Positions 1 to 64,000 of a stretch of DNA of 64,000 nucleotides are shown one piece after another. Source of the stretch: a bacterium (GTDB taxonomy: Bacteria; 4484-113; JAGGVC01). Where the stretch lies: positions 1-64,000 of the forward strand of contig JABRWB010000001.1 in the NCBI GenBank assembly GCA_039961635.1, written 5' to 3'. A program made the translations under genes and the position numbers. Position 1 is the first letter of the stretch. Each line of letters starts with the position of its first letter. The notes under the pieces were generated by a model. The model did not search any database, was not told the origin of the DNA, and saw only the letters and a program-made list of their open reading frames with translations.

Positions 1-42
1 GGATCCAACCTTCGCCTTCGCCTTCACCGCTGCTTCTGCCAT
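1..42 (-). CDS. 5' end of an unidentified protein (runs off the window)
   Basis: Only the first 14 codons are present (M-A-E-A-A-V-K-A-K-A-K-V-G-S), reading leftward off the window. The start is supported by a near-perfect Shine-Dalgarno sequence (AAGGAGGT at 55..48, 5 nt before the ATG) and a TATAAT -10 element further upstream. The Ala/Lys-rich start would fit a ribosomal or nucleoid protein, but the fragment is too short to identify. An overlapping ATG at 47..45 runs into a stop after seven codons and is not the start. Confidence 0.5.
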   Translation of the reverse strand, partial: MAEAAVKAKAKVGS

Positions 43-47
43 TCCAT

Positions 48-73
48 ACCTCCTTGCCTGAAAACCTATTATA
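48..73 (-). promoter_or_regulatory. -10 element and strong RBS for the leftward partial gene
   Basis: Read on the minus strand: TATAAT at 73..68, then about 12 nt, then AAGGAGGT at 55..48. No good -35 hexamer is visible at the expected distance. The predicted transcription start is near position 61. Confidence 0.45.
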
Positions 74-130
74 CGTCAGACATGAAGGCTAGTTGTACAG
101 CTTGATAGATTGGCAAAACGGCCAAAATAG

Positions 131-658
131 GTGCACTCACAAATTCAAAAGCTTGCAAATGGGGCGCACAAAAGTGGACTATTGGTTCGACTATTGGAAT
201 TGTCATTGCTTATTCCAAGCCAAAACCCAAATCGGTTTATGAAGGAAGCATTGGAAAAGCAGGAACTACTATTTCTAGCATCCTTGCGGTATTTACCAAA
301 CCGGCATAAAGTTAAAGGAACAATAATTAATCTATGCGATAAATATTCACTAAAACTAGATCCAGATTATTACTCAGAGCGATGGGATAAATTATATAGT
401 TCTAAAGCACGTTGCAAATTCACAAATAGCGTAAAAACCTCTGTGATTATCCGAGATAGAAATCAATGCCAGTATTGCAACGCCAAAAGATACATTGAAG
501 TTCACCATGTGCTGCCATACTCTGTAGGAAAGACTAATAGCATTTGGAATTTGGTGTGTGCATGTCGTAAATGTAATAAAGAAATAAGCTCAAATATCGT
601 TTTGCCGCTTAATTGGTGGTTATTACATCCAGAGTCCAGAAACGGACCAAATTGCTGA
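131..658 (+). CDS. HNH endonuclease
   Basis: The 175-residue protein has a C-terminal HNH nuclease module at about residues 105-160. It shows the zinc ligands CQYC, the catalytic motif EVHHVLPYS, a central Asn in the NSIWNLV segment, and a second knuckle CRKCN. These are the hallmarks of small HNH nucleases that cut or nick DNA. The first 100 residues are basic and do not match a domain I recognise. The start is uncertain: the GTG at 131 directly follows a stop codon and lacks a good RBS; an ATG at 239 would still keep the whole nuclease module. The gene is markedly AT-rich with A/T-ending codons, unlike everything after 1.4 kb, which suggests recent transfer. Neighbours are two small paralogous proteins on the opposite strand. 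Its biological target is unknown. Confidence 0.8.
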   Translation: MHSQIQKLANGAHKSGLLVRLLELSLLIPSQNPNRFMKEALEKQELLFLASLRYLPNRHKVKGTIINLCDKYSLKLDPDYYSERWDKLYSSKARCKFTNSVKTSVIIRDRNQCQYCNAKRYIEVHHVLPYSVGKTNSIWNLVCACRKCNKEISSNIVLPLNWWLLHPESRNGPNC

Positions 659-680
659 GTAGCCATAATTACCCTCTTTT

Positions 681-890
681 TTATGGCATAGGCCTTTTTC
701 CCTTATTCCACTCCTCTTCCGATACGCAGTCTGCAAAAGTATAGTCGCAGTCTAGATATTTCCATGCGCTATCCTCAAGAAGTGAAGCCTTGTATATGGC
801 CTTTTCACAGGCACATTCCTTGCTATCAGAATCTACTTCAACTCGAACCCTATAGTATTCAGACTTCAAAACTTCGCAATGGAATTTCAT
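681..890 (-). CDS. Small protein, paralogue of the gene at 979-1161
   Basis: About 69 residues from the ATG at 890 (MKFHCEVLKSEYYRV...), which has AAGGATG a few nt upstream; longer starts (ATG 899, TTG 911) are possible. It aligns along its length with the protein at 979-1161: HC-x-V near the start, a Tyr-rich strand, a Val-rich segment with S and E, an A-rich helix, then W-x-Y-x-DC-x-Y near the end. The alternating strand/helix pattern vaguely recalls small DpnD/PcfM-type proteins, but I do not recognise the family. It is acidic and AT-rich and lies tail to tail with the HNH gene. Function unknown. Confidence 0.55.
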   Translation of the reverse strand: MKFHCEVLKSEYYRVRVEVDSDSKECACEKAIYKASLLEDSAWKYLDCDYTFADCVSEEEWNKGKRPMP

Positions 891-978
891 TTCACACATC
901 CTTGGATTCAATCAATCGCTAATTCAGAAATAAATTGTGACCCGTGGGACTCTGGGCGCGTACTTTACCACTATCGGC

Positions 979-1161
979 TCAGATCTGCACCTTGTCGTAT
1001 TCGCAGTCAATGTAATCCCACTGGCGATTCCACAATTCGAGAACTCTATTGGCAACTATCGACACGGTTTCATGCTTGCTTGCAGCCTTGACATTTAATT
1101 CAAGTAGATAGTGCTCGGTATTGAAAACCCGGCAATGATACTCGGAATCACGTTTACGCAT
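979..1161 (-). CDS. Small protein, paralogue of the gene at 681-890
   Basis: About 60 residues. The ATG at 1161 is chosen because GGAG sits 7 nt upstream; an in-frame start at 1206 would add 15 residues (M-S-G-L-I-Q...). It shares with its neighbour the pattern YHCRV..., a central A-x-S-K-H-E-T segment, an A-rich helix and W-D-Y-I-D-C-E-Y at the C-terminus. The two genes are in tandem on the minus strand, about 90 bp apart, so they probably arose by local duplication. Both conserve one N-terminal Cys and one Cys in the DC motif. No known family is recognised. Confidence 0.5.
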   Translation of the reverse strand: MRKRDSEYHCRVFNTEHYLLELNVKAASKHETVSIVANRVLELWNRQWDYIDCEYDKVQI

Positions 1162-1250
1162 CTGATGGCTCCATTGAATACGAATTATCTGGATAAGCCC
1201 AGACAAGGCATAATACCGAAGCTTGCCTTAGAATATAATCTATATGATGT

Positions 1251-1268
1251 TTGATCTAATAGGATCAA
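1251..1268. repeat. Short inverted repeat upstream of the small paralogues
   Basis: TTGATC and GATCAA form perfect 6-bp arms around a 6-nt spacer (TAATAG), about 90 bp upstream of the minus-strand start at 1161. It may be an operator, but 6-bp arms in AT-rich DNA can arise by chance. Confidence 0.25.
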
Positions 1269-1416
1269 GATACGTGTTGGTTCACAAGTCCAGCCCCGCA
1301 CCAAACGACCTTTCCCACCCCCGACCCCACCCGCGCATTCAATTCATGCACGGGAATTCCTAACGATGCTTCCGAGATTTGAAGGCGAATCCATTCTGAC
1401 AACGCTTTGAGCCAAT

Positions 1417-1644
1417 ATGCGCCGCCGGCAGGCGCTTGCAAGCCTCGTGTTCTGCCACTTCCGGGCGGGCGGAATCCTGGCGATGCCGCTGGGCGCGCTG
1501 GGCGTGCGCAACGACGAGTCGCTTGAAATCCTGTTCGAGCCGGACGAGGATATGCCTTATTTGGACGCGACGGTCGGCGACGCGATCGAGTACCTTTTAT
1601 TCACGTGGTCCCACGGAAAAAACAAACGGGAGGACGCGGCCTAG
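1417..1644 (+). CDS. Hypothetical protein, possibly the 3' part of a broken gene
   Basis: A 75-residue acidic protein with GC-rich coding bias like the host chromosome. The C-terminal half (ILFEPDEDMPYLDATVGDAI...) reads like a real folded protein. The same frame is open upstream from an ATG at 1366 for 14 codons (MLPRFEGESILTTL), interrupted by TGA at 1408-1410, three codons before this ATG. Either translation starts at 1417, or a longer gene of about 92 codons carries a nonsense codon. No RBS is obvious at 1417. The family is not recognised. It overlaps the convergent VOC gene by a few bases. Confidence 0.45.
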   Translation: MRRRQALASLVFCHFRAGGILAMPLGALGVRNDESLEILFEPDEDMPYLDATVGDAIEYLLFTWSHGKNKREDAA

Positions 1645-2300
1645 CCGTCGTCTTCGCCGTCGTCTTCCATTTCGGGGCACGTGCAGTTGCCGCCGCACAT
1701 CGAGGCGCAGCCGTCCCCGCACATGCAGTTGTGGCCGCCGGACATTTCCATTCCGTCCATTCCTTTGGGCGTAACCAGCCAGATCTGGTTGCCTTCCGGG
1801 TCGCCTATGGCCGAAACCGTGGCCGGGCCGACGTCCATCGGAGGCATCCAGCCGGTCGCGCCGTGTGCAACCGCCCAGTCGTACGCGGCCTGCGGCTCGT
1901 ACACGACGAACTGCAGGACGAACGCGCTCGTGCGGTCGGCCGGAAGCTCTAGCTGCATCTTTTTGGCGTCACCGAAGCACACGGTCGTGTCGCCCTCGCT
2001 GCAGTAGATCGAGACGCCGTGCTGGGCGCCGTAATCCATGAAAACGGAAAGGCCGAAGGTTTCGGCGTACCACTTGCGCATCATCTCGTAGTCGTCGCAG
2101 AGGATGAACACGTCCGGGTAGGCGAAGGACGGGCCCGCGAAGCCCGCGGGCTTCATATACATCGGCGCGCCCTGGTGGCCGCCGTGCATTTCGGCGGCGG
2201 AGGCGGCGTCGGGATGCTCCATGTGCTGGTCGGCGAACCCGGGCGCGGCTGCGAAAAGAACGAGCGCCAGAGCGGGTGCAATAAAGCGAAGCGAAATCAT
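1641..2300 (-). CDS. Exported VOC (glyoxalase-fold) protein with metal-ligand-rich termini
   Basis: 219 residues. A Sec signal peptide (about residues 1-23, cleavage after GFA) is followed by a His/Met-rich stretch (D-Q-H-M-E-H..., M-H-G-G-H, M-Y-M), a vicinal-oxygen-chelate domain at about 55-175 (strands FILCDDYEMMRKWYAE, GVSIYCSEG, FVLQFVVYEP, the loop DPEGNQIWLVTP), and a C-terminal tail with six Cys in 17 residues (C-M-C-x3-C-x3-C-x3-C-T-C) ending in an acidic E/D run. VOC proteins bind metals or small molecules; many are dioxygenases, isomerases or resistance proteins. The Met/His and Cys clusters suggest periplasmic metal (for example copper) binding, which is inference. The gene stands alone, with AGGGG upstream of the ATG. 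Confidence 0.75.
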   Translation of the reverse strand: MISLRFIAPALALVLFAAAPGFADQHMEHPDAASAAEMHGGHQGAPMYMKPAGFAGPSFAYPDVFILCDDYEMMRKWYAETFGLSVFMDYGAQHGVSIYCSEGDTTVCFGDAKKMQLELPADRTSAFVLQFVVYEPQAAYDWAVAHGATGWMPPMDVGPATVSAIGDPEGNQIWLVTPKGMDGMEMSGGHNCMCGDGCASMCGGNCTCPEMEDDGEDDG

Positions 2301-2336
2301 GTGTAGCCCCTTGATTGTGGATTGGGAAAGCTAATA

Positions 2337-2828
2337 CTACCCCTCCGGAGGAGGATTTGGCGAATCGGGCGGTCCAGCGGGTTCGACCGCGGGCTGCGCG
2401 ATCGGCGCGGGCGTGCGGCTCCGCGGGCCGAGCATCCATCCGGCGAGGGCATAGAATGCGCCGAAGATGAAGATGTAATGGAACATGAAATACCGCGCGA
2501 TTCCGGGGAAAAACGCGGGCTTGCCGGGCGGTGTCCCTTCGACCGCGAGCCACGCGATCATCGCGGCGCAGGTGAAGATGCCGGAGCCGAACGGCCGGAA
2601 CGCCGCGGCGATCAGCCCCAGAAGGGACAAAAGGAAAAGAATCATCAGAACGGCTTCGCGGGCGGGCGAGCGCCAAATCGGCTGCGGGCCGGCGAGTATC
2701 TGCGGGAGAAACGAGACGAGCATCGCGACGCCCGCCCCGCCGCCGAGAATGCGGCAGATCCAAAGGAAGTAATTCCCGAAAAACAACCGGGCGATCCTTG
2801 CGCGGGGTGGCATCGAAGGGCGGGACAT
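2337..2828 (-). CDS. Four-helix membrane protein of unknown function
   Basis: 163 residues with four predicted transmembrane segments (about 30-48, 58-78, 82-97, 112-132), a basic cytoplasmic N-terminus and a Pro-rich C-terminal tail ending PPDSPNPPPEG. The second loop contains EGTPPGKPAFFPG. A TATAAT element at 2845..2840 on the minus strand ends 11 nt before the ATG with no Shine-Dalgarno sequence, so the mRNA leader must be very short. The family is not recognised. Confidence 0.6.
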   Translation of the reverse strand: MSRPSMPPRARIARLFFGNYFLWICRILGGGAGVAMLVSFLPQILAGPQPIWRSPAREAVLMILFLLSLLGLIAAAFRPFGSGIFTCAAMIAWLAVEGTPPGKPAFFPGIARYFMFHYIFIFGAFYALAGWMLGPRSRTPAPIAQPAVEPAGPPDSPNPPPEG

Positions 2829-2944
2829 GTCGAAGCGGGATTATACCGCGCCGGCCGGAGTCATTCCTCAAAAGCATCCTGCGCGTGTGTTTGCGCGCCG
2901 GGCGGGCCACGCAGTACATCGGCGAATTCCCGCTTGGCCATTTC

Positions 2945-3280
2945 TCACGAAGCGATGGCGAGCATCGCGCATTCAAGCGTCCTGCCGACGTCGTTGAATT
3001 CGAATCCGTTGACCTTCAGGAAAACCATCGCCGTCATAAATGCCGTTCTTTTGTTCCCATCAATGAAAGGATGATTTTTCGCAATGTGAAATGCATATGC
3101 CGCCGCCATTTCGAAAATATCCCTGTGCAGATACTCGCCGCCGAACGAAGCTTTCGTCATCGTAAGCGCGGATTCCAGCATGCCGAAATCGGCAAGTCCA
3201 GGTTCGCCGCCGAATTGCCTAATCATCTCCCCGTGAATTGCCAATACCTGCTCGCGTGAAACGAATTTGATGCGAACCAT
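2945..3280 (-). CDS. doc: Doc-type (death-on-curing, Fic fold) toxin, probably C-terminally truncated
   Basis: 111 residues. The Fic/Doc signature HIAKNHPFIDGNKRTA (about residues 65-80) is complete: the catalytic His and the GNKR anion-binding loop. Doc toxins phosphorylate EF-Tu and halt translation. It starts 3 nt after the stop of the antitoxin gene, so the two are coupled. The frame stops at TGA (2947..2945) just where family members still have an alpha-helix. The same frame continues past the stop with EMAKREFADVLRGPP and ends about 27 codons later, which looks like the missing C-terminal helix. A single nonsense change (or a sequencing error) is therefore likely; the active-site part remains intact. 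Confidence 0.85.
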   Translation of the reverse strand: MVRIKFVSREQVLAIHGEMIRQFGGEPGLADFGMLESALTMTKASFGGEYLHRDIFEMAAAYAFHIAKNHPFIDGNKRTAFMTAMVFLKVNGFEFNDVGRTLECAMLAIAS

Positions 3281-3283
3281 TTG

Positions 3284-3511
3284 CTACTCAGCGAGTTTCT
3301 TCAAGGTTTCGTAATGCCTTGCCGTGAGCTCCGCGAGCGCTGTCTTGAATTCTTCTTCGCTTATTGCCGCTTCCGCGGGTCGAATCAAAAGCTCGGAGCC
3401 GTTGGTTCGAATTTCAACTTCGGTATCCGCGTTAAAGCCGACAAGCTCCAGAATCGGCTTGTCAATCACAATCGCCAGGCTGTTTCCGTGCTTCACCAGT
3501 TTCTTGCGCAT
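3284..3511 (-). CDS. AbrB/MazE-type antitoxin of the Doc module
   Basis: 75 residues. The N-terminal half (KKLVKHGNSLAIVIDKPIL) is a swapped-hairpin AbrB/SpoVT DNA-binding domain like MazE, PemI and related antitoxins. The C-terminal half (SEEEFKTALAELTARHY) is the helical tail that would wrap around the toxin. GGAGG lies 7 nt before the ATG. The partner Doc gene follows at once. Antitoxins of this type repress their own operon, and an 11-bp inverted repeat lies right at the predicted transcription start. Confidence 0.88.
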   Translation of the reverse strand: MRKKLVKHGNSLAIVIDKPILELVGFNADTEVEIRTNGSELLIRPAEAAISEEEFKTALAELTARHYETLKKLAE

Positions 3512-3527
3512 CGCGCACCTCCGTATG

Positions 3528-3558
3528 TACGATGTATCACCATTGGAGATACATCGTA
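3528..3558. promoter_or_regulatory. Operator of the toxin-antitoxin operon
   Basis: A perfect 11-bp inverted repeat, TACGATGTATC / GATACATCGTA, with a 9-nt spacer. It sits between the -10 element and the antitoxin start and covers the predicted transcription start (about 3557), as expected for autorepression by the AbrB-type antitoxin. Confidence 0.75.
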
Positions 3559-3563
3559 TTTAC

Positions 3564-3592
3564 ATTGTATTTACGAAGGACCGGTTTGTCAA
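3564..3592 (-). promoter_or_regulatory. Sigma-70 type promoter of the toxin-antitoxin operon
   Basis: On the minus strand: TTGACA at 3592..3587, a 17-nt spacer, TACAAT at 3569..3564. This is a near-consensus promoter, directly followed by the operator palindrome. Confidence 0.8.
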
Positions 3593-3601
3593 GCTTCGGT
3601 T

Positions 3602-4780
3602 TCACTTTCGCAAGTATTCGCGAAGCCTGCGCATCGCTTCTTCCAGCTCAGCTTCGGCGTAGGTCAGACTGATGCGGAAAAAGCCCTCGCCGCTTGGGCC
3701 GTAGCCCCGGCCCGGAGCGATCAGCACGCCGGTTTTTTCCAGCAGCTCCGCCGCGAACGCGATGCTGTCGGTGACGCCCGGCGGAAGCGGGCTCCATACA
3801 TACAGCGAGGCCGCGGGCGGCGTCACTTCTATTCCGCATTCCCGAAGCGCGCCGCAAACCATGTCGCGCCGCGCGCGCATACGCTCCCGGTTTTCGCTCA
3901 TCCAACCCGAGGCGTCGGGATGGTTCAGCCCCGCGGCCGCGGCGTCCGCGATCGCGCCGAATTGCGAGGTGTCCAGATTGCTTTTAATCGCCGCCAGCGC
4001 GCCGACAAGCTCCGCGTTGCCGCACGCCCAGCCGATCCGCCAACCGGTCATGTTGAATATTTTCGAAAAGCTGTGGAATTCTATCGCGCAGTCCATCGCG
4101 CCCGGCGCGGCAAGAAGGCTCGCGGGCCGGTTCTCGATTCCGTAATAATTCTCGCTGTACGCGAGGTCGCTGCCCAGCCAAACGTCGTTTTTTTGCGCCC
4201 ACTCGACAAGGCCGTCGTAGTATTCCTTCGGAGCGACCGCGCCCGTGGGATTGCCGGGATGGTTGACCCAAAGTATGTTCGCGCGGGCCGTGACGTCCGC
4301 CGGGATCGTGTGGTAATCCAAAAGGAATCCGTTCGAAGGAAGAAGCGGCCGGAAGTACGCCTCCCCCCCCGCAAATCCGGAAATGATGGACGCGACCATG
4401 TATCCCGGCTCGTGGTGGATGGACAATCCGCCCGGATCCACGACACCGAACGTCAAGTGCGCAATGCCTTCCTTCGCGCCTATAAGGCAGAGCACGTTTT
4501 CCGGAGTGAGCTCGACCCCGAACCTGCGATTCATGTACTCGATTATGTTCTCCGTGAAAAACGAAGTGCCGCGGTAAGGAGGATAACGGTGGTATTTCGA
4601 ATCCGAAAGCCGCCTGGCCGCGTCCTCGATGACGAAGGGCGGCGAGGGCAAATCGGGATCGCCGATCGACAGGCGGATTACGTCGATCCCGCGCGCACGG
4701 GCGGCCTGCTCGGCCTTATCGAGCTCGGCAAACAGATAAGGCGGCGAGTCAGTCACCCGCCGCGAGAGTGTTCTAGGCAT
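3602..4780 (-). CDS. dapL: PLP-dependent aminotransferase, LL-diaminopimelate aminotransferase-like
   Basis: 392 residues, class I/II aminotransferase over the full length. The N-terminus (RVTDSPPYLFAELDKAEQ) and SIGDPDLPSPP match the DapL2-type LL-diaminopimelate aminotransferases, which make LL-DAP for lysine and peptidoglycan directly from tetrahydrodipicolinate. Other motifs are HRYPPYRG, LIGAKEGIAHL, WVNHPGNPTGA (PLP-binding Asn), and SFSKIFNMTGWRIGW with the Schiff-base Lys at about residue 240. The ATG has GGAG upstream, and a TATAAT lies at 4813..4808. The gene stands alone. An aspartate or alanine aminotransferase role cannot be excluded; the family call is firm, the substrate less so. 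Confidence 0.8.
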   Translation of the reverse strand: MPRTLSRRVTDSPPYLFAELDKAEQAARARGIDVIRLSIGDPDLPSPPFVIEDAARRLSDSKYHRYPPYRGTSFFTENIIEYMNRRFGVELTPENVLCLIGAKEGIAHLTFGVVDPGGLSIHHEPGYMVASIISGFAGGEAYFRPLLPSNGFLLDYHTIPADVTARANILWVNHPGNPTGAVAPKEYYDGLVEWAQKNDVWLGSDLAYSENYYGIENRPASLLAAPGAMDCAIEFHSFSKIFNMTGWRIGWACGNAELVGALAAIKSNLDTSQFGAIADAAAAGLNHPDASGWMSENRERMRARRDMVCGALRECGIEVTPPAASLYVWSPLPPGVTDSIAFAAELLEKTGVLIAPGRGYGPSGEGFFRISLTYAEAELEEAMRRLREYLRK

Positions 4781-4807
4781 AATCGCTCCGATGTTGAAGT
4801 CGGCGGG

Positions 4808-4838
4808 ATTATATATGGAATTGCGACGAGGCGATCAA
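4808..4838 (-). promoter_or_regulatory. Promoter of the dapL-like gene
   Basis: TTGATC (4838..4833), a 19-nt spacer, TATAAT (4813..4808) on the minus strand. The -10 is perfect; the -35 and spacing are suboptimal. Confidence 0.5.
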
Positions 4839-4962
4839 GGCCAGGCTCGGCGAGAAGTTTCCCGCACTGGCCAGCGCTACGCCCGGCGGCGGATGAGGGT
4901 AAGAACGGCGCGGGTGCGCCACCGGTTCGGTCGGACGGCCTGGCGGCGCGCGTCGCGCGCGG

Positions 4963-6309
4963 CTATTTCGGATAGTTTTCCGCGACGAACGCCTCGGCTT
5001 CTATTGCGGAGGCGATTTCGCCGCGGTCATGCGCTTCCGAAACCGCTTCGAGAATTCTGCCGATGAGCGGGCCGGTTTCATACCCCATTTCGAGCAGGCG
5101 CTTTCCGGTAATCGGCGGCGCGGAAACGTAATCGCGCGCGGCGGGCACTTCCGATTGCCAAAGACCTCCGATTTTCGCGAAAGCATCGGGCGTTACGCAT
5201 CCGCAAAATTCAAGCAGTTCCGCAGGCGCGATACCGCCTTGAATCGCGCGCTTCAGCGCGCGGCGGACTACGGGGCGCGATGAAGCCCCCCCCCCGTCCA
5301 CAGATTGAGCCGTCATCGAGAATATTCGCGCCCCCGCGGAAAGCTCCGACGCGCGGATAACTTCATCGTTCGAGAAGCGCAGCCTGTTGAACAATACGCG
5401 CGCCGCGCTTGCAGGCTCGCCTTTGCCGGAGCCGGGAAAGACGGCGGAATCCGAATCGAGGAAATAAAACAGCGCGTCGGCCCTTAGCCGCGGGGGACAC
5501 CTGTCAAGCGCGTCGTAAAACCCGGGAAGGGAATCCCATTTGGCCGCGAGTTCCGGAAACGCATCCGCCAGCTTTCGCATGCGCTCCAGGTGCCTGAAAA
5601 ACATGGAAGGGCGGGGGGACAGCTTCAGCCCCTTTAGCAATTCGTCGCGGATGCGCTCCGCCGAAATATGCTCAAGCGGGACGTGCTCGGATTCCTCTAC
5701 CATCTTTTGGTCAAGCTCCATTTCGAACCGGGCGGCGAACTGCGCGGCGCGAAGTATGCGCAGCGGGTCATCGGCGAACGAGCGCGGAAAAACCGTGCGA
5801 AGGATTTTCGCTTCCAAATCGGCCGCTCCTCCGGACGGGTCTACAAGCCCGCCGTCCGGCGAAGCCGCCATCGCGTTTATCGTGAAATCGCGGCGCATCA
5901 GATCCGCCTCTATGGGAAGCGAAGGGTCGAAAGTAACCGCGAAGTCGCGGTGGTGTTCCCCCGTAGACCGTTCGCTGCGCGGCAGCGCGATGTCGCAGCG
6001 CGCACGCGCGCGAAACTTCCAGCCCAGAAATTCGCAATCGGCATCCGGGCTGAACTTGAGCACGCCGAAACTTTTGCCGACCAAATCGCATTTGCCCAGC
6101 TTCGATAACTCGGATGCGAGTTCGTCCTGCGGAAGCCCGCAAACGACGTAATCCCGTTCCGTATCACTTTCCGATTCGAAACCTGCGCCGGCTTCGCCTT
6201 CGATGTATAGGCGAAATCGGGCGGGATCGCGCGGATCCGCGCCCGCAGCGCGCGCGGCGGCAACCGCGTCGCGCACCGCGCCGCCTACCAGGTACATCAC
6301 AGGTTCCAC
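4963..6309 (-). CDS. cca: CCA tRNA nucleotidyltransferase / poly(A) polymerase family
   Basis: 448 residues of the class II nucleotidyltransferase family that adds or repairs the 3' CCA of tRNAs (or adds poly(A)). Motifs: YLVGGAVRDA (residues 6-15), the metal-binding ERDYVV, RRDFTINAMA, and DPLRILRAAQFAARF, followed by the helical C-terminal region. Between the GG-AVRD loop and the ERDYVV strand is an insertion of roughly 35 residues (rich in A, R, E) where homologues usually have about 15. Neither tRNA in this window encodes CCA, so the organism needs this activity. The GTG at 6309 lies 6 nt after a TATAAT, pointing to a leaderless transcript. Confidence 0.88.
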   Translation of the reverse strand: MEPVMYLVGGAVRDAVAAARAAGADPRDPARFRLYIEGEAGAGFESESDTERDYVVCGLPQDELASELSKLGKCDLVGKSFGVLKFSPDADCEFLGWKFRARARCDIALPRSERSTGEHHRDFAVTFDPSLPIEADLMRRDFTINAMAASPDGGLVDPSGGAADLEAKILRTVFPRSFADDPLRILRAAQFAARFEMELDQKMVEESEHVPLEHISAERIRDELLKGLKLSPRPSMFFRHLERMRKLADAFPELAAKWDSLPGFYDALDRCPPRLRADALFYFLDSDSAVFPGSGKGEPASAARVLFNRLRFSNDEVIRASELSAGARIFSMTAQSVDGGGASSRPVVRRALKRAIQGGIAPAELLEFCGCVTPDAFAKIGGLWQSEVPAARDYVSAPPITGKRLLEMGYETGPLIGRILEAVSEAHDRGEIASAIEAEAFVAENYPK

Positions 6310-6315
6310 GGCGGG

Positions 6316-6321
6316 ATTATA
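6316..6321 (-). promoter_or_regulatory. -10 element for cca, leaderless arrangement
   Basis: TATAAT on the minus strand, 6 nt (CCCGCC) before the GTG start of cca. Transcription would begin at or within a base or two of the start codon. Confidence 0.6.
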
Positions 6322-6331
6322 CGCCTGGCGC

Positions 6332-8743
6332 TCAGTAGTAGACGGCGAACATCAAATCCAGATTGGTAAGATTTGTGTAAGCAATCATCGGAATGCCGTT
6401 AATTATTTTGAATGACGGCCAGACTCCTGTCTCGTCCTCGGTGTCGATTACCTCGCGCCCGCCCCAGATTTCGCCGTCGGGATCGTCCGCCCTGATCAAA
6501 AGAAGTTCGCGCGTGTCCTGACAGTGATATGCGATGGCGGGATTGCCATTCATAACGGCCATCGAAGCCATCATTCCCACTATGCCGTCCTCGTCCAATA
6601 TTTTTCCCGCGGGCCAAATCTGTCCCTGCGCGTCGAGCGATCGACTATACCTAAGCGATACAGGCGACTTGCCGAAATAAGCGATTGCGGGGTTGCCGTT
6701 GACTATTTGCAGCGATGTGTGTCCCACCCAGCCGTCGCTGTCGGGATCGATCAAAACCGGCTCGCCCCAAGTATCGCCATAAGCATCGAGTGCGCGGACG
6801 TAACACACGCGCGGGAAAAATTGGTCTTGTTCCCAAATGTACGAAATTGCAGGTTTTCCGTCCACTTCTTTGAGCGATGTAAATTTGCCCGCGTACTGCC
6901 TTGAATCCGCAAACAACGGTTCGTTCCAAACATTTCCGTCGGGATCCGCCGCCCTGACGTATGCCATTCCGTTTCCCCCGTTCAACCAAAAGCTCACCGC
7001 GGGATTTCCGGAAATAATTGCCATTGAACAGTACTGGCCGAGATCCCCCTCATCCGCGAGCGTAACGGGTTCGCCCCAGGATTCGCCGTCCGGATCCTCC
7101 GCCCGAATGTATCTAAGGTCGCCTGCCGTCCGATAATAATACGAAGCCGCGGGCCGTCCGTTTACCATTAAAAGCGTGCTCCAATCGCCGCCATCGGTAT
7201 CCAGCACTATCGGCGCCGCCCAATTTTGGCCGACGGCATCCAAAGCTCGAATATACCTGAATTCGTACGGCTCGAATCCGCAATATGTGACAGCGGGACG
7301 GCCGTTGATCTCCGCAAGACTCGCGCTGTAGGACGCGTCATCCGATAGTCCATCCAAGACGGAAATATGCCACTCCGGCGCGCCTGCTTCGGAAACGGAA
7401 ATCAATACCGATGCGGTGTCCGACTGGAACGCGGAATCGGTAACGCGCATCGTCGCATTGAAATCGCCCGCCCCGGCGTAAACATGCTGCGCCGTTGCGA
7501 CGGGCCCCGAGCTGAAGTCGTAAGTGCCGTCGCCCTCCCAATCCCACTCGAATGCAAGCGGGAGCGACTCGGGGTCGGTGCTGCCTCCCGCGTCGAAATT
7601 AACGGTGAGAGGCGCTTCGCCAGAAAGCGGATCGGCGGTGAGCCGCGCCACCGGAGGTTCGTTCGGCTGCCCCGTGACGGAAAGCGTAAATTCGAATGTA
7701 TCCGATCCGGTTAAGTTCGAAACCGTGACCGATGCGGCGTAATCGCCCGGCGCAGTCGAAAGCGTCACAACCGGCGCGGCGGCGGATGAAGTGCTTGGAT
7801 CCGCTCCCCCCCCGAAATCCCAAAAGTAAGTGAAAGGCGTTTGGCCCGACGAAACCACCACGGAAAACGCGACCTGCGCTCCCGCGGCGCCGGATGTCGG
7901 CGACACGGACTCCACAACCGGAGGCGGCGCGCCGAGGGTGAACTGCGCAGACTGGAAATGCCGGGGCGGATCGGAAAGCGTGCGCAAGCCGAAGTAATAC
8001 GATCCGGGGCCAATTTCATACGAGGCCACGTCCAAATTGCAGGACACTCTTCCGTATTCGACGGACGTTGTGGTGCGGTTCATCAGAAGCGGCAGCGCGC
8101 CGGTAAGGCCCGTTATCGAAGCATCTACGGAAAGACGCGCGTTCTCGCGCCATTCGGTGAGGGTCCATCCGGCGCTCGGCTGGGAATCGAAAATCGCAAT
8201 GTTCACGTCGTAAATATTCAGGTAATTCAGCGCGATGGGCGTTATGTCGGAGACTCCTAATTCGCCGTTTTGATCCCCGTCGATGAAAAACTGGACTATG
8301 TCATCCGTCCCGTCGGATGTGCTGGCGAGATAATTTAGTGCGATAGGAGTGATGTCCGCTATAGATACTTCGCCGTTGATGTCGTTGTCACCGGGAAATG
8401 AATAGCGCCACGAAAAATTCGCAACCGCGGGGGTTTCCGAGACGCGGAATCCGACCAGCGGAAGCGTTGCGCTGGCTTTGCGGACGGCACCGCTCTGCAA
8501 AGCGCGCAGCTCGTCAAGCAGCCTGTCGCGCAGCATTTCGAACAACGCGGGATCAACCCCGTCCGGCGGGACATAGCCTGCAATCGCGTCGAGGTCGACT
8601 TTAGAAAGTTGTTGCGAGCCCCCTGCGGCCGTATTGCCGGAACGCACTCCGTTGCCCGCGTTGCACGCGACGTGCATTATCAGCGCGAATGCGAGAACAA
8701 ACCCCCATACAATCGAGCGAATCAAGCCATACACAAGAATCAC
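6332..8743 (-). CDS. Secreted lipoprotein: dockerin-like repeats, two PKD domains, seven-bladed propeller
   Basis: 803 residues. A membrane-spanning signal ends in HVAC (Cys27), a plausible though atypical lipobox. Residues 117-176 hold two Ca-binding, dockerin-like repeats (D-N-D-I-N-G-E-V and D-G-D-Q-N-G-E-L, each followed by S-x-DITPIALNYL). About 272-356 and 360-451 are PKD domains (FTYFWDFGG; LAFEWDWEGDG). Residues 455-803 contain seven copies of a motif like NGRPAVTY followed by RYIRALDAxG...W, best read as a seven-bladed beta-propeller. PKD and propeller domains bind polymers or proteins at cell surfaces. The dockerin-like pair is shared with the lipoprotein at 21155-24553. The GTG start has AAGGCG just upstream. 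No enzymatic domain is seen; the role is probably adhesion or substrate binding. Confidence 0.75.
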   Translation of the reverse strand: MILVYGLIRSIVWGFVLAFALIMHVACNAGNGVRSGNTAAGGSQQLSKVDLDAIAGYVPPDGVDPALFEMLRDRLLDELRALQSGAVRKASATLPLVGFRVSETPAVANFSWRYSFPGDNDINGEVSIADITPIALNYLASTSDGTDDIVQFFIDGDQNGELGVSDITPIALNYLNIYDVNIAIFDSQPSAGWTLTEWRENARLSVDASITGLTGALPLLMNRTTTSVEYGRVSCNLDVASYEIGPGSYYFGLRTLSDPPRHFQSAQFTLGAPPPVVESVSPTSGAAGAQVAFSVVVSSGQTPFTYFWDFGGGADPSTSSAAAPVVTLSTAPGDYAASVTVSNLTGSDTFEFTLSVTGQPNEPPVARLTADPLSGEAPLTVNFDAGGSTDPESLPLAFEWDWEGDGTYDFSSGPVATAQHVYAGAGDFNATMRVTDSAFQSDTASVLISVSEAGAPEWHISVLDGLSDDASYSASLAEINGRPAVTYCGFEPYEFRYIRALDAVGQNWAAPIVLDTDGGDWSTLLMVNGRPAASYYYRTAGDLRYIRAEDPDGESWGEPVTLADEGDLGQYCSMAIISGNPAVSFWLNGGNGMAYVRAADPDGNVWNEPLFADSRQYAGKFTSLKEVDGKPAISYIWEQDQFFPRVCYVRALDAYGDTWGEPVLIDPDSDGWVGHTSLQIVNGNPAIAYFGKSPVSLRYSRSLDAQGQIWPAGKILDEDGIVGMMASMAVMNGNPAIAYHCQDTRELLLIRADDPDGEIWGGREVIDTEDETGVWPSFKIINGIPMIAYTNLTNLDLMFAVYY

Positions 8744-8841
8744 CGCCTTGTCAACGGGGAAATATTAACATCTATTCGTTCGAATTACCCGCGCCGTGCG
8801 CGGTATATAATCTCCTATCCCGCATCGTGGAGCACCGGGGC

Positions 8842-11538
8842 GTGTACAGAAAGTCATGCATTACATTTTGTTTCAGTCTTGTCATCGCGGCGGCCTGGCT
8901 GGCGTTATCGGCGATTTTTGCCGGGGACGCTCTCGCGCAGACCGGCGCGGCGCAAGCGCTTACAATCGATCGCGCGCAAAACGGGCTTACCGTCGCGGTG
9001 TGGGAGGACCACAAAAGCCCGATCGTCACCGTTGATGTTTGGATCAACACGGGCAGTCTGATCGAGGGCGATGAACACTGGGGGCTGGCACACTTTTTTG
9101 AGCATTGCTTTTACCGCGGAACGAAAAAGCGCGGGCCGCGTCAGAACCGCGACGAGATTATCAATGTCGGCGGGATGACATCCGCGGGAACGTGGTACGA
9201 CTATACCCACTTCTACAATTCGGTATCGAGCGAGCAGCTCGACCTTGCGCTCGACACGTTGACGGACAGCCTGATGAACCTGACGCTGCCGGAAGACGGA
9301 ATAAATCTCGAACGCACCGTCATTAACGAGGAGATCAAGCAGAGACTGGATGATCCGTCGCTTTATCCATGGGAAGAAATGATGGCGCGGATTTTCCCGG
9401 AATCGAAATACGGCAAGCGCGTCATCGGAACGGAAGACTCGATACGCTATTTCGATCGTTCGACTGTGGACGCGTATTACAGGGCGCATTATTCGCCGGA
9501 AAACACCGCGATCGTAATCGCGGGCGATGTCAATCCCCAGGCCGCCATTTCGCTCGCCAAGTCCAAGCTGGCGGGGTGGACCAGTAAAAGCGCTCCCGCG
9601 GTATGGCCGTCTCCCGCCAATTCGTTCGCCGGATTCAGTGCGGACGAGGAAACGGGCAAATATTCCGGCGCGCAGGTGAACGTCGGATGGCGGATGCCCG
9701 GATTCAAACATCCGGACAGGTACGCGCTCGAAGTGGCGGAGCATCTGCTTGCGACGGGGCGCGCGGCGCGGCTTAAGAACCTGATCGGCAACGGCATTCT
9801 TTCGGTCTACGGCGGCTACCAGCAGTACAGAAACGCGGGAACCTTCATCCTGTATGTCACGCCGGATCAATCCACGGGGCTGTCCGGCGCCGCGGCAAAA
9901 GTGATCGCCGGCATCGCCGAATTCGCGAAAACGGGGCCAAGCGACGCGGAGGTTGCGGACGCGATTACACAACTCGAAATGGCATTAAGGTTTTACCAGG
10001 CGGGGACGCGGGAGCGCGCGACGCTTATCGGAAACGCGATCGTTTACGGAAATCCGCGCTATTACACGGAATACCTGAACAACCTTTCGAAAGTCACGGC
10101 CGCCGATGTCAAGCGAGTCGTCAATTCTTATTTCGTAAAGGATAATTGCACGATTTTGTATATGCGCCCCCGGCCCGGAACGGCGGCGGGCGGCGAGGCC
10201 GAGCTGGACACCGCGCTTTCTTCACTCCCTGCCGCGGGAACGGTTGATTTTACGAAAACGCTTTATCCGGATGAAGTAAAACCGCAAAAAGGCGCGGGCG
10301 CTCCGGCCGCGCCCGGCGCTTCCGGCATGCGTGACGCGACGCTTTCCGACGGAATGAAAGTAATCATAGTCAATCAACCGGGAAGCGATATTTGCTCGAT
10401 GGGCGTGTTTTTCGCGGGCGGAAGCGCGAGCGACCCGCCCGGCAAAGAAGGCTTGACGAACCTGACGCTCGGAATGCTCGAATACGGTAGCGCGTCCTTG
10501 AAACGCAACGAAATCGTCAATACGCTTGCCGCGCTCGGGGACAGGTACGGTTACGGCGTGGCGCGGGATTACGGACAGGTCGCAATCACAACCACATCCG
10601 ACAATGCGCAAAGGGCGATTGAAATGCTCAAAAAGATGCTCAAGCGCCCCGCGTTCGATTCCGCGTATCTTGAAGATGCGCGCAATACCCAGCTGGGCAA
10701 ACTGGCAGGCGAAAGCGAGGATATTTTTGCAGTCGGCCAGGATTCCTTCAGACAGGCCGCGTTTCAGGGAACCGCGTACGCGCAGCCACCTTTGGGTACT
10801 CCCGGCTCGCTTGCCGCGATTACGATCGCGGACGTTAGCGCGCATTGGGAGCGGACGGCCGCGCCGCGCGGCGCGGTTTTTATGTTCGTGGGCGACGCTG
10901 CGAAAGCCGGATTGGATAACCCCGCATCAATCGGTCAAATCCTATACGGTACCGGCGAGCCGTTTTCCGCTCCCGATCTGCCGGACGGCGCGGGGTTGCG
11001 CGGCGCGTATCAAGTGAATATGGCGCGAGAGCAAAACCTTCTCGTGCTAGGAGCGCGTACGGGCGGCGCTGGAGGCAATCCGGATTACGGAGCGCTTATG
11101 GCCGCGTCCGCTCTGCTCAACCTGCGCGTGTTCCGGGAGATCGTTTACGAAAAAGGGCTGGCGTATCGCTCGGTGGCGGAGTTCGTTCCATGGCGCAAAG
11201 CGGGGCTGTTGATGCTTACGGTCGGCTATTCGCCGCAGCGTGAAGCCGACGTTTTCGCCGCCGTTTCGGATCAAATCGCGCGCCTTGCGGGCGCGCCGCC
11301 AAGCGATTCCGAACTTGCGGGCGTCAAGGGATTCGTGACCGGATACCAGGCGCTTTCGCTTGAGCTTCCAGAAGACAAGCTTGCGCGGTTCGGCCAGTGG
11401 GAAATGGCGGGAGCCGGGTATGCCTTTCTGCCGCAGTTCAACGCTGCGGTCAAAAGCGTGACTCCGGAGCAAATCCAGACCGCCGCGCAGAGATACTTCA
11501 GCCAGGACAGGCTGCTTCAAATCGTGGTTAAAGGATGA
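8842..11538 (+). CDS. Exported M16 family zinc protease (pitrilysin-like)
   Basis: About 898 residues from the GTG at 8842, chosen because GGAG lies 9 nt upstream and a signal peptide starts there (VYRKSCITFCFSLVIAAAW..., cleavage near ALA-Q). The first M16 domain has the inverted zinc motif HFFEH followed by a downstream Glu in NEEIKQRLDDP, so it is catalytically competent. The second half (from about MRDATLSDGMKVIIVNQPG) is a diverged M16 domain without the motif, as is typical of two-domain processing proteases such as PqqL or bacterial MPP-like proteins. Probably periplasmic. TATAAT at 8806-8811 gives a short leader. It diverges from the PKD lipoprotein gene. Confidence 0.88.
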   Translation: MYRKSCITFCFSLVIAAAWLALSAIFAGDALAQTGAAQALTIDRAQNGLTVAVWEDHKSPIVTVDVWINTGSLIEGDEHWGLAHFFEHCFYRGTKKRGPRQNRDEIINVGGMTSAGTWYDYTHFYNSVSSEQLDLALDTLTDSLMNLTLPEDGINLERTVINEEIKQRLDDPSLYPWEEMMARIFPESKYGKRVIGTEDSIRYFDRSTVDAYYRAHYSPENTAIVIAGDVNPQAAISLAKSKLAGWTSKSAPAVWPSPANSFAGFSADEETGKYSGAQVNVGWRMPGFKHPDRYALEVAEHLLATGRAARLKNLIGNGILSVYGGYQQYRNAGTFILYVTPDQSTGLSGAAAKVIAGIAEFAKTGPSDAEVADAITQLEMALRFYQAGTRERATLIGNAIVYGNPRYYTEYLNNLSKVTAADVKRVVNSYFVKDNCTILYMRPRPGTAAGGEAELDTALSSLPAAGTVDFTKTLYPDEVKPQKGAGAPAAPGASGMRDATLSDGMKVIIVNQPGSDICSMGVFFAGGSASDPPGKEGLTNLTLGMLEYGSASLKRNEIVNTLAALGDRYGYGVARDYGQVAITTTSDNAQRAIEMLKKMLKRPAFDSAYLEDARNTQLGKLAGESEDIFAVGQDSFRQAAFQGTAYAQPPLGTPGSLAAITIADVSAHWERTAAPRGAVFMFVGDAAKAGLDNPASIGQILYGTGEPFSAPDLPDGAGLRGAYQVNMAREQNLLVLGARTGGAGGNPDYGALMAASALLNLRVFREIVYEKGLAYRSVAEFVPWRKAGLLMLTVGYSPQREADVFAAVSDQIARLAGAPPSDSELAGVKGFVTGYQALSLELPEDKLARFGQWEMAGAGYAFLPQFNAAVKSVTPEQIQTAAQRYFSQDRLLQIVVKG

Positions 11539-11604
11539 TGAAACAACCGGAAAAGCCGAATCCGCCGCGATTATGGAGCAATTTGGGCGGTATCACGATT
11601 CGGT

Positions 11605-11868
11605 ATGGATTCCAGGAATTGCAGAAAGCCGAATTTCACCGCCGTTACCTATCTGGAAAGGCGCGGCGATATGCACGTTGTATTGGTGCACTACGACAAC
11701 GGGCGCACGGGAGAGCTTGACATTCCCGTTGATCGCGACAAGCGGGACTCCGTGGTGCAGCGGATGTACGAGCGGCAAATGGTGTTCGGCAGACACCATT
11801 GGGACAGGAAATCGCCCGAAGAATACGCGGCGCTTGAAAACGCGATTTCGGCCGCCTTGCCGGATTAA
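11605..11868 (+). CDS. Small conserved-looking hypothetical protein
   Basis: 87 residues from the ATG at 11605, or 65 from the ATG at 11671 (MHVVLVHYDNGRTGELDIPV); neither has a strong RBS. The sequence is hydrophilic and charged (DRDKRDSVVQRMYERQM, HHWDRKSPEEYAALEN) and shows host-like codon use, so it is probably real. It follows the M16 protease by about 70 bp and overlaps the convergent thioredoxin-NHL gene by 4 bp. No family recognised. Confidence 0.55.
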   Translation: MDSRNCRKPNFTAVTYLERRGDMHVVLVHYDNGRTGELDIPVDRDKRDSVVQRMYERQMVFGRHHWDRKSPEEYAALENAISAALPD

Positions 11869-13925
11869 ATCGGTTCCTCGAGTACGGCGGTTACCGATAG
11901 GTCGCCAGCGCCGGACTTGAGCGGAATGCGCAGCTTGTCTTCGAACGGGACGCAGATAGTTTCGCCATCGTCGCAAAACATTCCGGACACCGAAACGAGA
12001 AGCTCGCCCGATACATCTCCGGATATCTCAAGCGGAATCCGAATCGGCAACGTGATGCCCTCGACAGGAAATTCAGCGATTTTTTGCTCCCCAATTCCCG
12101 CCGCGCGAGCTGTCTCGACGATAACCGTCACAGGAAGCTGGTCGTTCAGATGCCATCCGGCCGGAAGATCGAGGGAAATCAACAGATTCGATGATACGCC
12201 GGCCGGTTGGGCCGGAACCGGCCTTGCGTTCTTCCAGAAAGATTCGAAATCGCCCGAGCCTGTCCAGTAAGCTTCCCGCGCTTCGCCTCGCGGCGAAGCG
12301 GCCGTGGAAGGAAGGCCGGAAATCTCGAAATACGAAACGCTTCCGGACTTCGGATCGATAACCTTCACTTTGTGATTATTTGTGTCCGCAACGTACAGCT
12401 TTCCCACAGCAGAGCAAATCCCCCCGGGTTCGTAGAACTCGGAATCGGCAATACTGCCGATTGAATCTCCGTATTTACCCGTTCCCGAAAATGCCGCGGT
12501 TTCTTTCGTATTCGGATCTAGCTTTCTGATTTTGTGGTTGTAGCTGTCCGCCACGTACAGTGCTCCGCCCAATGCGGCGATTCCAAGCGGATGCTGAAAT
12601 CTCGCCTTGTCTCCCCTGCCGTCCGCGTCGCCGAAATCGAAAAGGTCTCCTCCCGCGATAGTAAGTACGTTTCCCGTTGAAAGATTCACTTCGCGGATGC
12701 ACGAAATCTCGCTGTCGGCGACGTAAAGTTTGTCACCGATTAAGGTCAAGCCCGAAGGCTGCGCGAACGCGGCATTCAATCTGAATCCGTCAATTCTCGC
12801 CTCGCGTCCGGAACCGGCGTAGGGATCGATCCTGCACGTATCGAGGTTGTAAACCCAAATTTGGTGCGAGCCGGCCATCGCGATAAACAGGTCATTTCCT
12901 TTCAACAACACGTCCCAAGGAGATGAGATCGCGGTTTTGTTTCCGGGGCCGCCTTGCCCTCCCCACATCATCTGCTCTCCGGTTCCGGCGATCGTTTCGA
13001 CGGTTTTCGAAACAAGATCAGCGCGCCTTATCGCATGATTTTCGGTGTCGGCGATGTAAAGGTACCTTCCGTCCAGCGCCATTCCCTGGGGCCGCCGGAA
13101 TGAGGATTCGGCGAATGCGCCGTCTTTGAAATCCTCCAATCCGTTTCCGATGATGTCCATCACGTTCCCCGACTTGTCTGCGATGACTATGCGATGGTTG
13201 CCGGAATCGGCGATGAAAACATTTCCGGAATCGGGAGCTACCGTCACTTTTCCGGGAAACAACAGCCCCGTATCTGAAATGAATTCCTCGGGAACAATGG
13301 GCGGAGGCCCGGAAGCCAGCTTTCCCTCCTTTTCGTAGTGGTTCAAAAGCGCGGCAATCGCCTGGTCAAGTGTCTCGCGATGCCCTTCGCCGGACAGCGA
13401 TCCCGCGATTTTCCCGTCGGGCGTTATCAGCACCAGAGTCGGCCAAGCGTGGACTCCGAAGCTGTTCCAGATTGCCATCCCCTTGTCCACCACGACCGGA
13501 TGCTTGACGCCGTAGCGCAGAACGGCCTGCCTGATGTTTTCCGCGTTTTCCTCGTTGTCGAATTTCGCGCTGTGGACTCCGACGACGACCACCGGCTCGT
13601 CCGCATATTTGTCTTCAAGATACTTTAGGTCCGGAATTATATGCATGCAGTTGATGCAGCAATACGTCCAAAAATCGAGCAAAACAACCCGGCCTCGAAA
13701 ATCTTCGGGAGAGAGCGGCTTGGAATTAATCCAAGTCAAACCGCGCGGCAGGTCCGGCGCGGTGATCGTGAAGTTGAAATTATGTGCCATTTCGGAACCG
13801 TCCTTGGTCTGTGCCAGGAGCTTCATGCCCACTTCGGGGGCAATTTCGCCCGCCAGACGGCCGATGCTCCAAACGGCAAATATGGTCAAGGCCGATACCG
13901 TAATCAACAAAGGGAGTTTGCGCAT
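11865..13925 (-). CDS. Membrane-anchored thioredoxin-like / NHL-repeat protein
   Basis: 686 residues. An N-terminal signal or anchor (LPLLITVSALTIFAVWSI) is followed by a TlpA/AhpC-type thioredoxin domain at about 60-190: VVLLDFWTYCCINCMHIIP with a C-C-x2-C active site, VVGVHSAKF, and the cis-Pro segment AWPTLVLI. Next come NHL beta-propeller repeats (about 220-530; PQGMALDGRYLYIADTENH, HPLGIAALGGALYVADSYNH, YVADTNNHKVKV). A C-terminal beta domain (about 560-686) resembles the DsbD N-terminal or thiol-disulfide interchange region. The thioredoxin-NHL order is that of NHLRC2-type proteins. It probably acts in extracytoplasmic redox chemistry. The start is the ATG at 13925. Confidence 0.82.
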   Translation of the reverse strand: MRKLPLLITVSALTIFAVWSIGRLAGEIAPEVGMKLLAQTKDGSEMAHNFNFTITAPDLPRGLTWINSKPLSPEDFRGRVVLLDFWTYCCINCMHIIPDLKYLEDKYADEPVVVVGVHSAKFDNEENAENIRQAVLRYGVKHPVVVDKGMAIWNSFGVHAWPTLVLITPDGKIAGSLSGEGHRETLDQAIAALLNHYEKEGKLASGPPPIVPEEFISDTGLLFPGKVTVAPDSGNVFIADSGNHRIVIADKSGNVMDIIGNGLEDFKDGAFAESSFRRPQGMALDGRYLYIADTENHAIRRADLVSKTVETIAGTGEQMMWGGQGGPGNKTAISSPWDVLLKGNDLFIAMAGSHQIWVYNLDTCRIDPYAGSGREARIDGFRLNAAFAQPSGLTLIGDKLYVADSEISCIREVNLSTGNVLTIAGGDLFDFGDADGRGDKARFQHPLGIAALGGALYVADSYNHKIRKLDPNTKETAAFSGTGKYGDSIGSIADSEFYEPGGICSAVGKLYVADTNNHKVKVIDPKSGSVSYFEISGLPSTAASPRGEAREAYWTGSGDFESFWKNARPVPAQPAGVSSNLLISLDLPAGWHLNDQLPVTVIVETARAAGIGEQKIAEFPVEGITLPIRIPLEISGDVSGELLVSVSGMFCDDGETICVPFEDKLRIPLKSGAGDLSVTAVLEEPI

Positions 13926-14010
13926 GCCGCCACCGTCCAGCCATGACGGATACCCGTGTTCCGGCGTTTTATCGCCGCCCGGCGCCGGGGATCGCGCGAA
14001 CGCCTCGTGA

Positions 14011-14016
14011 TAGAAT
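14011..14016 (+). promoter_or_regulatory. -10 element (TAGAAT) for the NTF2-repeat lipoprotein
   Basis: TAGAAT, preceded by TGA (an extended -10 look), lies exactly 6 nt before a GTG at 14023. If used, the mRNA is leaderless at that GTG or has a short leader for the ATG at 14041 or 14050. Confidence 0.45.
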
Positions 14017-14022
14017 TGAGAC

Positions 14023-15888
14023 GTGGGGAAATCACTCGCAATGCTTCAAATGAAGAAATCCGCAGGTGCAATTCTGGGCCGTGCGATCCTGCCGCCGCTG
14101 ATGTTGCTCGTTTCCGCATGCAACGGCGGCGGCGGCGGAATCACTCCTCCCGACGGGACGGACAGCGCGACCCGACGGGCGATCGAGCAAACCATCGCTC
14201 TGGTGGAGCGTGCGGTCAACACGGAAGACCCCGTTCTCGCGAGCAACCAAATTTCGGAGATTATGTCGCTCGACGGACTTGTCGCGTTCCGCTTCAGGCG
14301 GGCGAACGCTCCCGCGCAGCCGACTGCCAACCTTGACCAGAAGTCTTTTGTTTCGCTGTTGAACGATTTCAACCGCGACAACGAAAATATCGACTTCGAG
14401 CTGCGCGTGTCGAACGTGGTAAGGAACGGCGACCTGGCGACCGCGGATCTTGAGTTTCACCTTAGCGCCACATATGCGCGCGAAGCACCGCCGATAAATT
14501 ATTTCGTGGACGCGCTCGACCGCGCAACTTTCGAACGAGACCTTGGGGCGTGGAAGCTCATCGGCTGGGAAGAAATCGAGGAAGTGCAATCCGGCGACGA
14601 GGACAATCCCGGAAACCTCGAACCGATAGTCGCGGTAAATCGCGCCATTCAGGACCTTGCGCAAATAGTGAACACAAGGGACTTCAAGAACCAGGCGCGG
14701 GTGATAAGCGGGCTTTTTTCGATGAATCCGGTTGTCGGAAAGCGATTCAAAACCGCCACCACGGTGGGCGGAGGCAATCCGCCATCCGGTTTTTCGAACT
14801 TTTTCTCCGAAGTATTCAGGGACAACGACAACATTGTGTTTTCGCTGACAGTCAGCGCGTACGATATCGAAGAGAATATCGCGACGGTCACCGCCGAATT
14901 CAGCCTGCTCGCGACGTACATAATCGCGATTCCGCCGCAGGTTTACGACGCCACGGCGACCGACCAGTTCATTTTGCGCAAGGAGGACGACGGATTCTGG
15001 CGGATAATCAGCTGGACGGAAGCTCCTTCCTCCGCACCGGAGCCGAGCGCGGAAGATTTATGCCGCCTCGCGGTGTTGAATCTCCAGGAATCGATACGCG
15101 GAAAGGATCTGTCCCTTCTGGGAACCGCGCTTGCGGATGGATTCTCGCTTCACACGGGAATCGGACGCAGGTTTTTGACCCACGTCACCGACGGCGGGGG
15201 CGAACCCTCGACCTCGTTCAATTCTACGATTTCACTTTTCTTTTCGGAAACCGTGAACGTTGACTTCCAGCTGTTGCTTACTAATTTCGAGCAAAACGGG
15301 GATGTCGCGACGGGGGAGCTTGGTTTCAATTTGAACGCGACCTACATCCTGTCGGTGCCCCCGCGGACATACACCGTAACGGAAACCGGCGACCGGATTC
15401 AATTTCTGCGCAGCCCCGACGGTGTTTGGCAAATCTTTCTTTGGCTTCCACATGAAGAGAAGCCGGACGATGCCGGCGCAATCAACGCGATGCTGACCGC
15501 GCTAGGCGACGCGATACAAGATCGTGATTCGGCGGCCGCTTCCGCTATGTTTCATCCCGATTTTTCCTTGGAACCGCAAATCGCGTTATTATTCAAGACC
15601 CATCATACGGAGGAGGATCCTCCCGGTGCCGTATTTGCGGATCACTTGAACACATTCCTCTCTGAAAACGTAAACCTTCAAGTGTCCGTAATCCCGGACG
15701 AATCAGCGACTGAATTGATAGGCGAACTTGCCGAGATAGCTTATGCCAGAGCCGAAATCACAATCTCCGGAGACTACATCGCCGAATGGCCGCTTCAGCA
15801 TTTCGAGAACTCGGCCCAGACCGAATTCGATTTGATCAAAACCTCGAACAAGTGGCAAATCCGCAATTGGAGGATCGCAACCGAATAG
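14023..15888 (+). CDS. Lipoprotein with four tandem NTF2/SnoaL-like repeats
   Basis: 621 residues from the GTG at 14023; ATGs at 14041 and 14050 are alternatives. The signal sequence ends in the lipobox LLVSAC followed by N-G-G-G-G-G, so it is an outer-membrane or inner-membrane lipoprotein. The mature part consists of four homologous units of about 135-140 residues (about 48-182, 197-342, 345-486, 487-621). Each opens with a helix (A-I-x-x-x-x-x-L, R-D), has a central F...N-D-N-I-D/V-F strand, a G-D-V/L-A-T strand, a (L)N/S-A-T-Y segment and ends in a strand with W-x-I-x-x-W. This pattern is that of the NTF2-like cone fold used by SnoaL and Cif-type proteins. No catalytic residues stand out. 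Ligand unknown. Confidence 0.75.
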   Translation: MGKSLAMLQMKKSAGAILGRAILPPLMLLVSACNGGGGGITPPDGTDSATRRAIEQTIALVERAVNTEDPVLASNQISEIMSLDGLVAFRFRRANAPAQPTANLDQKSFVSLLNDFNRDNENIDFELRVSNVVRNGDLATADLEFHLSATYAREAPPINYFVDALDRATFERDLGAWKLIGWEEIEEVQSGDEDNPGNLEPIVAVNRAIQDLAQIVNTRDFKNQARVISGLFSMNPVVGKRFKTATTVGGGNPPSGFSNFFSEVFRDNDNIVFSLTVSAYDIEENIATVTAEFSLLATYIIAIPPQVYDATATDQFILRKEDDGFWRIISWTEAPSSAPEPSAEDLCRLAVLNLQESIRGKDLSLLGTALADGFSLHTGIGRRFLTHVTDGGGEPSTSFNSTISLFFSETVNVDFQLLLTNFEQNGDVATGELGFNLNATYILSVPPRTYTVTETGDRIQFLRSPDGVWQIFLWLPHEEKPDDAGAINAMLTALGDAIQDRDSAAASAMFHPDFSLEPQIALLFKTHHTEEDPPGAVFADHLNTFLSENVNLQVSVIPDESATELIGELAEIAYARAEITISGDYIAEWPLQHFENSAQTEFDLIKTSNKWQIRNWRIATE

Positions 15889-15943
15889 AGACAGGCTCGG
15901 CCGCGCCAGCCTATCTTGACATTGCAACATTTGGGGATTCTGT

Positions 15944-17515
15944 ATGCCTCGACGACTTTGTTTGCTCATTTTGGACGGCTGGGCGGTCAATCCGTCCGAT
16001 TACGGCAATGCTATTGCCCAAGGCGACTGCCCGACATGGCGCAGCCTGCTGGCGGAGTATCCGAATACGCTTATAAAAACCGACGGCAGGCTGGTGGGAC
16101 TGATCGACGGACAAATGGGCAACAGCGAAGTGGGCCACCTTAACATCGGCGCCGGGCGCATTGTAAAGCAGGACTTGCTCGCCATAAACGACATGATGGA
16201 GTCGGGAGAGTTTTACCGGCATCCCGCGCTTTGCGAGTTCATCGACCGCGTCGTAGCCCGGGGCGGAACTTTGCATATCATGGGGTTGGTTTCGGACGGC
16301 GGCGTGCACAGCCACCAGGAGCAGATGCAAACCCTCATCAAGCTCGCCGTAATGCGCAAAGTGCCGCGCATCCGCGCGCATTGCATGCTGGACGGCCGCG
16401 ATACCCAGCCGGGCAGCGCGGTCAAGTTCCTGCAGCTTTTGGAGCGTTATTTCGGCACCCATCCCGACGCGCGGATTGCAACAATCATGGGCAGATATTG
16501 GGGAATGGACAGAGACAACCGCTGGGAGCGGACGGAAAGGGCCTGGCGGGCGATGGTAATGGGAGAAGGGTTGAGAGATATCGGAAGCATCCAGGCGTTC
16601 AGGAAAGCCTGGGAACGGGGCGAAACCGACGAATTCGTGCAGCCGACAGTGATTCTGGACGAAACGGGGCTGCCCGCAGGCAGAATCAAAAGCGGCGACG
16701 GGATAATCGCTTTCAATTTCCGCTCCGACAGGATGCGCGAGATAACGCGCGCTCTTACCCAGAAAGACTTTTCGAGGTTCGAGCGTCCGGTTTTTCCGGA
16801 TATCGACTATTTCAGCTTTGTCCAGTACGACAGCGAGTTTTCAAATCCTGTCTTGCTGCCGAAAATCACGGTGGGCAATCACATAACCGAGTATCTAACG
16901 GATATGGGCTTGACCGTTCTCAAGGTGGCTGAAACCGAAAAGTACGCGCACGTCACTTACTTTTTCAACGGCGGGAGGGAGGAGCCTTATCCGGGCGAAG
17001 CGCGCGTGCTTGTGCCGTCGCCGAAAGTAGCGACGTACGACCTAAAACCCGAAATGAGCATTTATCAAATAACGGACGAGCTGCGCTTCAGGATTAAGCG
17101 AAAGGAGTTCGATTTTTACGTTTGCAACTTCGCGAACGGGGATATGGTCGGCCATACAGGCGTGTTCGAAGCCGCGCTGCAAGCAGTCGGGCATGTGGAC
17201 AAGTGCCTCGCGATGGTGTTAAGCGCTTGTATGGAAAGCGACACAACGCTTATTGTGACGGCAGATCACGGCAACTGCGACGAAATGCTTGACGCCGAGG
17301 GCAACGTTTTAACTCAACACAGCAAATTTCCCGTCGCAGTTATCGCAATTACACCTGAGGGCGCGCCCAGGCCTGAATTCGTAAGGGAAGACGGGCGCGC
17401 GCTCTGCGACCTTGCGCCGACCATCCTTGAATTGATGCAAATCGCGGTGCCGAAAGAAATGACCGGCGTTTCCCTGACGAAGCATAAGCATTCCGCGGCC
17501 GGCGGGGGCTCCTAA
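15944..17515 (+). CDS. gpmI: 2,3-bisphosphoglycerate-independent phosphoglycerate mutase
   Basis: 523 residues, close to the usual 510-520. It interconverts 3- and 2-phosphoglycerate in glycolysis and gluconeogenesis using two Mn ions. Motifs are LLILDGWAVNP at the N-terminus (metal Asp), GQMGNSEVGHLNIGAGRIV with the phosphorylated Ser, DGRDTQPGSA, GRYWGMDRDNRWER, and TADHGNCDEM near the C-terminus with metal-binding Asp and His. GGGGAT lies 6 nt before the ATG, with a TTGACA at 15914-15919. It overlaps the convergent purS by 4 bp. Confidence 0.96.
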   Translation: MPRRLCLLILDGWAVNPSDYGNAIAQGDCPTWRSLLAEYPNTLIKTDGRLVGLIDGQMGNSEVGHLNIGAGRIVKQDLLAINDMMESGEFYRHPALCEFIDRVVARGGTLHIMGLVSDGGVHSHQEQMQTLIKLAVMRKVPRIRAHCMLDGRDTQPGSAVKFLQLLERYFGTHPDARIATIMGRYWGMDRDNRWERTERAWRAMVMGEGLRDIGSIQAFRKAWERGETDEFVQPTVILDETGLPAGRIKSGDGIIAFNFRSDRMREITRALTQKDFSRFERPVFPDIDYFSFVQYDSEFSNPVLLPKITVGNHITEYLTDMGLTVLKVAETEKYAHVTYFFNGGREEPYPGEARVLVPSPKVATYDLKPEMSIYQITDELRFRIKRKEFDFYVCNFANGDMVGHTGVFEAALQAVGHVDKCLAMVLSACMESDTTLIVTADHGNCDEMLDAEGNVLTQHSKFPVAVIAITPEGAPRPEFVREDGRALCDLAPTILELMQIAVPKEMTGVSLTKHKHSAAGGGS

Positions 17516-17763
17516 GCAGGCGAAATCTTGATTTCGAAATCTTCCACGACCGGATTCGCCAGCAGCTTCCTGCACATTTCGTCTACGGCGTTTTTGCCCG
17601 ATGCCTCGCTTTCGGCTTCCAAAATAAAGGCCAGATACTTTCCCACCCTTACACCCGACACACCGCGATAGCCGATGTTGGCAAGCGCCGATTCCACGGC
17701 TTTTCCCTGCGGATCGAGTATATCTTTCCTTGGAGACACGAAAACTTCCACGTTGAAGGTCAT
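17512..17763 (-). CDS. purS: Phosphoribosylformylglycinamidine synthase subunit PurS
   Basis: 83 residues, the normal size. PurS bridges PurL and PurQ in the three-subunit FGAM synthase of purine synthesis and is needed for ammonia transfer. Typical features: VEVFVSPRKDILDPQGKAVE at the N-terminus, GVRVGKYLAF in the middle, and a C-terminal MCRKLLANPVVEDFEI. It follows purC with a 3-nt gap in one transcript. purL and purQ are not in this window. Confidence 0.93.
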   Translation of the reverse strand: MTFNVEVFVSPRKDILDPQGKAVESALANIGYRGVSGVRVGKYLAFILEAESEASGKNAVDEMCRKLLANPVVEDFEIKISPA

Positions 17764-17766
17764 CAG

Positions 17767-18492
17767 CTAACCTGCAGCCTCTTCCGTAAGGCTGCTGACC
17801 CTTTTCTGGATTTCTTCGTAGATTGAGCCGACATCGCCCAGGTCGAACCGGAAAACGTCTTTGTCGAGCTTTTTGCCCGTCGCCGCGTCCCAAAGCCGGC
17901 AGGTGTCCGGTGTTATTTCATCGCCAAGCAAAATGTTCGACTCGAACCAGCCGAATTCGAGCTTGAAATCAACCAGCTTAATCCCGCACTTCGCGAAAAA
18001 CGTCCCCAAGTGCTCGTTGACTTCGAGCGCGACTTTCCTCAAGTGGTTGTACTCGGCCATACTGACGAATCCGAGCATAAAAATATGGTCGAACGCAAGA
18101 AGCGGATCCTTGAGTTCATCGCTCTTATAGTAAAACTCGACTATCGGACGCTCAATCTCTTTGCCTTCGGGCAGGCCGGTGCGCTTTTTCAGTGATCCGG
18201 CGACATAATTGCGCACGATTACTTCAAGGGGGATCATCTTGCAGTGCTTGACGAGTTGCTCGGTCGGCGAGAGCTTTTTCACAAAGTGCGTCGCCACGCC
18301 GGCATCAGCAAGCATACTGAAAAGATGACTTGATATCTCGCAATTCATTTCGCCCTTGCCGCCCAAAGACGATTTTTTCTCGCCGTCGAACGCGGTCAGG
18401 CTGTCTTTGAATTCTTGGACGAGCAACGACGGGTCGTCCGTCGCCCAGAGAATCTTGGCCTTGCCTTCATACAGTTTGGCGCGCTTTTGCAT
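17767..18492 (-). CDS. purC: SAICAR synthetase
   Basis: 241 residues from the ATG at 18492, chosen because GGAGG lies 5-6 nt upstream and family members begin here (QKRAKLYEGKAKILW). It joins aspartate to CAIR using ATP in purine synthesis. Seen motifs: YEGKAKILWATDDP (ATP-binding), SSLGGKGEMNCEISSHLF, IPLEVIVRNYVAGSLKKR, LVDFKLEFGWF and LLGDEITPDTCRLWD. Upstream are a good promoter and an 18-nt palindrome in the leader; purS follows. Confidence 0.95.
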   Translation of the reverse strand: MQKRAKLYEGKAKILWATDDPSLLVQEFKDSLTAFDGEKKSSLGGKGEMNCEISSHLFSMLADAGVATHFVKKLSPTEQLVKHCKMIPLEVIVRNYVAGSLKKRTGLPEGKEIERPIVEFYYKSDELKDPLLAFDHIFMLGFVSMAEYNHLRKVALEVNEHLGTFFAKCGIKLVDFKLEFGWFESNILLGDEITPDTCRLWDAATGKKLDKDVFRFDLGDVGSIYEEIQKRVSSLTEEAAG

Positions 18493-18515
18493 CACATTCC
18501 TCCGCCGAGGGCGCG

Positions 18516-18533
18516 CGAAGCCGCGCGGCTTCG
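18516..18533 (-). promoter_or_regulatory. Palindrome in the purC leader
   Basis: CGAAGCCGCGCGGCTTCG is a perfect 18-nt palindrome between the promoter and the RBS of purC, so the leader RNA can form a 7-8 bp hairpin. No U-tract follows, so it is not an intrinsic terminator. It may be a repressor site or an RNA-stability hairpin. Confidence 0.4.
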
Positions 18534-18542
18534 GTAGGACGG

Positions 18543-18571
18543 ATTTTAAATTGCGCGCGCCGATTTGACAA
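18543..18571 (-). promoter_or_regulatory. Promoter of purC-purS
   Basis: On the minus strand: TTGTCA (18571..18566), a 17-nt spacer, TAAAAT (18548..18543). Each hexamer differs from the sigma-70 consensus by one base. Confidence 0.7.
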
Positions 18572-18677
18572 GATGCCGAGGATATAGGCGACAGATTCAA
18601 CGTCTACGTGAAAATTTCCAAGGAAAAACATTCACGCGGACAAATTTCGCGCTATAATCATCAAAGGGAGGTGGCAC

Positions 18678-19127
18678 TTGAAGCCCAGCAAGATACATCA
18701 TGTAAGCTGGACCACGATTAGGCGGGCTAAGCAGCTTGCGGAGAAGGAACTCGCCGCGATTGTGATGAGCTTCATCACGAACGCGAGGGAGCTCAACCAA
18801 TGCCTTCTTGGCGGATATGCGGTGCTTCCGGATGAAGTGCATATCGTTTTCGCGCCAAAAGGAAGCCATACAAGCGAGACTGTGACTCGCTACGTGAGGC
18901 GCGCTAGCGAACGGCTGATAAACAGGCAGCTCAACCGGACCGGCGAAGTTTGGGACGATGCAGTTACAGATACGCTGGTAAAGGATGCGACGCAGCTGGC
19001 GGAGCTGCTTAGGAAAATAGAATACTTGCCTTGCAAGGCTGGCATAGTGAAGTATCCGAGCGAATACAAGTTCTCGAGCGCGCACGCCGATTCACCCAAA
19101 GACGCGTTGTCGGATTTGTTCGCCTGA
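18678..19127 (+). CDS. Degenerate REP-associated tyrosine transposase (RayT/Y1_Tnp-like)
   Basis: 149 residues. The layout follows RayT proteins: an N-terminal HHVSWTTIRR strand, then VLPDEVHIVFAP where homologues have M-P-N-H-V-H-x-L, then a C-terminal KIEYLPCKAGIVKYPSEYK followed by FSSA, matching the usual N-P-V-x-A-G-L-V-x-x-P-x-x-Y-x-W-S-S. The first His of the metal-binding HUH motif is Glu53 here (E-V-H), so metal-dependent single-strand cleavage is doubtful; a Tyr in the C-terminal helix region remains. The start is a TTG with GGGAGG just upstream and TATAAT at 18653-18658. It could be a domesticated or decaying transposase. A REP-like element lies at 34052. Confidence 0.65.
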   Translation: MKPSKIHHVSWTTIRRAKQLAEKELAAIVMSFITNARELNQCLLGGYAVLPDEVHIVFAPKGSHTSETVTRYVRRASERLINRQLNRTGEVWDDAVTDTLVKDATQLAELLRKIEYLPCKAGIVKYPSEYKFSSAHADSPKDALSDLFA

Positions 19128-19242
19128 TTCGACATTGGGAATTAAAAACGGGCTATTTGCGGGATTGCCGCTCATTCTGGTGGCGAAACCCGCCTTTCGC
19201 GCTATAATTCCCTTTCATCCCTAAGGCGGTTGGTGAGTTTGC

Positions 19243-19548
19243 ATGCCGATTTACGAGTACGAGTGCAAAAAGTGCGGCAGATCGTTTGAGGCCATACACA
19301 GCTTCAACGATCCACCTCCGCACAAATGCGAACATTGCGGCGCGAGCGGAAAGGGTGTCCTCGTCAAACTTATTAGCCCGGCCCAGGTCGTATTCAAAGG
19401 TAGCGGATTTTACGTGACCGACCACAAAGGCGCGCGCCATTCCACGATTGAAAGCGGCGCTGACAACGGCAGGGAAGGCGGCGCGGACGCGTCCTCCAAA
19501 GCAAAGGAAACGGCGGCCAAGCCTGGAAAGAAAACAAAGGGCGACTAA
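19243..19548 (+). CDS. FmdB-family zinc-ribbon protein
   Basis: 101 residues. The first 70 match the FmdB/CxxC_CXXC_SSSS putative regulatory protein family: MPIYEYECKKCGRSFE, then CEHCGASG, then the segment ISPAQVVFKGSGFYVTDH. The two CxxC pairs bind zinc. The tail is a low-complexity Lys/Ala/Glu-rich extension (SSKAKETAAKPGKKTKGD). FmdB was first noted beside amide-regulated genes; the real role in most bacteria is unknown. TATAAT lies at 19203-19208. Confidence 0.88.
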   Translation: MPIYEYECKKCGRSFEAIHSFNDPPPHKCEHCGASGKGVLVKLISPAQVVFKGSGFYVTDHKGARHSTIESGADNGREGGADASSKAKETAAKPGKKTKGD

Positions 19549-20684
19549 GCGGACGTCGCCTTTGGCGGAACCAGAGTCTCGCTTCTTTCAACCAAGTAAG
19601 GGCGCAACGCGGCCACGATCTGCTCGAGAAATCTACCTTGGTCGAAATGAGCTGCGTTTTCGCGGCACTTTTCGGGCGACAGTTCAAGTTTTTCGAACGC
19701 CTCTACCGCCTCGGCAAGCGCTTCCGGAGAATCGTCCCTGAAAAACAGACCCGTGACTCCATCAATAACGCTTTCGGTCACGCCGCCTTTCGCCCGGGCG
19801 ATAACCGGCCTGCCGCATGCCTGCGCTTCCACCGGCGTCAGACCGAAATCTTCCACGCCGGGAAAAATCAAGGCCTTGCAGTTCTGATAAAGAACTCTAA
19901 GCTCGTCGTCGTCCACCTGCCCCAGAAATTCGACATTCGGCGTTGCCATCGCTTTGAGCTTTTTCTCCTGCGGTCCGGTGCCCACCACGAGAAGAGGGCT
20001 GGACCTCGTCGCAAACGCCTCAAGTACCAGGTCAACCCGTTTGTAAGGAACCATCCTGCTGACTACCAGGTAGTAATCCCGCGCTCCATCCGGGTCGGGG
20101 ACGAAAAACTCGGTATCCACCGGCGGATAAATGACGGAGCTTTTCCTGTTGTACGTTTTTTCAATTCTGCGCCTGACGGTCTCGCTGATCGCGATGAACT
20201 GGTCAACTCGCTGGGCGGCCGCGAAATCCCACATCCTCAAGTAGTGCGCCGACCACTCGAACACCTTCCGCTTCATCCCGCTCATTTCGGTGTGTTTCGT
20301 GTAAGTATGGTAAAGATCCCAAACGTATCTGATGGGCGTATAGCAATAACAGACGTGGGCCTGATCCGAGCGCGTCAGCGCGCCTTTCACGCAACAGTGG
20401 CACGAGGAAAGAATCAAATCGTAACCCGATAGATTCCATTCCTCGACGGCCTTCGGCATCAAAGGCAGATAGTTCGGGTATTTCCTGACGGCGTCGGGAA
20501 GCCGTTGAATTGAACTGGTAATGATGCGGGCGTTTTTCAAATCCGGCGGAAGGCTTTTCCTGTCGCAGACCAGCGTGTAAATGGGAGCGGTCGGAAACAA
20601 CCTGTGAAACAACAGAAGGCAACGCTCGGCGCCACCCCAAGTGGTGAGCCAGTCGTGAAGAATAGCGACTCTGGGAGGACGCAC
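19545..20684 (-). CDS. Glycosyltransferase family 4 (GT-B fold)
   Basis: 379 residues, full-length GT4. N-terminal acceptor domain: VAILHDWLTTWGGAER; middle FIAISETVRRRIEKTY; C-terminal donor domain YLVVSRMVPYKRVDLVLEAF, LVVGTGPQEKKL, and FGLTPVEAQACGRPVIA with the E-x7-E-like nucleotide-sugar motif. WxGxGxAER-type enzymes transfer mannose, rhamnose or similar sugars in polysaccharide or LPS synthesis; the substrate is not predictable. The GTG start is 6 nt after a TATAAT. It overlaps the convergent FmdB gene by 4 bp. Confidence 0.88.
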   Translation of the reverse strand: MRPPRVAILHDWLTTWGGAERCLLLFHRLFPTAPIYTLVCDRKSLPPDLKNARIITSSIQRLPDAVRKYPNYLPLMPKAVEEWNLSGYDLILSSCHCCVKGALTRSDQAHVCYCYTPIRYVWDLYHTYTKHTEMSGMKRKVFEWSAHYLRMWDFAAAQRVDQFIAISETVRRRIEKTYNRKSSVIYPPVDTEFFVPDPDGARDYYLVVSRMVPYKRVDLVLEAFATRSSPLLVVGTGPQEKKLKAMATPNVEFLGQVDDDELRVLYQNCKALIFPGVEDFGLTPVEAQACGRPVIARAKGGVTESVIDGVTGLFFRDDSPEALAEAVEAFEKLELSPEKCRENAAHFDQGRFLEQIVAALRPYLVERSETLVPPKATSA

Positions 20685-20690
20685 GGGCGG

Positions 20691-20696
20691 ATTATA
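20691..20696 (-). promoter_or_regulatory. -10 element for the glycosyltransferase, leaderless arrangement
   Basis: TATAAT on the minus strand, then CCGCCC, then the GTG start at 20684. The 6-nt gap equals that seen at cca, deoB and the GGDEF gene. Confidence 0.6.
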
Positions 20697-20737
20697 TCAG
20701 GCCGGATACGCAAAATTGCGAGCAGAAGCCGCCTCCC

Positions 20738-21031
20738 TTATACGGCGGCCGCCCTCAAATCCTTTATCCGTTCTTGGTAGCCTCGATACAACTCCACTGC
20801 CGCAAAATCCTCAATCGCCTCGCACAGCCTCGCCATGTCTTCGAGGTATGTCACCGCCGCGTCGTAGCTTCCCTCATCCACCAGGCCGCGCAAGTGATTC
20901 TCGTGTCGTCTGTCCGTGGCGGAATTTTCGGGTCCGGGCGCGGCGGTCAAGCTCTTCTCGCGATACCTTTGAAGGTTGTGATACCGCTCCATCAGAAAAT
21001 CAAGGTCATGTTCCCGGCTAAGTTCAATCAT
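20738..21031 (-). CDS. Small helical protein of unknown function
   Basis: 97 residues from the ATG at 21031, chosen because AGGGGG lies about 7 nt upstream; an in-frame ATG at 21130 would add 33 poorly biased residues. The sequence is rich in charged helices (LSREHDLDFLMERYHNLQRY; YLEDMARLCEAIEDFAAVEL). The C-terminal part resembles a UvrB/UvrC-type helical hairpin or tetratricopeptide-like helices only in general character. No family is recognised. Confidence 0.5.
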   Translation of the reverse strand: MIELSREHDLDFLMERYHNLQRYREKSLTAAPGPENSATDRRHENHLRGLVDEGSYDAAVTYLEDMARLCEAIEDFAAVELYRGYQERIKDLRAAAV

Positions 21032-21154
21032 AAGCAACCCCCTGAAACCGCCCGACATTCCTCCCTGAATACCGGAACCGTCCCCATTGGGGACAGCTGT
21101 GGACATTATATCCCATAAATGCGAAGGCAAGCAATTTTATCGCGCCAAAGCAGG

Positions 21155-24100
21155 TTAGGGATCCTGGAAACAATACAAAGTATCGCCGCCCGTCGCACAA
21201 CCGACAAACACTCTTCCATCCGCATCGATAACCGGTATGGACCATCCGCCCGAGCTGTCCATTTCATAAGCCCACAGCTCTTCGGGAAATCCGCCGGACG
21301 ACTTCACCGCGACGATGTAATTTCCGGCGCAAAAAAACAGGTTTCCTTCAGCATCCACTGTCGGAGAAGCGTATGAATTCGTGCCGTAAACGTTTCCGTC
21401 GTACTCCCAGATTTGCGAACCATCAGCGGGATCAATCGCAAATACGTACGCGTTGTAGTTCATCGCGAATATTGTGCCGTCCGGGCCGACCGCGACAGGA
21501 CAGTCGAAATCGTACCTGTGCCCCGCATCCTCCGGTATAAACTGCCACCTCGGGCTGCCCGAAGGGGAAAAGCAGTACACCTGATCGTCGGAACAACCGA
21601 TGACAACGTCCCCGTTGTCCAAAATTGTCGGAGACGAATCCGATTCCGCACCGAGCGGCCTTGTCCACAACTCGTTTCCTGATTGATCAAGCTTGATCAA
21701 AATGGACGTCGAAAACTGCCCTCCGGCAACGTAAATCGAGCCGTCCCCGGCAACTGCGGGCGAGGCGAATCCTACATCCCCGCCCGTGTTGTATTTCCAA
21801 TTTTCGACACCCGCAGGGCTGATCGAGTAAATGTAATCATCGTTGGAACCGACCAGAATCGAGCCGTCCGGCAGGATCATAGGCGAGCTGTGCATCGTCG
21901 AACCGGTGGGAAACGTCCATTTGTTTGTCCGGTTCACCGGATCAACCGCATATAACGAGCCGTTGTTCCTTCCGACATATACGATTCCATCACGCCCCAC
22001 GGCCGGGCTGGAATCAACCAAGTCCGTTATTCCGGGATCTATGTCGAAATCGATCGTCCACACACCGGTCGCAGGATCAACCGCCCAAAACCAACCCTGA
22101 TCGCCGAATACGTAAACCGATCCGTCGGGTGCTATTGCCGGCGACAAATCAATTCTCTGTGTTCCGCCGTCGTCCGTTTCAGGAGCGACGCTCCACAGGA
22201 GATTTCCGTACTTGCATCCGACGTAAGGACTGCGCCCTGTGTGTTTCGGGTCGTGCATATACATCGGCCAGTCGCTGTCCGCAAGTCCCGACTGGTTCGG
22301 CGTCGCAGTACGCGGACCGGCCTTGGCGCTGGCGTTCATCGCCAGGTCAACCGCATCCACCCAAAACGTGTACGGCGTGCCGTTCACAAGTCCGCCTATC
22401 GTAACCTCCGATACCGTAAGCACCTCGCCCCCGTTGTACGCCGGAGGATCCGGATCACCGGGATTCGTCGAATAATACGCGCGGTATCCCTGCAAATCCG
22501 GCTCGGTGTTGTCCAGCCAGTTAAGATACACCGCTCCGTCCAAGCCGGCCGCAGTGAATCCCGCAGGCACCGCCGGAGGTTCCGCATCCTCTGCAAGCGT
22601 GGTCGCATTGGCCGGCTGGCTCGCAGGGCTTTCGTTCTGGCTTATGTCCACCGCAGTCACCCAGAACCAGTATTCAGTCTCGTATTCCAGCCCAGTCACC
22701 ACCATATCCGAACTTGCAAGCAATCCGGAAATGTTGGCGATCGTCGCCGTCGGAAGATCGTTCGAAGTGTTGAAATATACATTGTATCCCGCAAGATCCA
22801 ATTCCGGATTGTCCAGCCAATCGAGCGAGACCGTTCCGCTTCCCGGCACGGCCGAAAGGTCGAGCGGCGCGCCCGGCGCCTGGTCGTCTATCCTCACCAG
22901 AAGCGACCCCGAAGGCGCACTCTCGTTGTCCGAATAGTCCAGAGCCGTAACCCAGAAGAAGTAATTCGTTTCAGGATTGAGCCCCGTCGCGAGATAAGTC
23001 ACCGCCTCGACCGGCTCGCCATTCTGTTTGGCGGCCGTCCCGAAATCGTCCGCGGAATTTTTGTAAACGTTGTATCCGCGCACGTCCGGCTCGGCGTTCG
23101 CCGTCCAGTGCAACTCCGCATCCGCCCCCATCCTGTTCCAGCCAAGCCCCGTCGGTGCATCCGGCGCCGTGCCGTCCGGCGGGAGCACCCTCCCCCAAAC
23201 GGGAGGAGAGCTGAATACGCTTTCCGATATCCCGTCCGTAGAGGTCACCCAGAAATAATGCTCGACCGCAATCGGCAGCCCCGTTATTTTGTAGGAATCA
23301 CCTGCCACCGGAACCGGATTGTGTTTTATTGCGGACAATGGCGCGGCCGATGTGTTCACGTAAACGTTGTACCCAGTCACCTCGGGCTGCGCCGCCTCCG
23401 TCCACGTCACCTCTACGTATCCCGCATAGCTGCCTGCCTGGACATTCGTCGGCGGCGCCAGCACAACCGCCCCCCCTACGCTTGCGGATACTCCCGCGGA
23501 TGCAACACCGAACTCGTTCTCGATGCTCACCGGCGTCACGCGGTACCACCATGTCCCGTTCCCCGGCGCATCCGCATACTCATATGCAACCGGCGTTGTG
23601 CGGGCTCCCGCGGGCCGGGCTGCGGATACGACAGTCCCCGCCGTCGGCAGCCTGACAGCAGACGCGAAGCTGTTCAAGTCGTCCCGCTCCACGAGATAGC
23701 CGGCCATGCTCACCAGATAGTTGATTGCTATCGGCGTGATGTCCGACACTCCGATTTCGCCGCTTCCATCGCCGTCTATCCACCTTTGCTGCACGTCGTT
23801 CCCGATTCCGTCGGTGGTGCTCGCGAGGTAATTCAGCGCTATCGGCGTGATGTCCGCCACGCCCACTTCGCCGTTCATGTCGTAGTCGCCTTTGTTCACC
23901 TCGGTCCAGCCCAGCGTAACGACGTTTCCCGCAACCGTCGCCGTCAGGTCGGCCACCTTGTTAGAATCCCCGGACGCCGCACGAAGCACGCTCCTTCCGG
24001 GCGCGCGTCCCCCCGCGCCGAACAGCACAGTGAACACCGCCCCCGCTCCCCGAACAGGCTCGCGCATGCCGCCGCGCGATATCGCGGCTATCCCCGCGCT

Positions 24101-24553
24101 CACGTAACCGGGAATTTCGTCCAAACCGACAAACAGCGCGCCTTCAGCTTCAACAATCCCGCCCGCGGCAATGCTCTTTGGGTGCATCGCGTTCGCATCG
24201 TACTTCAGATAAAGGTACGCGTCCGTGAACGTATGCCCTTCACGTGATAAAACCTCCACCGTGCGCTCGAAGCCCTCTCCGCTGACCGAAAGCGCGAATC
24301 CCGATGCACTCACCGGCGAGTTTTCCGCATCCAGAGCGAACAGAACGAATCCGTCCGAAGCGATTCCTTGCGAATCCGGAAGATAGCGAAGCGCATCGGA
24401 AAGCGTTTGCCCGCCTGTTGCGCCTTCCGGTCCCACGCCACGCGCGGCGGGCATGCCCGAAAGCCGCGCGCCCTTAGAGCAGGCGAAAATTGTTATCACG
24501 ACGGCCAGCGCAAGCAGGCCGATGGCTGCAAATCGAAATCTCCGAATACCCAT
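21155..24553 (-). CDS. Giant lipoprotein: cohesin-like, dockerin-like, four Fn3 and a PQQ-type propeller
   Basis: 1132 residues from the ATG at 24553 (AGGGG upstream; an in-frame GTG at 24562 adds three). The signal ends in the lipobox ITIFAC. About 65-195 (AYLYLKYDANAMHPKSI) resembles a cohesin-type domain. About 225-284 holds paired dockerin-like repeats (G-D-Y-D-M-N-G-E-V and D-G-D-G-S-G-E-I, each with VxDITPIAxNYL). Four Fn3 domains follow at about 368-460, 466-560, 563-655 and 660-755 (repeated G-Y-N-V-Y and Y-x-F-W-V-T-A-x-D). From about 765 to the end is a PQQ-like propeller (SPAIAPDGSVYVFGDQG; SSPAVGRDGIVYVG; SPTVDAEGNLFFCAG). It is a surface protein, probably for adhesion or polymer binding. 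No catalytic site is evident. Confidence 0.78.
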   Translation of the reverse strand: MGIRRFRFAAIGLLALAVVITIFACSKGARLSGMPAARGVGPEGATGGQTLSDALRYLPDSQGIASDGFVLFALDAENSPVSASGFALSVSGEGFERTVEVLSREGHTFTDAYLYLKYDANAMHPKSIAAGGIVEAEGALFVGLDEIPGYVSAGIAAISRGGMREPVRGAGAVFTVLFGAGGRAPGRSVLRAASGDSNKVADLTATVAGNVVTLGWTEVNKGDYDMNGEVGVADITPIALNYLASTTDGIGNDVQQRWIDGDGSGEIGVSDITPIAINYLVSMAGYLVERDDLNSFASAVRLPTAGTVVSAARPAGARTTPVAYEYADAPGNGTWWYRVTPVSIENEFGVASAGVSASVGGAVVLAPPTNVQAGSYAGYVEVTWTEAAQPEVTGYNVYVNTSAAPLSAIKHNPVPVAGDSYKITGLPIAVEHYFWVTSTDGISESVFSSPPVWGRVLPPDGTAPDAPTGLGWNRMGADAELHWTANAEPDVRGYNVYKNSADDFGTAAKQNGEPVEAVTYLATGLNPETNYFFWVTALDYSDNESAPSGSLLVRIDDQAPGAPLDLSAVPGSGTVSLDWLDNPELDLAGYNVYFNTSNDLPTATIANISGLLASSDMVVTGLEYETEYWFWVTAVDISQNESPASQPANATTLAEDAEPPAVPAGFTAAGLDGAVYLNWLDNTEPDLQGYRAYYSTNPGDPDPPAYNGGEVLTVSEVTIGGLVNGTPYTFWVDAVDLAMNASAKAGPRTATPNQSGLADSDWPMYMHDPKHTGRSPYVGCKYGNLLWSVAPETDDGGTQRIDLSPAIAPDGSVYVFGDQGWFWAVDPATGVWTIDFDIDPGITDLVDSSPAVGRDGIVYVGRNNGSLYAVDPVNRTNKWTFPTGSTMHSSPMILPDGSILVGSNDDYIYSISPAGVENWKYNTGGDVGFASPAVAGDGSIYVAGGQFSTSILIKLDQSGNELWTRPLGAESDSSPTILDNGDVVIGCSDDQVYCFSPSGSPRWQFIPEDAGHRYDFDCPVAVGPDGTIFAMNYNAYVFAIDPADGSQIWEYDGNVYGTNSYASPTVDAEGNLFFCAGNYIVAVKSSGGFPEELWAYEMDSSGGWSIPVIDADGRVFVGCATGGDTLYCFQDP

Positions 24554-24669
24554 CCCCGGCACCCCTGTTTAATTGCGGTCCGCAACGCGGAGCCGGCTTA
24601 TTTTTAAATGCGCGCCCCGCCCGCCGGGATTTTACCAGTTTTCGGCGCGATCCCATGGCTGTAAAACAA

Positions 24670-26319
24670 TCAAGCCGCTTCGACGCGGTTGCGCCCCCGC
24701 TCCTTTGCCAGGTAAAGCCCTTTATCCGCGAGCTCGATTATCTTGTCCTGGGACATACCCGGCTCGTAATGCGCGATGCCGATGGATATCGTCACCGCGC
24801 GCGCGCCGGAATCCGAGCCTGCCCGCACTTCGGCCTCGACCGCCTTGCGCAAACGCTCGGCGCGCTCGCGCGCGCTCCTTTTGTCCAGGTTGTGAAGAAT
24901 AATGGCGAATTCCTCGCCGCCGTATCTGCACACGAAGTCGGTCTGGCGCGTCCGTCCCAGAAGCACCTTGGCCACCTGGCGCAGCACTTCGTCCCCGGTC
25001 AAATGCCCCAGCTCGTCGTTCACAAGCTTGAAGTGATCCACGTCCACCAGCAGCAGCGCGAAGTCGCCCTTCCCCGCCTCCGCACGCTCGCATTCGATCG
25101 CGATCTGATCGTTGAAGAACCGGCGGTTGTACAGGTGCGTCAACCCGTCCTGCATGGTCAGGTAGCGCATCTGTGAGTAAAGCTGGCTGTTTTCCAGAGC
25201 CACCGCCACCTGCTCGCCCAGCGCGGAAAGCACCTCCAGCCTTTCTTCGTTGAAGCTGTCCTCGTGCTCCGAATAAACGCTGACCACTCCCGCGCATTGC
25301 CGGCGAATCATAACCGGGACGCACATCGCGCACTTCGCGCCCGGAAGGTAGCTGTCGAGGTAGTTGAACGCCTCGACTTTGGACAGGTCGTGAATCAATT
25401 GGGGCGTCCCTCTTTCCAGACACGCGCCTTCCACGCCCGCGCCCGGCTCGACGATGACATTGTCAACGGCTTCTTGTGGAAGACCCTGCACCGCCTTCAA
25501 AACCAGAGCGTTCGACGATTCGTCGTATATCCACAGGCAGAAGTGCTTGAAGTGAAGTTCGGTCGAAACCGCGGCGAGAATATGGCTGAACAGCTCCCGC
25601 GTGTCCAGCGCGCTGGTAATCAGCTTGCCGACCTTGTTGAGCGCGTAAAGCTCGTGGATGCGGTTGCGCTCCGCCATCGTCTTGTGCGCCAGCATCCGGT
25701 TTTTCTGCTCCACTTCCTCCGTAAGGCGCTGGAGCCTTTCGCTGGCGAGCGCCTGGCGGCGGCGCAGGTAGCCCGTCGCAAACAAAATGGAGAGAAACAC
25801 GCCCAGCTTTAGAATCGAGTCGAGGAACGGAAGGCGCATCACGCCCGCGCCCGCGGGCGCGGTGTACGCTACTATCGCAAGAAGCGCGCCGTACAGCCCC
25901 ATCCGGAATCCGAAGTGCAGCGCGTACAGCGGCACGACGAGGAAAAAGCCGAGGTAAAAGAGGCTCTTTGTGATTCCGCCGGTTACAAGCACGACCGCCT
26001 CTACGAAAAGGATGTCGAAAACGAGCGTGAACCTGGCCAGCTTGAATATGCGTCCGGGCCGCAATATTCCAAGGACGCTCACCACCGCGGAGTAAACCGT
26101 GAACAGCGCCACCACTCCCGCCAAGACCGCCCTGTCCATGCTTTCGAGGTCTGGATGGAACACCGCCCAGATCGCGACGGCCAGCACGGCCGCCGCACGC
26201 AGCATCGCGAACATCCAATCCACCGGTTCGAGGCTGCGCAGCCCCGCGTCCAGCACGGCCGAAAGCGGGCGGCGCTCGTCCGCCATCGCTCTCTGCCCGG
26301 CTCGACCAGTCCCCTGCAC
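24670..26319 (-). CDS. Membrane diguanylate cyclase with GAF domain
   Basis: 549 residues. About five to six transmembrane helices (35-190), a short coiled coil (LTEEVEQKNRMLAHK), a GAF domain at about 235-375, and a GGDEF domain at about 390-549. The active-site loop is R-Y-G-G-E-E-F, a functional variant, and an intact inhibitory site R-Q-T-D lies five residues before it, so product feedback is expected. It makes cyclic di-GMP, a signal for surface attachment and biofilm. The GAF domain presumably senses a small ligand. The GTG start at 26319 lies 6 nt after TATACT. Confidence 0.9.
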   Translation of the reverse strand: MQGTGRAGQRAMADERRPLSAVLDAGLRSLEPVDWMFAMLRAAAVLAVAIWAVFHPDLESMDRAVLAGVVALFTVYSAVVSVLGILRPGRIFKLARFTLVFDILFVEAVVLVTGGITKSLFYLGFFLVVPLYALHFGFRMGLYGALLAIVAYTAPAGAGVMRLPFLDSILKLGVFLSILFATGYLRRRQALASERLQRLTEEVEQKNRMLAHKTMAERNRIHELYALNKVGKLITSALDTRELFSHILAAVSTELHFKHFCLWIYDESSNALVLKAVQGLPQEAVDNVIVEPGAGVEGACLERGTPQLIHDLSKVEAFNYLDSYLPGAKCAMCVPVMIRRQCAGVVSVYSEHEDSFNEERLEVLSALGEQVAVALENSQLYSQMRYLTMQDGLTHLYNRRFFNDQIAIECERAEAGKGDFALLLVDVDHFKLVNDELGHLTGDEVLRQVAKVLLGRTRQTDFVCRYGGEEFAIILHNLDKRSARERAERLRKAVEAEVRAGSDSGARAVTISIGIAHYEPGMSQDKIIELADKGLYLAKERGRNRVEAA

Positions 26320-26325
26320 GGCCAG

Positions 26326-26331
26326 AGTATA
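26326..26331 (-). promoter_or_regulatory. -10 element for the GGDEF gene, leaderless arrangement
   Basis: TATACT on the minus strand, then CTGGCC, then the GTG start at 26319. Confidence 0.55.
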
Positions 26332-26416
26332 CCGCCCGCGCGCTCCCCATGCACCGGCGGGCCGGGCAAAGGCGCAGTTGGGATGTCCGGAGTAATGTCA
26401 GTAATTGTTGCTCTGC

Positions 26417-26445
26417 TTGCCGCGGCGGGCCGAATTGGGTATAAT
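26417..26445 (+). promoter_or_regulatory. Promoter of the subtilase-like lipoprotein
   Basis: TTGCCG (26417-26422), a 17-nt spacer, TATAAT (26440-26445), followed by a leader of about 45 nt with the RBS AAGGAG. Confidence 0.65.
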
Positions 26446-26498
26446 CCCCTATCGCGCGGCCGTTCGCGCGCATTCACTTGCGAAGGAGCTGTCATCAA

Positions 26499-28835
26499 AT
26501 GAAGCGGATATCGTTTTTGATCCTTCTAGTCCTCATATCGTCCCTGTTCGCCTGCGGAGGCGGAGGGAAAGGCACGCCCGTCCCGGCACCGGGAGGGAAC
26601 AATTCCAACGACCAGGACGCCCCCAAGTTTTCGGTTCCGATTTCAATCGAGGAGGCGGCCGCAAGAATGCCATCCTCCGGATACGTCCCAAACGAAGTCC
26701 TCGTGAAAACGCCGCTGGACGCGACCGAGCTTTCCGAGGTCGTCGGCAAGTACGGCTACACCGTGGACTACAAGAACAGAAATTACGCGAAGGTTCACGT
26801 GCCGGACGGCGACCTTGCGGCAGCGATTTCGAAGCTGTCGAGGGAGCAGACGATTTACACGGTGACACTCAACGGGCAGTTCAGAATGAAGACAACCGGA
26901 GTTCCTTTAGGGGACCTTAAAAACAGAGCCGCTTCATACACTCCGATGGATGCATTATTTGGAGATACCTATCTTGAGCCGGATTGGGACAGCGATCCCT
27001 CGGATCCTGCTAACGACAATCGCTGGATTTTCGGAGCCAGAATGTTCCTTGATATGGCAAGCATTCCGGGCGCCTGGGATCTTTCATTCGGAAACAACAC
27101 CACGATTGCAATGATTGACGGAGGCATATTGGCAGTCGGCGATACGTATGCGGACCTTTTTGTTCATGCGGAGTTGCTTGACAACAACGGTGGAACGCTT
27201 GAGCTTCAACGTTTGCTTATGACGAGTGCAAGAGTTAACGGCGACGGCTCGTTCACTACAATCGCCGATGACGCCGACATAATTACAAACGTGATTGACA
27301 ACACCATTTACCGTACGCCAGCGGACTACATACTTGGTCTTACCAGTAGTAACTTCGACTTCAATATTAATTATCCTATTGACGCCCCCGGGGCCGACGG
27401 AGATCCGGTGGAAAGAGTATTCCCTACATCGCTTCCCGGAATTGCTCCCGCGGCGGACTATATGATGGTCGCAACGGGAACGATCGACACGGGCGCCGCG
27501 GACCCCGAGTGGGTATATACCGCGGATGAAATTGCTGCCAGCATTAATTATGCCGTTGATAACGGCGCGGACGTAATCGTCTGCGGAATGTGGGCGCCGA
27601 TTGGCGATTTCCAACCAGCCGACGTGCAGATTATGCAGGACGCAGTCGATTACGCTCGAGCAAATGACGTTGTAGTTGTTGCGCCGGTTGGATCGGACAG
27701 AACGCAGCCAAGTCCCGAAAACCCCGATCCACCTTACCACGATCCCGGCGACCCAAGCGGAGATCCACCGGTGCCGCCAAGCTTCATCTACGACGATAGC
27801 TTTACAGCCGCCGATTTTGTACCGGCTGGGCTGACGGGTGTTGTTTCTGTCGGTTCAACGGGGGTCAGTACGCCTAACTTCCCCATTGAAAACCTTAGCG
27901 GCCTTGAGCCTTACTGGGAAAGTCCAAACAGCAGAGCCGGATATTGCGCCGCGGATGCAAGTATTTACGCGCCGGGATTCGGGCTTTCAACGTTTTACCT
28001 GAATTTGAATGCCGAGAATTCGCTTACTTGGTACACCATTTTGATCGGACCAGAAGTAAGCACTGGTTATGTCGCGGGATCGCTGCTTTTGATCTACTCC
28101 GCCCTAAGGGATGCGGATCCCGCAATTACCGACATTGATACTGCTGCGTTGACGATCTTGCTGCATGGCGATCCTGCAAACACGAATCAGCGGCTCCTGG
28201 CCGCGGGAAGCGTCGCAGTCGCCCAGAACGGCGGATACGACTTGATTTACCCGGCACTCGACGTTAGCTTCAACCTGCCCGTCGATCCGTCCGCCGTTAC
28301 TACCAACCTTCCATTCAGCGTCGATCCTGTCATCGCTGATGGCCAGCCGCCCTATGAAATCTTAATCGACTGGGGCGACGGTACCACCTATCCCGCATCC
28401 GGGGAATTTGAGCCTTACGTCGACGGGCAGATTTACGAAAAAACGGAAGGTTACACCCAACCCGGAGTTTACGGCGTGACGGTGTTCGCCCGCGACAGCA
28501 AGAGCAATGTTGCAAGCGCGGTAGTTGCGATATTGGTGAGCAACCCCCTCGGCGCGGATCCGCACATCACCGCGACCGTCGGCTCTCCGCGGCTTACGGG
28601 CAATCCCATCCAGCTTGCGCTCGGCACCGATTACATCTTCCACGCCAGTCCGTTCAACCTGCTATCGGGCAGCTCGGCTGCGTACGACTGGGATTTCGGA
28701 GACGGCAGCGCGCACGGCACCGAGGAGAACCCGATTCACAGTTACAGCGGAACCGGCACATTCACGGTGACACTTACGGTGGACGACGGAATAAGGCCGG
28801 TGATTACAAGAAGCATCGACGTGAACGTGAATTAG
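26499..28835 (+). CDS. Lipoprotein with a catalytically dead subtilase (S8) domain and PKD domains
   Basis: 778 residues from the ATG at 26499 (AAGGAG 10 nt upstream). The signal ends in the lipobox SLFAC followed by G-G-G-G. A fervidolysin-like propeptide (VPNEVLVKTPLDATELSEVV) precedes an S8 fold: TIAMIDGGIL (Asp near residue 207), GIAPAADYMMVATG, SINYAVDNGADVIVCGMW, and GPEVSTGYVAGSLLL. The last aligns with the G-T-S-M-A-x-P-H-V-A-G serine motif, but Ser is replaced by Glu. No G-H-G-T-H-V histidine motif is found where expected. Two of three catalytic residues are therefore missing. Two PKD-like domains follow (ILIDWGDGTTY; AAYDWDFGDGSAHG). It is more likely a binding or scaffold protein than a protease. 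A strong terminator follows. Confidence 0.75.
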   Translation: MKRISFLILLVLISSLFACGGGGKGTPVPAPGGNNSNDQDAPKFSVPISIEEAAARMPSSGYVPNEVLVKTPLDATELSEVVGKYGYTVDYKNRNYAKVHVPDGDLAAAISKLSREQTIYTVTLNGQFRMKTTGVPLGDLKNRAASYTPMDALFGDTYLEPDWDSDPSDPANDNRWIFGARMFLDMASIPGAWDLSFGNNTTIAMIDGGILAVGDTYADLFVHAELLDNNGGTLELQRLLMTSARVNGDGSFTTIADDADIITNVIDNTIYRTPADYILGLTSSNFDFNINYPIDAPGADGDPVERVFPTSLPGIAPAADYMMVATGTIDTGAADPEWVYTADEIAASINYAVDNGADVIVCGMWAPIGDFQPADVQIMQDAVDYARANDVVVVAPVGSDRTQPSPENPDPPYHDPGDPSGDPPVPPSFIYDDSFTAADFVPAGLTGVVSVGSTGVSTPNFPIENLSGLEPYWESPNSRAGYCAADASIYAPGFGLSTFYLNLNAENSLTWYTILIGPEVSTGYVAGSLLLIYSALRDADPAITDIDTAALTILLHGDPANTNQRLLAAGSVAVAQNGGYDLIYPALDVSFNLPVDPSAVTTNLPFSVDPVIADGQPPYEILIDWGDGTTYPASGEFEPYVDGQIYEKTEGYTQPGVYGVTVFARDSKSNVASAVVAILVSNPLGADPHITATVGSPRLTGNPIQLALGTDYIFHASPFNLLSGSSAAYDWDFGDGSAHGTEENPIHSYSGTGTFTVTLTVDDGIRPVITRSIDVNVN

Positions 28836-28882
28836 CCGTAAACGAGGGGCTTGCCCCCTCAATAACTCGCTTAAGCAAATGG

Positions 28883-28908
28883 AACGGGCCGGGAAACCGG
28901 CCCGTTTT
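28883..28908 (+). terminator. Rho-independent terminator after the subtilase-like gene
   Basis: A perfect 10-bp stem AACGGGCCGG / CCGGCCCGTT closed by a GAAA tetraloop and followed by TT. It lies about 50 bp after the stop codon and also sits between convergent genes. Confidence 0.85.
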
Positions 28909-28954
28909 GCGTTTAAGATCCCGCTTGCGCAGTGCGCCCCGCGCAACAGGCGCT

Positions 28955-30163
28955 TTATTTCAGCCCGCCGAATTCGTCCGGCTCGATGACGTATTCAGTT
29001 TTGTCCCCGCCCTTCACCTCGACCACCACCTTATTTCCTGCCCTGCGGAAAAGTATTTCCTCGCCGGATACCGAGCTTCCGCCGCGTTTCAGAAGCGGAC
29101 TCCCAATCGCCTTTCCCGCTTCGGTATCGATGTTCCATTCGATTCTGTCCGCGGTGAACACCGAATCTTCTTCCGGGTATTCCAGTCTGCACCGGCCTTC
29201 GGCTGTCAACGAACCATTCGACGTCGAATAAATGAGCGATTCGCAGTTCAGCCTTGCCGCGCCGCCTTTTCGAGTGACCTGCACGCCTCCCGAAAAACGC
29301 ACCTCGCCGTCGGGCGAGTAGGTCGCGGAGGCGGCGGTCACCCTGGCGTCCTGCCGCGGAAAGGAAACCGCAACGCCGCCGGTCGTGTGTGCGGCACCGG
29401 TTCCCGCGTGATAGGTGATGCTATCCGCGCTCATTTCCGCGCCCGCGCTTTTGATGCGCGGGCTTCCGGACAGCGTCAGCGTCCGGTCTTCCAGGTCGTA
29501 GCCGAAGCTTTCGGCGCTGACGGAAACCGGCCCCGCATCGGATTTCGCGTCCTTGGGCGCGGGCAGCGAAATATTCACTCCCTTGCTGCCCGAAACCGTC
29601 CCCGCTTTCGAATCGAATTGAAGCGTCCGCGCGGCGAACGTTGTACCGGCCTGTTTGCCCCTTCCCGCGAATTTCGCGGCACCGCGGGTGCGCCAGGTGC
29701 GCCCGCCGTCCTCGCTGAATATCGCGTCCGCGGTGAGCACGCCCTGCGCGTCCGTAAGCGTCACGCGCCCCGAAAGCTCTATCAGCTTCACGTCCTCCGG
29801 CTTAATCGGGGGCGGCTGGACGGCGGCGCTGGGCGTCGCGCCCTTCTCGATGGCCTTCGCTCCGGCTTCAATGCCGGATTCGGCACCGCTGATACCCTCT
29901 TCGACAACGCGGCTGACTACGCGGATCAGACCGTTGTCGGACTTTATCGTCCTGCCGTCGCGGGATGCCAGATGCACGCCTCCGGACAGCGCCACTTCGG
30001 TTATTTCCGGGCCTTTGTAAATGGAAAGCGAGCCGCATGTGAGCCGGAAACGCCGCGGCACCGCGTCCGAGGCCGCTAGCGCGGCAATCGCGGTCAAAAG
30101 CATCGCCGCCGCGGTCAAATGAGCGGCAAATACAGGGCGGCGGCTGTGTTTTAAGCGAACCAT
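28955..30163 (-). CDS. OstA/LptA-like periplasmic protein
   Basis: 402 residues with a cleavable signal peptide (AAAMLLTAIAALAAS). The mature part is a long series of beta repeats of the OstA/LptA/LptC type: LSGGVHLASRDGRTIKSDN, LSGRVTLTDAQGVLTADAI, LSGSPRIKSAGAEMSADSI, FSGGVQVTRKGGAARLNCE, LTAEGRCRLEYPEEDSVF. Proteins with this fold carry lipopolysaccharide across the periplasm, which implies an outer membrane. It is about twice the size of LptA and lacks the LptD barrel. It lies about 25 bp after deoB in the same direction. Confidence 0.75.
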   Translation of the reverse strand: MVRLKHSRRPVFAAHLTAAAMLLTAIAALAASDAVPRRFRLTCGSLSIYKGPEITEVALSGGVHLASRDGRTIKSDNGLIRVVSRVVEEGISGAESGIEAGAKAIEKGATPSAAVQPPPIKPEDVKLIELSGRVTLTDAQGVLTADAIFSEDGGRTWRTRGAAKFAGRGKQAGTTFAARTLQFDSKAGTVSGSKGVNISLPAPKDAKSDAGPVSVSAESFGYDLEDRTLTLSGSPRIKSAGAEMSADSITYHAGTGAAHTTGGVAVSFPRQDARVTAASATYSPDGEVRFSGGVQVTRKGGAARLNCESLIYSTSNGSLTAEGRCRLEYPEEDSVFTADRIEWNIDTEAGKAIGSPLLKRGGSSVSGEEILFRRAGNKVVVEVKGGDKTEYVIEPDEFGGLK

Positions 30164-30187
30164 CCGTTTTTCCGGGCGGCGCTATTC

Positions 30188-31630
30188 TTATTCGAGCGGG
30201 CGGATGATTTCGGATAAGAACGACGCGCCGACCGGCACCTTCAGGATACCAAAGTTTTCGCACACCGTCGCGCCGAGATCCGCGAACGATTCCCGGACGC
30301 CCAGCGAGCGCGGGTGACTTCCCGCGCGGACGCGCGCTGACGAGGGCACATACGCGATAAGCGGAACGTACTCCCTGCTGTGGTCTGTGGAGGGCGTCGT
30401 GGGATCGTTGCCGTGGTCGGCGGCAATCAGCAGCAAGTCGTCGTTCTTGAGCTTCTGCAGGAATCCGCCGAGCCATGAGTCGAAATCCTCCAGGGCCGCG
30501 GCGTATCCCGCGGGATCGTTGCGGTGGCCGTACTTCGAATCGAAATCCACAAGATTGATGAAATAAAATCCCTTGCCGCCGGACTTGGCAAGCTGCATCG
30601 TCTTTTTCATTCCGTCGGCATTGCCTTCGGTGTGGATGGAGTCGTCCAGCCCGCTTCCGGCGAATATATCGCCGATTTTGCCGACGCCTGTGACCTTAAC
30701 GCCCGCGTCGCGCAGCTCGTTCAGATACGTGCGCGGGGGCATTATGGAGTAATCCTTGCGCTGCTCGTGCGCGCGCTCGAACTTCTCCGGCTCGACGCGC
30801 AGCGGATTGAGTCCCGCGATTCCGCCGCGGAACGGGCGCGCGATTACGCGGTCGACCAGCCACTTGCCCTGCGCGACCGCGCGCGCGGCTTCGCACATTT
30901 CGTACAAACGCTCGACGGGAATGAACGTCGTGTGCGCGGCGATCTGGAGCACGCTGTCCGCGCTCGTATACAGGATGGGCATCTTCGTTTCGCAGTGGCG
31001 CTGTCCGAAATCCTTGAGGGCTTCCGTGCCGCTGTAGGGCTTGTTCAAAAGGAATTTCGTCCCGCAGGCAGCCTCAAGCTCTTTCACCATTTCCGCAGGA
31101 AATCCGTCCGGGTAGGTGCGCGACGGCTCGCTGCGGATTACGCCCATCATCTCCCAGTGGCCGCTGGTCGTGTCTTTGCCCGCGCTGCGCTCCGCCATCT
31201 TGCCGAAAAACGCGCGCGGGTGGTTGACAGGCGGGATTCCGGCGAGCGGGATTATGTTTGCGATACCGAGAGATTGCAGCGTCGCGAGAGTAAGCCGGGG
31301 CGCTCCCGCCGCGGAGCCTTTCGGCAAAAGCTCCGCGCCGAATGGCTTCACGAATTCCGCGGCGCGCTTGGGCCATCCGAAGTCTGGCAGCGATTCCCGG
31401 CCGTTGGCCGCGGCCGCGATGTTCCCGAGCGTATTGCTGCCCCGGTCGCCGAAATGCCCGGCGTCAGGCAACTCGCCCACGCCCACGCTGTCGAGCACAA
31501 TCAGGAACACGCGCGAAAACGGCACGCGGGCAAGCGCCTTTCGGGAATCCGCCGCCTTCGATTTCGCCCGGATGCCCTTGGCATGAAGCGCGACGGTGGA
31601 AAACGGCGACACGGACGGATTGGCCATCAC
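30188..31630 (-). CDS. deoB: Phosphopentomutase
   Basis: 480 residues from the GTG at 31630 (or the ATG at 31627); an internal GTG at 31525, preceded by AAAGGCG, would remove a 35-residue N-terminal extension that most DeoB proteins lack. The enzyme interconverts ribose-1-P/deoxyribose-1-P and the 5-phosphates in nucleoside breakdown. Motifs: VFLIVLDSVGVGELPDAG (metal Asp), KDTTSGHWEMMG with the phospho-Thr, and AADHGNDPTTPSTDHSREY with metal Asp/His residues, all of the alkaline-phosphatase superfamily. TATACT ends 6 nt before the GTG. Confidence 0.93.
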   Translation of the reverse strand: MMANPSVSPFSTVALHAKGIRAKSKAADSRKALARVPFSRVFLIVLDSVGVGELPDAGHFGDRGSNTLGNIAAAANGRESLPDFGWPKRAAEFVKPFGAELLPKGSAAGAPRLTLATLQSLGIANIIPLAGIPPVNHPRAFFGKMAERSAGKDTTSGHWEMMGVIRSEPSRTYPDGFPAEMVKELEAACGTKFLLNKPYSGTEALKDFGQRHCETKMPILYTSADSVLQIAAHTTFIPVERLYEMCEAARAVAQGKWLVDRVIARPFRGGIAGLNPLRVEPEKFERAHEQRKDYSIMPPRTYLNELRDAGVKVTGVGKIGDIFAGSGLDDSIHTEGNADGMKKTMQLAKSGGKGFYFINLVDFDSKYGHRNDPAGYAAALEDFDSWLGGFLQKLKNDDLLLIAADHGNDPTTPSTDHSREYVPLIAYVPSSARVRAGSHPRSLGVRESFADLGATVCENFGILKVPVGASFLSEIIRPLE

Positions 31631-32066
31631 GGAAGAAGTATAGCGAAACGCCGCGGGCCGGGGCCTCCCCTAAGCGCTTCTTTGTTTGAGGGCGTCTTTT
31701 CCGTTTGGCGCTTTTCTTCACGGAACTCTTTTCGCCGATTATTTTGTCGAATACCGGCGATTGCTCAAGCTCGGAGATATCGGGAAGACTGGGCGGAGGC
31801 GGAATGCGGAATCGCTCGTATTGATAACGATAAATAGGCAGCCCCGGATCGTACCTTCTGCAAAACGTCTTGGAGCGGATGCAAAGAATTGCCGTAATTG
31901 TTGCGACCGCCGCAAAAAGCAGCTTCAGCCAAGTGGGAGAACCGACGCCGCCAAATCCCCTTATATACATTTCCGCAACGGCTAAAACGCCCAGCCAGAA
32001 TCCGAATGAAATGAAAAGTATCATCGCAACTCGGGCCGCGGGCTGCAATTCGGGAGGTTTGGTCAC
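31464..32066 (-). CDS. Two-helix membrane protein of unknown function
   Basis: About 200 residues from the GTG at 32066, chosen because TATACT ends 7 nt upstream (leaderless); the ATG at 32027 is an alternative. Two transmembrane segments (MILFISFGFWLGVLAVAEMY; LKLLFAAVATITAILCI) are followed by a cytoplasmic Pro-rich and then very basic tail (SSVKKSAKRKRRPQTKKR). The last 55 codons lie inside deoB and have the look of a shadow frame, so a frameshift or a fortuitously extended C-terminus is possible. The family is not recognised. Confidence 0.45.
   Translation of the reverse strand: MTKPPELQPAARVAMILFISFGFWLGVLAVAEMYIRGFGGVGSPTWLKLLFAAVATITAILCIRSKTFCRRYDPGLPIYRYQYERFRIPPPPSLPDISELEQSPVFDKIIGEKSSVKKSAKRKRRPQTKKRLGEAPARGVSLYFFRDGQSVRVAVFHRRASCQGHPGEIEGGGFPKGACPRAVFARVPDCARQRGRGRVA
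31637..31642 (-). promoter_or_regulatory. -10 element for deoB, leaderless arrangement
   Basis: TATACT on the minus strand, then TCTTCC, then the GTG at 31630, directly followed by ATG. Confidence 0.55.
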
Positions 32067-32073
32067 GACCGAA

Positions 32074-32079
32074 AGTATA
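32074..32079 (-). promoter_or_regulatory. -10 element for the two-helix membrane protein
   Basis: TATACT on the minus strand, then 7 nt, then a GTG at 32066 in frame with the membrane protein. Confidence 0.45.
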
Positions 32080-32118
32080 CTCGCAAGCCCCTTCGCCGCG
32101 GTGGTAAAATGAATGCGC

Positions 32119-32191
<73 letters not shown>

Positions 32192-32194
32192 CAC

Positions 32195-32268
32195 GGGCAC
32201 GTAGCTCAGCCGGTCAGAGCGTTTGGTTTACACCCAAAAGGTCGGGGGTTCGAGCCCCTCCGTGCCCA
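32195..32268 (+). tRNA. tRNA-Val (TAC anticodon)
   Basis: A 74-nt cloverleaf, 3 nt after the Ile tRNA. Acceptor GGGCACG with CGTGCCC, D-arm GCTC/GAGC, anticodon stem TTTGG/CCAAA with the loop TTTACAC (anticodon TAC), T-stem GGGGG/CCCCT region with TTCGAGC, discriminator A. CCA is not encoded. Confidence 0.92.
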
Positions 32269-32290
32269 GGATTTCGTCTGGAAAGAAAAA

Positions 32291-33499
32291 ATGTCATTCC
32301 AAAACGACATATCCAGTCCTTTCACGCCAGGCCAGCCAGTGCAAGTAGACTATTTTGTCGGCCGGGAAAACGAGCTTAACAGGCTTTTTGCGAAAGTCGA
32401 ACAATCGGCTACCGGTACGGTAAACGTGGAATTTCTATCTGGCGAACGTGGCATCGGAAAGACATCATTGGCAAGTTTTCTAAGGCACGTTTCCGAGCAG
32501 AATATAGGCGTCTTCGGTGTACATGTATTTCTGGGAGGAGTGTCCACGCTTGAAGAGATGGCGCGGCGGGTGATCGAGCAGCTTATTTTGGAAAGCCGCG
32601 AAAAGAGCTGGTTTGATTCAATTTTCAGCATGGTCAAGGAACATATTAGGGGCGTGGGGCTTTTCAATGTAAGCTTGGAATTCAGACCGCCAATTGAAGT
32701 TTTGCATTCAATGGTCAGCGGTTTTGCCGAATCCCTGCGCGGATTCAATAAAAAGCTGTCAAACAACGGAAAGGGCTTGCTTATCATATTGGACGATATT
32801 AACGGGCTGGCCAAATCACAGGAATTTGCGAACTGGTTCAAAAGCCTTGTGGACAGCATTGCGGTGTCAAGAGATCGATTACCGGTAACTTTTGTATTTG
32901 TTGGATATGATCAGAGAAGGCGCTCCCTAATTTCTTTGCAGCCGTCCTTGGCGCGCGTTTTCGATCCGATTGAGTTGGCACCATGGGATGATGCGCATAC
33001 CGCGGACTTTTTTTCGAAGGCTTTCTCCAAGGCTTCGCTGGCGGTCAGCGACGATGCAATGAACCTCCTATGCTGGTACACAGGAGGGCTGCCGATGCTT
33101 GCACACGAAATCGGCGAGTCGGTTTTTATGCATAATACAGACGAAATTGTGGACAAGTTCGATGCGGCACGAGGAATAAAAAAGGCCGCGGAAATAGTTG
33201 GTGCAAAGTACCTTGAGCCTCAAGTTCTTGCTCCCATAAAAAGCGATAAGTATAAAGGTATACTCAAGAAGTTGGTAATGGTCCCGGGACGAGAATCGTT
33301 CGCGCGCGCCGATATTATGAATTTGTTGAATGACAGCGAACGTGCCGCCCTAGGGAAATTCCTTTCGAAAATGAAGGATCTGCAGATAATCACAGCAGAG
33401 CCGGAATTCGGACCCGGACACTACAAATTTACAAGCAGACTACATTATTTATACTTCAGAATAAAGTCCGAATTGGAAATGAAGAAAACCGATCGATAG
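32291..33499 (+). CDS. Orphan P-loop (AAA/STAND-like) ATPase
   Basis: 402 residues. The N-terminal FVGRENELNRLF is the G-R-E-x-E-L signature of AAA_16/ORC-type and STAND ATPases. Walker A is GERGIGKTS (about residue 51) and Walker B LLIILDDING (about 165). VTFVFVGYDQRRR matches sensor 1, and YTGGLPMLAHEIGES matches the G-G-x-P motif of STAND proteins. The C-terminal third (from about 300; RADIMNLLNDSERAALGKFL) is a winged-helix-like domain. There is no effector or sensor domain. The gene is 22 nt after the Val tRNA, with GGAAAG before its ATG and a lower GC content than its neighbours, which fits an acquired gene at a tRNA site. Role unknown; DNA replication, regulation or defence are possible. 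Confidence 0.7.
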   Translation: MSFQNDISSPFTPGQPVQVDYFVGRENELNRLFAKVEQSATGTVNVEFLSGERGIGKTSLASFLRHVSEQNIGVFGVHVFLGGVSTLEEMARRVIEQLILESREKSWFDSIFSMVKEHIRGVGLFNVSLEFRPPIEVLHSMVSGFAESLRGFNKKLSNNGKGLLIILDDINGLAKSQEFANWFKSLVDSIAVSRDRLPVTFVFVGYDQRRRSLISLQPSLARVFDPIELAPWDDAHTADFFSKAFSKASLAVSDDAMNLLCWYTGGLPMLAHEIGESVFMHNTDEIVDKFDAARGIKKAAEIVGAKYLEPQVLAPIKSDKYKGILKKLVMVPGRESFARADIMNLLNDSERAALGKFLSKMKDLQIITAEPEFGPGHYKFTSRLHYLYFRIKSELEMKKTDR

Positions 33500-33505
33500 A
33501 TAAAA

Positions 33506-34051
33506 ATGAATGCGACCATCAACACCGCGATGCTTTTCACGCTCGAGCGGCGGCAGCGGAGCCGGGAAGTCCTGCGCGGCCTTTTGCGGCGGCTGACGCA
33601 CGACCAGATTACGCAATCTTTCGACTGGTGCGGATGCGAGACGATCGCGCTCACCTGCGTCCACGTCGTCGGATGCGAACTGCTCTGGGTGCAGGGCGTG
33701 CTGCGGGGCCGAGGCCAGAACGGCAAACCGGGTTTCCGCGGGCCGCACGGGATGGTTCCCGTCAAGCCAGGCTGGATTTACAGCCCCCAGAACGGATACG
33801 CCGGCGACCTCGAGCGCACCTGGGAGCTGCAGGACGCGCTGGCCGCCGATACGGCCAGGTACGCGGCCGAGACGGATCTTTGGGCCGATATCGAATGCTC
33901 GTTCCCGTGGCAGCCGGATGCGCGGGAAATCATGAAGCCGTGGCTGGTGCTCAACCATGTGTTTTCGCATGAATTCCACCACAAGGGCCAGATCGTCGGG
34001 ATGGTCAGGGCGCTTGGGATAACCGACATCCCGGAGACGGATTTGGCGTGA
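33506..34051 (+). CDS. DinB-family four-helix metal-binding protein
   Basis: 181 residues. DinB/YfiT-like four-helix bundle: the metal His of HVVGCELLWVQG, and HEFHHKGQIVGMVRAL near the C-terminus with the typical H-x-x-x-H pair. Members include DNA-damage-inducible proteins and bacillithiol- or mycothiol-dependent S-transferases; the substrate is unknown. It begins 6 nt after the ATPase gene but has no clear RBS. It is convergent with alkD across a repeat that can form hairpins. Confidence 0.85.
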   Translation: MNATINTAMLFTLERRQRSREVLRGLLRRLTHDQITQSFDWCGCETIALTCVHVVGCELLWVQGVLRGRGQNGKPGFRGPHGMVPVKPGWIYSPQNGYAGDLERTWELQDALAADTARYAAETDLWADIECSFPWQPDAREIMKPWLVLNHVFSHEFHHKGQIVGMVRALGITDIPETDLA

Positions 34052-34116
34052 GTATGGAAGTGCGGCAGCCTGCCGCCGCCGTATTTGGACACCGGCAAGC
34101 CGGTGCACTCCCATAC
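34052..34116. repeat. REP-like palindromic element with nested hairpins
   Basis: The outer arms GTATGGAAGTGC (34052-34063) and GCACTCCCATAC (34105-34116) pair with one mismatch. Inside are two further palindromes: GCGGCAG-C-CTGCCGC (34062-34076) and CACCGGC-AA-GCCGGTG (34090-34105). The whole can fold as a three-way junction. It begins within the dinB stop region and lies between convergent genes, so it may also stop transcription from both sides. The form is that of an extragenic palindromic repeat. Confidence 0.7.
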
Positions 34117-34131
34117 AAATCGATAATTACA

Positions 34132-34881
34132 CTATTTGCCCAAAATACGAATGCGCATTTTTTCCGGCAGCGTTCTAGCCCCTTCCCTTCTTGTAAGGCC
34201 GCTCGCCCTGTCGCCGACGCGCAAAAGAAAATCGCACACCTCCCGCGGATAGTGCTTGCAGCTTTCGCGTAGCGCCCAGCCGATAGCCTTGCGGATGAAA
34301 AACTCCTTTTCGAACAGCCGCTCCTCCCAGGTCGGCCAGCTGTATTCGTGATTGAGCATCCCGCGCCTGGCCGGAAGCGCGTGAATCAGAATCGCCGCCC
34401 TTCGCGTCCACATCCAATCGTCATCCGACCATTTGCGCACGACGCGGTAGACCGGCTCGCCCAGCCGCATCCCCATCGGGCCGAGCGCTGTGAAAGCCAG
34501 CGTGTCGAGAAGCGCCCATCCGTCACATAAGCTCGCCATCTCCTTTATCCACGGCAGGTCGCCAACCTCCAGTTCTCCCGCGATCCGGTCCAGGAGCGAC
34601 AGCGCCGCGATGCGTTCGTCGAACCAGTCCGATGTCCAGAGCTCGCGGATGACAGGCTCAAGCTCCGCGCGCGGGATTGCGGGCTTTTTCGGAAATACCT
34701 CCCGAAGGATCGCGCGCTGCACGTCCGCCTTCAGCCCGTGAAATTTCAGCGGCGATTTGTGATACGCTTTCTGCGCCGCGGCGTCCGCGGGATCGCCCGC
34801 GGATTTCATCTTCCGATGCAACTCGGCTGTTCGTTTGTCGGACATTTGCATTGCAGGCGGACATAGTCCGCCGCCAATCAC
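34132..34881 (-). CDS. AlkD-like DNA alkylation repair protein
   Basis: 249 residues; ATGs at 34848 or 34842 may be the true start (MSDKRTAELHRKM). HEAT-like repeat protein of the AlkC/AlkD DNA glycosylase family that removes N3- and N7-alkylpurines. Seen: AYHKSPLKFHGLKADVQRAI, ELWTSDWFDERIAALSLLDR, CDGWALLDTLAFTALGPMG, WMWTRRAAILIHALPAR and FIRKAIGWALRESCKHYP, the typical D-x-W-D/A-L-x-D and R-R-x-A-x-V patterns. It stands alone. Confidence 0.88.
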   Translation of the reverse strand: MIGGGLCPPAMQMSDKRTAELHRKMKSAGDPADAAAQKAYHKSPLKFHGLKADVQRAILREVFPKKPAIPRAELEPVIRELWTSDWFDERIAALSLLDRIAGELEVGDLPWIKEMASLCDGWALLDTLAFTALGPMGMRLGEPVYRVVRKWSDDDWMWTRRAAILIHALPARRGMLNHEYSWPTWEERLFEKEFFIRKAIGWALRESCKHYPREVCDFLLRVGDRASGLTRREGARTLPEKMRIRILGK

Positions 34882-34910
34882 TGCCAGGAACGATGCGCGG
34901 CTCCGTTTTG

Positions 34911-35909
34911 CTAGCCGTCGCTTTCCCCGGCAACGCCGGCGGGCAGTCCGGTTTTGGGATCCACGACTTTGACTCTCACGGCCGCGGGATACACGATGCT
35001 TCCCGGCGGGACGTCCGTCGTCAACCGGACGTTCGCAGCGACGACCGAGCCCTTACCAATCCGGATTCGGCCCAGTACTGAAGTGTTCGAATAAATTACG
35101 ACGTCGTCTTCCAATATGGGATGGCGCGGAACGCCTTTCACCGGAAATCCGCGCTCGTCCAGCTCGAAGTTCTTTACCCCCAGCGTCACGCCCTGGTATA
35201 GCCGGACGCGGTTGCCGATTATGCAGGTCGCGCCTATCACGACTCCGGTTCCGTGGTCTATGAAAAAGCTCTCGCCGATCTCGGCGGCCGGATGGATATC
35301 AATTCCTGTAATGTCGTGCGCGTACTCGGTCATGATCCGCGGAATCAGCGGCACGCCGAGCACCGCGAGCTCGTGCGCCATCCTGTAGTTCGTGACCGCG
35401 AACATCCCCGGATAGCAGAACACCGGCTCGTCGCGAATCGTCGTCGCCGGATCGTAATCGTAGCTGGCCTGCGCGTCCGTGGAAAGAATCCGTCGCACTT
35501 CGGGCAGCCGGTTGGCGAAAGCCACCACCATATCGCGCGAATCCGGGACGCACTTGCCGCAGGTTGCAAAGTCCTTTTCGCACTCGAAACAGAGCGCACG
35601 CATTACTTGCTCTTGCAAAAGGCGAAGAGCACGGTCGAGCGTCGTCAATACGTACGCGCGGATTGTGCGCTCTGTCAGCTGGCCGTATCCAAAATAACCG
35701 GGAAAGAGCACGCTTCGGAGCATCTCCACGCACTCGTGGACCGAGCTGCGGGAAGGCCGCGGATGGCCGCGGAAGTTCTTTCCCGCTGGATTGCCGGGCA
35801 CGTCGCCCGGTGCGCAGACCGCCTCAAGTATCGCGTCGAAATCTATCCTGCCGTCTCCGAACTGCTCGCATGCCTCGTCCAGAATCGGCGTAATCTGTGG
35901 ATCATTCAT
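34911..35909 (-). CDS. epsC: Serine O-acetyltransferase
   Basis: 332 residues from the ATG at 35909 (GGGAGG 8 nt upstream; an earlier in-frame start at 36008 has no RBS). It acetylates serine with acetyl-CoA, the first step of cysteine synthesis. The long N-terminal helical region (SSVHECVEMLRSVLFPGYFG) is typical of the EpsC/plastid-type enzymes. The C-terminal left-handed beta-helix includes GIDIHPAAEIGESFFIDHG (catalytic His), TGVVIGATCIIGNRV, LYQGVTLGVKNF, HPILEDDVVIYSNTSVLG and PPGSIVYPAAVRVK. A CysK gene is not in the window. Confidence 0.92.
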   Translation of the reverse strand: MNDPQITPILDEACEQFGDGRIDFDAILEAVCAPGDVPGNPAGKNFRGHPRPSRSSVHECVEMLRSVLFPGYFGYGQLTERTIRAYVLTTLDRALRLLQEQVMRALCFECEKDFATCGKCVPDSRDMVVAFANRLPEVRRILSTDAQASYDYDPATTIRDEPVFCYPGMFAVTNYRMAHELAVLGVPLIPRIMTEYAHDITGIDIHPAAEIGESFFIDHGTGVVIGATCIIGNRVRLYQGVTLGVKNFELDERGFPVKGVPRHPILEDDVVIYSNTSVLGRIRIGKGSVVAANVRLTTDVPPGSIVYPAAVRVKVVDPKTGLPAGVAGESDG

Positions 35910-36067
35910 AAGCCGCCTCCCGTCCGGCCGGTATTCCCCAGCCATCGGCGGAAAAAGATTATCACAGAAATGCCGCATCGAGATTCCGGAATTAAATCCG
36001 CCGGACAACCGGCTTTGGTATAATGCCCCCGCCGGGCGGCGGTTTCCGGCTCAAAGGATGATGCGCG

Positions 36068-36721
36068 TTGAAGATTTTTCTGGATACGGCCAATATTGAC
36101 GAGATCCGGCAGGGCGTGGAAATGGGCCTCGTGGACGGAATCACCACGAACCCCACGCTTGTCGCCAAGGAAAAAGTCAAATTCAAGGACCGGATAATCG
36201 AAATCTGCGAGATCGTGGACGGCCCGGTAAACGCGGAAGTAACCGGTCTGACGGCGGACGAAATGGTGAACGAAGCCCGCGAAATCAGCGAGTGGGCCAA
36301 GAACATCGTCGTCAAAATACCGATGACGCCCGAAGGAATGAAAGCCGTCCAGCGGTTGTCCAAACATGATATCGACACCAACGTGACCCTGATATTCAGC
36401 GTCAACCAGGCGCTGCTTGCCGCGAAGGCCGGGGCGAAGTACGTCAGCCCGTTCATAGGACGGCTTGACGACGCGGGCCAGGACGGAATGGCGCTGCTTG
36501 AAGAAATAATCACGGTTTTCCAGAATTACGGAATCGACCGCTGCGAAGTGCTCGCCGCCAGCCTCCGGCATCCGATTCACGTGAAGCAGGCTCTGATGTT
36601 GGGCGCGGATGTAGCAACCCTGCCCTACAAAGTGTTCGAGCAACTATTCAAACATCCGCTGACGGACATCGGACTCAAACGCTTCCTTGACGACTGGGAA
36701 AGCGTGAAGGGGCTCGTGTAA
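36068..36721 (+). CDS. fsa: Fructose-6-phosphate aldolase / small transaldolase
   Basis: 217 residues, the size of the FSA/TalC subfamily. Aldol transfer or cleavage of sugar phosphates via a Schiff-base Lys. Motifs: [28 protein letters not shown], the catalytic Lys in [44 protein letters not shown] and [13 protein letters not shown]. Whether it is a transaldolase or an F6P aldolase cannot be told from sequence alone. It starts at TTG 36068 with AAAGGATG upstream; TATAAT lies at 36019-36024. It is first in a tight cluster with the HAD phosphatase and pyrG. Confidence 0.92.
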
Positions 36722-37690
36722 GTGACAGGCGCTCCGCGGACGCAGATTGCATCCGCGGGAGTTTCATCCCCGGACACGGCAGGCGGAATCAGAATTTCGC
36801 CAAGCGTCGATCAAAGAATACTTGCCGCCGCAATGGCGAAACTCAAGTTGATCGCGCTTGATTGCGACGGCGTGATCTGGGTCGGGGAATCGCCGCTGCC
36901 CGGTGCGAACGAACTTGTTTTATGGTGCCGAAAGAACGGGATTCGCGCGTGCGGCGTAACGAACAATTCGAGCCGCGGCAGGGCTAACCTGGGAGAAAAA
37001 GCCGCAAGGCTCGGAATTCCGATGTCGGCGGACGATTTCTACACGACGAATCATCTGGCCACCGAAATAGCAGCCAAGCGTTATCGCGGAAAGGACGTAC
37101 TAGTCTTAGGAAGCGGCGACCTGCTCGAAGCAGTGCAGGAAGGCGGAGCCAATGCTGTTCCGGTGGTTCAGTCGCTTGAGGAACTGCGAAGCCGCGAGCT
37201 CGAGGAATACAAATACGATGCGCTGATAGTCGGGTACGACCGCGATCTTCGGTACGCAGGAATCTGTCATGCGGCTGTCGCGATTAAAAACGGCGCGGAT
37301 TTCATTTCAACGAATTCGGATTTCGCCTTTCCCGTAGGAGGCATTTACCTTTGGCCCGGAAACGGCGCGATAGCGGACATGCTTTCTCGGATTACAGGCG
37401 TCAAGCCGGAAACCCACGGCAAGCCGGAGCCCGGACTTCTGCTGGCGGCGATGCGGGGCTGCGGAGCATTTCCAAACGAAACGCTGATGGTCGGCGACCG
37501 CGTTGAGACCGACATCGCCTGCGGCAAAAACGCCGGAGCGTGGACTTGCCTTGTGGGAACAGGAGTGCAAATGGCGGGCGGCAACGATCCGGAATGCGGG
37601 ATTGAGCCGGATTTGTTCGCGCCGGACTTGCCATCTCTGCTGAATTGGCTTATTAAGGTGCGCGAGGAGGAAAGCCGCCGGAAAGCGTGA
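36722..37690 (+). CDS. HAD-IIA family sugar/nucleotide phosphatase (NagD-like)
   Basis: 322 residues from the GTG at 36722, which directly follows the fsa stop (AAGGGG 9 nt upstream); an ATG at 36833 would remove 37 non-conserved residues. Motif I LIALDCDGVIWVG, motif II VTNNSSRGR, the C2-cap typical of class IIA, motif III HGKPEPGLLL (Lys), and motif IV VGDRVETDIACGKNAG. The class covers p-nitrophenyl phosphatases, NagD and phosphoglycolate phosphatases; the substrate is unknown. Located between fsa and pyrG, it may serve sugar-phosphate or nucleotide turnover. Confidence 0.88.
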   Translation: MTGAPRTQIASAGVSSPDTAGGIRISPSVDQRILAAAMAKLKLIALDCDGVIWVGESPLPGANELVLWCRKNGIRACGVTNNSSRGRANLGEKAARLGIPMSADDFYTTNHLATEIAAKRYRGKDVLVLGSGDLLEAVQEGGANAVPVVQSLEELRSRELEEYKYDALIVGYDRDLRYAGICHAAVAIKNGADFISTNSDFAFPVGGIYLWPGNGAIADMLSRITGVKPETHGKPEPGLLLAAMRGCGAFPNETLMVGDRVETDIACGKNAGAWTCLVGTGVQMAGGNDPECGIEPDLFAPDLPSLLNWLIKVREEESRRKA

Positions 37691-37705
37691 TTCCGGCGGA
37701 TTTGA

Positions 37706-39334
37706 ATGTCCAAGTACATATTTGTAACGGGCGGCAACGTGTCCTCGATCGGCAAGGGCATCGCCAGCGCGTCAATAGGCACGATGCTGAAGGCGATGGG
37801 ATACAAGGTTGCCGTGATGAAGATTGACCCGTACCTTAACGTGGACGCCGGAACGATGAATCCGCTGCAACACGGCGAGGTTTTCGTCACGCGCGACGGC
37901 GCGGAAACCGACCTCGATCTGGGACATTACGAGAGGTTCATCGACACCGAGCTTACGCGGCTTTCGAACGTTACGACCGGGCAGGTTTACAGCTCTGTAA
38001 TCGCGTCCGAAAGGCGCGGCCAGGAGCACCTGGGAAGCACGATCCAGGTGATTCCGCACGTAACGGACGAGATCAAGCGCAGAATCAGGCTCGTCACCGC
38101 GCAGCACCGCGCGAACGTCGTGATAGTGGAAATCGGCGGCACGGTGGGCGACATCGAAAGCCTGCCGTTTCTGGAAGCAATCCGCCAGTTCCGAAACGAG
38201 GTGCGGCGCGGCGGCGAAAGCGCGATAAACATCCATGTCACGCTCATTCCTTACCTATTCCCAGGCGGGGAATTGAAAACAAAACTCACACAGCACAGCG
38301 TAAAAGAGCTCCGCAGCATCGGCATCCAGCCCGACATCATCATCTGCCGCACCCATCAACCGATGGACGAAGCGCTCAAAGCGAAAATCAGTCTTTTCTG
38401 CGACATAGAGCCGGAAGCGGTTATCCAAGGCTGCGACGCGGAAAGCATTTACGACGTTCCGCTGATGCTGAAAGACGAGAAGCTGGATCAGCTCGTCTGC
38501 AGCAAGCTGGGGCTTGGATTCAACGAACCTGACCTGACGAAATGGTGGAAGCTCCGTCACAACCGGACGCATCCAGTTGGGAAAGTCAAGATTGCGCTGG
38601 TCGGCAAATACGTGGCGTTGCAAGACGCATACCTATCAATCAACGAAAGCTTGAAGCATGGCGCATACAACAACTGCCAGGAGCTGGAAATAGAATATGT
38701 GAACGCCGAGCAGGTAACCCGCGAAAACGTCAAGAAAAAACTGGCAGGTTGCGACGGTTTGCTGATTCCGTACGGTTTCGGCAGCCGCGGGATGGACGGC
38801 AAGATCGAAGCCATTCGATACGCGCGGGAAACCGGAATGCCTTTCCTTGGAATATGCTTCGGGCTGCAATGCGCAGTAGTCGAGTTTGCCCGCAACGTGC
38901 TGAAACTTCCAGACGCGAATTCAACCGAATACAAACCCAAATGCAAGAATCCCGTTATCGCCAAGATGAGCGAGCAACTTAAGGTAAAAGACCTGGGCGG
39001 CACGATGCGCCTGGGAGATTACACCGCCGTGACGCGGCCCGGAACGCTGGCTTACAAGCTGTACGGCCGCGAAAGGATTGTGGAAAGGCACCGGCACCGC
39101 TGGGAAGTGAACAACGCTTACAGGGAAGCGCTGGAGAAGGCCGGAATGTCCATCAGCGCGCTGTCCCCGGACGGCAGCCTTGTGGAAATGATTGAGATTC
39201 CGTCGCATCCGTTCTTCATCGCAACCCAGGCGCATCCGGAGTTCAAAAGCAGGCCGACGCGTCCTCATCCGCTGTTCGACGGACTAATCAAGGCATGCGC
39301 AGCAAATTCCCTTCGCAAGCCCGTTAGGGATTAA
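37706..39334 (+). CDS. pyrG: CTP synthase
   Basis: 542 residues, full length. Converts UTP to CTP with glutamine. The N-terminal synthase domain has YIFVTGGNVSSIGKGI (P-loop), MKIDPYLNVDAGTMNP and EIGGTVGDIESLPFLEAIRQ. The C-terminal class I glutamine amidotransferase has GFGSRGMDGK, FLGICFGLQCAVVEFARN with the nucleophile Cys, and HPEFKSRPTRPHP with His/Glu. The RBS is weak (GGCGG), suggesting translation coupled to the HAD gene 15 nt upstream. Confidence 0.97.
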   Translation: MSKYIFVTGGNVSSIGKGIASASIGTMLKAMGYKVAVMKIDPYLNVDAGTMNPLQHGEVFVTRDGAETDLDLGHYERFIDTELTRLSNVTTGQVYSSVIASERRGQEHLGSTIQVIPHVTDEIKRRIRLVTAQHRANVVIVEIGGTVGDIESLPFLEAIRQFRNEVRRGGESAINIHVTLIPYLFPGGELKTKLTQHSVKELRSIGIQPDIIICRTHQPMDEALKAKISLFCDIEPEAVIQGCDAESIYDVPLMLKDEKLDQLVCSKLGLGFNEPDLTKWWKLRHNRTHPVGKVKIALVGKYVALQDAYLSINESLKHGAYNNCQELEIEYVNAEQVTRENVKKKLAGCDGLLIPYGFGSRGMDGKIEAIRYARETGMPFLGICFGLQCAVVEFARNVLKLPDANSTEYKPKCKNPVIAKMSEQLKVKDLGGTMRLGDYTAVTRPGTLAYKLYGRERIVERHRHRWEVNNAYREALEKAGMSISALSPDGSLVEMIEIPSHPFFIATQAHPEFKSRPTRPHPLFDGLIKACAANSLRKPVRD

Positions 39335-39483
39335 GACTCAAAAGGAATCAGCCGAAAGCCGGCATCGGCGGCCAAGACAACATTTCCTCGCGGCCATACG
39401 GACTTCTGTGCGGAAATAAAAGCAAAGATATTTGCATTTCCAAATGGCGAGGAGCTTCCCGCTCTGTACGCGCCTGCAATCCA

Positions 39484-40314
39484 TCACGCGCTGTACGACC
39501 GCAGGCTCTCGGGTTTAAGCCTGTGGCGGTCGAATCCCAAGGATTCATAGGGCGCTCCCTGCGCGTACGCGAGAAGCTGGAAGTAATAAACCGGCGGATT
39601 ACTAAATTCCTCCCCGAACTTTTTTCCTATTTTCAGTTGTCCCGCATCGAACTGCGAAAAGCATGTGGGGCAAATCAAGCAAAGGATATCCGCGGCCGCC
39701 TCGTTCACTGTCGAAAGCAGATCGCGCATCATTTCGAGGGGAGGAGCCTCGTCCTGGCATGCCTTGCCGCAACACAGATACCAGTTCGAATGCCGAACCG
39801 GAGTCGCGCCTAGCGCGGCGACGCAATCCTCCAACACATGCGGATCGTTCGGATCGTCCACATTCATGATTTTGCTCGGTTTAAGAAGATGGCATCCGTA
39901 GTGGATCGCGACTCGCAGCCCGTCGAGGGGCCTTTTGACCGTGAGCTTCACCGCTTCCGGCCCCGCCTCGTCGCGAACGAGCGCAATCACGTGCCGAACG
40001 CGCGTAGTGCCGCGGTAAGTGCGTCCGATTTTGGCCAGCCTGGCGTTTACCTTTTCGCGCAACTCCGGGTTTTCCAGAAGGTGCCGCGCTTCGGACAACG
40101 TCGCGGTGCAGCCGCTGCAGTTTGTTGCAATATCCAATCCCAGCTCCTCCGCGAGCGAAAGGTTGCGCGCCGCGACCGACAGCCAAGCAAGCTTGTCCTT
40201 GGACTTGAAATAAATCGGGTCCGGGCAGCAAGACGCGCCGTGCATGTCCACCAGTTCGATGCCAAGCTCCGGCAGCGTTTTGCGGATTGCGGGATTGAAG
40301 GCTATTGTCGTCAA
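39484..40314 (-). pseudogene. hdrB: HdrB-like heterodisulfide reductase subunit, 5'-truncated
   Basis: The remaining 276 codons match CCG-domain proteins of the HdrB type, which bind a special [4Fe-4S] cluster and pass electrons to disulfides in anaerobes: SCCPDPIYF and TNCSGCTATL in the first domain; HYGCHLLKPSKI, WYLCCGKACQDE and CLICPTCFSQFD in the second. The usual start (about 15-20 residues with Y-x-P-G-C) is absent: the frame begins at LTTIAFNPAIRKTLPELGIEL with a TTG, and upstream codons (KLFINQ...) run to a TAA within 22 codons in AT-rich DNA. The first cluster Cys is therefore lost. No HdrA or HdrC partner is nearby. It is probably a decayed gene cut at the edge of the formate dehydrogenase island; use of the TTG start is not excluded. 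Confidence 0.75.
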
Positions 40315-40502
40315 CTGATTTATGAAGAGTTTGAAAGGCGGTTGATGGTTTGGTGGAGGAAGCTTGGGATATTAAGCTTAAGGCAGCTTGAGTCCAATTT
40401 GCCCAAATATTCGGCCCCCCGCAAACCTTATGATAGTTGCCGGTATTCGCGAATTTCAGTGATTCTGCCCCTGGACTTCCTTCTTTCAGCATTAACACTT
40501 TC

Positions 40503-40515
40503 TTCACAATGTGAA
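40503..40515. promoter_or_regulatory. Palindrome with CRP/FNR-like half-sites
   Basis: TTCACAATGTGAA: 6-bp arms TTCACA and TGTGAA around one base. The TGTGA half-sites recall CRP-family sites, though the usual 6-nt spacer is missing. It is 310 bp before the formate dehydrogenase promoter and 190 bp before the hdrB remnant. Confidence 0.3.
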
Positions 40516-40814
40516 CTGCCAATAAATGGCTTGGGGATGTATGTGAAATATTTCTTTATATTCCTTATTTTTCATCGAATGAAATTGGCTGAGTAAGCGG
40601 TTGCTTGTGACAAATGAAACATATGTTCACAATACGGCGATTTGGCGGCATCTGAAGTTGTCCGCTGGAGCCGCCAATTTATGAGCTTAATTCACCTGGT
40701 TCGTATTACGGTAAATCGTATATTAAATACTATTTTACTCGCATTTGGCCTTTACTTTCCCCACACAGAGTGAAGTTTGATACGTATTGCGCAAGCAAAG
40801 ATCATGGGAAATAC

Positions 40815-40843
40815 TTGACTTTTGAGGCTGTATGTGAAATAAT
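40815..40843 (+). promoter_or_regulatory. Promoter of the formate dehydrogenase / Moco operon
   Basis: TTGACT (40815-40820), a 17-nt spacer, AATAAT (40838-40843). Each hexamer has 5 of 6 consensus bases. The leader to the TTG start is about 75 nt. Confidence 0.65.
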
Positions 40844-40924
40844 CTATTTGGGGATTTGTAATCTCCTTCACTTGTTCATATTCATTTCGGGTATCGAGGA
40901 CTGTCGTCCGAAGGGGGTGATCAG

Positions 40925-43900
40925 TTGAGCCTCGATCGTAGAAGATTCATCAAGTACTCCGGCTTGGGAGGGCTGCTTTGCGCGTTCGGATTCGATCTCG
41001 CAAAGACAAAGGCCTACGCCCAGGTCACGCCGGCCAAGTCCGGAAAGATGTCTACCACGATTTGCCCGTACTGCGGCGTGGGCTGCGGGGCGATCGTTTC
41101 GGAATCGGGCGGAAAGGTCATAAGCATCGAAGGCGATCCCGACCACCCGATCAATCTCGGAGCGCTTTGCAGCAAGGGAAGCGCGCTGTTCCAGGTGGCG
41201 AACAGCGACAGGCGGCTTAGCAAAGTAAAGTACCGCGCGCCCGGCGCGTCCAGCTGGGAGGAGAAGGACTGGGACTGGGCGATTGCAAAAATCGCCGAGA
41301 ACATCAAAACAACCCGGGACGCCACATTCATCGCAACGGACGCGAAGGGCCAGGTGGTCAACCGAACCGAAGGTATCGCGTGCCTCGGCGGTGCAGCCCT
41401 GGACAACGAGGAATGCTACGCCTACAGCAAGTTCGCACGTTCGCTTGGTGTCGTGTACCTGGAACACCAGGCGCGCATATGACACTCCCCCACGGTGGCC
41501 AGTTTGGCCGCCACATTCGGAAGGGGAGCGATGACCCAGCACTGGATCGACATCGGCAACTCCGACTGCGTAATGGTAATCGGCTCAAACGCTGCGGCAA
41601 ACCATCCGATTTCGTTCAAGTGGATCAACCGCGCCAAAGAAAAGGGCGCGAAGTTGATCTGCGTAGATCCGAGATACACGCGCACCGCATTCCAGGCGGA
41701 CATCTACGCGCCGATGCGCTCCGGAACCGACATCGCGTTCATCGGCTCGATCATCAACTACGCGCTTGAGAATGACCTCATCCATCGCGAGTACGTGGTC
41801 CTCCACACGAACGCGAGCTTCCTGGTCAATCCCGAATTCGAATTCAAGGACGGGCTGTTCGGAGAGATCAAGGACGGCAAGTACACGAAGGAAAAGTGGG
41901 GGTTCCAGAAGGACGACGCAGGCATAATTAAAAAGGATCCTACGTTGCAGGATCCGAACTGCGTTTACCAACTCCTCAAACGGCACTTCGCGCGATACAC
42001 ATTCGACGCGGTATCCGCCGTTACCGGAACTCCGGCCGAAAAACTCAAAGAAGTGGCGGAAGCCTTCTGCGCCACCCACCTGCCAGACAAGGCCGGGACA
42101 ATCCTTTACGCGATGGGCACGACGCAAAGCACGCACGGCGCGCAAAACATCCGCTCGTACTCGATCCTTCAAATTCTGCTCGGAAACATGGGCGTCGCAG
42201 GCGGCGGCATCAACGCGCTTCGCGGGGAGTCGAACGTCCAAGGCTCGACCGACCATGGCTTGCTTTCCACCAACCTGACCGGCTATTTGAAGTGCCCCGC
42301 GGCTGACAACACGGACTTGGCCGCGTACCTCGAAAAGTGGACGCCCAAAACAAAGGATCCGAAAAGCGCGAACTGGTGGAGCAACTATCCCAAGTACATA
42401 ATCAGCCTGCTCAAGTCGTATTACGGCGAAAAGGCGGTTCCCGAAAACGACTACTGCTACCAGTACCTTCCAAAATCGGGAGGCGACTGCACCCACATAG
42501 CGCTGTTCGAGGCGATGGCCGAAGGCAAAATCAAAGGACTGATAACGCTTGGGCAGAATCCCGCGGTCGGCGGCCCGAACGCGCGCGTTGAGCGCGTTGC
42601 GCTCGACAAGCTGGATTGGCTGGTTGCCGTGGACCTTTGGGAAACAGAGACGGCATGCTTCTGGGATCGCAAATCGAAGGGACAGCCCAACAGCCCGGAT
42701 CCTTCCGAAGTTCAAACGGAAGTATTTCTGCTTCCGGCAGCATCTTCGGTCGAGAAGGAAGGCAGCATAACCAACTCGGGAAGATGGGCGCAGTGGCGGT
42801 ACGCCGCGGTTGACGCTCCCGGAGATGCAAAAAGCGATCTTTGGATTCTCAACCGCATAGTGCTGGAGCTTAAAAAGCTTTACGCAAAGGAAGGAGTTTT
42901 CCCGGAGCCGATCCGGAATCTAAACTGGAATTTCGGCGACGGCGAAGAGCCGGATCCTCATGCCGTCGCAAAGGAGATAAACGGTTACTTCCTGAAGGAT
43001 TGTGATTTTCCCGACAAGAAGAAAAGCTTCAAGAAGGGCGACCTGGTTCCGGGATTCGCTTTTCTGAAAGACGACGGTTCCACTGCCTGCGGCAACTGGA
43101 TTTACTGCGGAAGCTACACGAACGACGGAAACCAGATGGCTAGGCGGGAAGCTTCAAAACCGGAGGACGACCCCATCGGCCTAAATCCCAACTGGTCCTG
43201 GTGCTGGCCGGTCAACCGTCGGATCATCTACAATCGCGCCAGCTGCAACGCGAAAGGCGAGCCGTACGATCCGAAGCGCAAGGTGGTTTGGTTCGACTGG
43301 GCGGAGAACAAGTGGAAGGGCGACGTGCCCGACGGTCCATGGCCGCCTCTCGCGAAACAGGACGGCACTCCCAATCCCGAAGGCAAGTACTCTTTCATAA
43401 TGGCCGCGGAAGGACATGCGTGCCTGTTCGCCGACCTTGCTGACGGGCCGCTTCCGGAGCATTACGAGCCCATCGAAAGCCCGGTGGAAAATATCTTCTC
43501 ACCGCAGCAGAACAATCCCATCGTCAAGATATGGCGCCGGGAAGAAGTGGGCACTCCCGAAAACTACCCGATAGTCGCGACCACGTTCCGCAGCACCGAG
43601 CACTGGCAGGCGGGCGCTATGACGCGCAATCTGCCCTGGCTTGCGGAGCTCGTACCGGAGCCTTTCGTTATGATAAGCGAGGAGCTTGCAAGCGAAAAAG
43701 GCATCGCACACGGGGACGTGGTGACAATCAAATCCGCCAGGGCACCGGAAGGCATTACCATCCGGGCGCTCGTCACGAAGCGGCTAAGGCCGTTCAAGCT
43801 TAAGGAAAAGACCGTCCACCAAGTAGGCCTGATTTGGCACTTCGGATACACGGGCTATACCTGCGGCGCGAGCGCCAACGAGCTTACGCCCCATGTGGGC

Positions 43901-43975
43901 GACCCGAACTCGCAGATACCGGAATACAAGGCTTTCCTGTGCAGCATCGAGAAGGGGGGACAGCTATGCTGGTAG
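40925..43975 (+). CDS. fdnG: Selenocysteine-containing formate dehydrogenase, catalytic subunit
   Basis: 1016 residues read through one TGA. The two halves (40925-41479 and 41483-43975) are the same frame; the TGA at 41480-41482 lies in EHQARI-U-HSPTVASLAATFGRG, the exact context of selenocysteine in FdnG/FdhA, and a SECIS hairpin starts 11 nt later. A Tat signal (DRRRFIKYSG) directs export to the periplasm. The [4Fe-4S] Cys are in CPYCGVGC and ALCSKGSALF; the Mo/W-bis-MGD domains follow (WIDIGNSDCVMVIGSNAAAN; LLGNMGVAGGGINALRGESN; the C-terminal binding domain HFGYTGYTCGASANELTPHV). It oxidises formate to CO2. The TTG start has GGGGGTGAT upstream. It needs SelA/B/C/D, which are not in this window. 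WtpABC downstream allows tungsten as an alternative to molybdenum. Confidence 0.96.
41480..41528 (+). promoter_or_regulatory. SECIS element directing selenocysteine at TGA
   Basis: After the TGA (41480-41482) come 11 nt and then an upper stem GGTGGCC (41494-41500) / GGCCGCC (41506-41512), one G-T pair, with the loop AGTTT containing the G-T expected for SelB contact. A basal stem CTCCCC (41485-41490) / GGGGAG (41523-41528) closes it. The 11-nt spacing equals that of E. coli fdhF. Confidence 0.9.
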
Positions 43976-44027
43976 CGATTTCGCCCTTATCTGCGCCGCA
44001 ATCGCGCCGAGCGAAAGGAGGTGCGCG

Positions 44028-44906
44028 ATGAGTCGAGCATGTTTGGTTGACCTGACCGTTTGCATGGGCTGCCGCGGATGCCAGGTTGCATGCAAGCAAT
44101 GGAACGACCTCCCTGCGGAAAAAACGAAATTCTTCGCCGGAACCGGCGGATATCAGAATCCGCCGCGCCTTTCGGCAAACACCTACACCCTGGTTGGATA
44201 CACGGAGATATCCAAGGGCTCCGACCTCAAATGGGTGTTCGCGAAGCGCCAGTGTATGCACTGCCTGGAGCCGGCGTGCGTATCGGCCTGCCCCGTTGGC
44301 GCGCTTAAAAAAATGCCCGAAGGCCCGGTCGTTTACGAGCCGGAAAAGTGCATGGGCTGCCGATACTGCATGATGGCCTGTCCTTTCGGAGTTCCGACGT
44401 ACGAATGGTCGAAGGCCGTCCCGTACATTAAGAAGTGCAAGTTCTGCGCGAATCGAATCGGCGGCGAATGGTTCGACGAAAACCTCAACGGCCGGGCGAT
44501 GTCCGAAGAGGAAATCCTTCGGTACAAGCTTTGCCTCGGCCAACCAATCTGCATAAAAACATGCAGCAGCGGCGCTCTGAAATTCGGAGATCGAGACGAG
44601 TTGATCGCGGAAGCCAGAAGCAGGATTGCCGCCAATCCATCAAAGTACATCAACCACATTTACGGCGAGCGTGAGGCCGGCGGCACGAGCTGGATGTACA
44701 TTTCCGGCGTTCCGTTCGGAGATCTCGGATTTCCAGAAAACGTCGGCGAGCGCCCGTATCCGTCCTACACGGAGACCGCCCTCGAATCGGTTCCCGTGCT
44801 GGTCGCCGGCGGCGGCGCGGTGCTGGCCGGGATTTACTGGGTAGTTCAGAGGCGCATAGCCGCCAAGCATAGAAACGGGGACGCCAGAAAGGGGGAATCG
44901 GCATGA
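44028..44906 (+). CDS. fdnH: Formate dehydrogenase iron-sulfur subunit
   Basis: 292 residues from the ATG at 44028 (AAAGGAGGT upstream). Four [4Fe-4S] cluster motifs carry electrons from the Mo/W site: CMGCRGCQVAC, CMHCLEPACVSACP, CMGCRYCMMACPFG, and CKFC with CIKTC. A single C-terminal transmembrane helix (VPVLVAGGGAVLAGIYWVV) anchors it with a short cytoplasmic tail, as in FdnH. It follows the catalytic subunit and overlaps the membrane subunit by 4 bp (ATGA). Confidence 0.95.
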   Translation: MSRACLVDLTVCMGCRGCQVACKQWNDLPAEKTKFFAGTGGYQNPPRLSANTYTLVGYTEISKGSDLKWVFAKRQCMHCLEPACVSACPVGALKKMPEGPVVYEPEKCMGCRYCMMACPFGVPTYEWSKAVPYIKKCKFCANRIGGEWFDENLNGRAMSEEEILRYKLCLGQPICIKTCSSGALKFGDRDELIAEARSRIAANPSKYINHIYGEREAGGTSWMYISGVPFGDLGFPENVGERPYPSYTETALESVPVLVAGGGAVLAGIYWVVQRRIAAKHRNGDARKGESA

Positions 44907-46201
44907 ACGCGGAAAAGTACGAATCCGTAAACCGCGGCTACATTACGAAGGGAACCATGCTCTTGATGGTTCTCATGGGGCTTGGACTTTTGTCCGCCGT
45001 TTACCGTTTCGCCGCGGGTCTGGGTGCCGCGACGAATCTTACGGACGATCATCCTTGGGGAATCTGGATCGCTTTCGACGTCCTCTGCGGAGTCGCGCTG
45101 GCGGCCGGCGGTTTTACGACAGCGGCTGTGGCATATCTTTTCGGCGGCGAAAAATACCATGCCCTCGTGCGGCCCGCGGTGTTGACCGCGCTGTTGGGCT
45201 ACGTGTTCGTCGCGATCGCGCTTTTGGCGGACCTGGGGCTTCCGTGGAACATCTGGCACCCGATCATATACTGGCCGGAGCACTCCGCGATGTTCGAGGT
45301 GGCGTGGTGCGTAATGCTATATCTGTCCGTGCTGGTGCTTGAGTTCGCTCCGCCCGTATTCGAAAAATTCGGATGGAAGGCTGCGCACTCGCTTTGGGCC
45401 AAGCTGGTTCCGGTATACACGGTGCTGGCTTTGTCCTTTTTCACCTACATAATGTCGCACAGCGTGATTTGGACTGCGATCGCACTCGTTGTATTGACGG
45501 CGATCGCTATCGCGCTGCCCGCGGCGGCGACGTCAAGACCGGGAACACCCGTGATTTTGATAATAGCGGGCGTTCTTTTCTCCACCGCGCACCAGTCATC
45601 GCTTGGCACGTTGTTCCTTCTTATGCAGGACAGGCTTTCCAAGCTTTGGTGGTCGCCCATGCTTCCGGTGAATTTCTTCCTCACGGCCGTAGCAGTCGGC
45701 TTCGCGATGGTCATTTTCGAGGGAACGCTCGCCGCGAAGGCATTCGGAAGGCCGGTGGAAAAGGAGCCTCTTGCGGGACTGGGCAGAATGTGCGCCTGGG
45801 TACTATGGATTTACCTGGTCGTCCGGATTATCGACGCAACAATGCAGGGCGGAGTCGCGGCCGACTTGCTTTCCGCAAAAGGGCTCCTGTTCTTCCTCGA
45901 GCTGCTTGCCGGAGTGCTTATTCCGGCAATAATGCTTTCGAGCGAAGTTACGCGCAAAAGCACCTGGCTGTTGTTCACTGCAGCCTCGCTCGTTATTTTC
46001 GGCGTGATTTTCAACCGGTTCAACGTGGTACTGGGCGGAATGGGCCTTCCCGCGGGAGCGGTCCGAGGAGGCTATTTCCCCAGCCTCATGGAGATACTGA
46101 TCACGGCCGGAATCATCGCCGCGGTGATTTTCTTTTACAACATCGCGGTCAAGACTTTCCCCGTGTTCGAGCGGATCGAGCCGGAAGGAAAGAAGCAGTA
46201 G
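44903..46201 (+). CDS. NrfD/HybB-type membrane subunit of formate dehydrogenase
   Basis: 432 residues with about ten transmembrane helices. NrfD/PsrC/HybB family: PWGIWIAFDVLCGVALAAGG near the N-terminus, FSTAHQSSLGTLFLLMQDRL with the HQSSLG motif typical of HybB, and LWWSPMLPVNFFLTAV. Such subunits reduce quinone without haem, replacing the cytochrome FdnI. Formate electrons would therefore enter the quinone pool. The exact quinone side and proton translocation are unknown. Confidence 0.9.
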   Translation: MNAEKYESVNRGYITKGTMLLMVLMGLGLLSAVYRFAAGLGAATNLTDDHPWGIWIAFDVLCGVALAAGGFTTAAVAYLFGGEKYHALVRPAVLTALLGYVFVAIALLADLGLPWNIWHPIIYWPEHSAMFEVAWCVMLYLSVLVLEFAPPVFEKFGWKAAHSLWAKLVPVYTVLALSFFTYIMSHSVIWTAIALVVLTAIAIALPAAATSRPGTPVILIIAGVLFSTAHQSSLGTLFLLMQDRLSKLWWSPMLPVNFFLTAVAVGFAMVIFEGTLAAKAFGRPVEKEPLAGLGRMCAWVLWIYLVVRIIDATMQGGVAADLLSAKGLLFFLELLAGVLIPAIMLSSEVTRKSTWLLFTAASLVIFGVIFNRFNVVLGGMGLPAGAVRGGYFPSLMEILITAGIIAAVIFFYNIAVKTFPVFERIEPEGKKQ

Positions 46202-46220
46202 CATCGGAGCGCGATAAAGC

Positions 46221-47075
46221 ATGTCTGACGAGGATGCAGCGCTTGCAGGCAAATATCACGCCGCTCTTGCCGGGCTTGTCGAAAAGCTCGAAGCGCTGGC
46301 GGGACTGGAGTACGTCGCTGACGATTACGTCGCGTTCAGGATCGCGGTCGCGCGAGCGCAGGCCGATGTGCTTGAAAAGCTCCGCGGCCGCGATCCGCCT
46401 TCGATCGATATAGAATTGGTTGCAGAGTACTTCGATGCGATCCGGTCTGCGTCCAACGCCTGCGGAGGGGAGAGTGCGGAATTGCGCAAAATCGCAAAGG
46501 CTGCCGCGCAGGATCGCTCGTTGCTTGAGGATGCTGCCGCGCGCGGAATTATCGGCGCGGAAGATGGATTAATCGCTCGTCTCGCGGAAAAAATCGGAAT
46601 TCCGGAACCCGCTCTCGCATTTGTCGCACATCTTTTGGCCTCCCCGTTTGCGGTCGCAATGGTTCCCAACGGCAAGGCTGCATCCGCGGGAAGATGCCCT
46701 CGTTGCGGTTCCGGCCCCGCGCTGGCAAAGCTGCGTCGGGGGGACGGCAAGCGCGTTCTATATTGCTCGCTATGCGGAGCGGACTGGGAGCATCCGCGGC
46801 TCGTCTGCCCGGATTGCGGCAACGACGATCCAGCTGCGTTGAAAGTGCTTTTCGTATCAAGGGAAAGCCCGCGGTTCGCCGAGAGCTGCGCAAAGTGCGA
46901 GCTCTACATTAAGACGATCGACGAAAGGCGGCTTCCGGAAGGCGAAACCGTTCTGCCGTTCGTCGAGGAAACAGCCACGCTTTATCTTGACCTGCTTGCC
47001 GAAAAGGAAGGACTTAGGCGCAACCAACCTCTCGCCGCGGCTTTTCCCGCGCGGCATGTATCGGGAGGGGAGTGA
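46221..47075 (+). CDS. fdhE: Formate dehydrogenase accessory protein FdhE
   Basis: 284 residues. The C-terminal half has the four CxxC pairs of FdhE rubredoxin-like iron sites: CPRCGSGP, YCSLCGADW, CPDCGNDD and CAKCELYIKTID, plus a helical N-terminal half. FdhE is needed to assemble or activate membrane formate dehydrogenase before Tat export. It lies directly after the structural genes. Its stop is followed at once by the start of the broken mobA. Confidence 0.93.
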   Translation: MSDEDAALAGKYHAALAGLVEKLEALAGLEYVADDYVAFRIAVARAQADVLEKLRGRDPPSIDIELVAEYFDAIRSASNACGGESAELRKIAKAAAQDRSLLEDAAARGIIGAEDGLIARLAEKIGIPEPALAFVAHLLASPFAVAMVPNGKAASAGRCPRCGSGPALAKLRRGDGKRVLYCSLCGADWEHPRLVCPDCGNDDPAALKVLFVSRESPRFAESCAKCELYIKTIDERRLPEGETVLPFVEETATLYLDLLAEKEGLRRNQPLAAAFPARHVSGGE

Positions 47076-47076
47076 C

Positions 47077-47379
47077 ATGACGCGCATCTCCGGCGCCATT
47101 ATTGCAGGAGGACTGGGATTCAGGATGGGCGGCGTCCGCAGACGGGCCGCTTATTTTGTCTTCCGTTATGTTCAGTTGTACATATCGACGCGATGTGCGA
47201 AGTCGAATCGGCGCCTGCGGAAAACCTGCGCTCCGCGATTGACATTTGGACGCGGGCGGGCGCGCGGCATGTTGAATTCAGGGGCATCGCGCGTAGGCGG
47301 AAGAGGATACTCCCGAAGAGTATTCGGTCTATTTCGTGCAATCAAGTTTGAAAGGAGCAATCTTAAATGGCGGGATTAA
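47077..47379 (+). pseudogene. mobA: mobA remnant
   Basis: The first 19 codons (MTRISGAIIAGGLGFRMGG) are the start of a molybdenum cofactor guanylyltransferase with its A-G-G-x-x-x-R-M-G nucleotide loop and are preceded by GGGAGG. After that the frame has no MobA similarity (VRRRAAYFVFRY...) and runs into the next gene. A different frame from about 47173 to 47352 (VHIDAMCEVESAP...TRAGARHVEFRGIARR) has host-like codon use and faintly recalls the end of an ExbD/TolR protein; it has no start. The block therefore looks like a deletion scar joining pieces of two genes. An intact mobA is at 60119-60745. Confidence 0.75.
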
Positions 47380-47657
47380 TTTCGGCATCGGGCGAATTAT
47401 CGGCGAAGATTGCCGCTTTCGCAGCGGCTGAGCAGATTGAGCTGCGCGTCGCGCCTCCAGGCAAAGCGGCGGTCGCGGCGCTGGCCGCGAACGGACGGAA
47501 GGAGTCTACGCTCGATTCGCTGTTCGAAGGCGGGTTCGTCAAGTGCGCCACCGCCCGCGCGCTTGCCGAAAGGATCGGAATCGGCCGCGGCGAGATGGGG
47601 AAACTGTTGAACCATCTCGACATTAAGGTCAGGGATTGCGAGCTGGGGTGTTTCTGA
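47367..47657 (+). CDS. Small HTH-like protein of formate dehydrogenase/Moco loci
   Basis: 96 residues; AAAGGAG lies 9 nt before the ATG. The last 45 residues (FEGGFVKCATARALAERIGI, then G-E-M-G-K-L-L-N-H-L-D-I-K-V-R-D-C-E-L-G-C-F) resemble a short helix-turn-helix segment that I recall from proteins next to formate dehydrogenase and molybdopterin genes, ending in K-I-x-x-C-Q-L-G-C-F. Three conserved-looking Cys (KCATA, DCELGCF) could bind metal or sense redox state. The N-terminal half is not recognised. Its TGA overlaps the ATG of the P-loop/ModE gene (TGATG), so the two are coupled. A regulatory role is inference. Confidence 0.6.
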   Translation: MAGLISASGELSAKIAAFAAAEQIELRVAPPGKAAVAALAANGRKESTLDSLFEGGFVKCATARALAERIGIGRGEMGKLLNHLDIKVRDCELGCF

Positions 47658-48469
47658 TGCTTCTGTGGATGATAAGCGGCGCGCACAGAAAAGTCGGCAA
47701 AACGCATCTCGCCAAGCGGCTTTGCGCGGTATTGCCGGACTCTGCTTACGCGAAGCTGGGGCACGGCGCGCGTGCCGCAGGAAAATCGCGCAATTACTTC
47801 ACCCAGCCGGAGGATTTGCTTAGATTCATTGAGCAATGCACAACCGCGCTTTCGCATGTCGTGGTCGAAACCAACTTGACGCTTTTTCCGGAAGCCGCGT
47901 GCTTGAGGATTTTTGTCGGGGACAACGGCGGGCCGGGGGAGCCTAGGCTGGACGCCTTCGAACTTTTCACTCGAGCGGATATCCGCGTTGTTGCGGGAGG
48001 GGCTGCCGATTCGTGGCGCGCTGTGCTTTCCGCGAAGCTCGACGATGGTCCCATCGTGGACGCTGTGCTGGCCGAGTTGCTTGCCCAGAAACGCTGGCTG
48101 GAACGCACGGCGGTGGCCGTGCACAGCAAAGTATGGCTGGTCAACCGGGAAATGGAGCACGTTTTCGGGCCGGGTCTGGCAGACCTTTTGACTGATATCG
48201 AGCATCTGGGATCGCTCAAGGCGGCAGCGATGCGAAACAATGTTTCGTACAGGCATGCATGGGGAGCGATTCGAAACGCGGAAAAGCACTTCGGAATCGC
48301 GCTCGTGACCGCGAGTTCCGGCGGGCCTGGCGGAGGGCGTTCGTCAATCACCGTTGATGCAAAGCGTGTGCTCGCGAGATTCCGGCTGCTATCGGAGCGC
48401 GTAGCGGATTACGCCGACCGGGAATTCGCGAGTCTCTATCTCGCTGAAGAGAGGGATTCGGATGGCTGA
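47657..48469 (+). CDS. P-loop NTPase fused to a ModE-type DNA-binding domain
   Basis: 270 residues from the ATG at 47657, overlapping the previous stop. Residues 1-165 start with ISGAHRKVGKTHLAKRL, a Walker A motif in the context of MobB-like molybdopterin NTPases (KLGHG, VVVETNL follow). Residues about 170-270 are a ModE-type winged helix: LLTDIEHLGSLKAAAMRNNV, SYRHAWGAIRNAEKHFGIAL, GGPGGGRSSITVDAKRVL. ModE represses molybdate uptake when Mo is plentiful but normally carries C-terminal MOP domains, absent here. The fusion could tie gene control to nucleotide or cofactor state. It overlaps moeA by 8 bp. Confidence 0.75.
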   Translation: MLLWMISGAHRKVGKTHLAKRLCAVLPDSAYAKLGHGARAAGKSRNYFTQPEDLLRFIEQCTTALSHVVVETNLTLFPEAACLRIFVGDNGGPGEPRLDAFELFTRADIRVVAGGAADSWRAVLSAKLDDGPIVDAVLAELLAQKRWLERTAVAVHSKVWLVNREMEHVFGPGLADLLTDIEHLGSLKAAAMRNNVSYRHAWGAIRNAEKHFGIALVTASSGGPGGGRSSITVDAKRVLARFRLLSERVADYADREFASLYLAEERDSDG

Positions 48470-49673
48470 CACTATTGTTCCGCTCGATAAAGCGCTCCGG
48501 ATTATTGATGAGCGAACGCCCGCGAGACCGCGGCAAATCGAACGTCTGAATCTGCCATCGGCGTTCGGAAGAATTCTTGCGTCCGATGCTGTTTCGGCGC
48601 TCGACGTACCTCCGTTTGACAAGTCCGCGGTGGACGGCTACGCGATTCCGGACGACGGAGAACGAGGTGAATACCGCCTTTTGAAAACAATGTATGCCGG
48701 GGAGGAGCCTTCGTATTGCCTCGACGCGGATTGCGCCGCGCTTGTCATGACCGGCGCGCCCGCGCCGCCGGGGACGCGGCGGGTGGTGATGGTCGAGGAC
48801 GCGGCCAGGCTTGACGAAATCGTTCATATTGAACGCATGGAATTCGGCGAATCGCGAAACATTTGCGCAAAGGGCGAGGATGCTCGCGCCGGGGACGTTG
48901 TGGCAAAAGCCGGGCAAAGGCTCGACGCGGCGGTTATCGCGCACCTGACCGGATGCGGAATAACCGAGGCGGAAGTGTTTAAGCCGTTACGCGCGGCAAT
49001 CGTTTCGACCGGAGATGAAATCGCGGATGATCCGGCAAGCCTGCGCCCCGGGAGGATAATGAATACGAACGGTTCAATGCTCGCGGCGCTGTGCCGGGAA
49101 AACGGCATCGCCGTTGCACTTGACGAGAGCGTTCGGGATGACGAACGCGACACGCGGGAAGCGATCGGGCGCGGGATGGAATGCGCGGACATCATTCTTA
49201 TTTCCGGCGGGGTATCCGCGGGCGAACGCGATTTTGTACCCGCGGCGATGGAAAGTCTGGGGCTGCAAAGACACTTCAGAAGGGTAGCCGTGAAGCCGGG
49301 CAAGCCTACGACGTTTGCGGCATGTGAAGGAAAAGCCATTTTCGGCCTGCCGGGAAACCCCGTCGCTGTTTATCTGATGTTCCAACTCATGGCGTTGCGC
49401 GCAGCCGCGCGGATGCTCGGAATCCCTCACCGCGAATCGCGGATGCGCGTCCCTGCCGCCGCGCGGATCGCGGGCGCGTCCGCGTCGCGAGCCGCGTTCC
49501 TTCCGGCCTGCATTGATGACACCGGCGCGGTCGCGCCGCTGCCTTATCACGGCTCCGCCCACATAGGCGCGGTCGCGAAGGCCGACGGTTTCGTGTTCAT
49601 TCCGTCCGGCTCACGACCGATTGAGGCGGGCGACCTCGCGGATTTTTATATTTTCCGCGGGAGGGGGATGTAA
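48462..49673 (+). CDS. moeA: Molybdopterin molybdenumtransferase MoeA
   Basis: 403 residues, full length. MoeA inserts Mo (or W) into adenylylated molybdopterin. Motifs: VPPFDKSAVDGYAI, the metal-site ALVMTGAPAPPG, GESRNICAKGEDARAGD, STGDEIADDP, MNTNGSMLAALCRENGI, ISGGVSAGERDFV and FGLPGNPVAVYLMFQLM. A second MoeA is encoded at 56975-58228, so the two may serve different metals or enzymes. Confidence 0.93.
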   Translation: MADTIVPLDKALRIIDERTPARPRQIERLNLPSAFGRILASDAVSALDVPPFDKSAVDGYAIPDDGERGEYRLLKTMYAGEEPSYCLDADCAALVMTGAPAPPGTRRVVMVEDAARLDEIVHIERMEFGESRNICAKGEDARAGDVVAKAGQRLDAAVIAHLTGCGITEAEVFKPLRAAIVSTGDEIADDPASLRPGRIMNTNGSMLAALCRENGIAVALDESVRDDERDTREAIGRGMECADIILISGGVSAGERDFVPAAMESLGLQRHFRRVAVKPGKPTTFAACEGKAIFGLPGNPVAVYLMFQLMALRAAARMLGIPHRESRMRVPAAARIAGASASRAAFLPACIDDTGAVAPLPYHGSAHIGAVAKADGFVFIPSGSRPIEAGDLADFYIFRGRGM

Positions 49674-50473
49674 TGCTCGATAGCTTCGGCCGCGAAATTT
49701 ACTACTTGAGGATTTCGGTCACCGACCGCTGCAACCTGCGCTGCCGGTATTGCATGCCGGAGGAGGGCGTTCCTCTCATGCCGCGTAAAGCGATGCTTTC
49801 GCTCGAAGAAATCGCGGAATTCGCGCGCTCCGCCGCGGACTTGGGATTCCACAAAGTTCGACTGACGGGGGGTGAACCGCTTGTAAGGTCAGGAATCGCA
49901 GCGCTTGTCTCGATGCTCGCAGGCATTACCGGAATTCGCGATCTATCTATGACGACGAATGGCGTTCTGCTTGCGCGATACGCGCGCGATCTCGCGCGCG
50001 CAGGATTGATGCGCGTGAACGTGAGCCTGGACGCTGTCGACCCGGAGCGCTTTTCGCACTTGACGCGCGGAGGCGACGTCCGTGCGGTTTTGGAAGGAAT
50101 CGACGCGGCGCTAGATGCGGGTCTTTCGCCTGTGAAAATCAACTGCGTCGTTCAAAGCTCGCCTTACGAGGAGGACGCGCGCGCGGTCGCGAGATACGCG
50201 TACGACCGCGGTCTGGAAGTTCGCTTCATCAAAAGGATGAACCTTGAAGCGGGTGAATTTTCGAAGGTCGAAGGCGGCTCCGGAGGCGACTGCAGAACTT
50301 GCAGCAGGCTGCGCCTCGGGCCGGACGGCACGGTGCGCTCCTGCCTTTTTTCGGACGTCACGTTCGATGCAAAATCACTGGGCGCGCGCGAGGCGATTAT
50401 GCGCGCGATCGAGGGCAAGCCGGAATCGGGGCGCAGGTGCGTCACCGCGTCGATGAGCATGATCGGAGGCTAA
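49673..50473 (+). CDS. moaA: Short-form GTP 3',8-cyclase MoaA
   Basis: 266 residues, about 70 fewer than usual. The radical-SAM motif CNLRCRYC lies in SVTDRCNLRCRYCMPEEGVP; KVRLTGGEPLVRSG and MTTNGVLL follow. The C-terminal cluster is GDCRTCSRLRLGPDG with SCLF, and the protein ends in G-G, needed for activity. What is missing is the segment between RFIKRMNLEAGEF and the second cluster. I recall similar compact MoaA proteins in other anaerobes, so this is probably a natural variant and not a deletion. Its ATG overlaps the moeA stop (TAATG). It makes the first Moco intermediate with MoaC. Confidence 0.87.
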   Translation: MLDSFGREIYYLRISVTDRCNLRCRYCMPEEGVPLMPRKAMLSLEEIAEFARSAADLGFHKVRLTGGEPLVRSGIAALVSMLAGITGIRDLSMTTNGVLLARYARDLARAGLMRVNVSLDAVDPERFSHLTRGGDVRAVLEGIDAALDAGLSPVKINCVVQSSPYEEDARAVARYAYDRGLEVRFIKRMNLEAGEFSKVEGGSGGDCRTCSRLRLGPDGTVRSCLFSDVTFDAKSLGAREAIMRAIEGKPESGRRCVTASMSMIGG

Positions 50474-50474
50474 G

Positions 50475-50930
50475 ATGACAAAACTTTCGCACGTGGACGA
50501 AGGCGGCAAGGCGGCGATGGTGGACGTAAGCGGCAAGGAACCCCAGTTGAGGATCGCGCGCGCCACGGGGAAAATAAGCCTTGCGTCCTCGACGCTTCCT
50601 CTCATCGCGGAAAACGCAATCAAGAAGGGCGACGTGCTGTGTGTCGCGGAAATCGCGGGAATTCAGGCCGCAAAGCGCGCGTCTGAATTGATCCCGCTCT
50701 GCCATCCGCTTCGGCTGACCGATGTCAAGGTGAAGGCGTCGCCCGAATCTGACGGAGTGGTGGTGGAAACCGAAGTGCGATGCGTGGATCGGACGGGCGC
50801 GGAGATGGAAGCTCTGACCGCCGCAGCCGTCGCGCTTTTGACCGTCTACGACATGTGCAAGGCCGCGGACAAGAACATGCGCATCGGCGAAATCTCGCTC
50901 GTGGAGAAGTCAAAGCATGACATCGCGTGA
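50475..50930 (+). CDS. moaC: Cyclic pyranopterin monophosphate synthase MoaC
   Basis: 151 residues, single domain. Motifs: LSHVDEGGKAAMVDVSGKEP, AGIQAAKRASELIPLCHPL with active-site His, and RTGAEMEALTAAAVALLTVY followed by D-M-C-K-A. It acts after MoaA to give cPMP. GGAGGC lies just upstream at the end of moaA, and the gene overlaps the next by 14 bp. A second MoaC domain is in the fusion protein at 58197-59144. Confidence 0.95.
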   Translation: MTKLSHVDEGGKAAMVDVSGKEPQLRIARATGKISLASSTLPLIAENAIKKGDVLCVAEIAGIQAAKRASELIPLCHPLRLTDVKVKASPESDGVVVETEVRCVDRTGAEMEALTAAAVALLTVYDMCKAADKNMRIGEISLVEKSKHDIA

Positions 50931-51864
50931 ATTTGAAATACTGTCGGTCAATCTCTCGACCGAGAAGGGCACAAGCAAGCATCCGGCAGGGGAAATCGAA
51001 ATCGGCGCGGCCGGAGTGGTTGGCGACGCGCACGCGGGCGCGGGCGCGCGGCAGGTCAGCCTGCTCGCGATCGAAAGCATCGAGCGCTTCGGGCGGGAAG
51101 AGGGGCGCGAGTTCTCGCCCGGCGAGTTCGCGGAAAACCTGACTACGCGCGGGTTTTTGTTCGGAGACGTCCGCGTGCTGGACGAGATTTCAATCGGCGA
51201 CGTGCTTCTGGAAGTGACGCAAATCGGAAAGCCCTGCCATGGCGGCGGGGGCGCGATTTTCCGCGATGTAGGAAAGTGTGTGATGCCCAATGATGGTGTG
51301 TTCGCGCGCGTTGTGCGGACAGGCCGCGTCAGCGCGGGAGACCGCGGCGTTCACCTGCCGCGGCGATTGCGCATTTCCGTGATCACGGTAAGCGACCGCG
51401 CATCGCGCGGCGAGTACGTTGACAAAAGCGGCCCTGCCGTATGCGAGTTGCTTAAGAAGCATTTCGAGGTGGCTGGGTGGCGATGCGATATTGCAGCCGG
51501 GGTCGTACCCGACGACGCAAAGGATATCCGCGCGGCCCTGAACGAGGCGATTTCCATTGGTGCGGACGTCGTATTCGCGGTGGGCGGAACCGGGATAGGC
51601 CCGCGAGATGTAACACCAGAGGTTGTTGCTGAATTCATAGATAAGCCCATGACCGGCGTGGTTGATGCGATGCGGGCGAAGTTCGGCGCGGGCAATCCGA
51701 ACGCGCTGCTAAGCCGCGCCGTCGCGGGAGCGTCGGGCACGCGCCTGTTTTACGCGATTCCCGGAAGCCCCCGCGCCGCGACGGAGTACGCGTCTGAAAT
51801 TCTCTGCACGCTCGAACATGCGATTTTCATGGTGCGCGGCGTGGATACACACGCCGAGTGTTGA
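50917..51864 (+). CDS. MOSC - MogA/MoaB fusion protein
   Basis: 315 residues. Residues 1-145 are a MOSC domain (KHPAGEIEIGAAGVVGDAHA, GEFAENLTTRGFLF, LEVTQIGKPCHGGGGAIF with the conserved Cys), a family of sulfur-handling domains found with Moco. Residues about 150-315 are a MogA/MoaB molybdopterin adenylyltransferase (RISVITVSDRASRGEYVD, VFAVGGTGIGPRDVTPEVV, GASGTRLFYAIPGSPRA). MogA activates molybdopterin with ATP before metal insertion by MoeA. The fusion may couple sulfuration and adenylylation; that link is inference. Confidence 0.9.
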   Translation: MTSREFEILSVNLSTEKGTSKHPAGEIEIGAAGVVGDAHAGAGARQVSLLAIESIERFGREEGREFSPGEFAENLTTRGFLFGDVRVLDEISIGDVLLEVTQIGKPCHGGGGAIFRDVGKCVMPNDGVFARVVRTGRVSAGDRGVHLPRRLRISVITVSDRASRGEYVDKSGPAVCELLKKHFEVAGWRCDIAAGVVPDDAKDIRAALNEAISIGADVVFAVGGTGIGPRDVTPEVVAEFIDKPMTGVVDAMRAKFGAGNPNALLSRAVAGASGTRLFYAIPGSPRAATEYASEILCTLEHAIFMVRGVDTHAEC

Positions 51865-51883
51865 TGTAAAAGGATGTGCATTT

Positions 51884-52906
51884 ATGGTAAACCGGAATTT
51901 AAGTATTGTGTTGGCGTTTCTTTTCCAGGCGGCGATGGCGCTTGCAACGTCTTGCCCCGCGCCAGAAAAGGAATCCCCCCCGCCCAAGCAACCGCAAGCG
52001 GCGATGCCAGCTGACGAGCTTTCCGGGAGATTAACGATTTTTCATGCGGGAAGCCTCTCGGTGCCGCTCGCCGAAGTTTCGAAGGCGTTCGAAGCGAAGC
52101 ATCCAAAGGTTAAGGTGCTCGCCGAAGCAGCGGGAAGCCGCGACACCGCGCGCAAAGTCAGCGATCTGGGACAGACCTGCGACATAGTCGCCTGCGCGGA
52201 TTACGAGGTCATAGACGAGCTGCTCATTCCCGATCACGCATCGTTCAACATAAGATTCGCTCGAAACAGGATAATTATCGCCTATACCGACAAATCGCTT
52301 CGCGCGCAGGAGTTGACGACCACCAACTGGCACGAGCTGCTACTTTTGGACGAAGTAAAATTCGGCCGCGCCGACCCGGACCGCGATCCATGCGGATATC
52401 GCACGCTCATGGTTTTCCAGCTCGCGGAAAAGCTATACGCGAAACCGGGGCTCGCCGACGCGCTCACGAAAAAGGACGGGGATAAATACATAAGGCCCAA
52501 GGAGACCGACCTGCTTGCGCTCTTGGAATCCGGCGAGATCGACTACCTTTTCATTTACTACTCGGTGGCCGTCCAGCATAATCTTAAATACCTCGATCTC
52601 CCCGGCGAGGTGAACCTGGGAGATGTGGATCGCTCGCAGGAATACAAATCCGCTTCCGTCGAGGTCGTCGGAAAATCCCCGGGCGAATTCACGACTCTTT
52701 ACGGCGCGCCGATTGTTTATGCCGTGACGATTCCCAAAAACTCTTCAAATCCAAGGGCTGCCGCAGCTTATCTCGAATTCCTGCTGTCGCCAGAAGGGGG
52801 GGCGATCATCGAAAAATGCGGGCAGCCGCCGATTTCGCCCGCAGTGTGCGCGCAGTACGAGGCGCTGCCTGAATCCCTGAAGCCGCTTTGCATCGCGGCC
52901 GAATGA
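51884..52906 (+). CDS. wtpA: Tungstate/molybdate ABC transporter binding protein (WtpA/ModA type)
   Basis: 340 residues from the ATG at 51884 (AAAGGATG upstream; an earlier start at 51818 lies inside the previous gene). A signal sequence ends in LATSC, probably a lipoprotein anchor. The mature part, LTIFHAGSLSVPLAEVSKAF, DIVACADYEVIDELLIPDHA, FARNRIIIAYTDKS and LESGEIDYLFIYYSVAVQH, matches the WtpA-like class of oxyanion-binding proteins of archaea and anaerobes more than E. coli ModA. Some of these bind tungstate with very high affinity. The permease and ATPase follow after fdhD. Confidence 0.88.
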   Translation: MVNRNLSIVLAFLFQAAMALATSCPAPEKESPPPKQPQAAMPADELSGRLTIFHAGSLSVPLAEVSKAFEAKHPKVKVLAEAAGSRDTARKVSDLGQTCDIVACADYEVIDELLIPDHASFNIRFARNRIIIAYTDKSLRAQELTTTNWHELLLLDEVKFGRADPDRDPCGYRTLMVFQLAEKLYAKPGLADALTKKDGDKYIRPKETDLLALLESGEIDYLFIYYSVAVQHNLKYLDLPGEVNLGDVDRSQEYKSASVEVVGKSPGEFTTLYGAPIVYAVTIPKNSSNPRAAAAYLEFLLSPEGGAIIEKCGQPPISPAVCAQYEALPESLKPLCIAAE

Positions 52907-53715
52907 ACATGACCAAAGAAAGCGAAAATCCGACTATTTCATTGCCTGCCCTCAGATTCGGCGACTCGGCGCAGCCCATCGCCATCGACGAGCGGGTGAT
53001 AGTGGAAAGGCTTTTCCGCATCATGCTCAACGGAGAGGAGTACGCGGCGGCAAGCATCCTTCCGGGCATGGAAAGGGAATTCGTTTACGGATTTCTTTAT
53101 ACTTCCGGAGCGATTTCCCGAGCAGAAGATGTGACCGATTTGCAGATTGCAGGGGATGGGGCTGCCGCGTTTGTCAGTACCGACGGGAAGACATTCGACG
53201 AATACCTTTACAAAGCCAGACTGCCTTTAACTCCGGGAACCGCTTGCGGAGCCGAGCCGCAGGCGATTTCCACAGCGGGATTGCCGGCGCTCGTATCCGA
53301 TTTACGCGTACGGCCCAGCGACATACTCGATGCGCTGAAAACAGTGAGGGCGGAATCCGCCTTGTTTCGGGAAACGGGGGGGGTGCACAGCGTCGCACTG
53401 TTCGATTCAGACGGGCGGCTTGTCGCGCGTGCGGACGACGTAGGCAGGCACAACGCATTCGACAAGATCGCGGGAGCATGCCTGCTTTGCAAGCTAAATC
53501 CTTCGGCGCTGTTCGCGGTGACGACGGGGAGATTGTCTTCCGAAATAGTCGGAAAATGCTGGCGGCTTGGAGTTCCCCTGCTCGTCTCTCCGTCGTGCGC
53601 GACGTCCCGCGCCATTGAAATCGCGGCACTTGCGAATATTGCACTTTGCGGATTCGCGCGCGGCCGCAGGCTGGCCGTTTACAGCGCCGATTGGCGGATA
53701 GGAGGGCGAGAATGA
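52903..53715 (+). CDS. fdhD: Sulfur carrier protein FdhD
   Basis: 270 residues from the ATG at 52903, overlapping the wtpA stop (ATGA). FdhD carries sulfur from IscS to the bis-MGD cofactor of formate dehydrogenase. Seen: RLFRIMLNGEEYAAASILPG, REFVYGFLYTSGAIS, FRETGGVHSVALFDSDGR, ARADDVGRHNAFDKIAG, SSEIVGKCWRLGVPLLVSPS. The Cys loop reads T-A-C-G-A-E-P, with only the first Cys of the C-G-x-C-G motif of E. coli FdhD (whose first Cys is the essential one). It overlaps wtpB by 4 bp. Its position in a transporter operon underlines that the operon serves formate dehydrogenase. Confidence 0.92.
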   Translation: MNMTKESENPTISLPALRFGDSAQPIAIDERVIVERLFRIMLNGEEYAAASILPGMEREFVYGFLYTSGAISRAEDVTDLQIAGDGAAAFVSTDGKTFDEYLYKARLPLTPGTACGAEPQAISTAGLPALVSDLRVRPSDILDALKTVRAESALFRETGGVHSVALFDSDGRLVARADDVGRHNAFDKIAGACLLCKLNPSALFAVTTGRLSSEIVGKCWRLGVPLLVSPSCATSRAIEIAALANIALCGFARGRRLAVYSADWRIGGRE

Positions 53716-54512
53716 CAATCGGCTTGCGCAAAATATCGGGATTTGAACTTGCGGTCGAATTCGCGGGCGCGCTGCTTATCTTATTCATCGCAGCGCCGCT
53801 TGTCCGGCTTGTATTGGGAATATCCGCGGGCGGGATTGCCGATATTTTCCGCGACCGCGAGCTTTGGACTTCCATCGCTCTGACATTCAGGTGTGCGGCC
53901 GCGGCCGCAATTCTCGGCATTCTGTTCGGAGTTCCTCTTGCATACGTGCTCGCGCGTTCGCGCTTCCGATGCTCCTCGCTTATACAGGGCATCGTTGATT
54001 TGCCCGTCATGGTTCCGCATTCCGCTGCGGGAATCGCGCTTCTTGGAGTGCTGGGGAGGCATTCGCTGGCGCAAAAGGCCGCCGCGCCGCTGGGTATCGA
54101 ATTCGCCGGAACCGAGGCGGGAATCGCGCTCGCGATGACATTCGTCTCCGTCCCGTTTCTGGTGAACGCGGCGCGAGCCGGATTCGAGGCCGTTCCGGTG
54201 CGGCTTGAGAACGCGGCCCGCTCGCTCGGCGCGGCGCCTGCGCGAGTTTTCTTCTCGATTTCCCTTCCCCTCGCGTGGCGCTCGATTCTGGGCGGCGCGG
54301 CTTTGATGTGGGGGCGCGGAATAAGCGAATTCGGCGCGGTGATAATAATCGCTTACCATCCTGCCACCGCACCGGTGCTGGTGTTCCAGCGCTTCAGCGA
54401 CTTCGGGCTGAACGCGTCGCGCAGCGCGGCAGCAGTGCTCGTTGTCGCGGCGCTGGCCGTGTTCGCGATTCTACGCGCAATCGGCCGAGCCAATGGAGGC
54501 GAGCCGCGATGA
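53712..54512 (+). CDS. wtpB: Tungstate/molybdate ABC transporter permease
   Basis: 266 residues from the ATG at 53712 (ATGA overlap with fdhD). Six transmembrane helices of the ModB/CysT/WtpB family. The cytoplasmic coupling loop ENAARSLGAAPARVFFSISL with its E-A-A-x-x-x-G motif contacts the ATPase. VDLPVMVPHSAAGIALLGVL and ISEFGAVIIIAYHPATAPVL are typical of the family. Confidence 0.92.
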   Translation: MTIGLRKISGFELAVEFAGALLILFIAAPLVRLVLGISAGGIADIFRDRELWTSIALTFRCAAAAAILGILFGVPLAYVLARSRFRCSSLIQGIVDLPVMVPHSAAGIALLGVLGRHSLAQKAAAPLGIEFAGTEAGIALAMTFVSVPFLVNAARAGFEAVPVRLENAARSLGAAPARVFFSISLPLAWRSILGGAALMWGRGISEFGAVIIIAYHPATAPVLVFQRFSDFGLNASRSAAAVLVVAALAVFAILRAIGRANGGEPR

Positions 54513-55549
54513 CGCTGGAGTTGCGGAATGTAACGAAGCGGCTCGGCGGGTTCGAGCTGCGGGATTTCTCGCTGACTGTCGGGGAGGGGGAGTACTTCGT
54601 GCTTCTCGGCCCGTCCGGCGTGGGTAAATCGGTGTTGCTGGAAACGATTGCGGGACTGCTGCCTCCCGACTCGGGACGGATTCTTTGGAAAGGCACTGAC
54701 GTAACCGGACTTCCGCCGAATTCGCGCGGATTTGCCGTCGTCTATCAGGATTACGCGCTTTTTCCGCACATGTGCGTTCGGGCGAACATCGAGTTCGGGC
54801 CGAGGGCGAATGGTCTGCGAAGGCATGAAATCGCCGAGCGCGCAAGGCACGCTGCGGAACTGGCGGGAATTGCGCCGCTTCTCGAACGGATGCCCGGAAC
54901 ACTTTCGGGAGGTGAAGCCCAGCGCGTCGCGCTGGCGCGCGCTGTCGCGGTATCGCCGGAATTGCTGCTTTTGGACGAGCCGCTTTCGGCGGTGGACATG
55001 CGCCTTCGGCGCGAGCTGCGCAGGGAACTAAAAAAAATCCACCTGACCACCGGCAGGACGTTCCTGCATGTCACGCACGACGTGGACGAGGCGATGGAGC
55101 TTGGAGACAGAATCGGCGTATTGCTGGACGGCAAATTGCGCGCGGTTGACGCGCCTGCGGATGCGTTCCGGTCGCCGAAGGATCCAACCGTTGCGGAATT
55201 TCTCGGCATGCGCAATGTGATAGCGGTAGAAAGCCTCGATGAGGAATATTGCCTCGCGGCGGGACTGCGAATTCATATCGGCAAGCGGAATGTATCATTC
55301 AGCCATATCTGGATCAGGCCGGAAGAAATAATCCTGTCGAGAGTGCCCTTTGAATCGAGCGCTCGCAATCAAATCGCGTGCAGGGTTGCGGAATGGTCTC
55401 CTACGGGAACACTGGTGGCCGTGCAGCTTCGGGCCGGCAGGCTGGAATTGCGCGCGCTGATAACCTATGGGGCATTTGATGAATTGGCAATCGAAGCCGG
55501 AAACAACCTATATGCCACATTCAAAAGCTCATCGGTGGTATGTTTTTAG
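54509..55549 (+). CDS. wtpC: Tungstate/molybdate ABC transporter ATPase
   Basis: 346 residues from the ATG at 54509 (ATGA overlap). Walker A GPSGVGKS, Q-loop VVYQDYALFPH, signature LSGGEAQRVALARA, Walker B LLLLDEPLSAVD and H-loop LHVTHDVDEA. Past residue about 235 is a C-terminal TOBE/MOP-like beta domain (HIWIRPEEIILSRVPFESSA; GTLVAVQLRAGRLELRALIT), which may bind the oxyanion and inhibit transport. It is the last gene of the long operon. Confidence 0.94.
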   Translation: MTLELRNVTKRLGGFELRDFSLTVGEGEYFVLLGPSGVGKSVLLETIAGLLPPDSGRILWKGTDVTGLPPNSRGFAVVYQDYALFPHMCVRANIEFGPRANGLRRHEIAERARHAAELAGIAPLLERMPGTLSGGEAQRVALARAVAVSPELLLLDEPLSAVDMRLRRELRRELKKIHLTTGRTFLHVTHDVDEAMELGDRIGVLLDGKLRAVDAPADAFRSPKDPTVAEFLGMRNVIAVESLDEEYCLAAGLRIHIGKRNVSFSHIWIRPEEIILSRVPFESSARNQIACRVAEWSPTGTLVAVQLRAGRLELRALITYGAFDELAIEAGNNLYATFKSSSVVCF

Positions 55550-55729
55550 ACAAAAAGCTCAAATATCGCGCGGAAAGCCGAATGAGACATTATTGGGAAA
55601 AGTTCCGCTCCAGTTGTGACCGCCAAAGCTATTGTACAACCGGGAAAGGCTGTCATTAGTTTCATCCCCGATCACTCTCCGGCGTTTTGCAGCCATCTTG
55701 ACGATTTCGAACGACAACCTACCCGACTT

Positions 55730-56524
55730 TCAAGGAAGCAGAAGCTTAACCGCCGATGCGAGCATTACCGCGGCAAGCAACAGCCGCAAGGTTTTCACAC
55801 CCGCCACTTTTGCGCCGAATCTTGCTCCCAAAATCGCTCCCAGCATTGCAAACGGAAGAAGCGGCCAAAATGTGCCGAAATCAAGCCTGGAAGCGAATAC
55901 GCGCCCCAACAAACCCGCCATTGAATTGACGACGATGAAAACGGAGGATATGGCCGCCGCCTGATTTACCCGCGCCCAGCATGTGAGAACAAGCAGGGGA
56001 CTAAGAAAAATTCCTCCGCCTATGCCGATTATGCCCGAAATCAAGCCGACAACTCCCGCGGACGCCGTTAAAACCGGCCAACGCACCGGTTTCAATATGT
56101 CTTCCCCACCGAAATAATGGAGAAAGGCGATTCGAAAGGCGGCGAAAGCAAGCGCCGCCCCCAAAAGCAGCTCCAAATGGCCGGTTTGAACATCGAGCCA
56201 TCCTCCGATTAATGCGAAGGGGAACGATGCCGCCAGAACGGGCAATAGTAGCGATGCTTTCAAGTTCCCGGATTTGATGTAAGTGAGGGCAGCCACGCCC
56301 GCCACCAATATATTCAAAACGAGCGAGGCTGTTGCGGCCTGGTTGACCGGAACGGACAACAACGCCATTACGGCCAAGTACGCCGATGCTCCTCCGTGGC
56401 CGACGGAGGAATACAGCGCGGCCGCAACAAAAACCAGCGCCGCCAGCAAAAATAGGTTGAATCCTGTTAATTCCACTTTGAATCGCTTCTTTATGTCATT
56501 CGGGTCGATGTGACGACTCCGCAC
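55730..56524 (-). CDS. TauE/SafE (TSUP) family membrane transporter
   Basis: 264 residues with about eight transmembrane helices in two homologous halves (VAAALYSSVGHGGASAYLAV; GVVGLISGIIGIGGGIFLSP), the glycine-rich signature of TSUP proteins that move sulfite, sulfoacetate or related anions. The GTG start lies inside the preceding MOSC gene (28-bp overlap), so translation is coupled. It ends the second Moco operon. With MOSC proteins and a thiosulfate/tetrathionate-type ferredoxin subunit nearby, sulfur oxyanion transport is a reasonable but unproven guess. Confidence 0.85.
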   Translation of the reverse strand: MRSRHIDPNDIKKRFKVELTGFNLFLLAALVFVAAALYSSVGHGGASAYLAVMALLSVPVNQAATASLVLNILVAGVAALTYIKSGNLKASLLLPVLAASFPFALIGGWLDVQTGHLELLLGAALAFAAFRIAFLHYFGGEDILKPVRWPVLTASAGVVGLISGIIGIGGGIFLSPLLVLTCWARVNQAAAISSVFIVVNSMAGLLGRVFASRLDFGTFWPLLPFAMLGAILGARFGAKVAGVKTLRLLLAAVMLASAVKLLLP

Positions 56525-56984
56525 TTCTTATGAAAACCGCATCACCCTTGCGCACAATTCCGCCGCTTAGAACGCGGGCGAATATTCCCTCTCGCGGCAT
56601 CACGCAATCGCCCGCCTGTCTGAATATCTCGCATCGCGAATGGCATTCCTTTCCAATTTGCGTCACTTCCAATTCCGCGTCGCCTATCCTCAACCTGTCT
56701 CCTATTTGCAAACCCGGCAGGTCTATGTCCTCGGTCGTTATGTTCTCGGCGAAATCGCCCGGTCCGACTTCCAACCCCATTTTGCGTATCTTATCAATGC
56801 TCTCAACGGCCAAAAAGCTTACTTGCCGGTTCCAGTCTGCCGCATGGGCGTCGCCTTCTATGCCCCAATCCGGCACCAGCAACGCCCAATCCACGTTGCG
56901 TTTTCGCGTTCCCTTCCTCTCGCTAATCGAAACCGCAACCACTTTGCCTTGCCGATTTTCTTTTCGATTCATATTTAGTTCCAT
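56496..56984 (-). CDS. MOSC-domain protein
   Basis: About 162 residues from the ATG at 56984; ATG 56972 is an alternative. A single MOSC domain: LLVPDWGIEGDAHAADWNRQ, VGPGDFAENITTEDIDLPGL, LEVTQIGKECHSRCEIFRQA with the conserved Cys, and CVMPREGIFARVLSGGIVRK. Very similar in layout to the MOSC half of the fusion at 50917. It overlaps the 3' end of moeA2 and the 5' end of the TSUP gene. It is one of three MOSC domains in this window. Confidence 0.9.
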   Translation of the reverse strand: MELNMNRKENRQGKVVAVSISERKGTRKRNVDWALLVPDWGIEGDAHAADWNRQVSFLAVESIDKIRKMGLEVGPGDFAENITTEDIDLPGLQIGDRLRIGDAELEVTQIGKECHSRCEIFRQAGDCVMPREGIFARVLSGGIVRKGDAVFIRSAESSHRPE

Positions 56985-58228
56985 GGCAACCACTCGATTT
57001 CCACAACCTCGCCCTCCTGCAGAATGTCGCGCTCCCGTGGAAAAGCAATCAGGCAGTTCGCTTGAAACAGCCCGCGCAGCAAATGCGAATCGCGTCCAGC
57101 CATGGGCCGCACTTCAATTCCGTTTTCGGAGTACCCCGCGATTCCGCGGACAAATTCCAGTCTTTGGGCCTGCCTGGCGATGCCGCCGGTCAACCGTGCA
57201 AAGCCGCGGCGGTGCGACTTAGGGATTGCTCCGGTTAGACGCTCGATCGCGGGACAGACCAGCTTAACGAATGACAGCAATGCAGCAACGGGGTTGCCGG
57301 GCAGTCCGAAAAACAGCCCCGTGTTGCCATCACTGCACCGATAGGTCGCGAACAACGTCGGCTTGCCCGGCTTTATGGCGACGCCGTGGAACACGATGCG
57401 CATTCCGAGCCGCATGCAGGCTTCCCGCACGAAATCCCTGTCTCCAGCCGAAACTCCGCCCGCGCTAAGAATAATTTGCGAAGTATCCGTAAATCCGTTG
57501 ATTTTTTCCACTATCTCGCTTAAGTCGTCCTTGCAGTGAAACGCATGCTCCAATTTCAATCCCAGCAATTGCACCGCCGCCTCGAGCGCAGCCAAATTGG
57601 AGTCATAAATTTGCCCTGCGGCGATCGGTGCGCCGGGCAGGACGACCTCATCGCCCGTGGCCAGCAACGAAACTCGCGGCACGCAAGTTGCAACCGCATG
57701 AGCCAATCCTTGGGCCGCGTGCAGCGCAATCAACGGCGGATCCAGTTTCGAGCCGGCTTCCGCAATCATCTCCCCTTTGCGGCAGTCCCCGCCTTTGAGC
57801 CTGATGTTTTCCCCCGGCCGCGCCGGATTACGCAGCACTACGAAATCATCCGATTCTTCAACATCTTCGCGCATGATCACGGCTTCGACGCCGGAGGATA
57901 CGGCGGTGCCTGTCATAAGCTTGATGCAAGTCCTCGGTTGCAGATCACCTTCGACGGTTGCTCCAGCGTGAGCGACTCCGGCGATTTTGAGCGTTACCGG
58001 ATTCTTCGGCGACGCCCCTTGCGCGTCCGACAGGCGCAATCCGAATCCATCCACGGAAGAGCAATCGAACCGGGGCAAATCCGCGGAGGCGAACAACGGT
58101 TCCGCGAGGAAACGTCCTTGCGCCATTTCAAGCGGAACCTCTTCGGCAGGCAAACGCGTGCATTGATCGAGGATCGCCGCCAGGGCTTCTTCATAGCTAA
58201 TCAACGGAATTCGTCTCTCCGGAGCCAT
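56975..58228 (-). CDS. moeA: Second molybdopterin molybdenumtransferase MoeA
   Basis: 417 residues from the ATG at 58228. Motifs: PRFDCSSVDGFGLRLSDAQG (usually D-K-S-x-M-D-G-Y-A), CIKLMTGTAVSSGVEAVIMR, GENIRLKGGDCRKGEM, LATGDEVVLPGAPI, QIYDSNLAALEAAVQLLGL, LSAGGVSAGDRDFVREA and FFGLPGNPVAALLSFVKLVC. It is clearly diverged from the MoeA at 48462 (for example C-S-S-V-D-G-F against K-S-A-V-D-G-Y), so the two are not a recent duplication. Paralogous MoeA proteins are known to specialise for Mo or W in some prokaryotes; which is which cannot be told here. Confidence 0.9.
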   Translation of the reverse strand: MAPERRIPLISYEEALAAILDQCTRLPAEEVPLEMAQGRFLAEPLFASADLPRFDCSSVDGFGLRLSDAQGASPKNPVTLKIAGVAHAGATVEGDLQPRTCIKLMTGTAVSSGVEAVIMREDVEESDDFVVLRNPARPGENIRLKGGDCRKGEMIAEAGSKLDPPLIALHAAQGLAHAVATCVPRVSLLATGDEVVLPGAPIAAGQIYDSNLAALEAAVQLLGLKLEHAFHCKDDLSEIVEKINGFTDTSQIILSAGGVSAGDRDFVREACMRLGMRIVFHGVAIKPGKPTLFATYRCSDGNTGLFFGLPGNPVAALLSFVKLVCPAIERLTGAIPKSHRRGFARLTGGIARQAQRLEFVRGIAGYSENGIEVRPMAGRDSHLLRGLFQANCLIAFPRERDILQEGEVVEIEWLPWN

Positions 58229-59144
58229 ATGTTTCGATATGCCCTTCCCCCCGGCGCGCCGCAAGGTAATGCAGGACGGCGGGGAAAACGGCCTGCATGG
58301 CGTCGGCAGCGGCGTGTACCGATCCGGGCAGATTGATATAAAGCGTATTGCCGCGCAGTCCGGCGACGGCGCGGCTTAGTATCGCGTACGGCGTTCTTTC
58401 CCGGCCGTAGGCGCGTATCGCTTCCGCTATTCCCGGCGCTTCGCGTTCAATAACCGCTTTTGTAGCTTCGGGCGCAACATCGCGATTTCCCAATCCCGTG
58501 CCGCCGCACGTGAACACAAAGTCCAAATCCAGCTCGTCGGCGTATGCCGCAAGCACCGACGCCGCGGCGTCCGCATCATCGGGAATCACCCGAAAATCTT
58601 CGACAAGCAATTCGTGTTGCCGCAAAGTTTTTTTGATTAATTCGCCGGAGCGGTCCCGCTTTTCGCCTGCGGCCACGCGGTCGGAAAAGACAAGCACCGC
58701 CGCACGGGGTTGGGAGGCGAATACATTCTGGAAATCCGATTTCCCGCCCTGCTTTGAAAGCAAACGGATAGATGAAATTTCCAGGCTTTCGTCGAGCATT
58801 TTCAACATGTCGTATAAAGTGAGGGCCGCCACTCCCGCGGCGGTGAGAGCTTCCATTTCCACGCCGGTCTTGTCTATCGCTTTGACGGTGGTCACAACCG
58901 TAATCGAGTTTTCTCCCAAATCGAAATCGACGCCCGCATATTCAACCTGCAACGGGTGGCAAAAAGGAATGATCCGGCTCGTATCTTTGGCGGCCAGTAT
59001 CGCGGCGACGCGCGCAACTTGGAGGGCATCGCCCTTCGGCACTTTATTGTTCCTTACTTTTTCGAGCGTTTCAGGAGACATCCGCACGACGGATTGGGCT
59101 TTCGCAACGCGCAATGTTCGATTTTTGTGTGAAATGTCCAGCAA
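58197..59144 (-). CDS. MoaC - MoaB fusion protein
   Basis: 315 residues from the TTG at 59144; the RBS GGAGG lies 5 nt upstream, inside the last codons of moaA. Residues 1-145 are MoaC (LLDISHKNRTLRVAKAQS, IIPFCHPLQVEYAGVD, KTGVEMEALTAAGVAALTLY). Residues about 155-305 are a MoaB/MogA adenylyltransferase (RAAVLVFSDRVAAGEKRDRS, FVFTCGGTGLGNRDVAPEAT, AGLRGNTLYINLPGSVHAAA). The fusion links cPMP formation and molybdopterin adenylylation, two non-consecutive steps. It overlaps moeA2 by 32 bp. Confidence 0.9.
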   Translation of the reverse strand: MLDISHKNRTLRVAKAQSVVRMSPETLEKVRNNKVPKGDALQVARVAAILAAKDTSRIIPFCHPLQVEYAGVDFDLGENSITVVTTVKAIDKTGVEMEALTAAGVAALTLYDMLKMLDESLEISSIRLLSKQGGKSDFQNVFASQPRAAVLVFSDRVAAGEKRDRSGELIKKTLRQHELLVEDFRVIPDDADAAASVLAAYADELDLDFVFTCGGTGLGNRDVAPEATKAVIEREAPGIAEAIRAYGRERTPYAILSRAVAGLRGNTLYINLPGSVHAAADAMQAVFPAVLHYLAARRGEGHIETYGSGETNSVD

Positions 59145-59145
59145 G

Positions 59146-60126
59146 CTAGCCTCCGATCGCCGCCATTGGCTGGCAGGCGGCATGCTTTAATATTTCCGCG
59201 GGAGGATGGGCTTCCGGCTTGCGAAGAAGGCAGGATTGAATCAACCCGGCAAGATTTTCATCAGTAACGCCCTGGCGCAGAAGATCGCGCAAATTCAGCT
59301 CGGGCGGCGCGAACAGGCAGGTTTTCAATCCGCCGTCGGCCGTAATACGCAACCGGTTGCAGCGCGCGCAAAATTCGTCCGAAAGAGGAGAAATGAAACT
59401 GACAGTGCCTCCAAAGCCGCTTATCCTGAAATCCTTCGCTACACCTGCCTTTGTGGCGCTCGTGTGAAATGGCTTAAGGCGGTATCGCTCTTCAAGCTTG
59501 GCGAGCATTTTCGGATACGGCATATATTTCGCCGCGCTCCAACCGTTACCACGGAAAGGCATGTATTCTATAAATCTGATGTTCAAACGGGGATTGCGGG
59601 CCATTGCGGCAAAATCATGCAGCTCGTCGCAATTTATCCCCGCCATAACGACAACGTTTATCTTTACCTGCTTGAATCCGGCTTCCAGCGCTTCCTCGAT
59701 ACCCTCCAGCCCCCTGGGCAATGAATCCCTGCCGGTGATCGCTGTGTAACGCTCGCGACGCAGACTGTCGAGACTGATGTTCAACAGCCGGACGCCCGCC
59801 TTGTACAGGGGCCGGGCCAGTTCGCGAAGCAAAAGTCCATTCGTCGTGAGGGCCAGTGTTTCAACTCCGGGGATTCCGGCAATTCTTTGCGCCAGGTCGA
59901 CTATGCCTTTCCGCACCGTGGGTTCGCCGCCGGTTATTCTCACTTTTTTGATGCCATAACGCGCAAATAAAGCCGTGAGCCGCTCTATTTCTTCAAAGGT
60001 CAACAATGAATGATGACCGATGTCTGGAATCCCTTCCGGCGGCATGCAATATCTGCATCGCAAATTGCAGCGATCCGTCACGGATATGCGCAGGTACACA
60101 TGCTTTCTGCCGAATCCGTCAAGCAT
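59146..60126 (-). CDS. moaA: GTP 3',8-cyclase MoaA (full-length form)
   Basis: 326 residues from the ATG at 60126 (GGAG upstream). Radical-SAM motif in SVTDRCNLRCRYCMPPEGIP; KVRITGGEPTVRKG; LALTTNGLLL; RFIEYMPFRGNGWSAAKYMP; the C-terminal cluster FCARCNRLRITADGG with CLFAPPEL; and a terminal G-G. It has the middle segment that the short MoaA at 49673 lacks. It overlaps mobA by 8 bp and hands its end to the RBS of the next gene. Confidence 0.94.
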   Translation of the reverse strand: MLDGFGRKHVYLRISVTDRCNLRCRYCMPPEGIPDIGHHSLLTFEEIERLTALFARYGIKKVRITGGEPTVRKGIVDLAQRIAGIPGVETLALTTNGLLLRELARPLYKAGVRLLNISLDSLRRERYTAITGRDSLPRGLEGIEEALEAGFKQVKINVVVMAGINCDELHDFAAMARNPRLNIRFIEYMPFRGNGWSAAKYMPYPKMLAKLEERYRLKPFHTSATKAGVAKDFRISGFGGTVSFISPLSDEFCARCNRLRITADGGLKTCLFAPPELNLRDLLRQGVTDENLAGLIQSCLLRKPEAHPPAEILKHAACQPMAAIGG

Positions 60127-60745
60127 GCGGCGCTCCTGCAGCTTGCGCGACGCCGAGTCGGGCAAAGTCCTCCGGCTCGTTGAAATTAATAAGATGTTTT
60201 CGCTCCTGGTCGTCTATTTCCAACAAATTTGCTCCCAGCTTTTCGCCAAGATTGCGTAATGACAGCTGATTATCCAGGATCGCCTTTCGCACTGAAGGTT
60301 GCCAATGTGAAGGTATGTAGCAAGGAAGCGGATCTTCAATCCGGCCCCGCAGTCCGAAAAAACTGCCGTTCGAACCGGCCTCGCGCAAAAGCCGGCTCAC
60401 CAGCGACGGAGTAAGCAGAGGTTGGTCGCAAGCCGCAATAATGTAACCTTGGGCGAGGCCGCTGGACAGCAACGCATCCACCCCTGCCAGCGGCCCTAAG
60501 TGCGGAAACTCGTCCGCGACGGGAATAAGCTCTGCATCCGTCTTCAACTTCGGCAATTCGTCAATACCCACGACTGCAATCCGATTCCCGCAGACCTGTA
60601 AGGCAGTAATGACGTGCTCGATCATGCTAATGCCGTCCCGCAGCAAAATCGAGTGCTTGGGCCTTCCCATTCTTTTGCTTTGTCCACCGGCCAAAACAGC
60701 GCCGATTATCGGACTTGAGCTGACATCGCGGCGTATGCGGTTCAT
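60119..60745 (-). CDS. mobA: Molybdenum cofactor guanylyltransferase MobA
   Basis: 208 residues from the ATG at 60745, which overlaps the MOSC stop (ATGA). Nucleotide loop AVLAGGQSKRMGRPKHSILL, then VADEFPHLGPLAGVDALLSS, YIIAACDQPLLTPSLVSRLL (metal Asp) and NFNEPEDFARLG. MobA attaches GMP to molybdopterin to give the bis-MGD cofactor needed by the DMSO-reductase-family enzymes encoded on both sides. Because the other locus has only a mobA fragment, this copy may supply both. Confidence 0.93.
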   Translation of the reverse strand: MNRIRRDVSSSPIIGAVLAGGQSKRMGRPKHSILLRDGISMIEHVITALQVCGNRIAVVGIDELPKLKTDAELIPVADEFPHLGPLAGVDALLSSGLAQGYIIAACDQPLLTPSLVSRLLREAGSNGSFFGLRGRIEDPLPCYIPSHWQPSVRKAILDNQLSLRNLGEKLGANLLEIDDQERKHLINFNEPEDFARLGVAQAAGAPHA

Positions 60746-61218
60746 TGCGCCGCCACCTCTTGATTTGGATTTGGTGCGGCCAAAATAAGCTCTACTTCTT
60801 CTCCCGGGATGATCCATCCGGTTTTTGTCACTCTTGCCATCCAGCCAAGGCGACCCACGGTCACATGTTTTAAATCCGGATGGAGCGCATCAAGCACAAA
60901 ACAAGGCCTGCGGGCTTCGCTTATCTCAATTTCCACCCCTCCGCCGAAGCGAAGTCTGGCGCCCGGCACAATTTGCCAATCTCTGCAGCCGCTCAGCGTC
61001 AGATTCTCTCCCAAGTCTCCGGGATTAACCGGGAATCCTTCTTCGCGAAGTTGTTCGATGATCTCTAAATCGAGAGTGCAAATCGCACGGCTGGGTTTAA
61101 TGTGCTTGGCATGGTCCCGGCCGTCGCCAACCAAACCCTCGAAGGTAACCTGCCCGCGAGGCACCGGCAGCTTGGGAATTCCGCCGCTCGAAATGTTCAC
61201 GGAGATTAATCTGGCCAT
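60742..61218 (-). CDS. MOSC-domain protein, first gene of the second Moco operon
   Basis: 158 residues from the ATG at 61218, chosen because AAGGAG lies 8 nt upstream and the domain starts here (ARLISVNISSGGIPKLPVPR). MOSC features: FEGLVGDGRDHAKHIKPSRA, INPGDLGEN-like VNPGDLGENLTLSG, EIEISEARRPCFVLDALHPD with the conserved Cys, and MARVTKTGWIIPGEEVEL. It is of the YiiM-like class and distinct from the MOSC gene at 56496. It starts a run of seven overlapping genes. Confidence 0.88.
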   Translation of the reverse strand: MARLISVNISSGGIPKLPVPRGQVTFEGLVGDGRDHAKHIKPSRAICTLDLEIIEQLREEGFPVNPGDLGENLTLSGCRDWQIVPGARLRFGGGVEIEISEARRPCFVLDALHPDLKHVTVGRLGWMARVTKTGWIIPGEEVELILAAPNPNQEVAAQ

Positions 61219-61409
61219 TATTCCGACTCCTTGCACTGCCGAATCGCTTTGAATAATAACAGATGGCATCTGCACGAAATGCACCAGAAGGTTTGCATCC
61301 GCTTGGACGGGATTCGAACGGTGTTTAGGGCATTTGGTATCCGGATAGCGGGAAGAAATCCGGCTTGATAAGTTTGTCACGAGCATAGAAAAATAGAATA
61401 TGGAGCAGC

Positions 61410-61435
61410 AATTGATGACCCGCAGGTCATCAATT
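61410..61435. promoter_or_regulatory. Perfect inverted repeat upstream of the Rrf2 regulator
   Basis: AATTGATGACC and GGTCATCAATT are perfect 11-bp arms around CGCA. It lies 43 bp before the Rrf2 start and in the intergenic region shared with the divergent Moco operon. No U-tract follows, so an operator for Rrf2 autoregulation or a leader hairpin is more likely than a terminator. Confidence 0.6.
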
Positions 61436-61477
61436 CCTTTATTCTTGAGCTGGTTGTATCTCTCATCAGGAGAAGAT

Positions 61478-62038
61478 TTGCTGTCGCTGGCCAAAACCTC
61501 CGGTTACGCCATTCTGGCCTTGGGATGTCTGCAAGAATCGGCCGATCGATTTGTACTGGCAAAGGACATCGCCAAATGCACCGGGGTGCCCAAGCCTTAT
61601 CTCGCGAAGATTTTGAACTCTTTGGTGGAGCACAACTTGGTGACGACAAAGCGCGGCCGCACGGGAGGATTTGGTTTGGCGCGACCCGCTTCGCAAATCA
61701 GCGTATTGGAAATCGCCGAAGCGGTGGAGGGAGCGAGCTGGAACTCGCAATGCATTCTTGGCCTGCCGCCGTGTTCGGCTAGGCGAAAGTGTCCGCTGCA
61801 TGCTTTTTGGATTAAGCAGCTTACGGCGATGCGGAAGAAATTGCAGTCGATTACTGTAGCGGACGCAGCCAAGTTCGAACGGCTGAGCAGAAGTCAGCTG
61901 CGCAGCTGTCCTCCCAAAAGCCGGGTCAAAGAATTGCCGAAAACCGATCCCCGGTTTGTTTCCGATTCTTGCACGGTAAATCCGAATGAAGTTGTATCGC
62001 AAGCAAAATCAATGAAGTCAAGGAGAGCAAAACCATGA
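61478..62038 (+). CDS. Rrf2-family transcriptional regulator
   Basis: 186 residues from the TTG at 61478, chosen because AGGAGA is 4-5 nt upstream and Rrf2 proteins begin here (LLSLAKTSGYAILALGCLQ). Winged helix DIAKCTGVPKPYLAKILNSL, then TTKRGRTGGFGLARPASQIS. The cluster Cys are present in CILGLPPCSARRKCPLH (C-x6-C-x5-C), so it probably senses iron-sulfur status, redox or NO as do IscR and NsrR. The C-terminal 50 residues are an extra basic tail. The stop overlaps the ATG of the ferredoxin subunit (ATGA), so the regulator is made with its likely target operon. Confidence 0.88.
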   Translation: MLSLAKTSGYAILALGCLQESADRFVLAKDIAKCTGVPKPYLAKILNSLVEHNLVTTKRGRTGGFGLARPASQISVLEIAEAVEGASWNSQCILGLPPCSARRKCPLHAFWIKQLTAMRKKLQSITVADAAKFERLSRSQLRSCPPKSRVKELPKTDPRFVSDSCTVNPNEVVSQAKSMKSRRAKP

Positions 62039-62940
62039 ATCGAAGTCGCCGTGAATTCATCGCCAAGGGCGCGCTTGCAGCGGCGGTCGGCGCCGCGGCA
62101 TCGGCGGGTGTACTGCCGAAGGCGGCGGACGCCCAGGGACGCGATCCCGCCGGAAAGGAGTCGGTACGCAAGCTGGATGCTCTTTCGGGAATCGCGCCAC
62201 AGCAAAGGGAAGACAACCTGCTTCGAATGCAGCGGGAGCTCGTGGCCGCGATGAGCAAGCCCGTGGAAGAACGCCACTGGGTCATGGTTATCGACCAGCG
62301 CAAGTGCGTGGGCTGCCACGCCTGCACGGTTGCCTGCGTTTCCGAAAACAACCTGCCGCCGGGAGTGGTTTACCGGCCCGTGCAGACAATCGAAGAGGGA
62401 ACTTTTCCCGAGCTGAAACTCTCCTTCCTCCCCAAGCCGTGCAATCACTGCAACAAGCCGCCGTGCATATCGGTTTGTCCGGTTGACGCCACCTGGAAAC
62501 GGCCCGACGGTGTGGTTGCGATTGATTACGACAAATGCATCGGGTGTCAGCTTTGCATCCCCGCCTGCCCTTACAGCCACCGTCAATTCGACGAAGGCAA
62601 TTTTTATACGCGCGACTCCGCCGCGGGTGACGCGGGAACAGGAGTGGTGCTTGGTCCAGAAGCCCCGTGGGAAGGCAGGAGCGTTTTCGAGTACGGCAAA
62701 TTGTGGGATAGGGCGAACGGAGATTCGCCAAATTCCAAAACGCGCAAATGCCATTTTTGCCTGCATCGGTTGGAAAACGGGCAGCTGCCCCAGTGCACCA
62801 CAACCTGCATAGGCCGTGCCACAAGTTTCGGCGATGCGAATGACAAATCCAGCCTGGTAAGCGAGCTTATCGCCAATCACGAGACGTTTGTTCTGCTTCC
62901 GGAAAAAGGCACGTCGCCGCAGGTGTATTACATCAAATAG
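62035..62940 (+). CDS. Tat-exported ferredoxin subunit of a molybdoenzyme (TtrB/PhsB-like)
   Basis: 301 residues. Tat signal NRSRREFIAKGALAAAVGAA, then four [4Fe-4S] motifs: CVGCHACTVAC, CNHCNKPPCISVCP, CIGCQLCIPACPY, and CHFC with CTTTC. The signal on the electron-transfer subunit, with no C-terminal membrane helix, fits periplasmic tetrathionate-, selenate- or sulfur-oxyanion-type reductases (TtrB-like) more than formate dehydrogenase. A catalytic subunit of matching type follows. The substrate is not determined by this sequence. Confidence 0.88.
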   Translation: MNRSRREFIAKGALAAAVGAAASAGVLPKAADAQGRDPAGKESVRKLDALSGIAPQQREDNLLRMQRELVAAMSKPVEERHWVMVIDQRKCVGCHACTVACVSENNLPPGVVYRPVQTIEEGTFPELKLSFLPKPCNHCNKPPCISVCPVDATWKRPDGVVAIDYDKCIGCQLCIPACPYSHRQFDEGNFYTRDSAAGDAGTGVVLGPEAPWEGRSVFEYGKLWDRANGDSPNSKTRKCHFCLHRLENGQLPQCTTTCIGRATSFGDANDKSSLVSELIANHETFVLLPEKGTSPQVYYIK

Positions 62941-62941
62941 C

Positions 62942-64000
62942 TGTACCAGAAAAGATCCGAGGAGAAAAATAGGCGCAAATCTTTTCGAGGCCAATTACGG
63001 GCCGCCGAACCGCACGGTGCGCATGACGGAAAATCTTGCGTCGGGCGCGCTCAAAATAGCGGTGGCGGATCCGCGTTTCAGCAAGCTGGCCAGCAAGGCC
63101 TGGAAATGGCTTCCAGTGCATCCGGGAACCGATGGGGCGATGGCGATGGCGTTCATCCGCTGGATGCTGGACAACAATCGCTTTGACGCCAAGTTTCTCG
63201 CTTGCGCCAACAAGGCGGCAGCCGCGGCGGCCGGCGAAAACAGTTGGACCAATTCGACTTGGCTTGTCGAAATCAAGGACGGCAAGCCGGGCAAATTTGT
63301 CCGCGCTGCCGATATCGGGCTGTGTGCTCCGGAGATCCGCAAAAACAAGGATGGAAAGGAGTACGAGGAAAAGTTCATTGTGGTTTATGTAAACGGCCAG
63401 CCCAAGGCGGTGGATCCGAACAGCACCGAAGAGCCGGTCGTCGGCGACTTGTTCGTGGACGCCACGCTTCCGAACGGAACGCATGCAAAAAGCGCGCTTC
63501 AGGTGTTGCGCGACTCTGCGAACGTTCGCAGTTTCGAGGAATGGGCAGCGCTTACGGGAGTAAAAGCCGCGGATTTGGAAGAGGTTGCGCGCGAATTAAC
63601 CAGTTACGGAAAGCAGGCGGCGGTTGACATACACCGCGGCGTGGCGCAGCACACAAACGGCTTTTACAACGTGCTCGCTTGGATGACGGTCAACATGCTT
63701 TTGGGCAACTTCGATGCAAAGGGCGGAATGGTAACCCAGTCCACTTATGACACGATGGGCAAAGCCAAACTGTTCGATCTCAATGCGCATCCGGGCGCAA
63801 TCAAGGGATTCGGCATAAGTTGCATCAGGCATGACATAGCGTACGAGAAGACAAGCATTTTTTCCGGTTATCCGGCCAAGCGCAATTGGTATCCCCTTGC
63901 AAGCGATATATATGAGGAAATCATTCCTTCGATCGGCGATGCCTATCCGTATCCCGTAAAGGCGGTGTTCATGTATATGGGCGCGCCGACATACGCGCTT
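62942..64000 (+). pseudogene. Molybdopterin oxidoreductase catalytic subunit (TtrA-like), 5'-truncated, continues past the window
   Basis: A continuous frame with no stop from 62942 to the window end. Similarity begins abruptly at about 62972: GANLFEANYGPPNRTVRMTE, then KIAVADPRFSKLASKAWKWL, LPVHPGTDGAMAMAFIRWML, FEEWAALTGVKAADLEEVAR, VDIHRGVAQHTNGFYNVLAW and NMLLGNFDAKGGMV. This is the middle of a DMSO-reductase-family catalytic subunit of the TtrA type. The Tat signal, the N-terminal [4Fe-4S] domain and the first MGD-binding part (some 250-350 residues) are missing: an RBS-like GAGGAG lies only 6 nt before the similarity starts, and there is no usable start codon. It looks as though a deletion fused the gene's RBS to its interior. 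Real loss or misassembly are both possible. Confidence 0.75.

Follow-up and report, generated by a model that had tools for sequence, protein, structure and literature searches.

A MobB-like P-loop domain fused to a ModE winged helix: a candidate autogenous regulator of a tungstate uptake and cofactor operon

The window (the whole 64,000-nucleotide stretch of DNA analysed here) contains an intact open reading frame on the plus strand, with its ATG at 47657, a stop ending at 48469, and zero internal stops, which encodes a single 270-residue protein joining a MobB-like P-loop domain to the DNA-binding domain of ModE. We favor, with modest confidence, the reading that this fusion is an autogenous ModE-type regulator of a tungsten/molybdenum (W/Mo) uptake and cofactor operon, in which a MobB-like input domain replaces the MOP domains and would provide a readout of nucleotide or assembly state. 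The occurrence of a MobB-relative/ModE fusion together with a ModE-type site before its own operon suggests that, in the cell, a cofactor-assembly protein probably takes the place of the molybdate sensor in controlling W/Mo cofactor genes.

The C-terminal part of the protein is recognizable as ModE by several independent methods. The ModE N-terminal winged-helix domain (ModE-N) spans residues 153–256 (48113–48424), within which residues 172–255 match TIGR00637 (ModE_repress; E 1.3e-15) over profile positions 4–87 of 100, at 57 bits against a cut-off of 98.5 bits. A PDB sequence search matched the same region to the ModE chains 2ijl, 1b9m, and 1o7l. Two AlphaFold models were poor in the N-terminal domain (pLDDT about 55) and usable for the winged helix only; a Foldseek search with the AlphaFold model returned E. 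coli ModE as the top match (E 1e-5), and Agrobacterium ModE (2ijl) with a TM score of 0.79 (of target). The winged helix contains a recognition-helix motif, SYRHAW (residues 197–202), and a wing, GGPGGG (222–227); the SYRHAW and GG..GG columns are common to the fusion, to lone ModE-N proteins, and to fused ModE-N domains, and the fusion retains every column that is invariant across the ModE-N alignment. The original prediction of a P-loop domain and a ModE winged helix in one reading frame is borne out by these NCBIfam, PDB, and Foldseek results and by the recurrence described below; the DNA-binding residues, whose loss from the C-terminal part it had considered, are present in both SYRHAW and the GGxGGG wing. 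The predicted absence of a MOP domain was confirmed as well, as a domain search found no TOBE/MOP domain in the protein and none after the winged helix. Within the 2.78-Mb genome (96% complete), this is the only detectable ModE-N, and also the sole one in its class; no free-standing MOP protein was found, and the single TOBE domain detected was that of the operon's own ABC transporter ATPase (55355–55537).

The N-terminal domain (residues 1–150; 47657–48106) contains a P-loop, with the Walker A sequence GAHRKVGKT at 47678–47704, and matched no Pfam family, MobB included. The window protein does not reach the PF03205 (MobB) cut-off, and the best member of the N-domain family has an E-value of 0.16; direct Pfam, NCBIfam, and PDB searches with the domain gave no informative match, and the MobB models were not passed. 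Direct profile–profile comparison with MobB gave a probability of 84%. The alignment of the N-domain family, however, matches an alignment of P-loop proteins from four other genomes (G240, G102, G269, and G280) over most of its length (hhalign 99.2%, E 2e-19); all 4 of these intermediates match PF03205, the first above its cut-off, and as a group they match canonical MobB at 98.8%. The identification with MobB therefore depends on these profile intermediates, and on fusions of the same domain to MobA. As in MobB (PF03205/TIGR00176), the neighboring genes include moeA, mobA, and fdhD, and the conserved lysine and glutamate positions are shared: K33, G35, and E71 are invariant in the N-domain alignment, and Walker A is kept. 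In contrast with MobB, the domain is shortened by some 27 residues in the stretch from K33 to the E71 strand, falls below the Pfam threshold, is joined to a DNA-binding domain, and lacks the GKD[ST]...AGA segment, which is fully or almost fully conserved in canonical MobB and is present in alignments A6 and A7, the latter that of the intermediate group. Because the Walker A, lysine, and glutamate positions are kept while this segment is missing, the domain is, by its sequence, a trimmed and divergent MobB relative and not an ordinary MobB. The "MobB-like" label thus stands in the sense of a relative reached through intermediates; a domain search of the N-terminal region, proposed alongside it, assigned no Pfam family directly.

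The complete fusion was found in four genomes: that of the window, an AUK107 bacterium (L028), a member of the Planctomycetota (L029, identical to L068), and G268 (L064), the latter three homologs showing 29–36% identity. A profile was made from the initial three fusions and used to scan genome contigs, which led to this set; a scan of the contigs with the single protein found no match, whereas the alignment-based scan did recover these relatives. Since the complete form recurs, an origin by frameshift or chance read-through can be rejected. In the genomes other than that of the window, the neighbors are always formate-dehydrogenase, molybdenum-cofactor (Moco), or tungstate-transport genes: ABC ATPase-moeA-moaA-moaC-MOSC-moaB-mobA/fdhD-CxLGCF-fusion in L028, moaB-mobA-fdhD-CxLGCF-fusion in L029, and fdhA-fdhD-fusion, convergent with wtpABC, in G268. 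The same N-domain also occurs without ModE, fused to MobA in two genomes (G085, G273) and alone in three (G038, G185, G320; loci L049, L116, L117), where it is only about 114 residues long and adjoins a CxLGCF gene; in G038, formate-dehydrogenase genes are close by. A different fusion, of ModE-N with a Nudix hydrolase domain and likewise without MOP, was observed in a Methanomassiliicoccales archaeon (L032, 7983–8696).

In the window, all genes from fdhA (40925) to the end of wtpC (55549) lie on the plus strand. The upstream part of this run (40925–47075) encodes a selenocysteine formate dehydrogenase (fdhA), fdhB, an fdhC-like gene, and fdhE; the in-frame TGA of fdhA at 41480–41482 (ARI-TGA-HSPTVASLAATFG) almost certainly encodes selenocysteine. 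Direct reading of the sequence identifies a 5' stub of mobA (MTRISGAIIAGGLGFRMGG; 47078–47140), comprising the first 20 or so codons, the rest being lost. The gene for the 96-residue CxLGCF protein (47367–47657) overlaps the start of the fusion gene, whose end is in turn overlapped by moeA (48462–49673). Domain searches identify the remaining Moco genes of the operon as moaA, moaC, and a MOSC/MoaB fusion (49673–51864); wtpA, fdhD, wtpB, and wtpC, encoding a tungstate transporter and the formate-dehydrogenase sulfurtransferase, follow in the same direction, separated by no more than about 20 bp (51884–55549). MoaA (49673–50473) is only 266 residues long, with roughly 70 residues missing before a C-terminal cysteine motif that is itself kept. 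The minus strand carries a second Moco operon (55730–61494), which encodes MOSC, MobA, MoaA, MoaC/MoaB, MoeA, MOSC, and a TauE/TSUP transporter, and it is here that the intact MobA is located (60119–60817).

A predicted ModE-box operator, CGTTATGT-N8-ACATATCG, forming the palindrome CGTTATGTTCAGTTGTACATATCG, is located at 47164–47187, upstream of the CxLGCF and fusion genes, in the sole large gap of the entire gene run (47076–47366). Against a symmetrised form of the E. coli modA operator, which E. coli modA itself matches with 0 mismatches, no other stretch of the window comes within 3 mismatches (1 mismatch here; 0.27 expected). Local shuffles of the gap reproduced the match in 11 of 3000 cases, and the same spacing and palindrome in none. 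A matrix trained without the window, on seven other sites picked for their resemblance to the E. coli box (that of E. coli modA, plus boxes that precede lone ModE-N genes), scores the site at 24.3, above every training site; the runner-up in the 64 kb scores 10.9, and none of 300 simulated windows reached 24.3. The site is also the only 0-mismatch match to a related pattern across the 2.78 Mb, a count that is supportive only, since the pattern was written after the site had been seen; the box pattern showed no genome-wide enrichment over a reversed control. Taken alone, matching to the E. coli-type consensus, allowing up to 3 mismatches, is not significant (1 found, 1.3 expected in the window), so the case rests on the palindrome, its position, the stricter pattern, and the independent matrix. 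Recognition of this predicted operator by the ModE domain of the fusion is well supported, with actual DNA binding inferred.

In G268, the best matrix site in 17 kb lies directly before wtpA (17.6, with the next at 10.1); 11 of 1000 simulations reach this score, making the result a modest one. No box was seen in L028 or L029, where the contigs stop within the operon; box-like matches there were rejected because they fall inside coding sequence. Several lone MOP-less ModE-N genes are preceded by the same type of box, and several others have no such box upstream. Of the boxes anticipated before both Moco operons of the window, only that at 47164–47187 was found; no comparable ModE box occurs before the second operon or before fdhA, where inverted repeats were rejected for lack of resemblance. 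Near the second operon, a 14-nt inverted repeat (93%) at 61407–61438, at the start of an Rrf2-type regulator reading frame, is a candidate operator of another type. Rfam identified no Moco or other riboswitch in 34000–64000, and scans for consensus promoters gave matches at no more than chance frequency.

In the mechanism that we propose, the winged helix of the fusion would bind the predicted palindrome and thereby control, probably by repression, the genes CxLGCF-(MobB-like/ModE)-moeA-moaA-moaC-MOSC/moaB-wtpA-fdhD-wtpB-wtpC (47367–55549). The trimmed MobB-type P-loop domain would stand in for the usual molybdate-sensing MOP domains; its likeliest ligand is a purine nucleotide, and it may report the progress of cofactor assembly through its nucleotide state or by contacting MoeA, MobA, or the cofactor. 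Sensing of a nucleotide or molybdopterin state by this head would be plausible. We infer the ligand and any partner role of the CxLGCF protein, as well as the sign of regulation, repression being suggested by the E. coli modA precedent and by the G268 site just before wtpA. In Methylorubrum extorquens, MobB and MoeA1 are required for tungsten cofactor assembly of formate dehydrogenase, a W-specific requirement, and are encoded adjacent to tupBCA (PMC13197769); a MobB-type domain in a tungsten formate-dehydrogenase operon would therefore be well placed to read out the state of assembly.

The same domain might instead retain a role in cofactor assembly. BirA combines a cofactor-metabolism enzyme and a repressor in one chain, and is a possible analog of the fusion, though by analogy only, as the sequences are unrelated. 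A bifunctional protein of this type would remain an assembly factor—a MoeA partner for tungsten insertion or for MGD handling—with the ModE part repressing the operon when the factor is idle. Consistent with this are the overlap of the fusion gene with moeA and its grouping with wtpABC, fdhD, and a selenocysteine formate dehydrogenase; the joint requirement for MobB and MoeA1 in Methylorubrum; the fusions of the same N-domain to MobA; and the failure to find a further MobB in the genome. However, the loss of the canonical GKD[ST]...AGA segment from the N-domain, and the reduction of the adjoining mobA to a stub, argue against retained activity, and we consider this account somewhat unlikely.

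Another possibility is that the signal (metal, Fe–S, or cofactor) is carried by the CxLGCF protein to a generic MOP-less ModE, with the MobB part serving only for dimerization or tethering. Across the loci sampled (window 47367–47657; L140–L169), this small domain has three invariant cysteines; it was detected in 39 of the 385 genomes sampled and is covered by no Pfam or NCBIfam family. Its gene recurs as a conserved partner alongside MobB, the fusion, and some of the lone ModE-N reading frames (110–140 residues) found in many of the genomes searched. In G063 and G187, a predicted operator is followed by a CxLGCF gene and a lone MOP-less ModE-N, without a MobB part, and a tree of 20 sequences of the short ModE-N domain, from which the wing filter left out G268, places the fusions of the window, L028, and L029 as sister to the CxLGCF-linked lone ModE-N group (support 0.82). 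The simplest history would be the attachment of a MobB-type domain to a ModE-N already linked with CxLGCF. The CxLGCF domain is nevertheless not specific to ModE, because it is also found beside or fused to MobB, a MoxR-type ATPase, and the C-terminus of methylenetetrahydrofolate reductase (L152) without ModE; additionally, G268 has the fusion without a nearby CxLGCF gene. We regard a CxLGCF sensor with a passive MobB part as unlikely. Finally, a winged helix that has become a vestigial, non-DNA-binding tail on an assembly protein is very improbable: though the ModE-N of the window forms a long branch in the tree and scores below the TIGR00637 cut-off, all invariant columns are kept, and a strong ModE box precedes the operon in a genome where no other ModE-N was found.

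The proposed regulator resembles E. coli-type ModE (ModE_N-MOP-MOP) in its winged helix, recognition-helix motif, and wing, and its system shares the operator sequence, the 8-bp spacing, and the type of target, a Mo/W uptake operon. It differs in having no MOP domains and in that its other domain is N-terminal and of the P-loop type. TunR combines a Mop sensor with a XerC/D-like DNA-binding domain. Both TunR and the fusion are domain swaps within Mo/W regulation, but TunR keeps the MOP sensor and exchanges the DNA-binding part, whereas the fusion keeps the DNA-binding part and exchanges the sensor; chimeric genes have been described (PMC545781). Single-domain ModE proteins, as in Desulfovibrio (PMC545781) and Agrobacterium (2ijl), also lack MOP, and several have the same type of box upstream, but they carry no MobB-like head. 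Single-domain ModE was reported in Desulfovibrio in 2004, and the way in which such proteins sense molybdenum or tungsten was called unclear at that time (PMC545781); our literature search found no explanation of metal sensing by single-domain ModE. The original claim that no regulator of this design had been described must be narrowed accordingly: MOP-less ModE has been known since 2004, and the MobB-type head, for which we found no description on ModE in the open-access literature searched, appears from these comparisons to be the new part.

Two candidate sensors for single-domain ModE emerge from the fusion, its predicted operator, and its conserved neighbors: the P-loop domain of MobB type and the CxLGCF protein. 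A short DNA site and a small protein are thereby available as test material. If the fusion is indeed a regulator, direct feedback would tie tungstate uptake to cofactor assembly. More tentatively, there may be a class of Mo/W regulators that read the state of cofactor assembly (MobB nucleotide or pterin, possibly via CxLGCF) and not the free oxyanion; such a class, if real, would explain sensing by at least some MOP-less ModE proteins.
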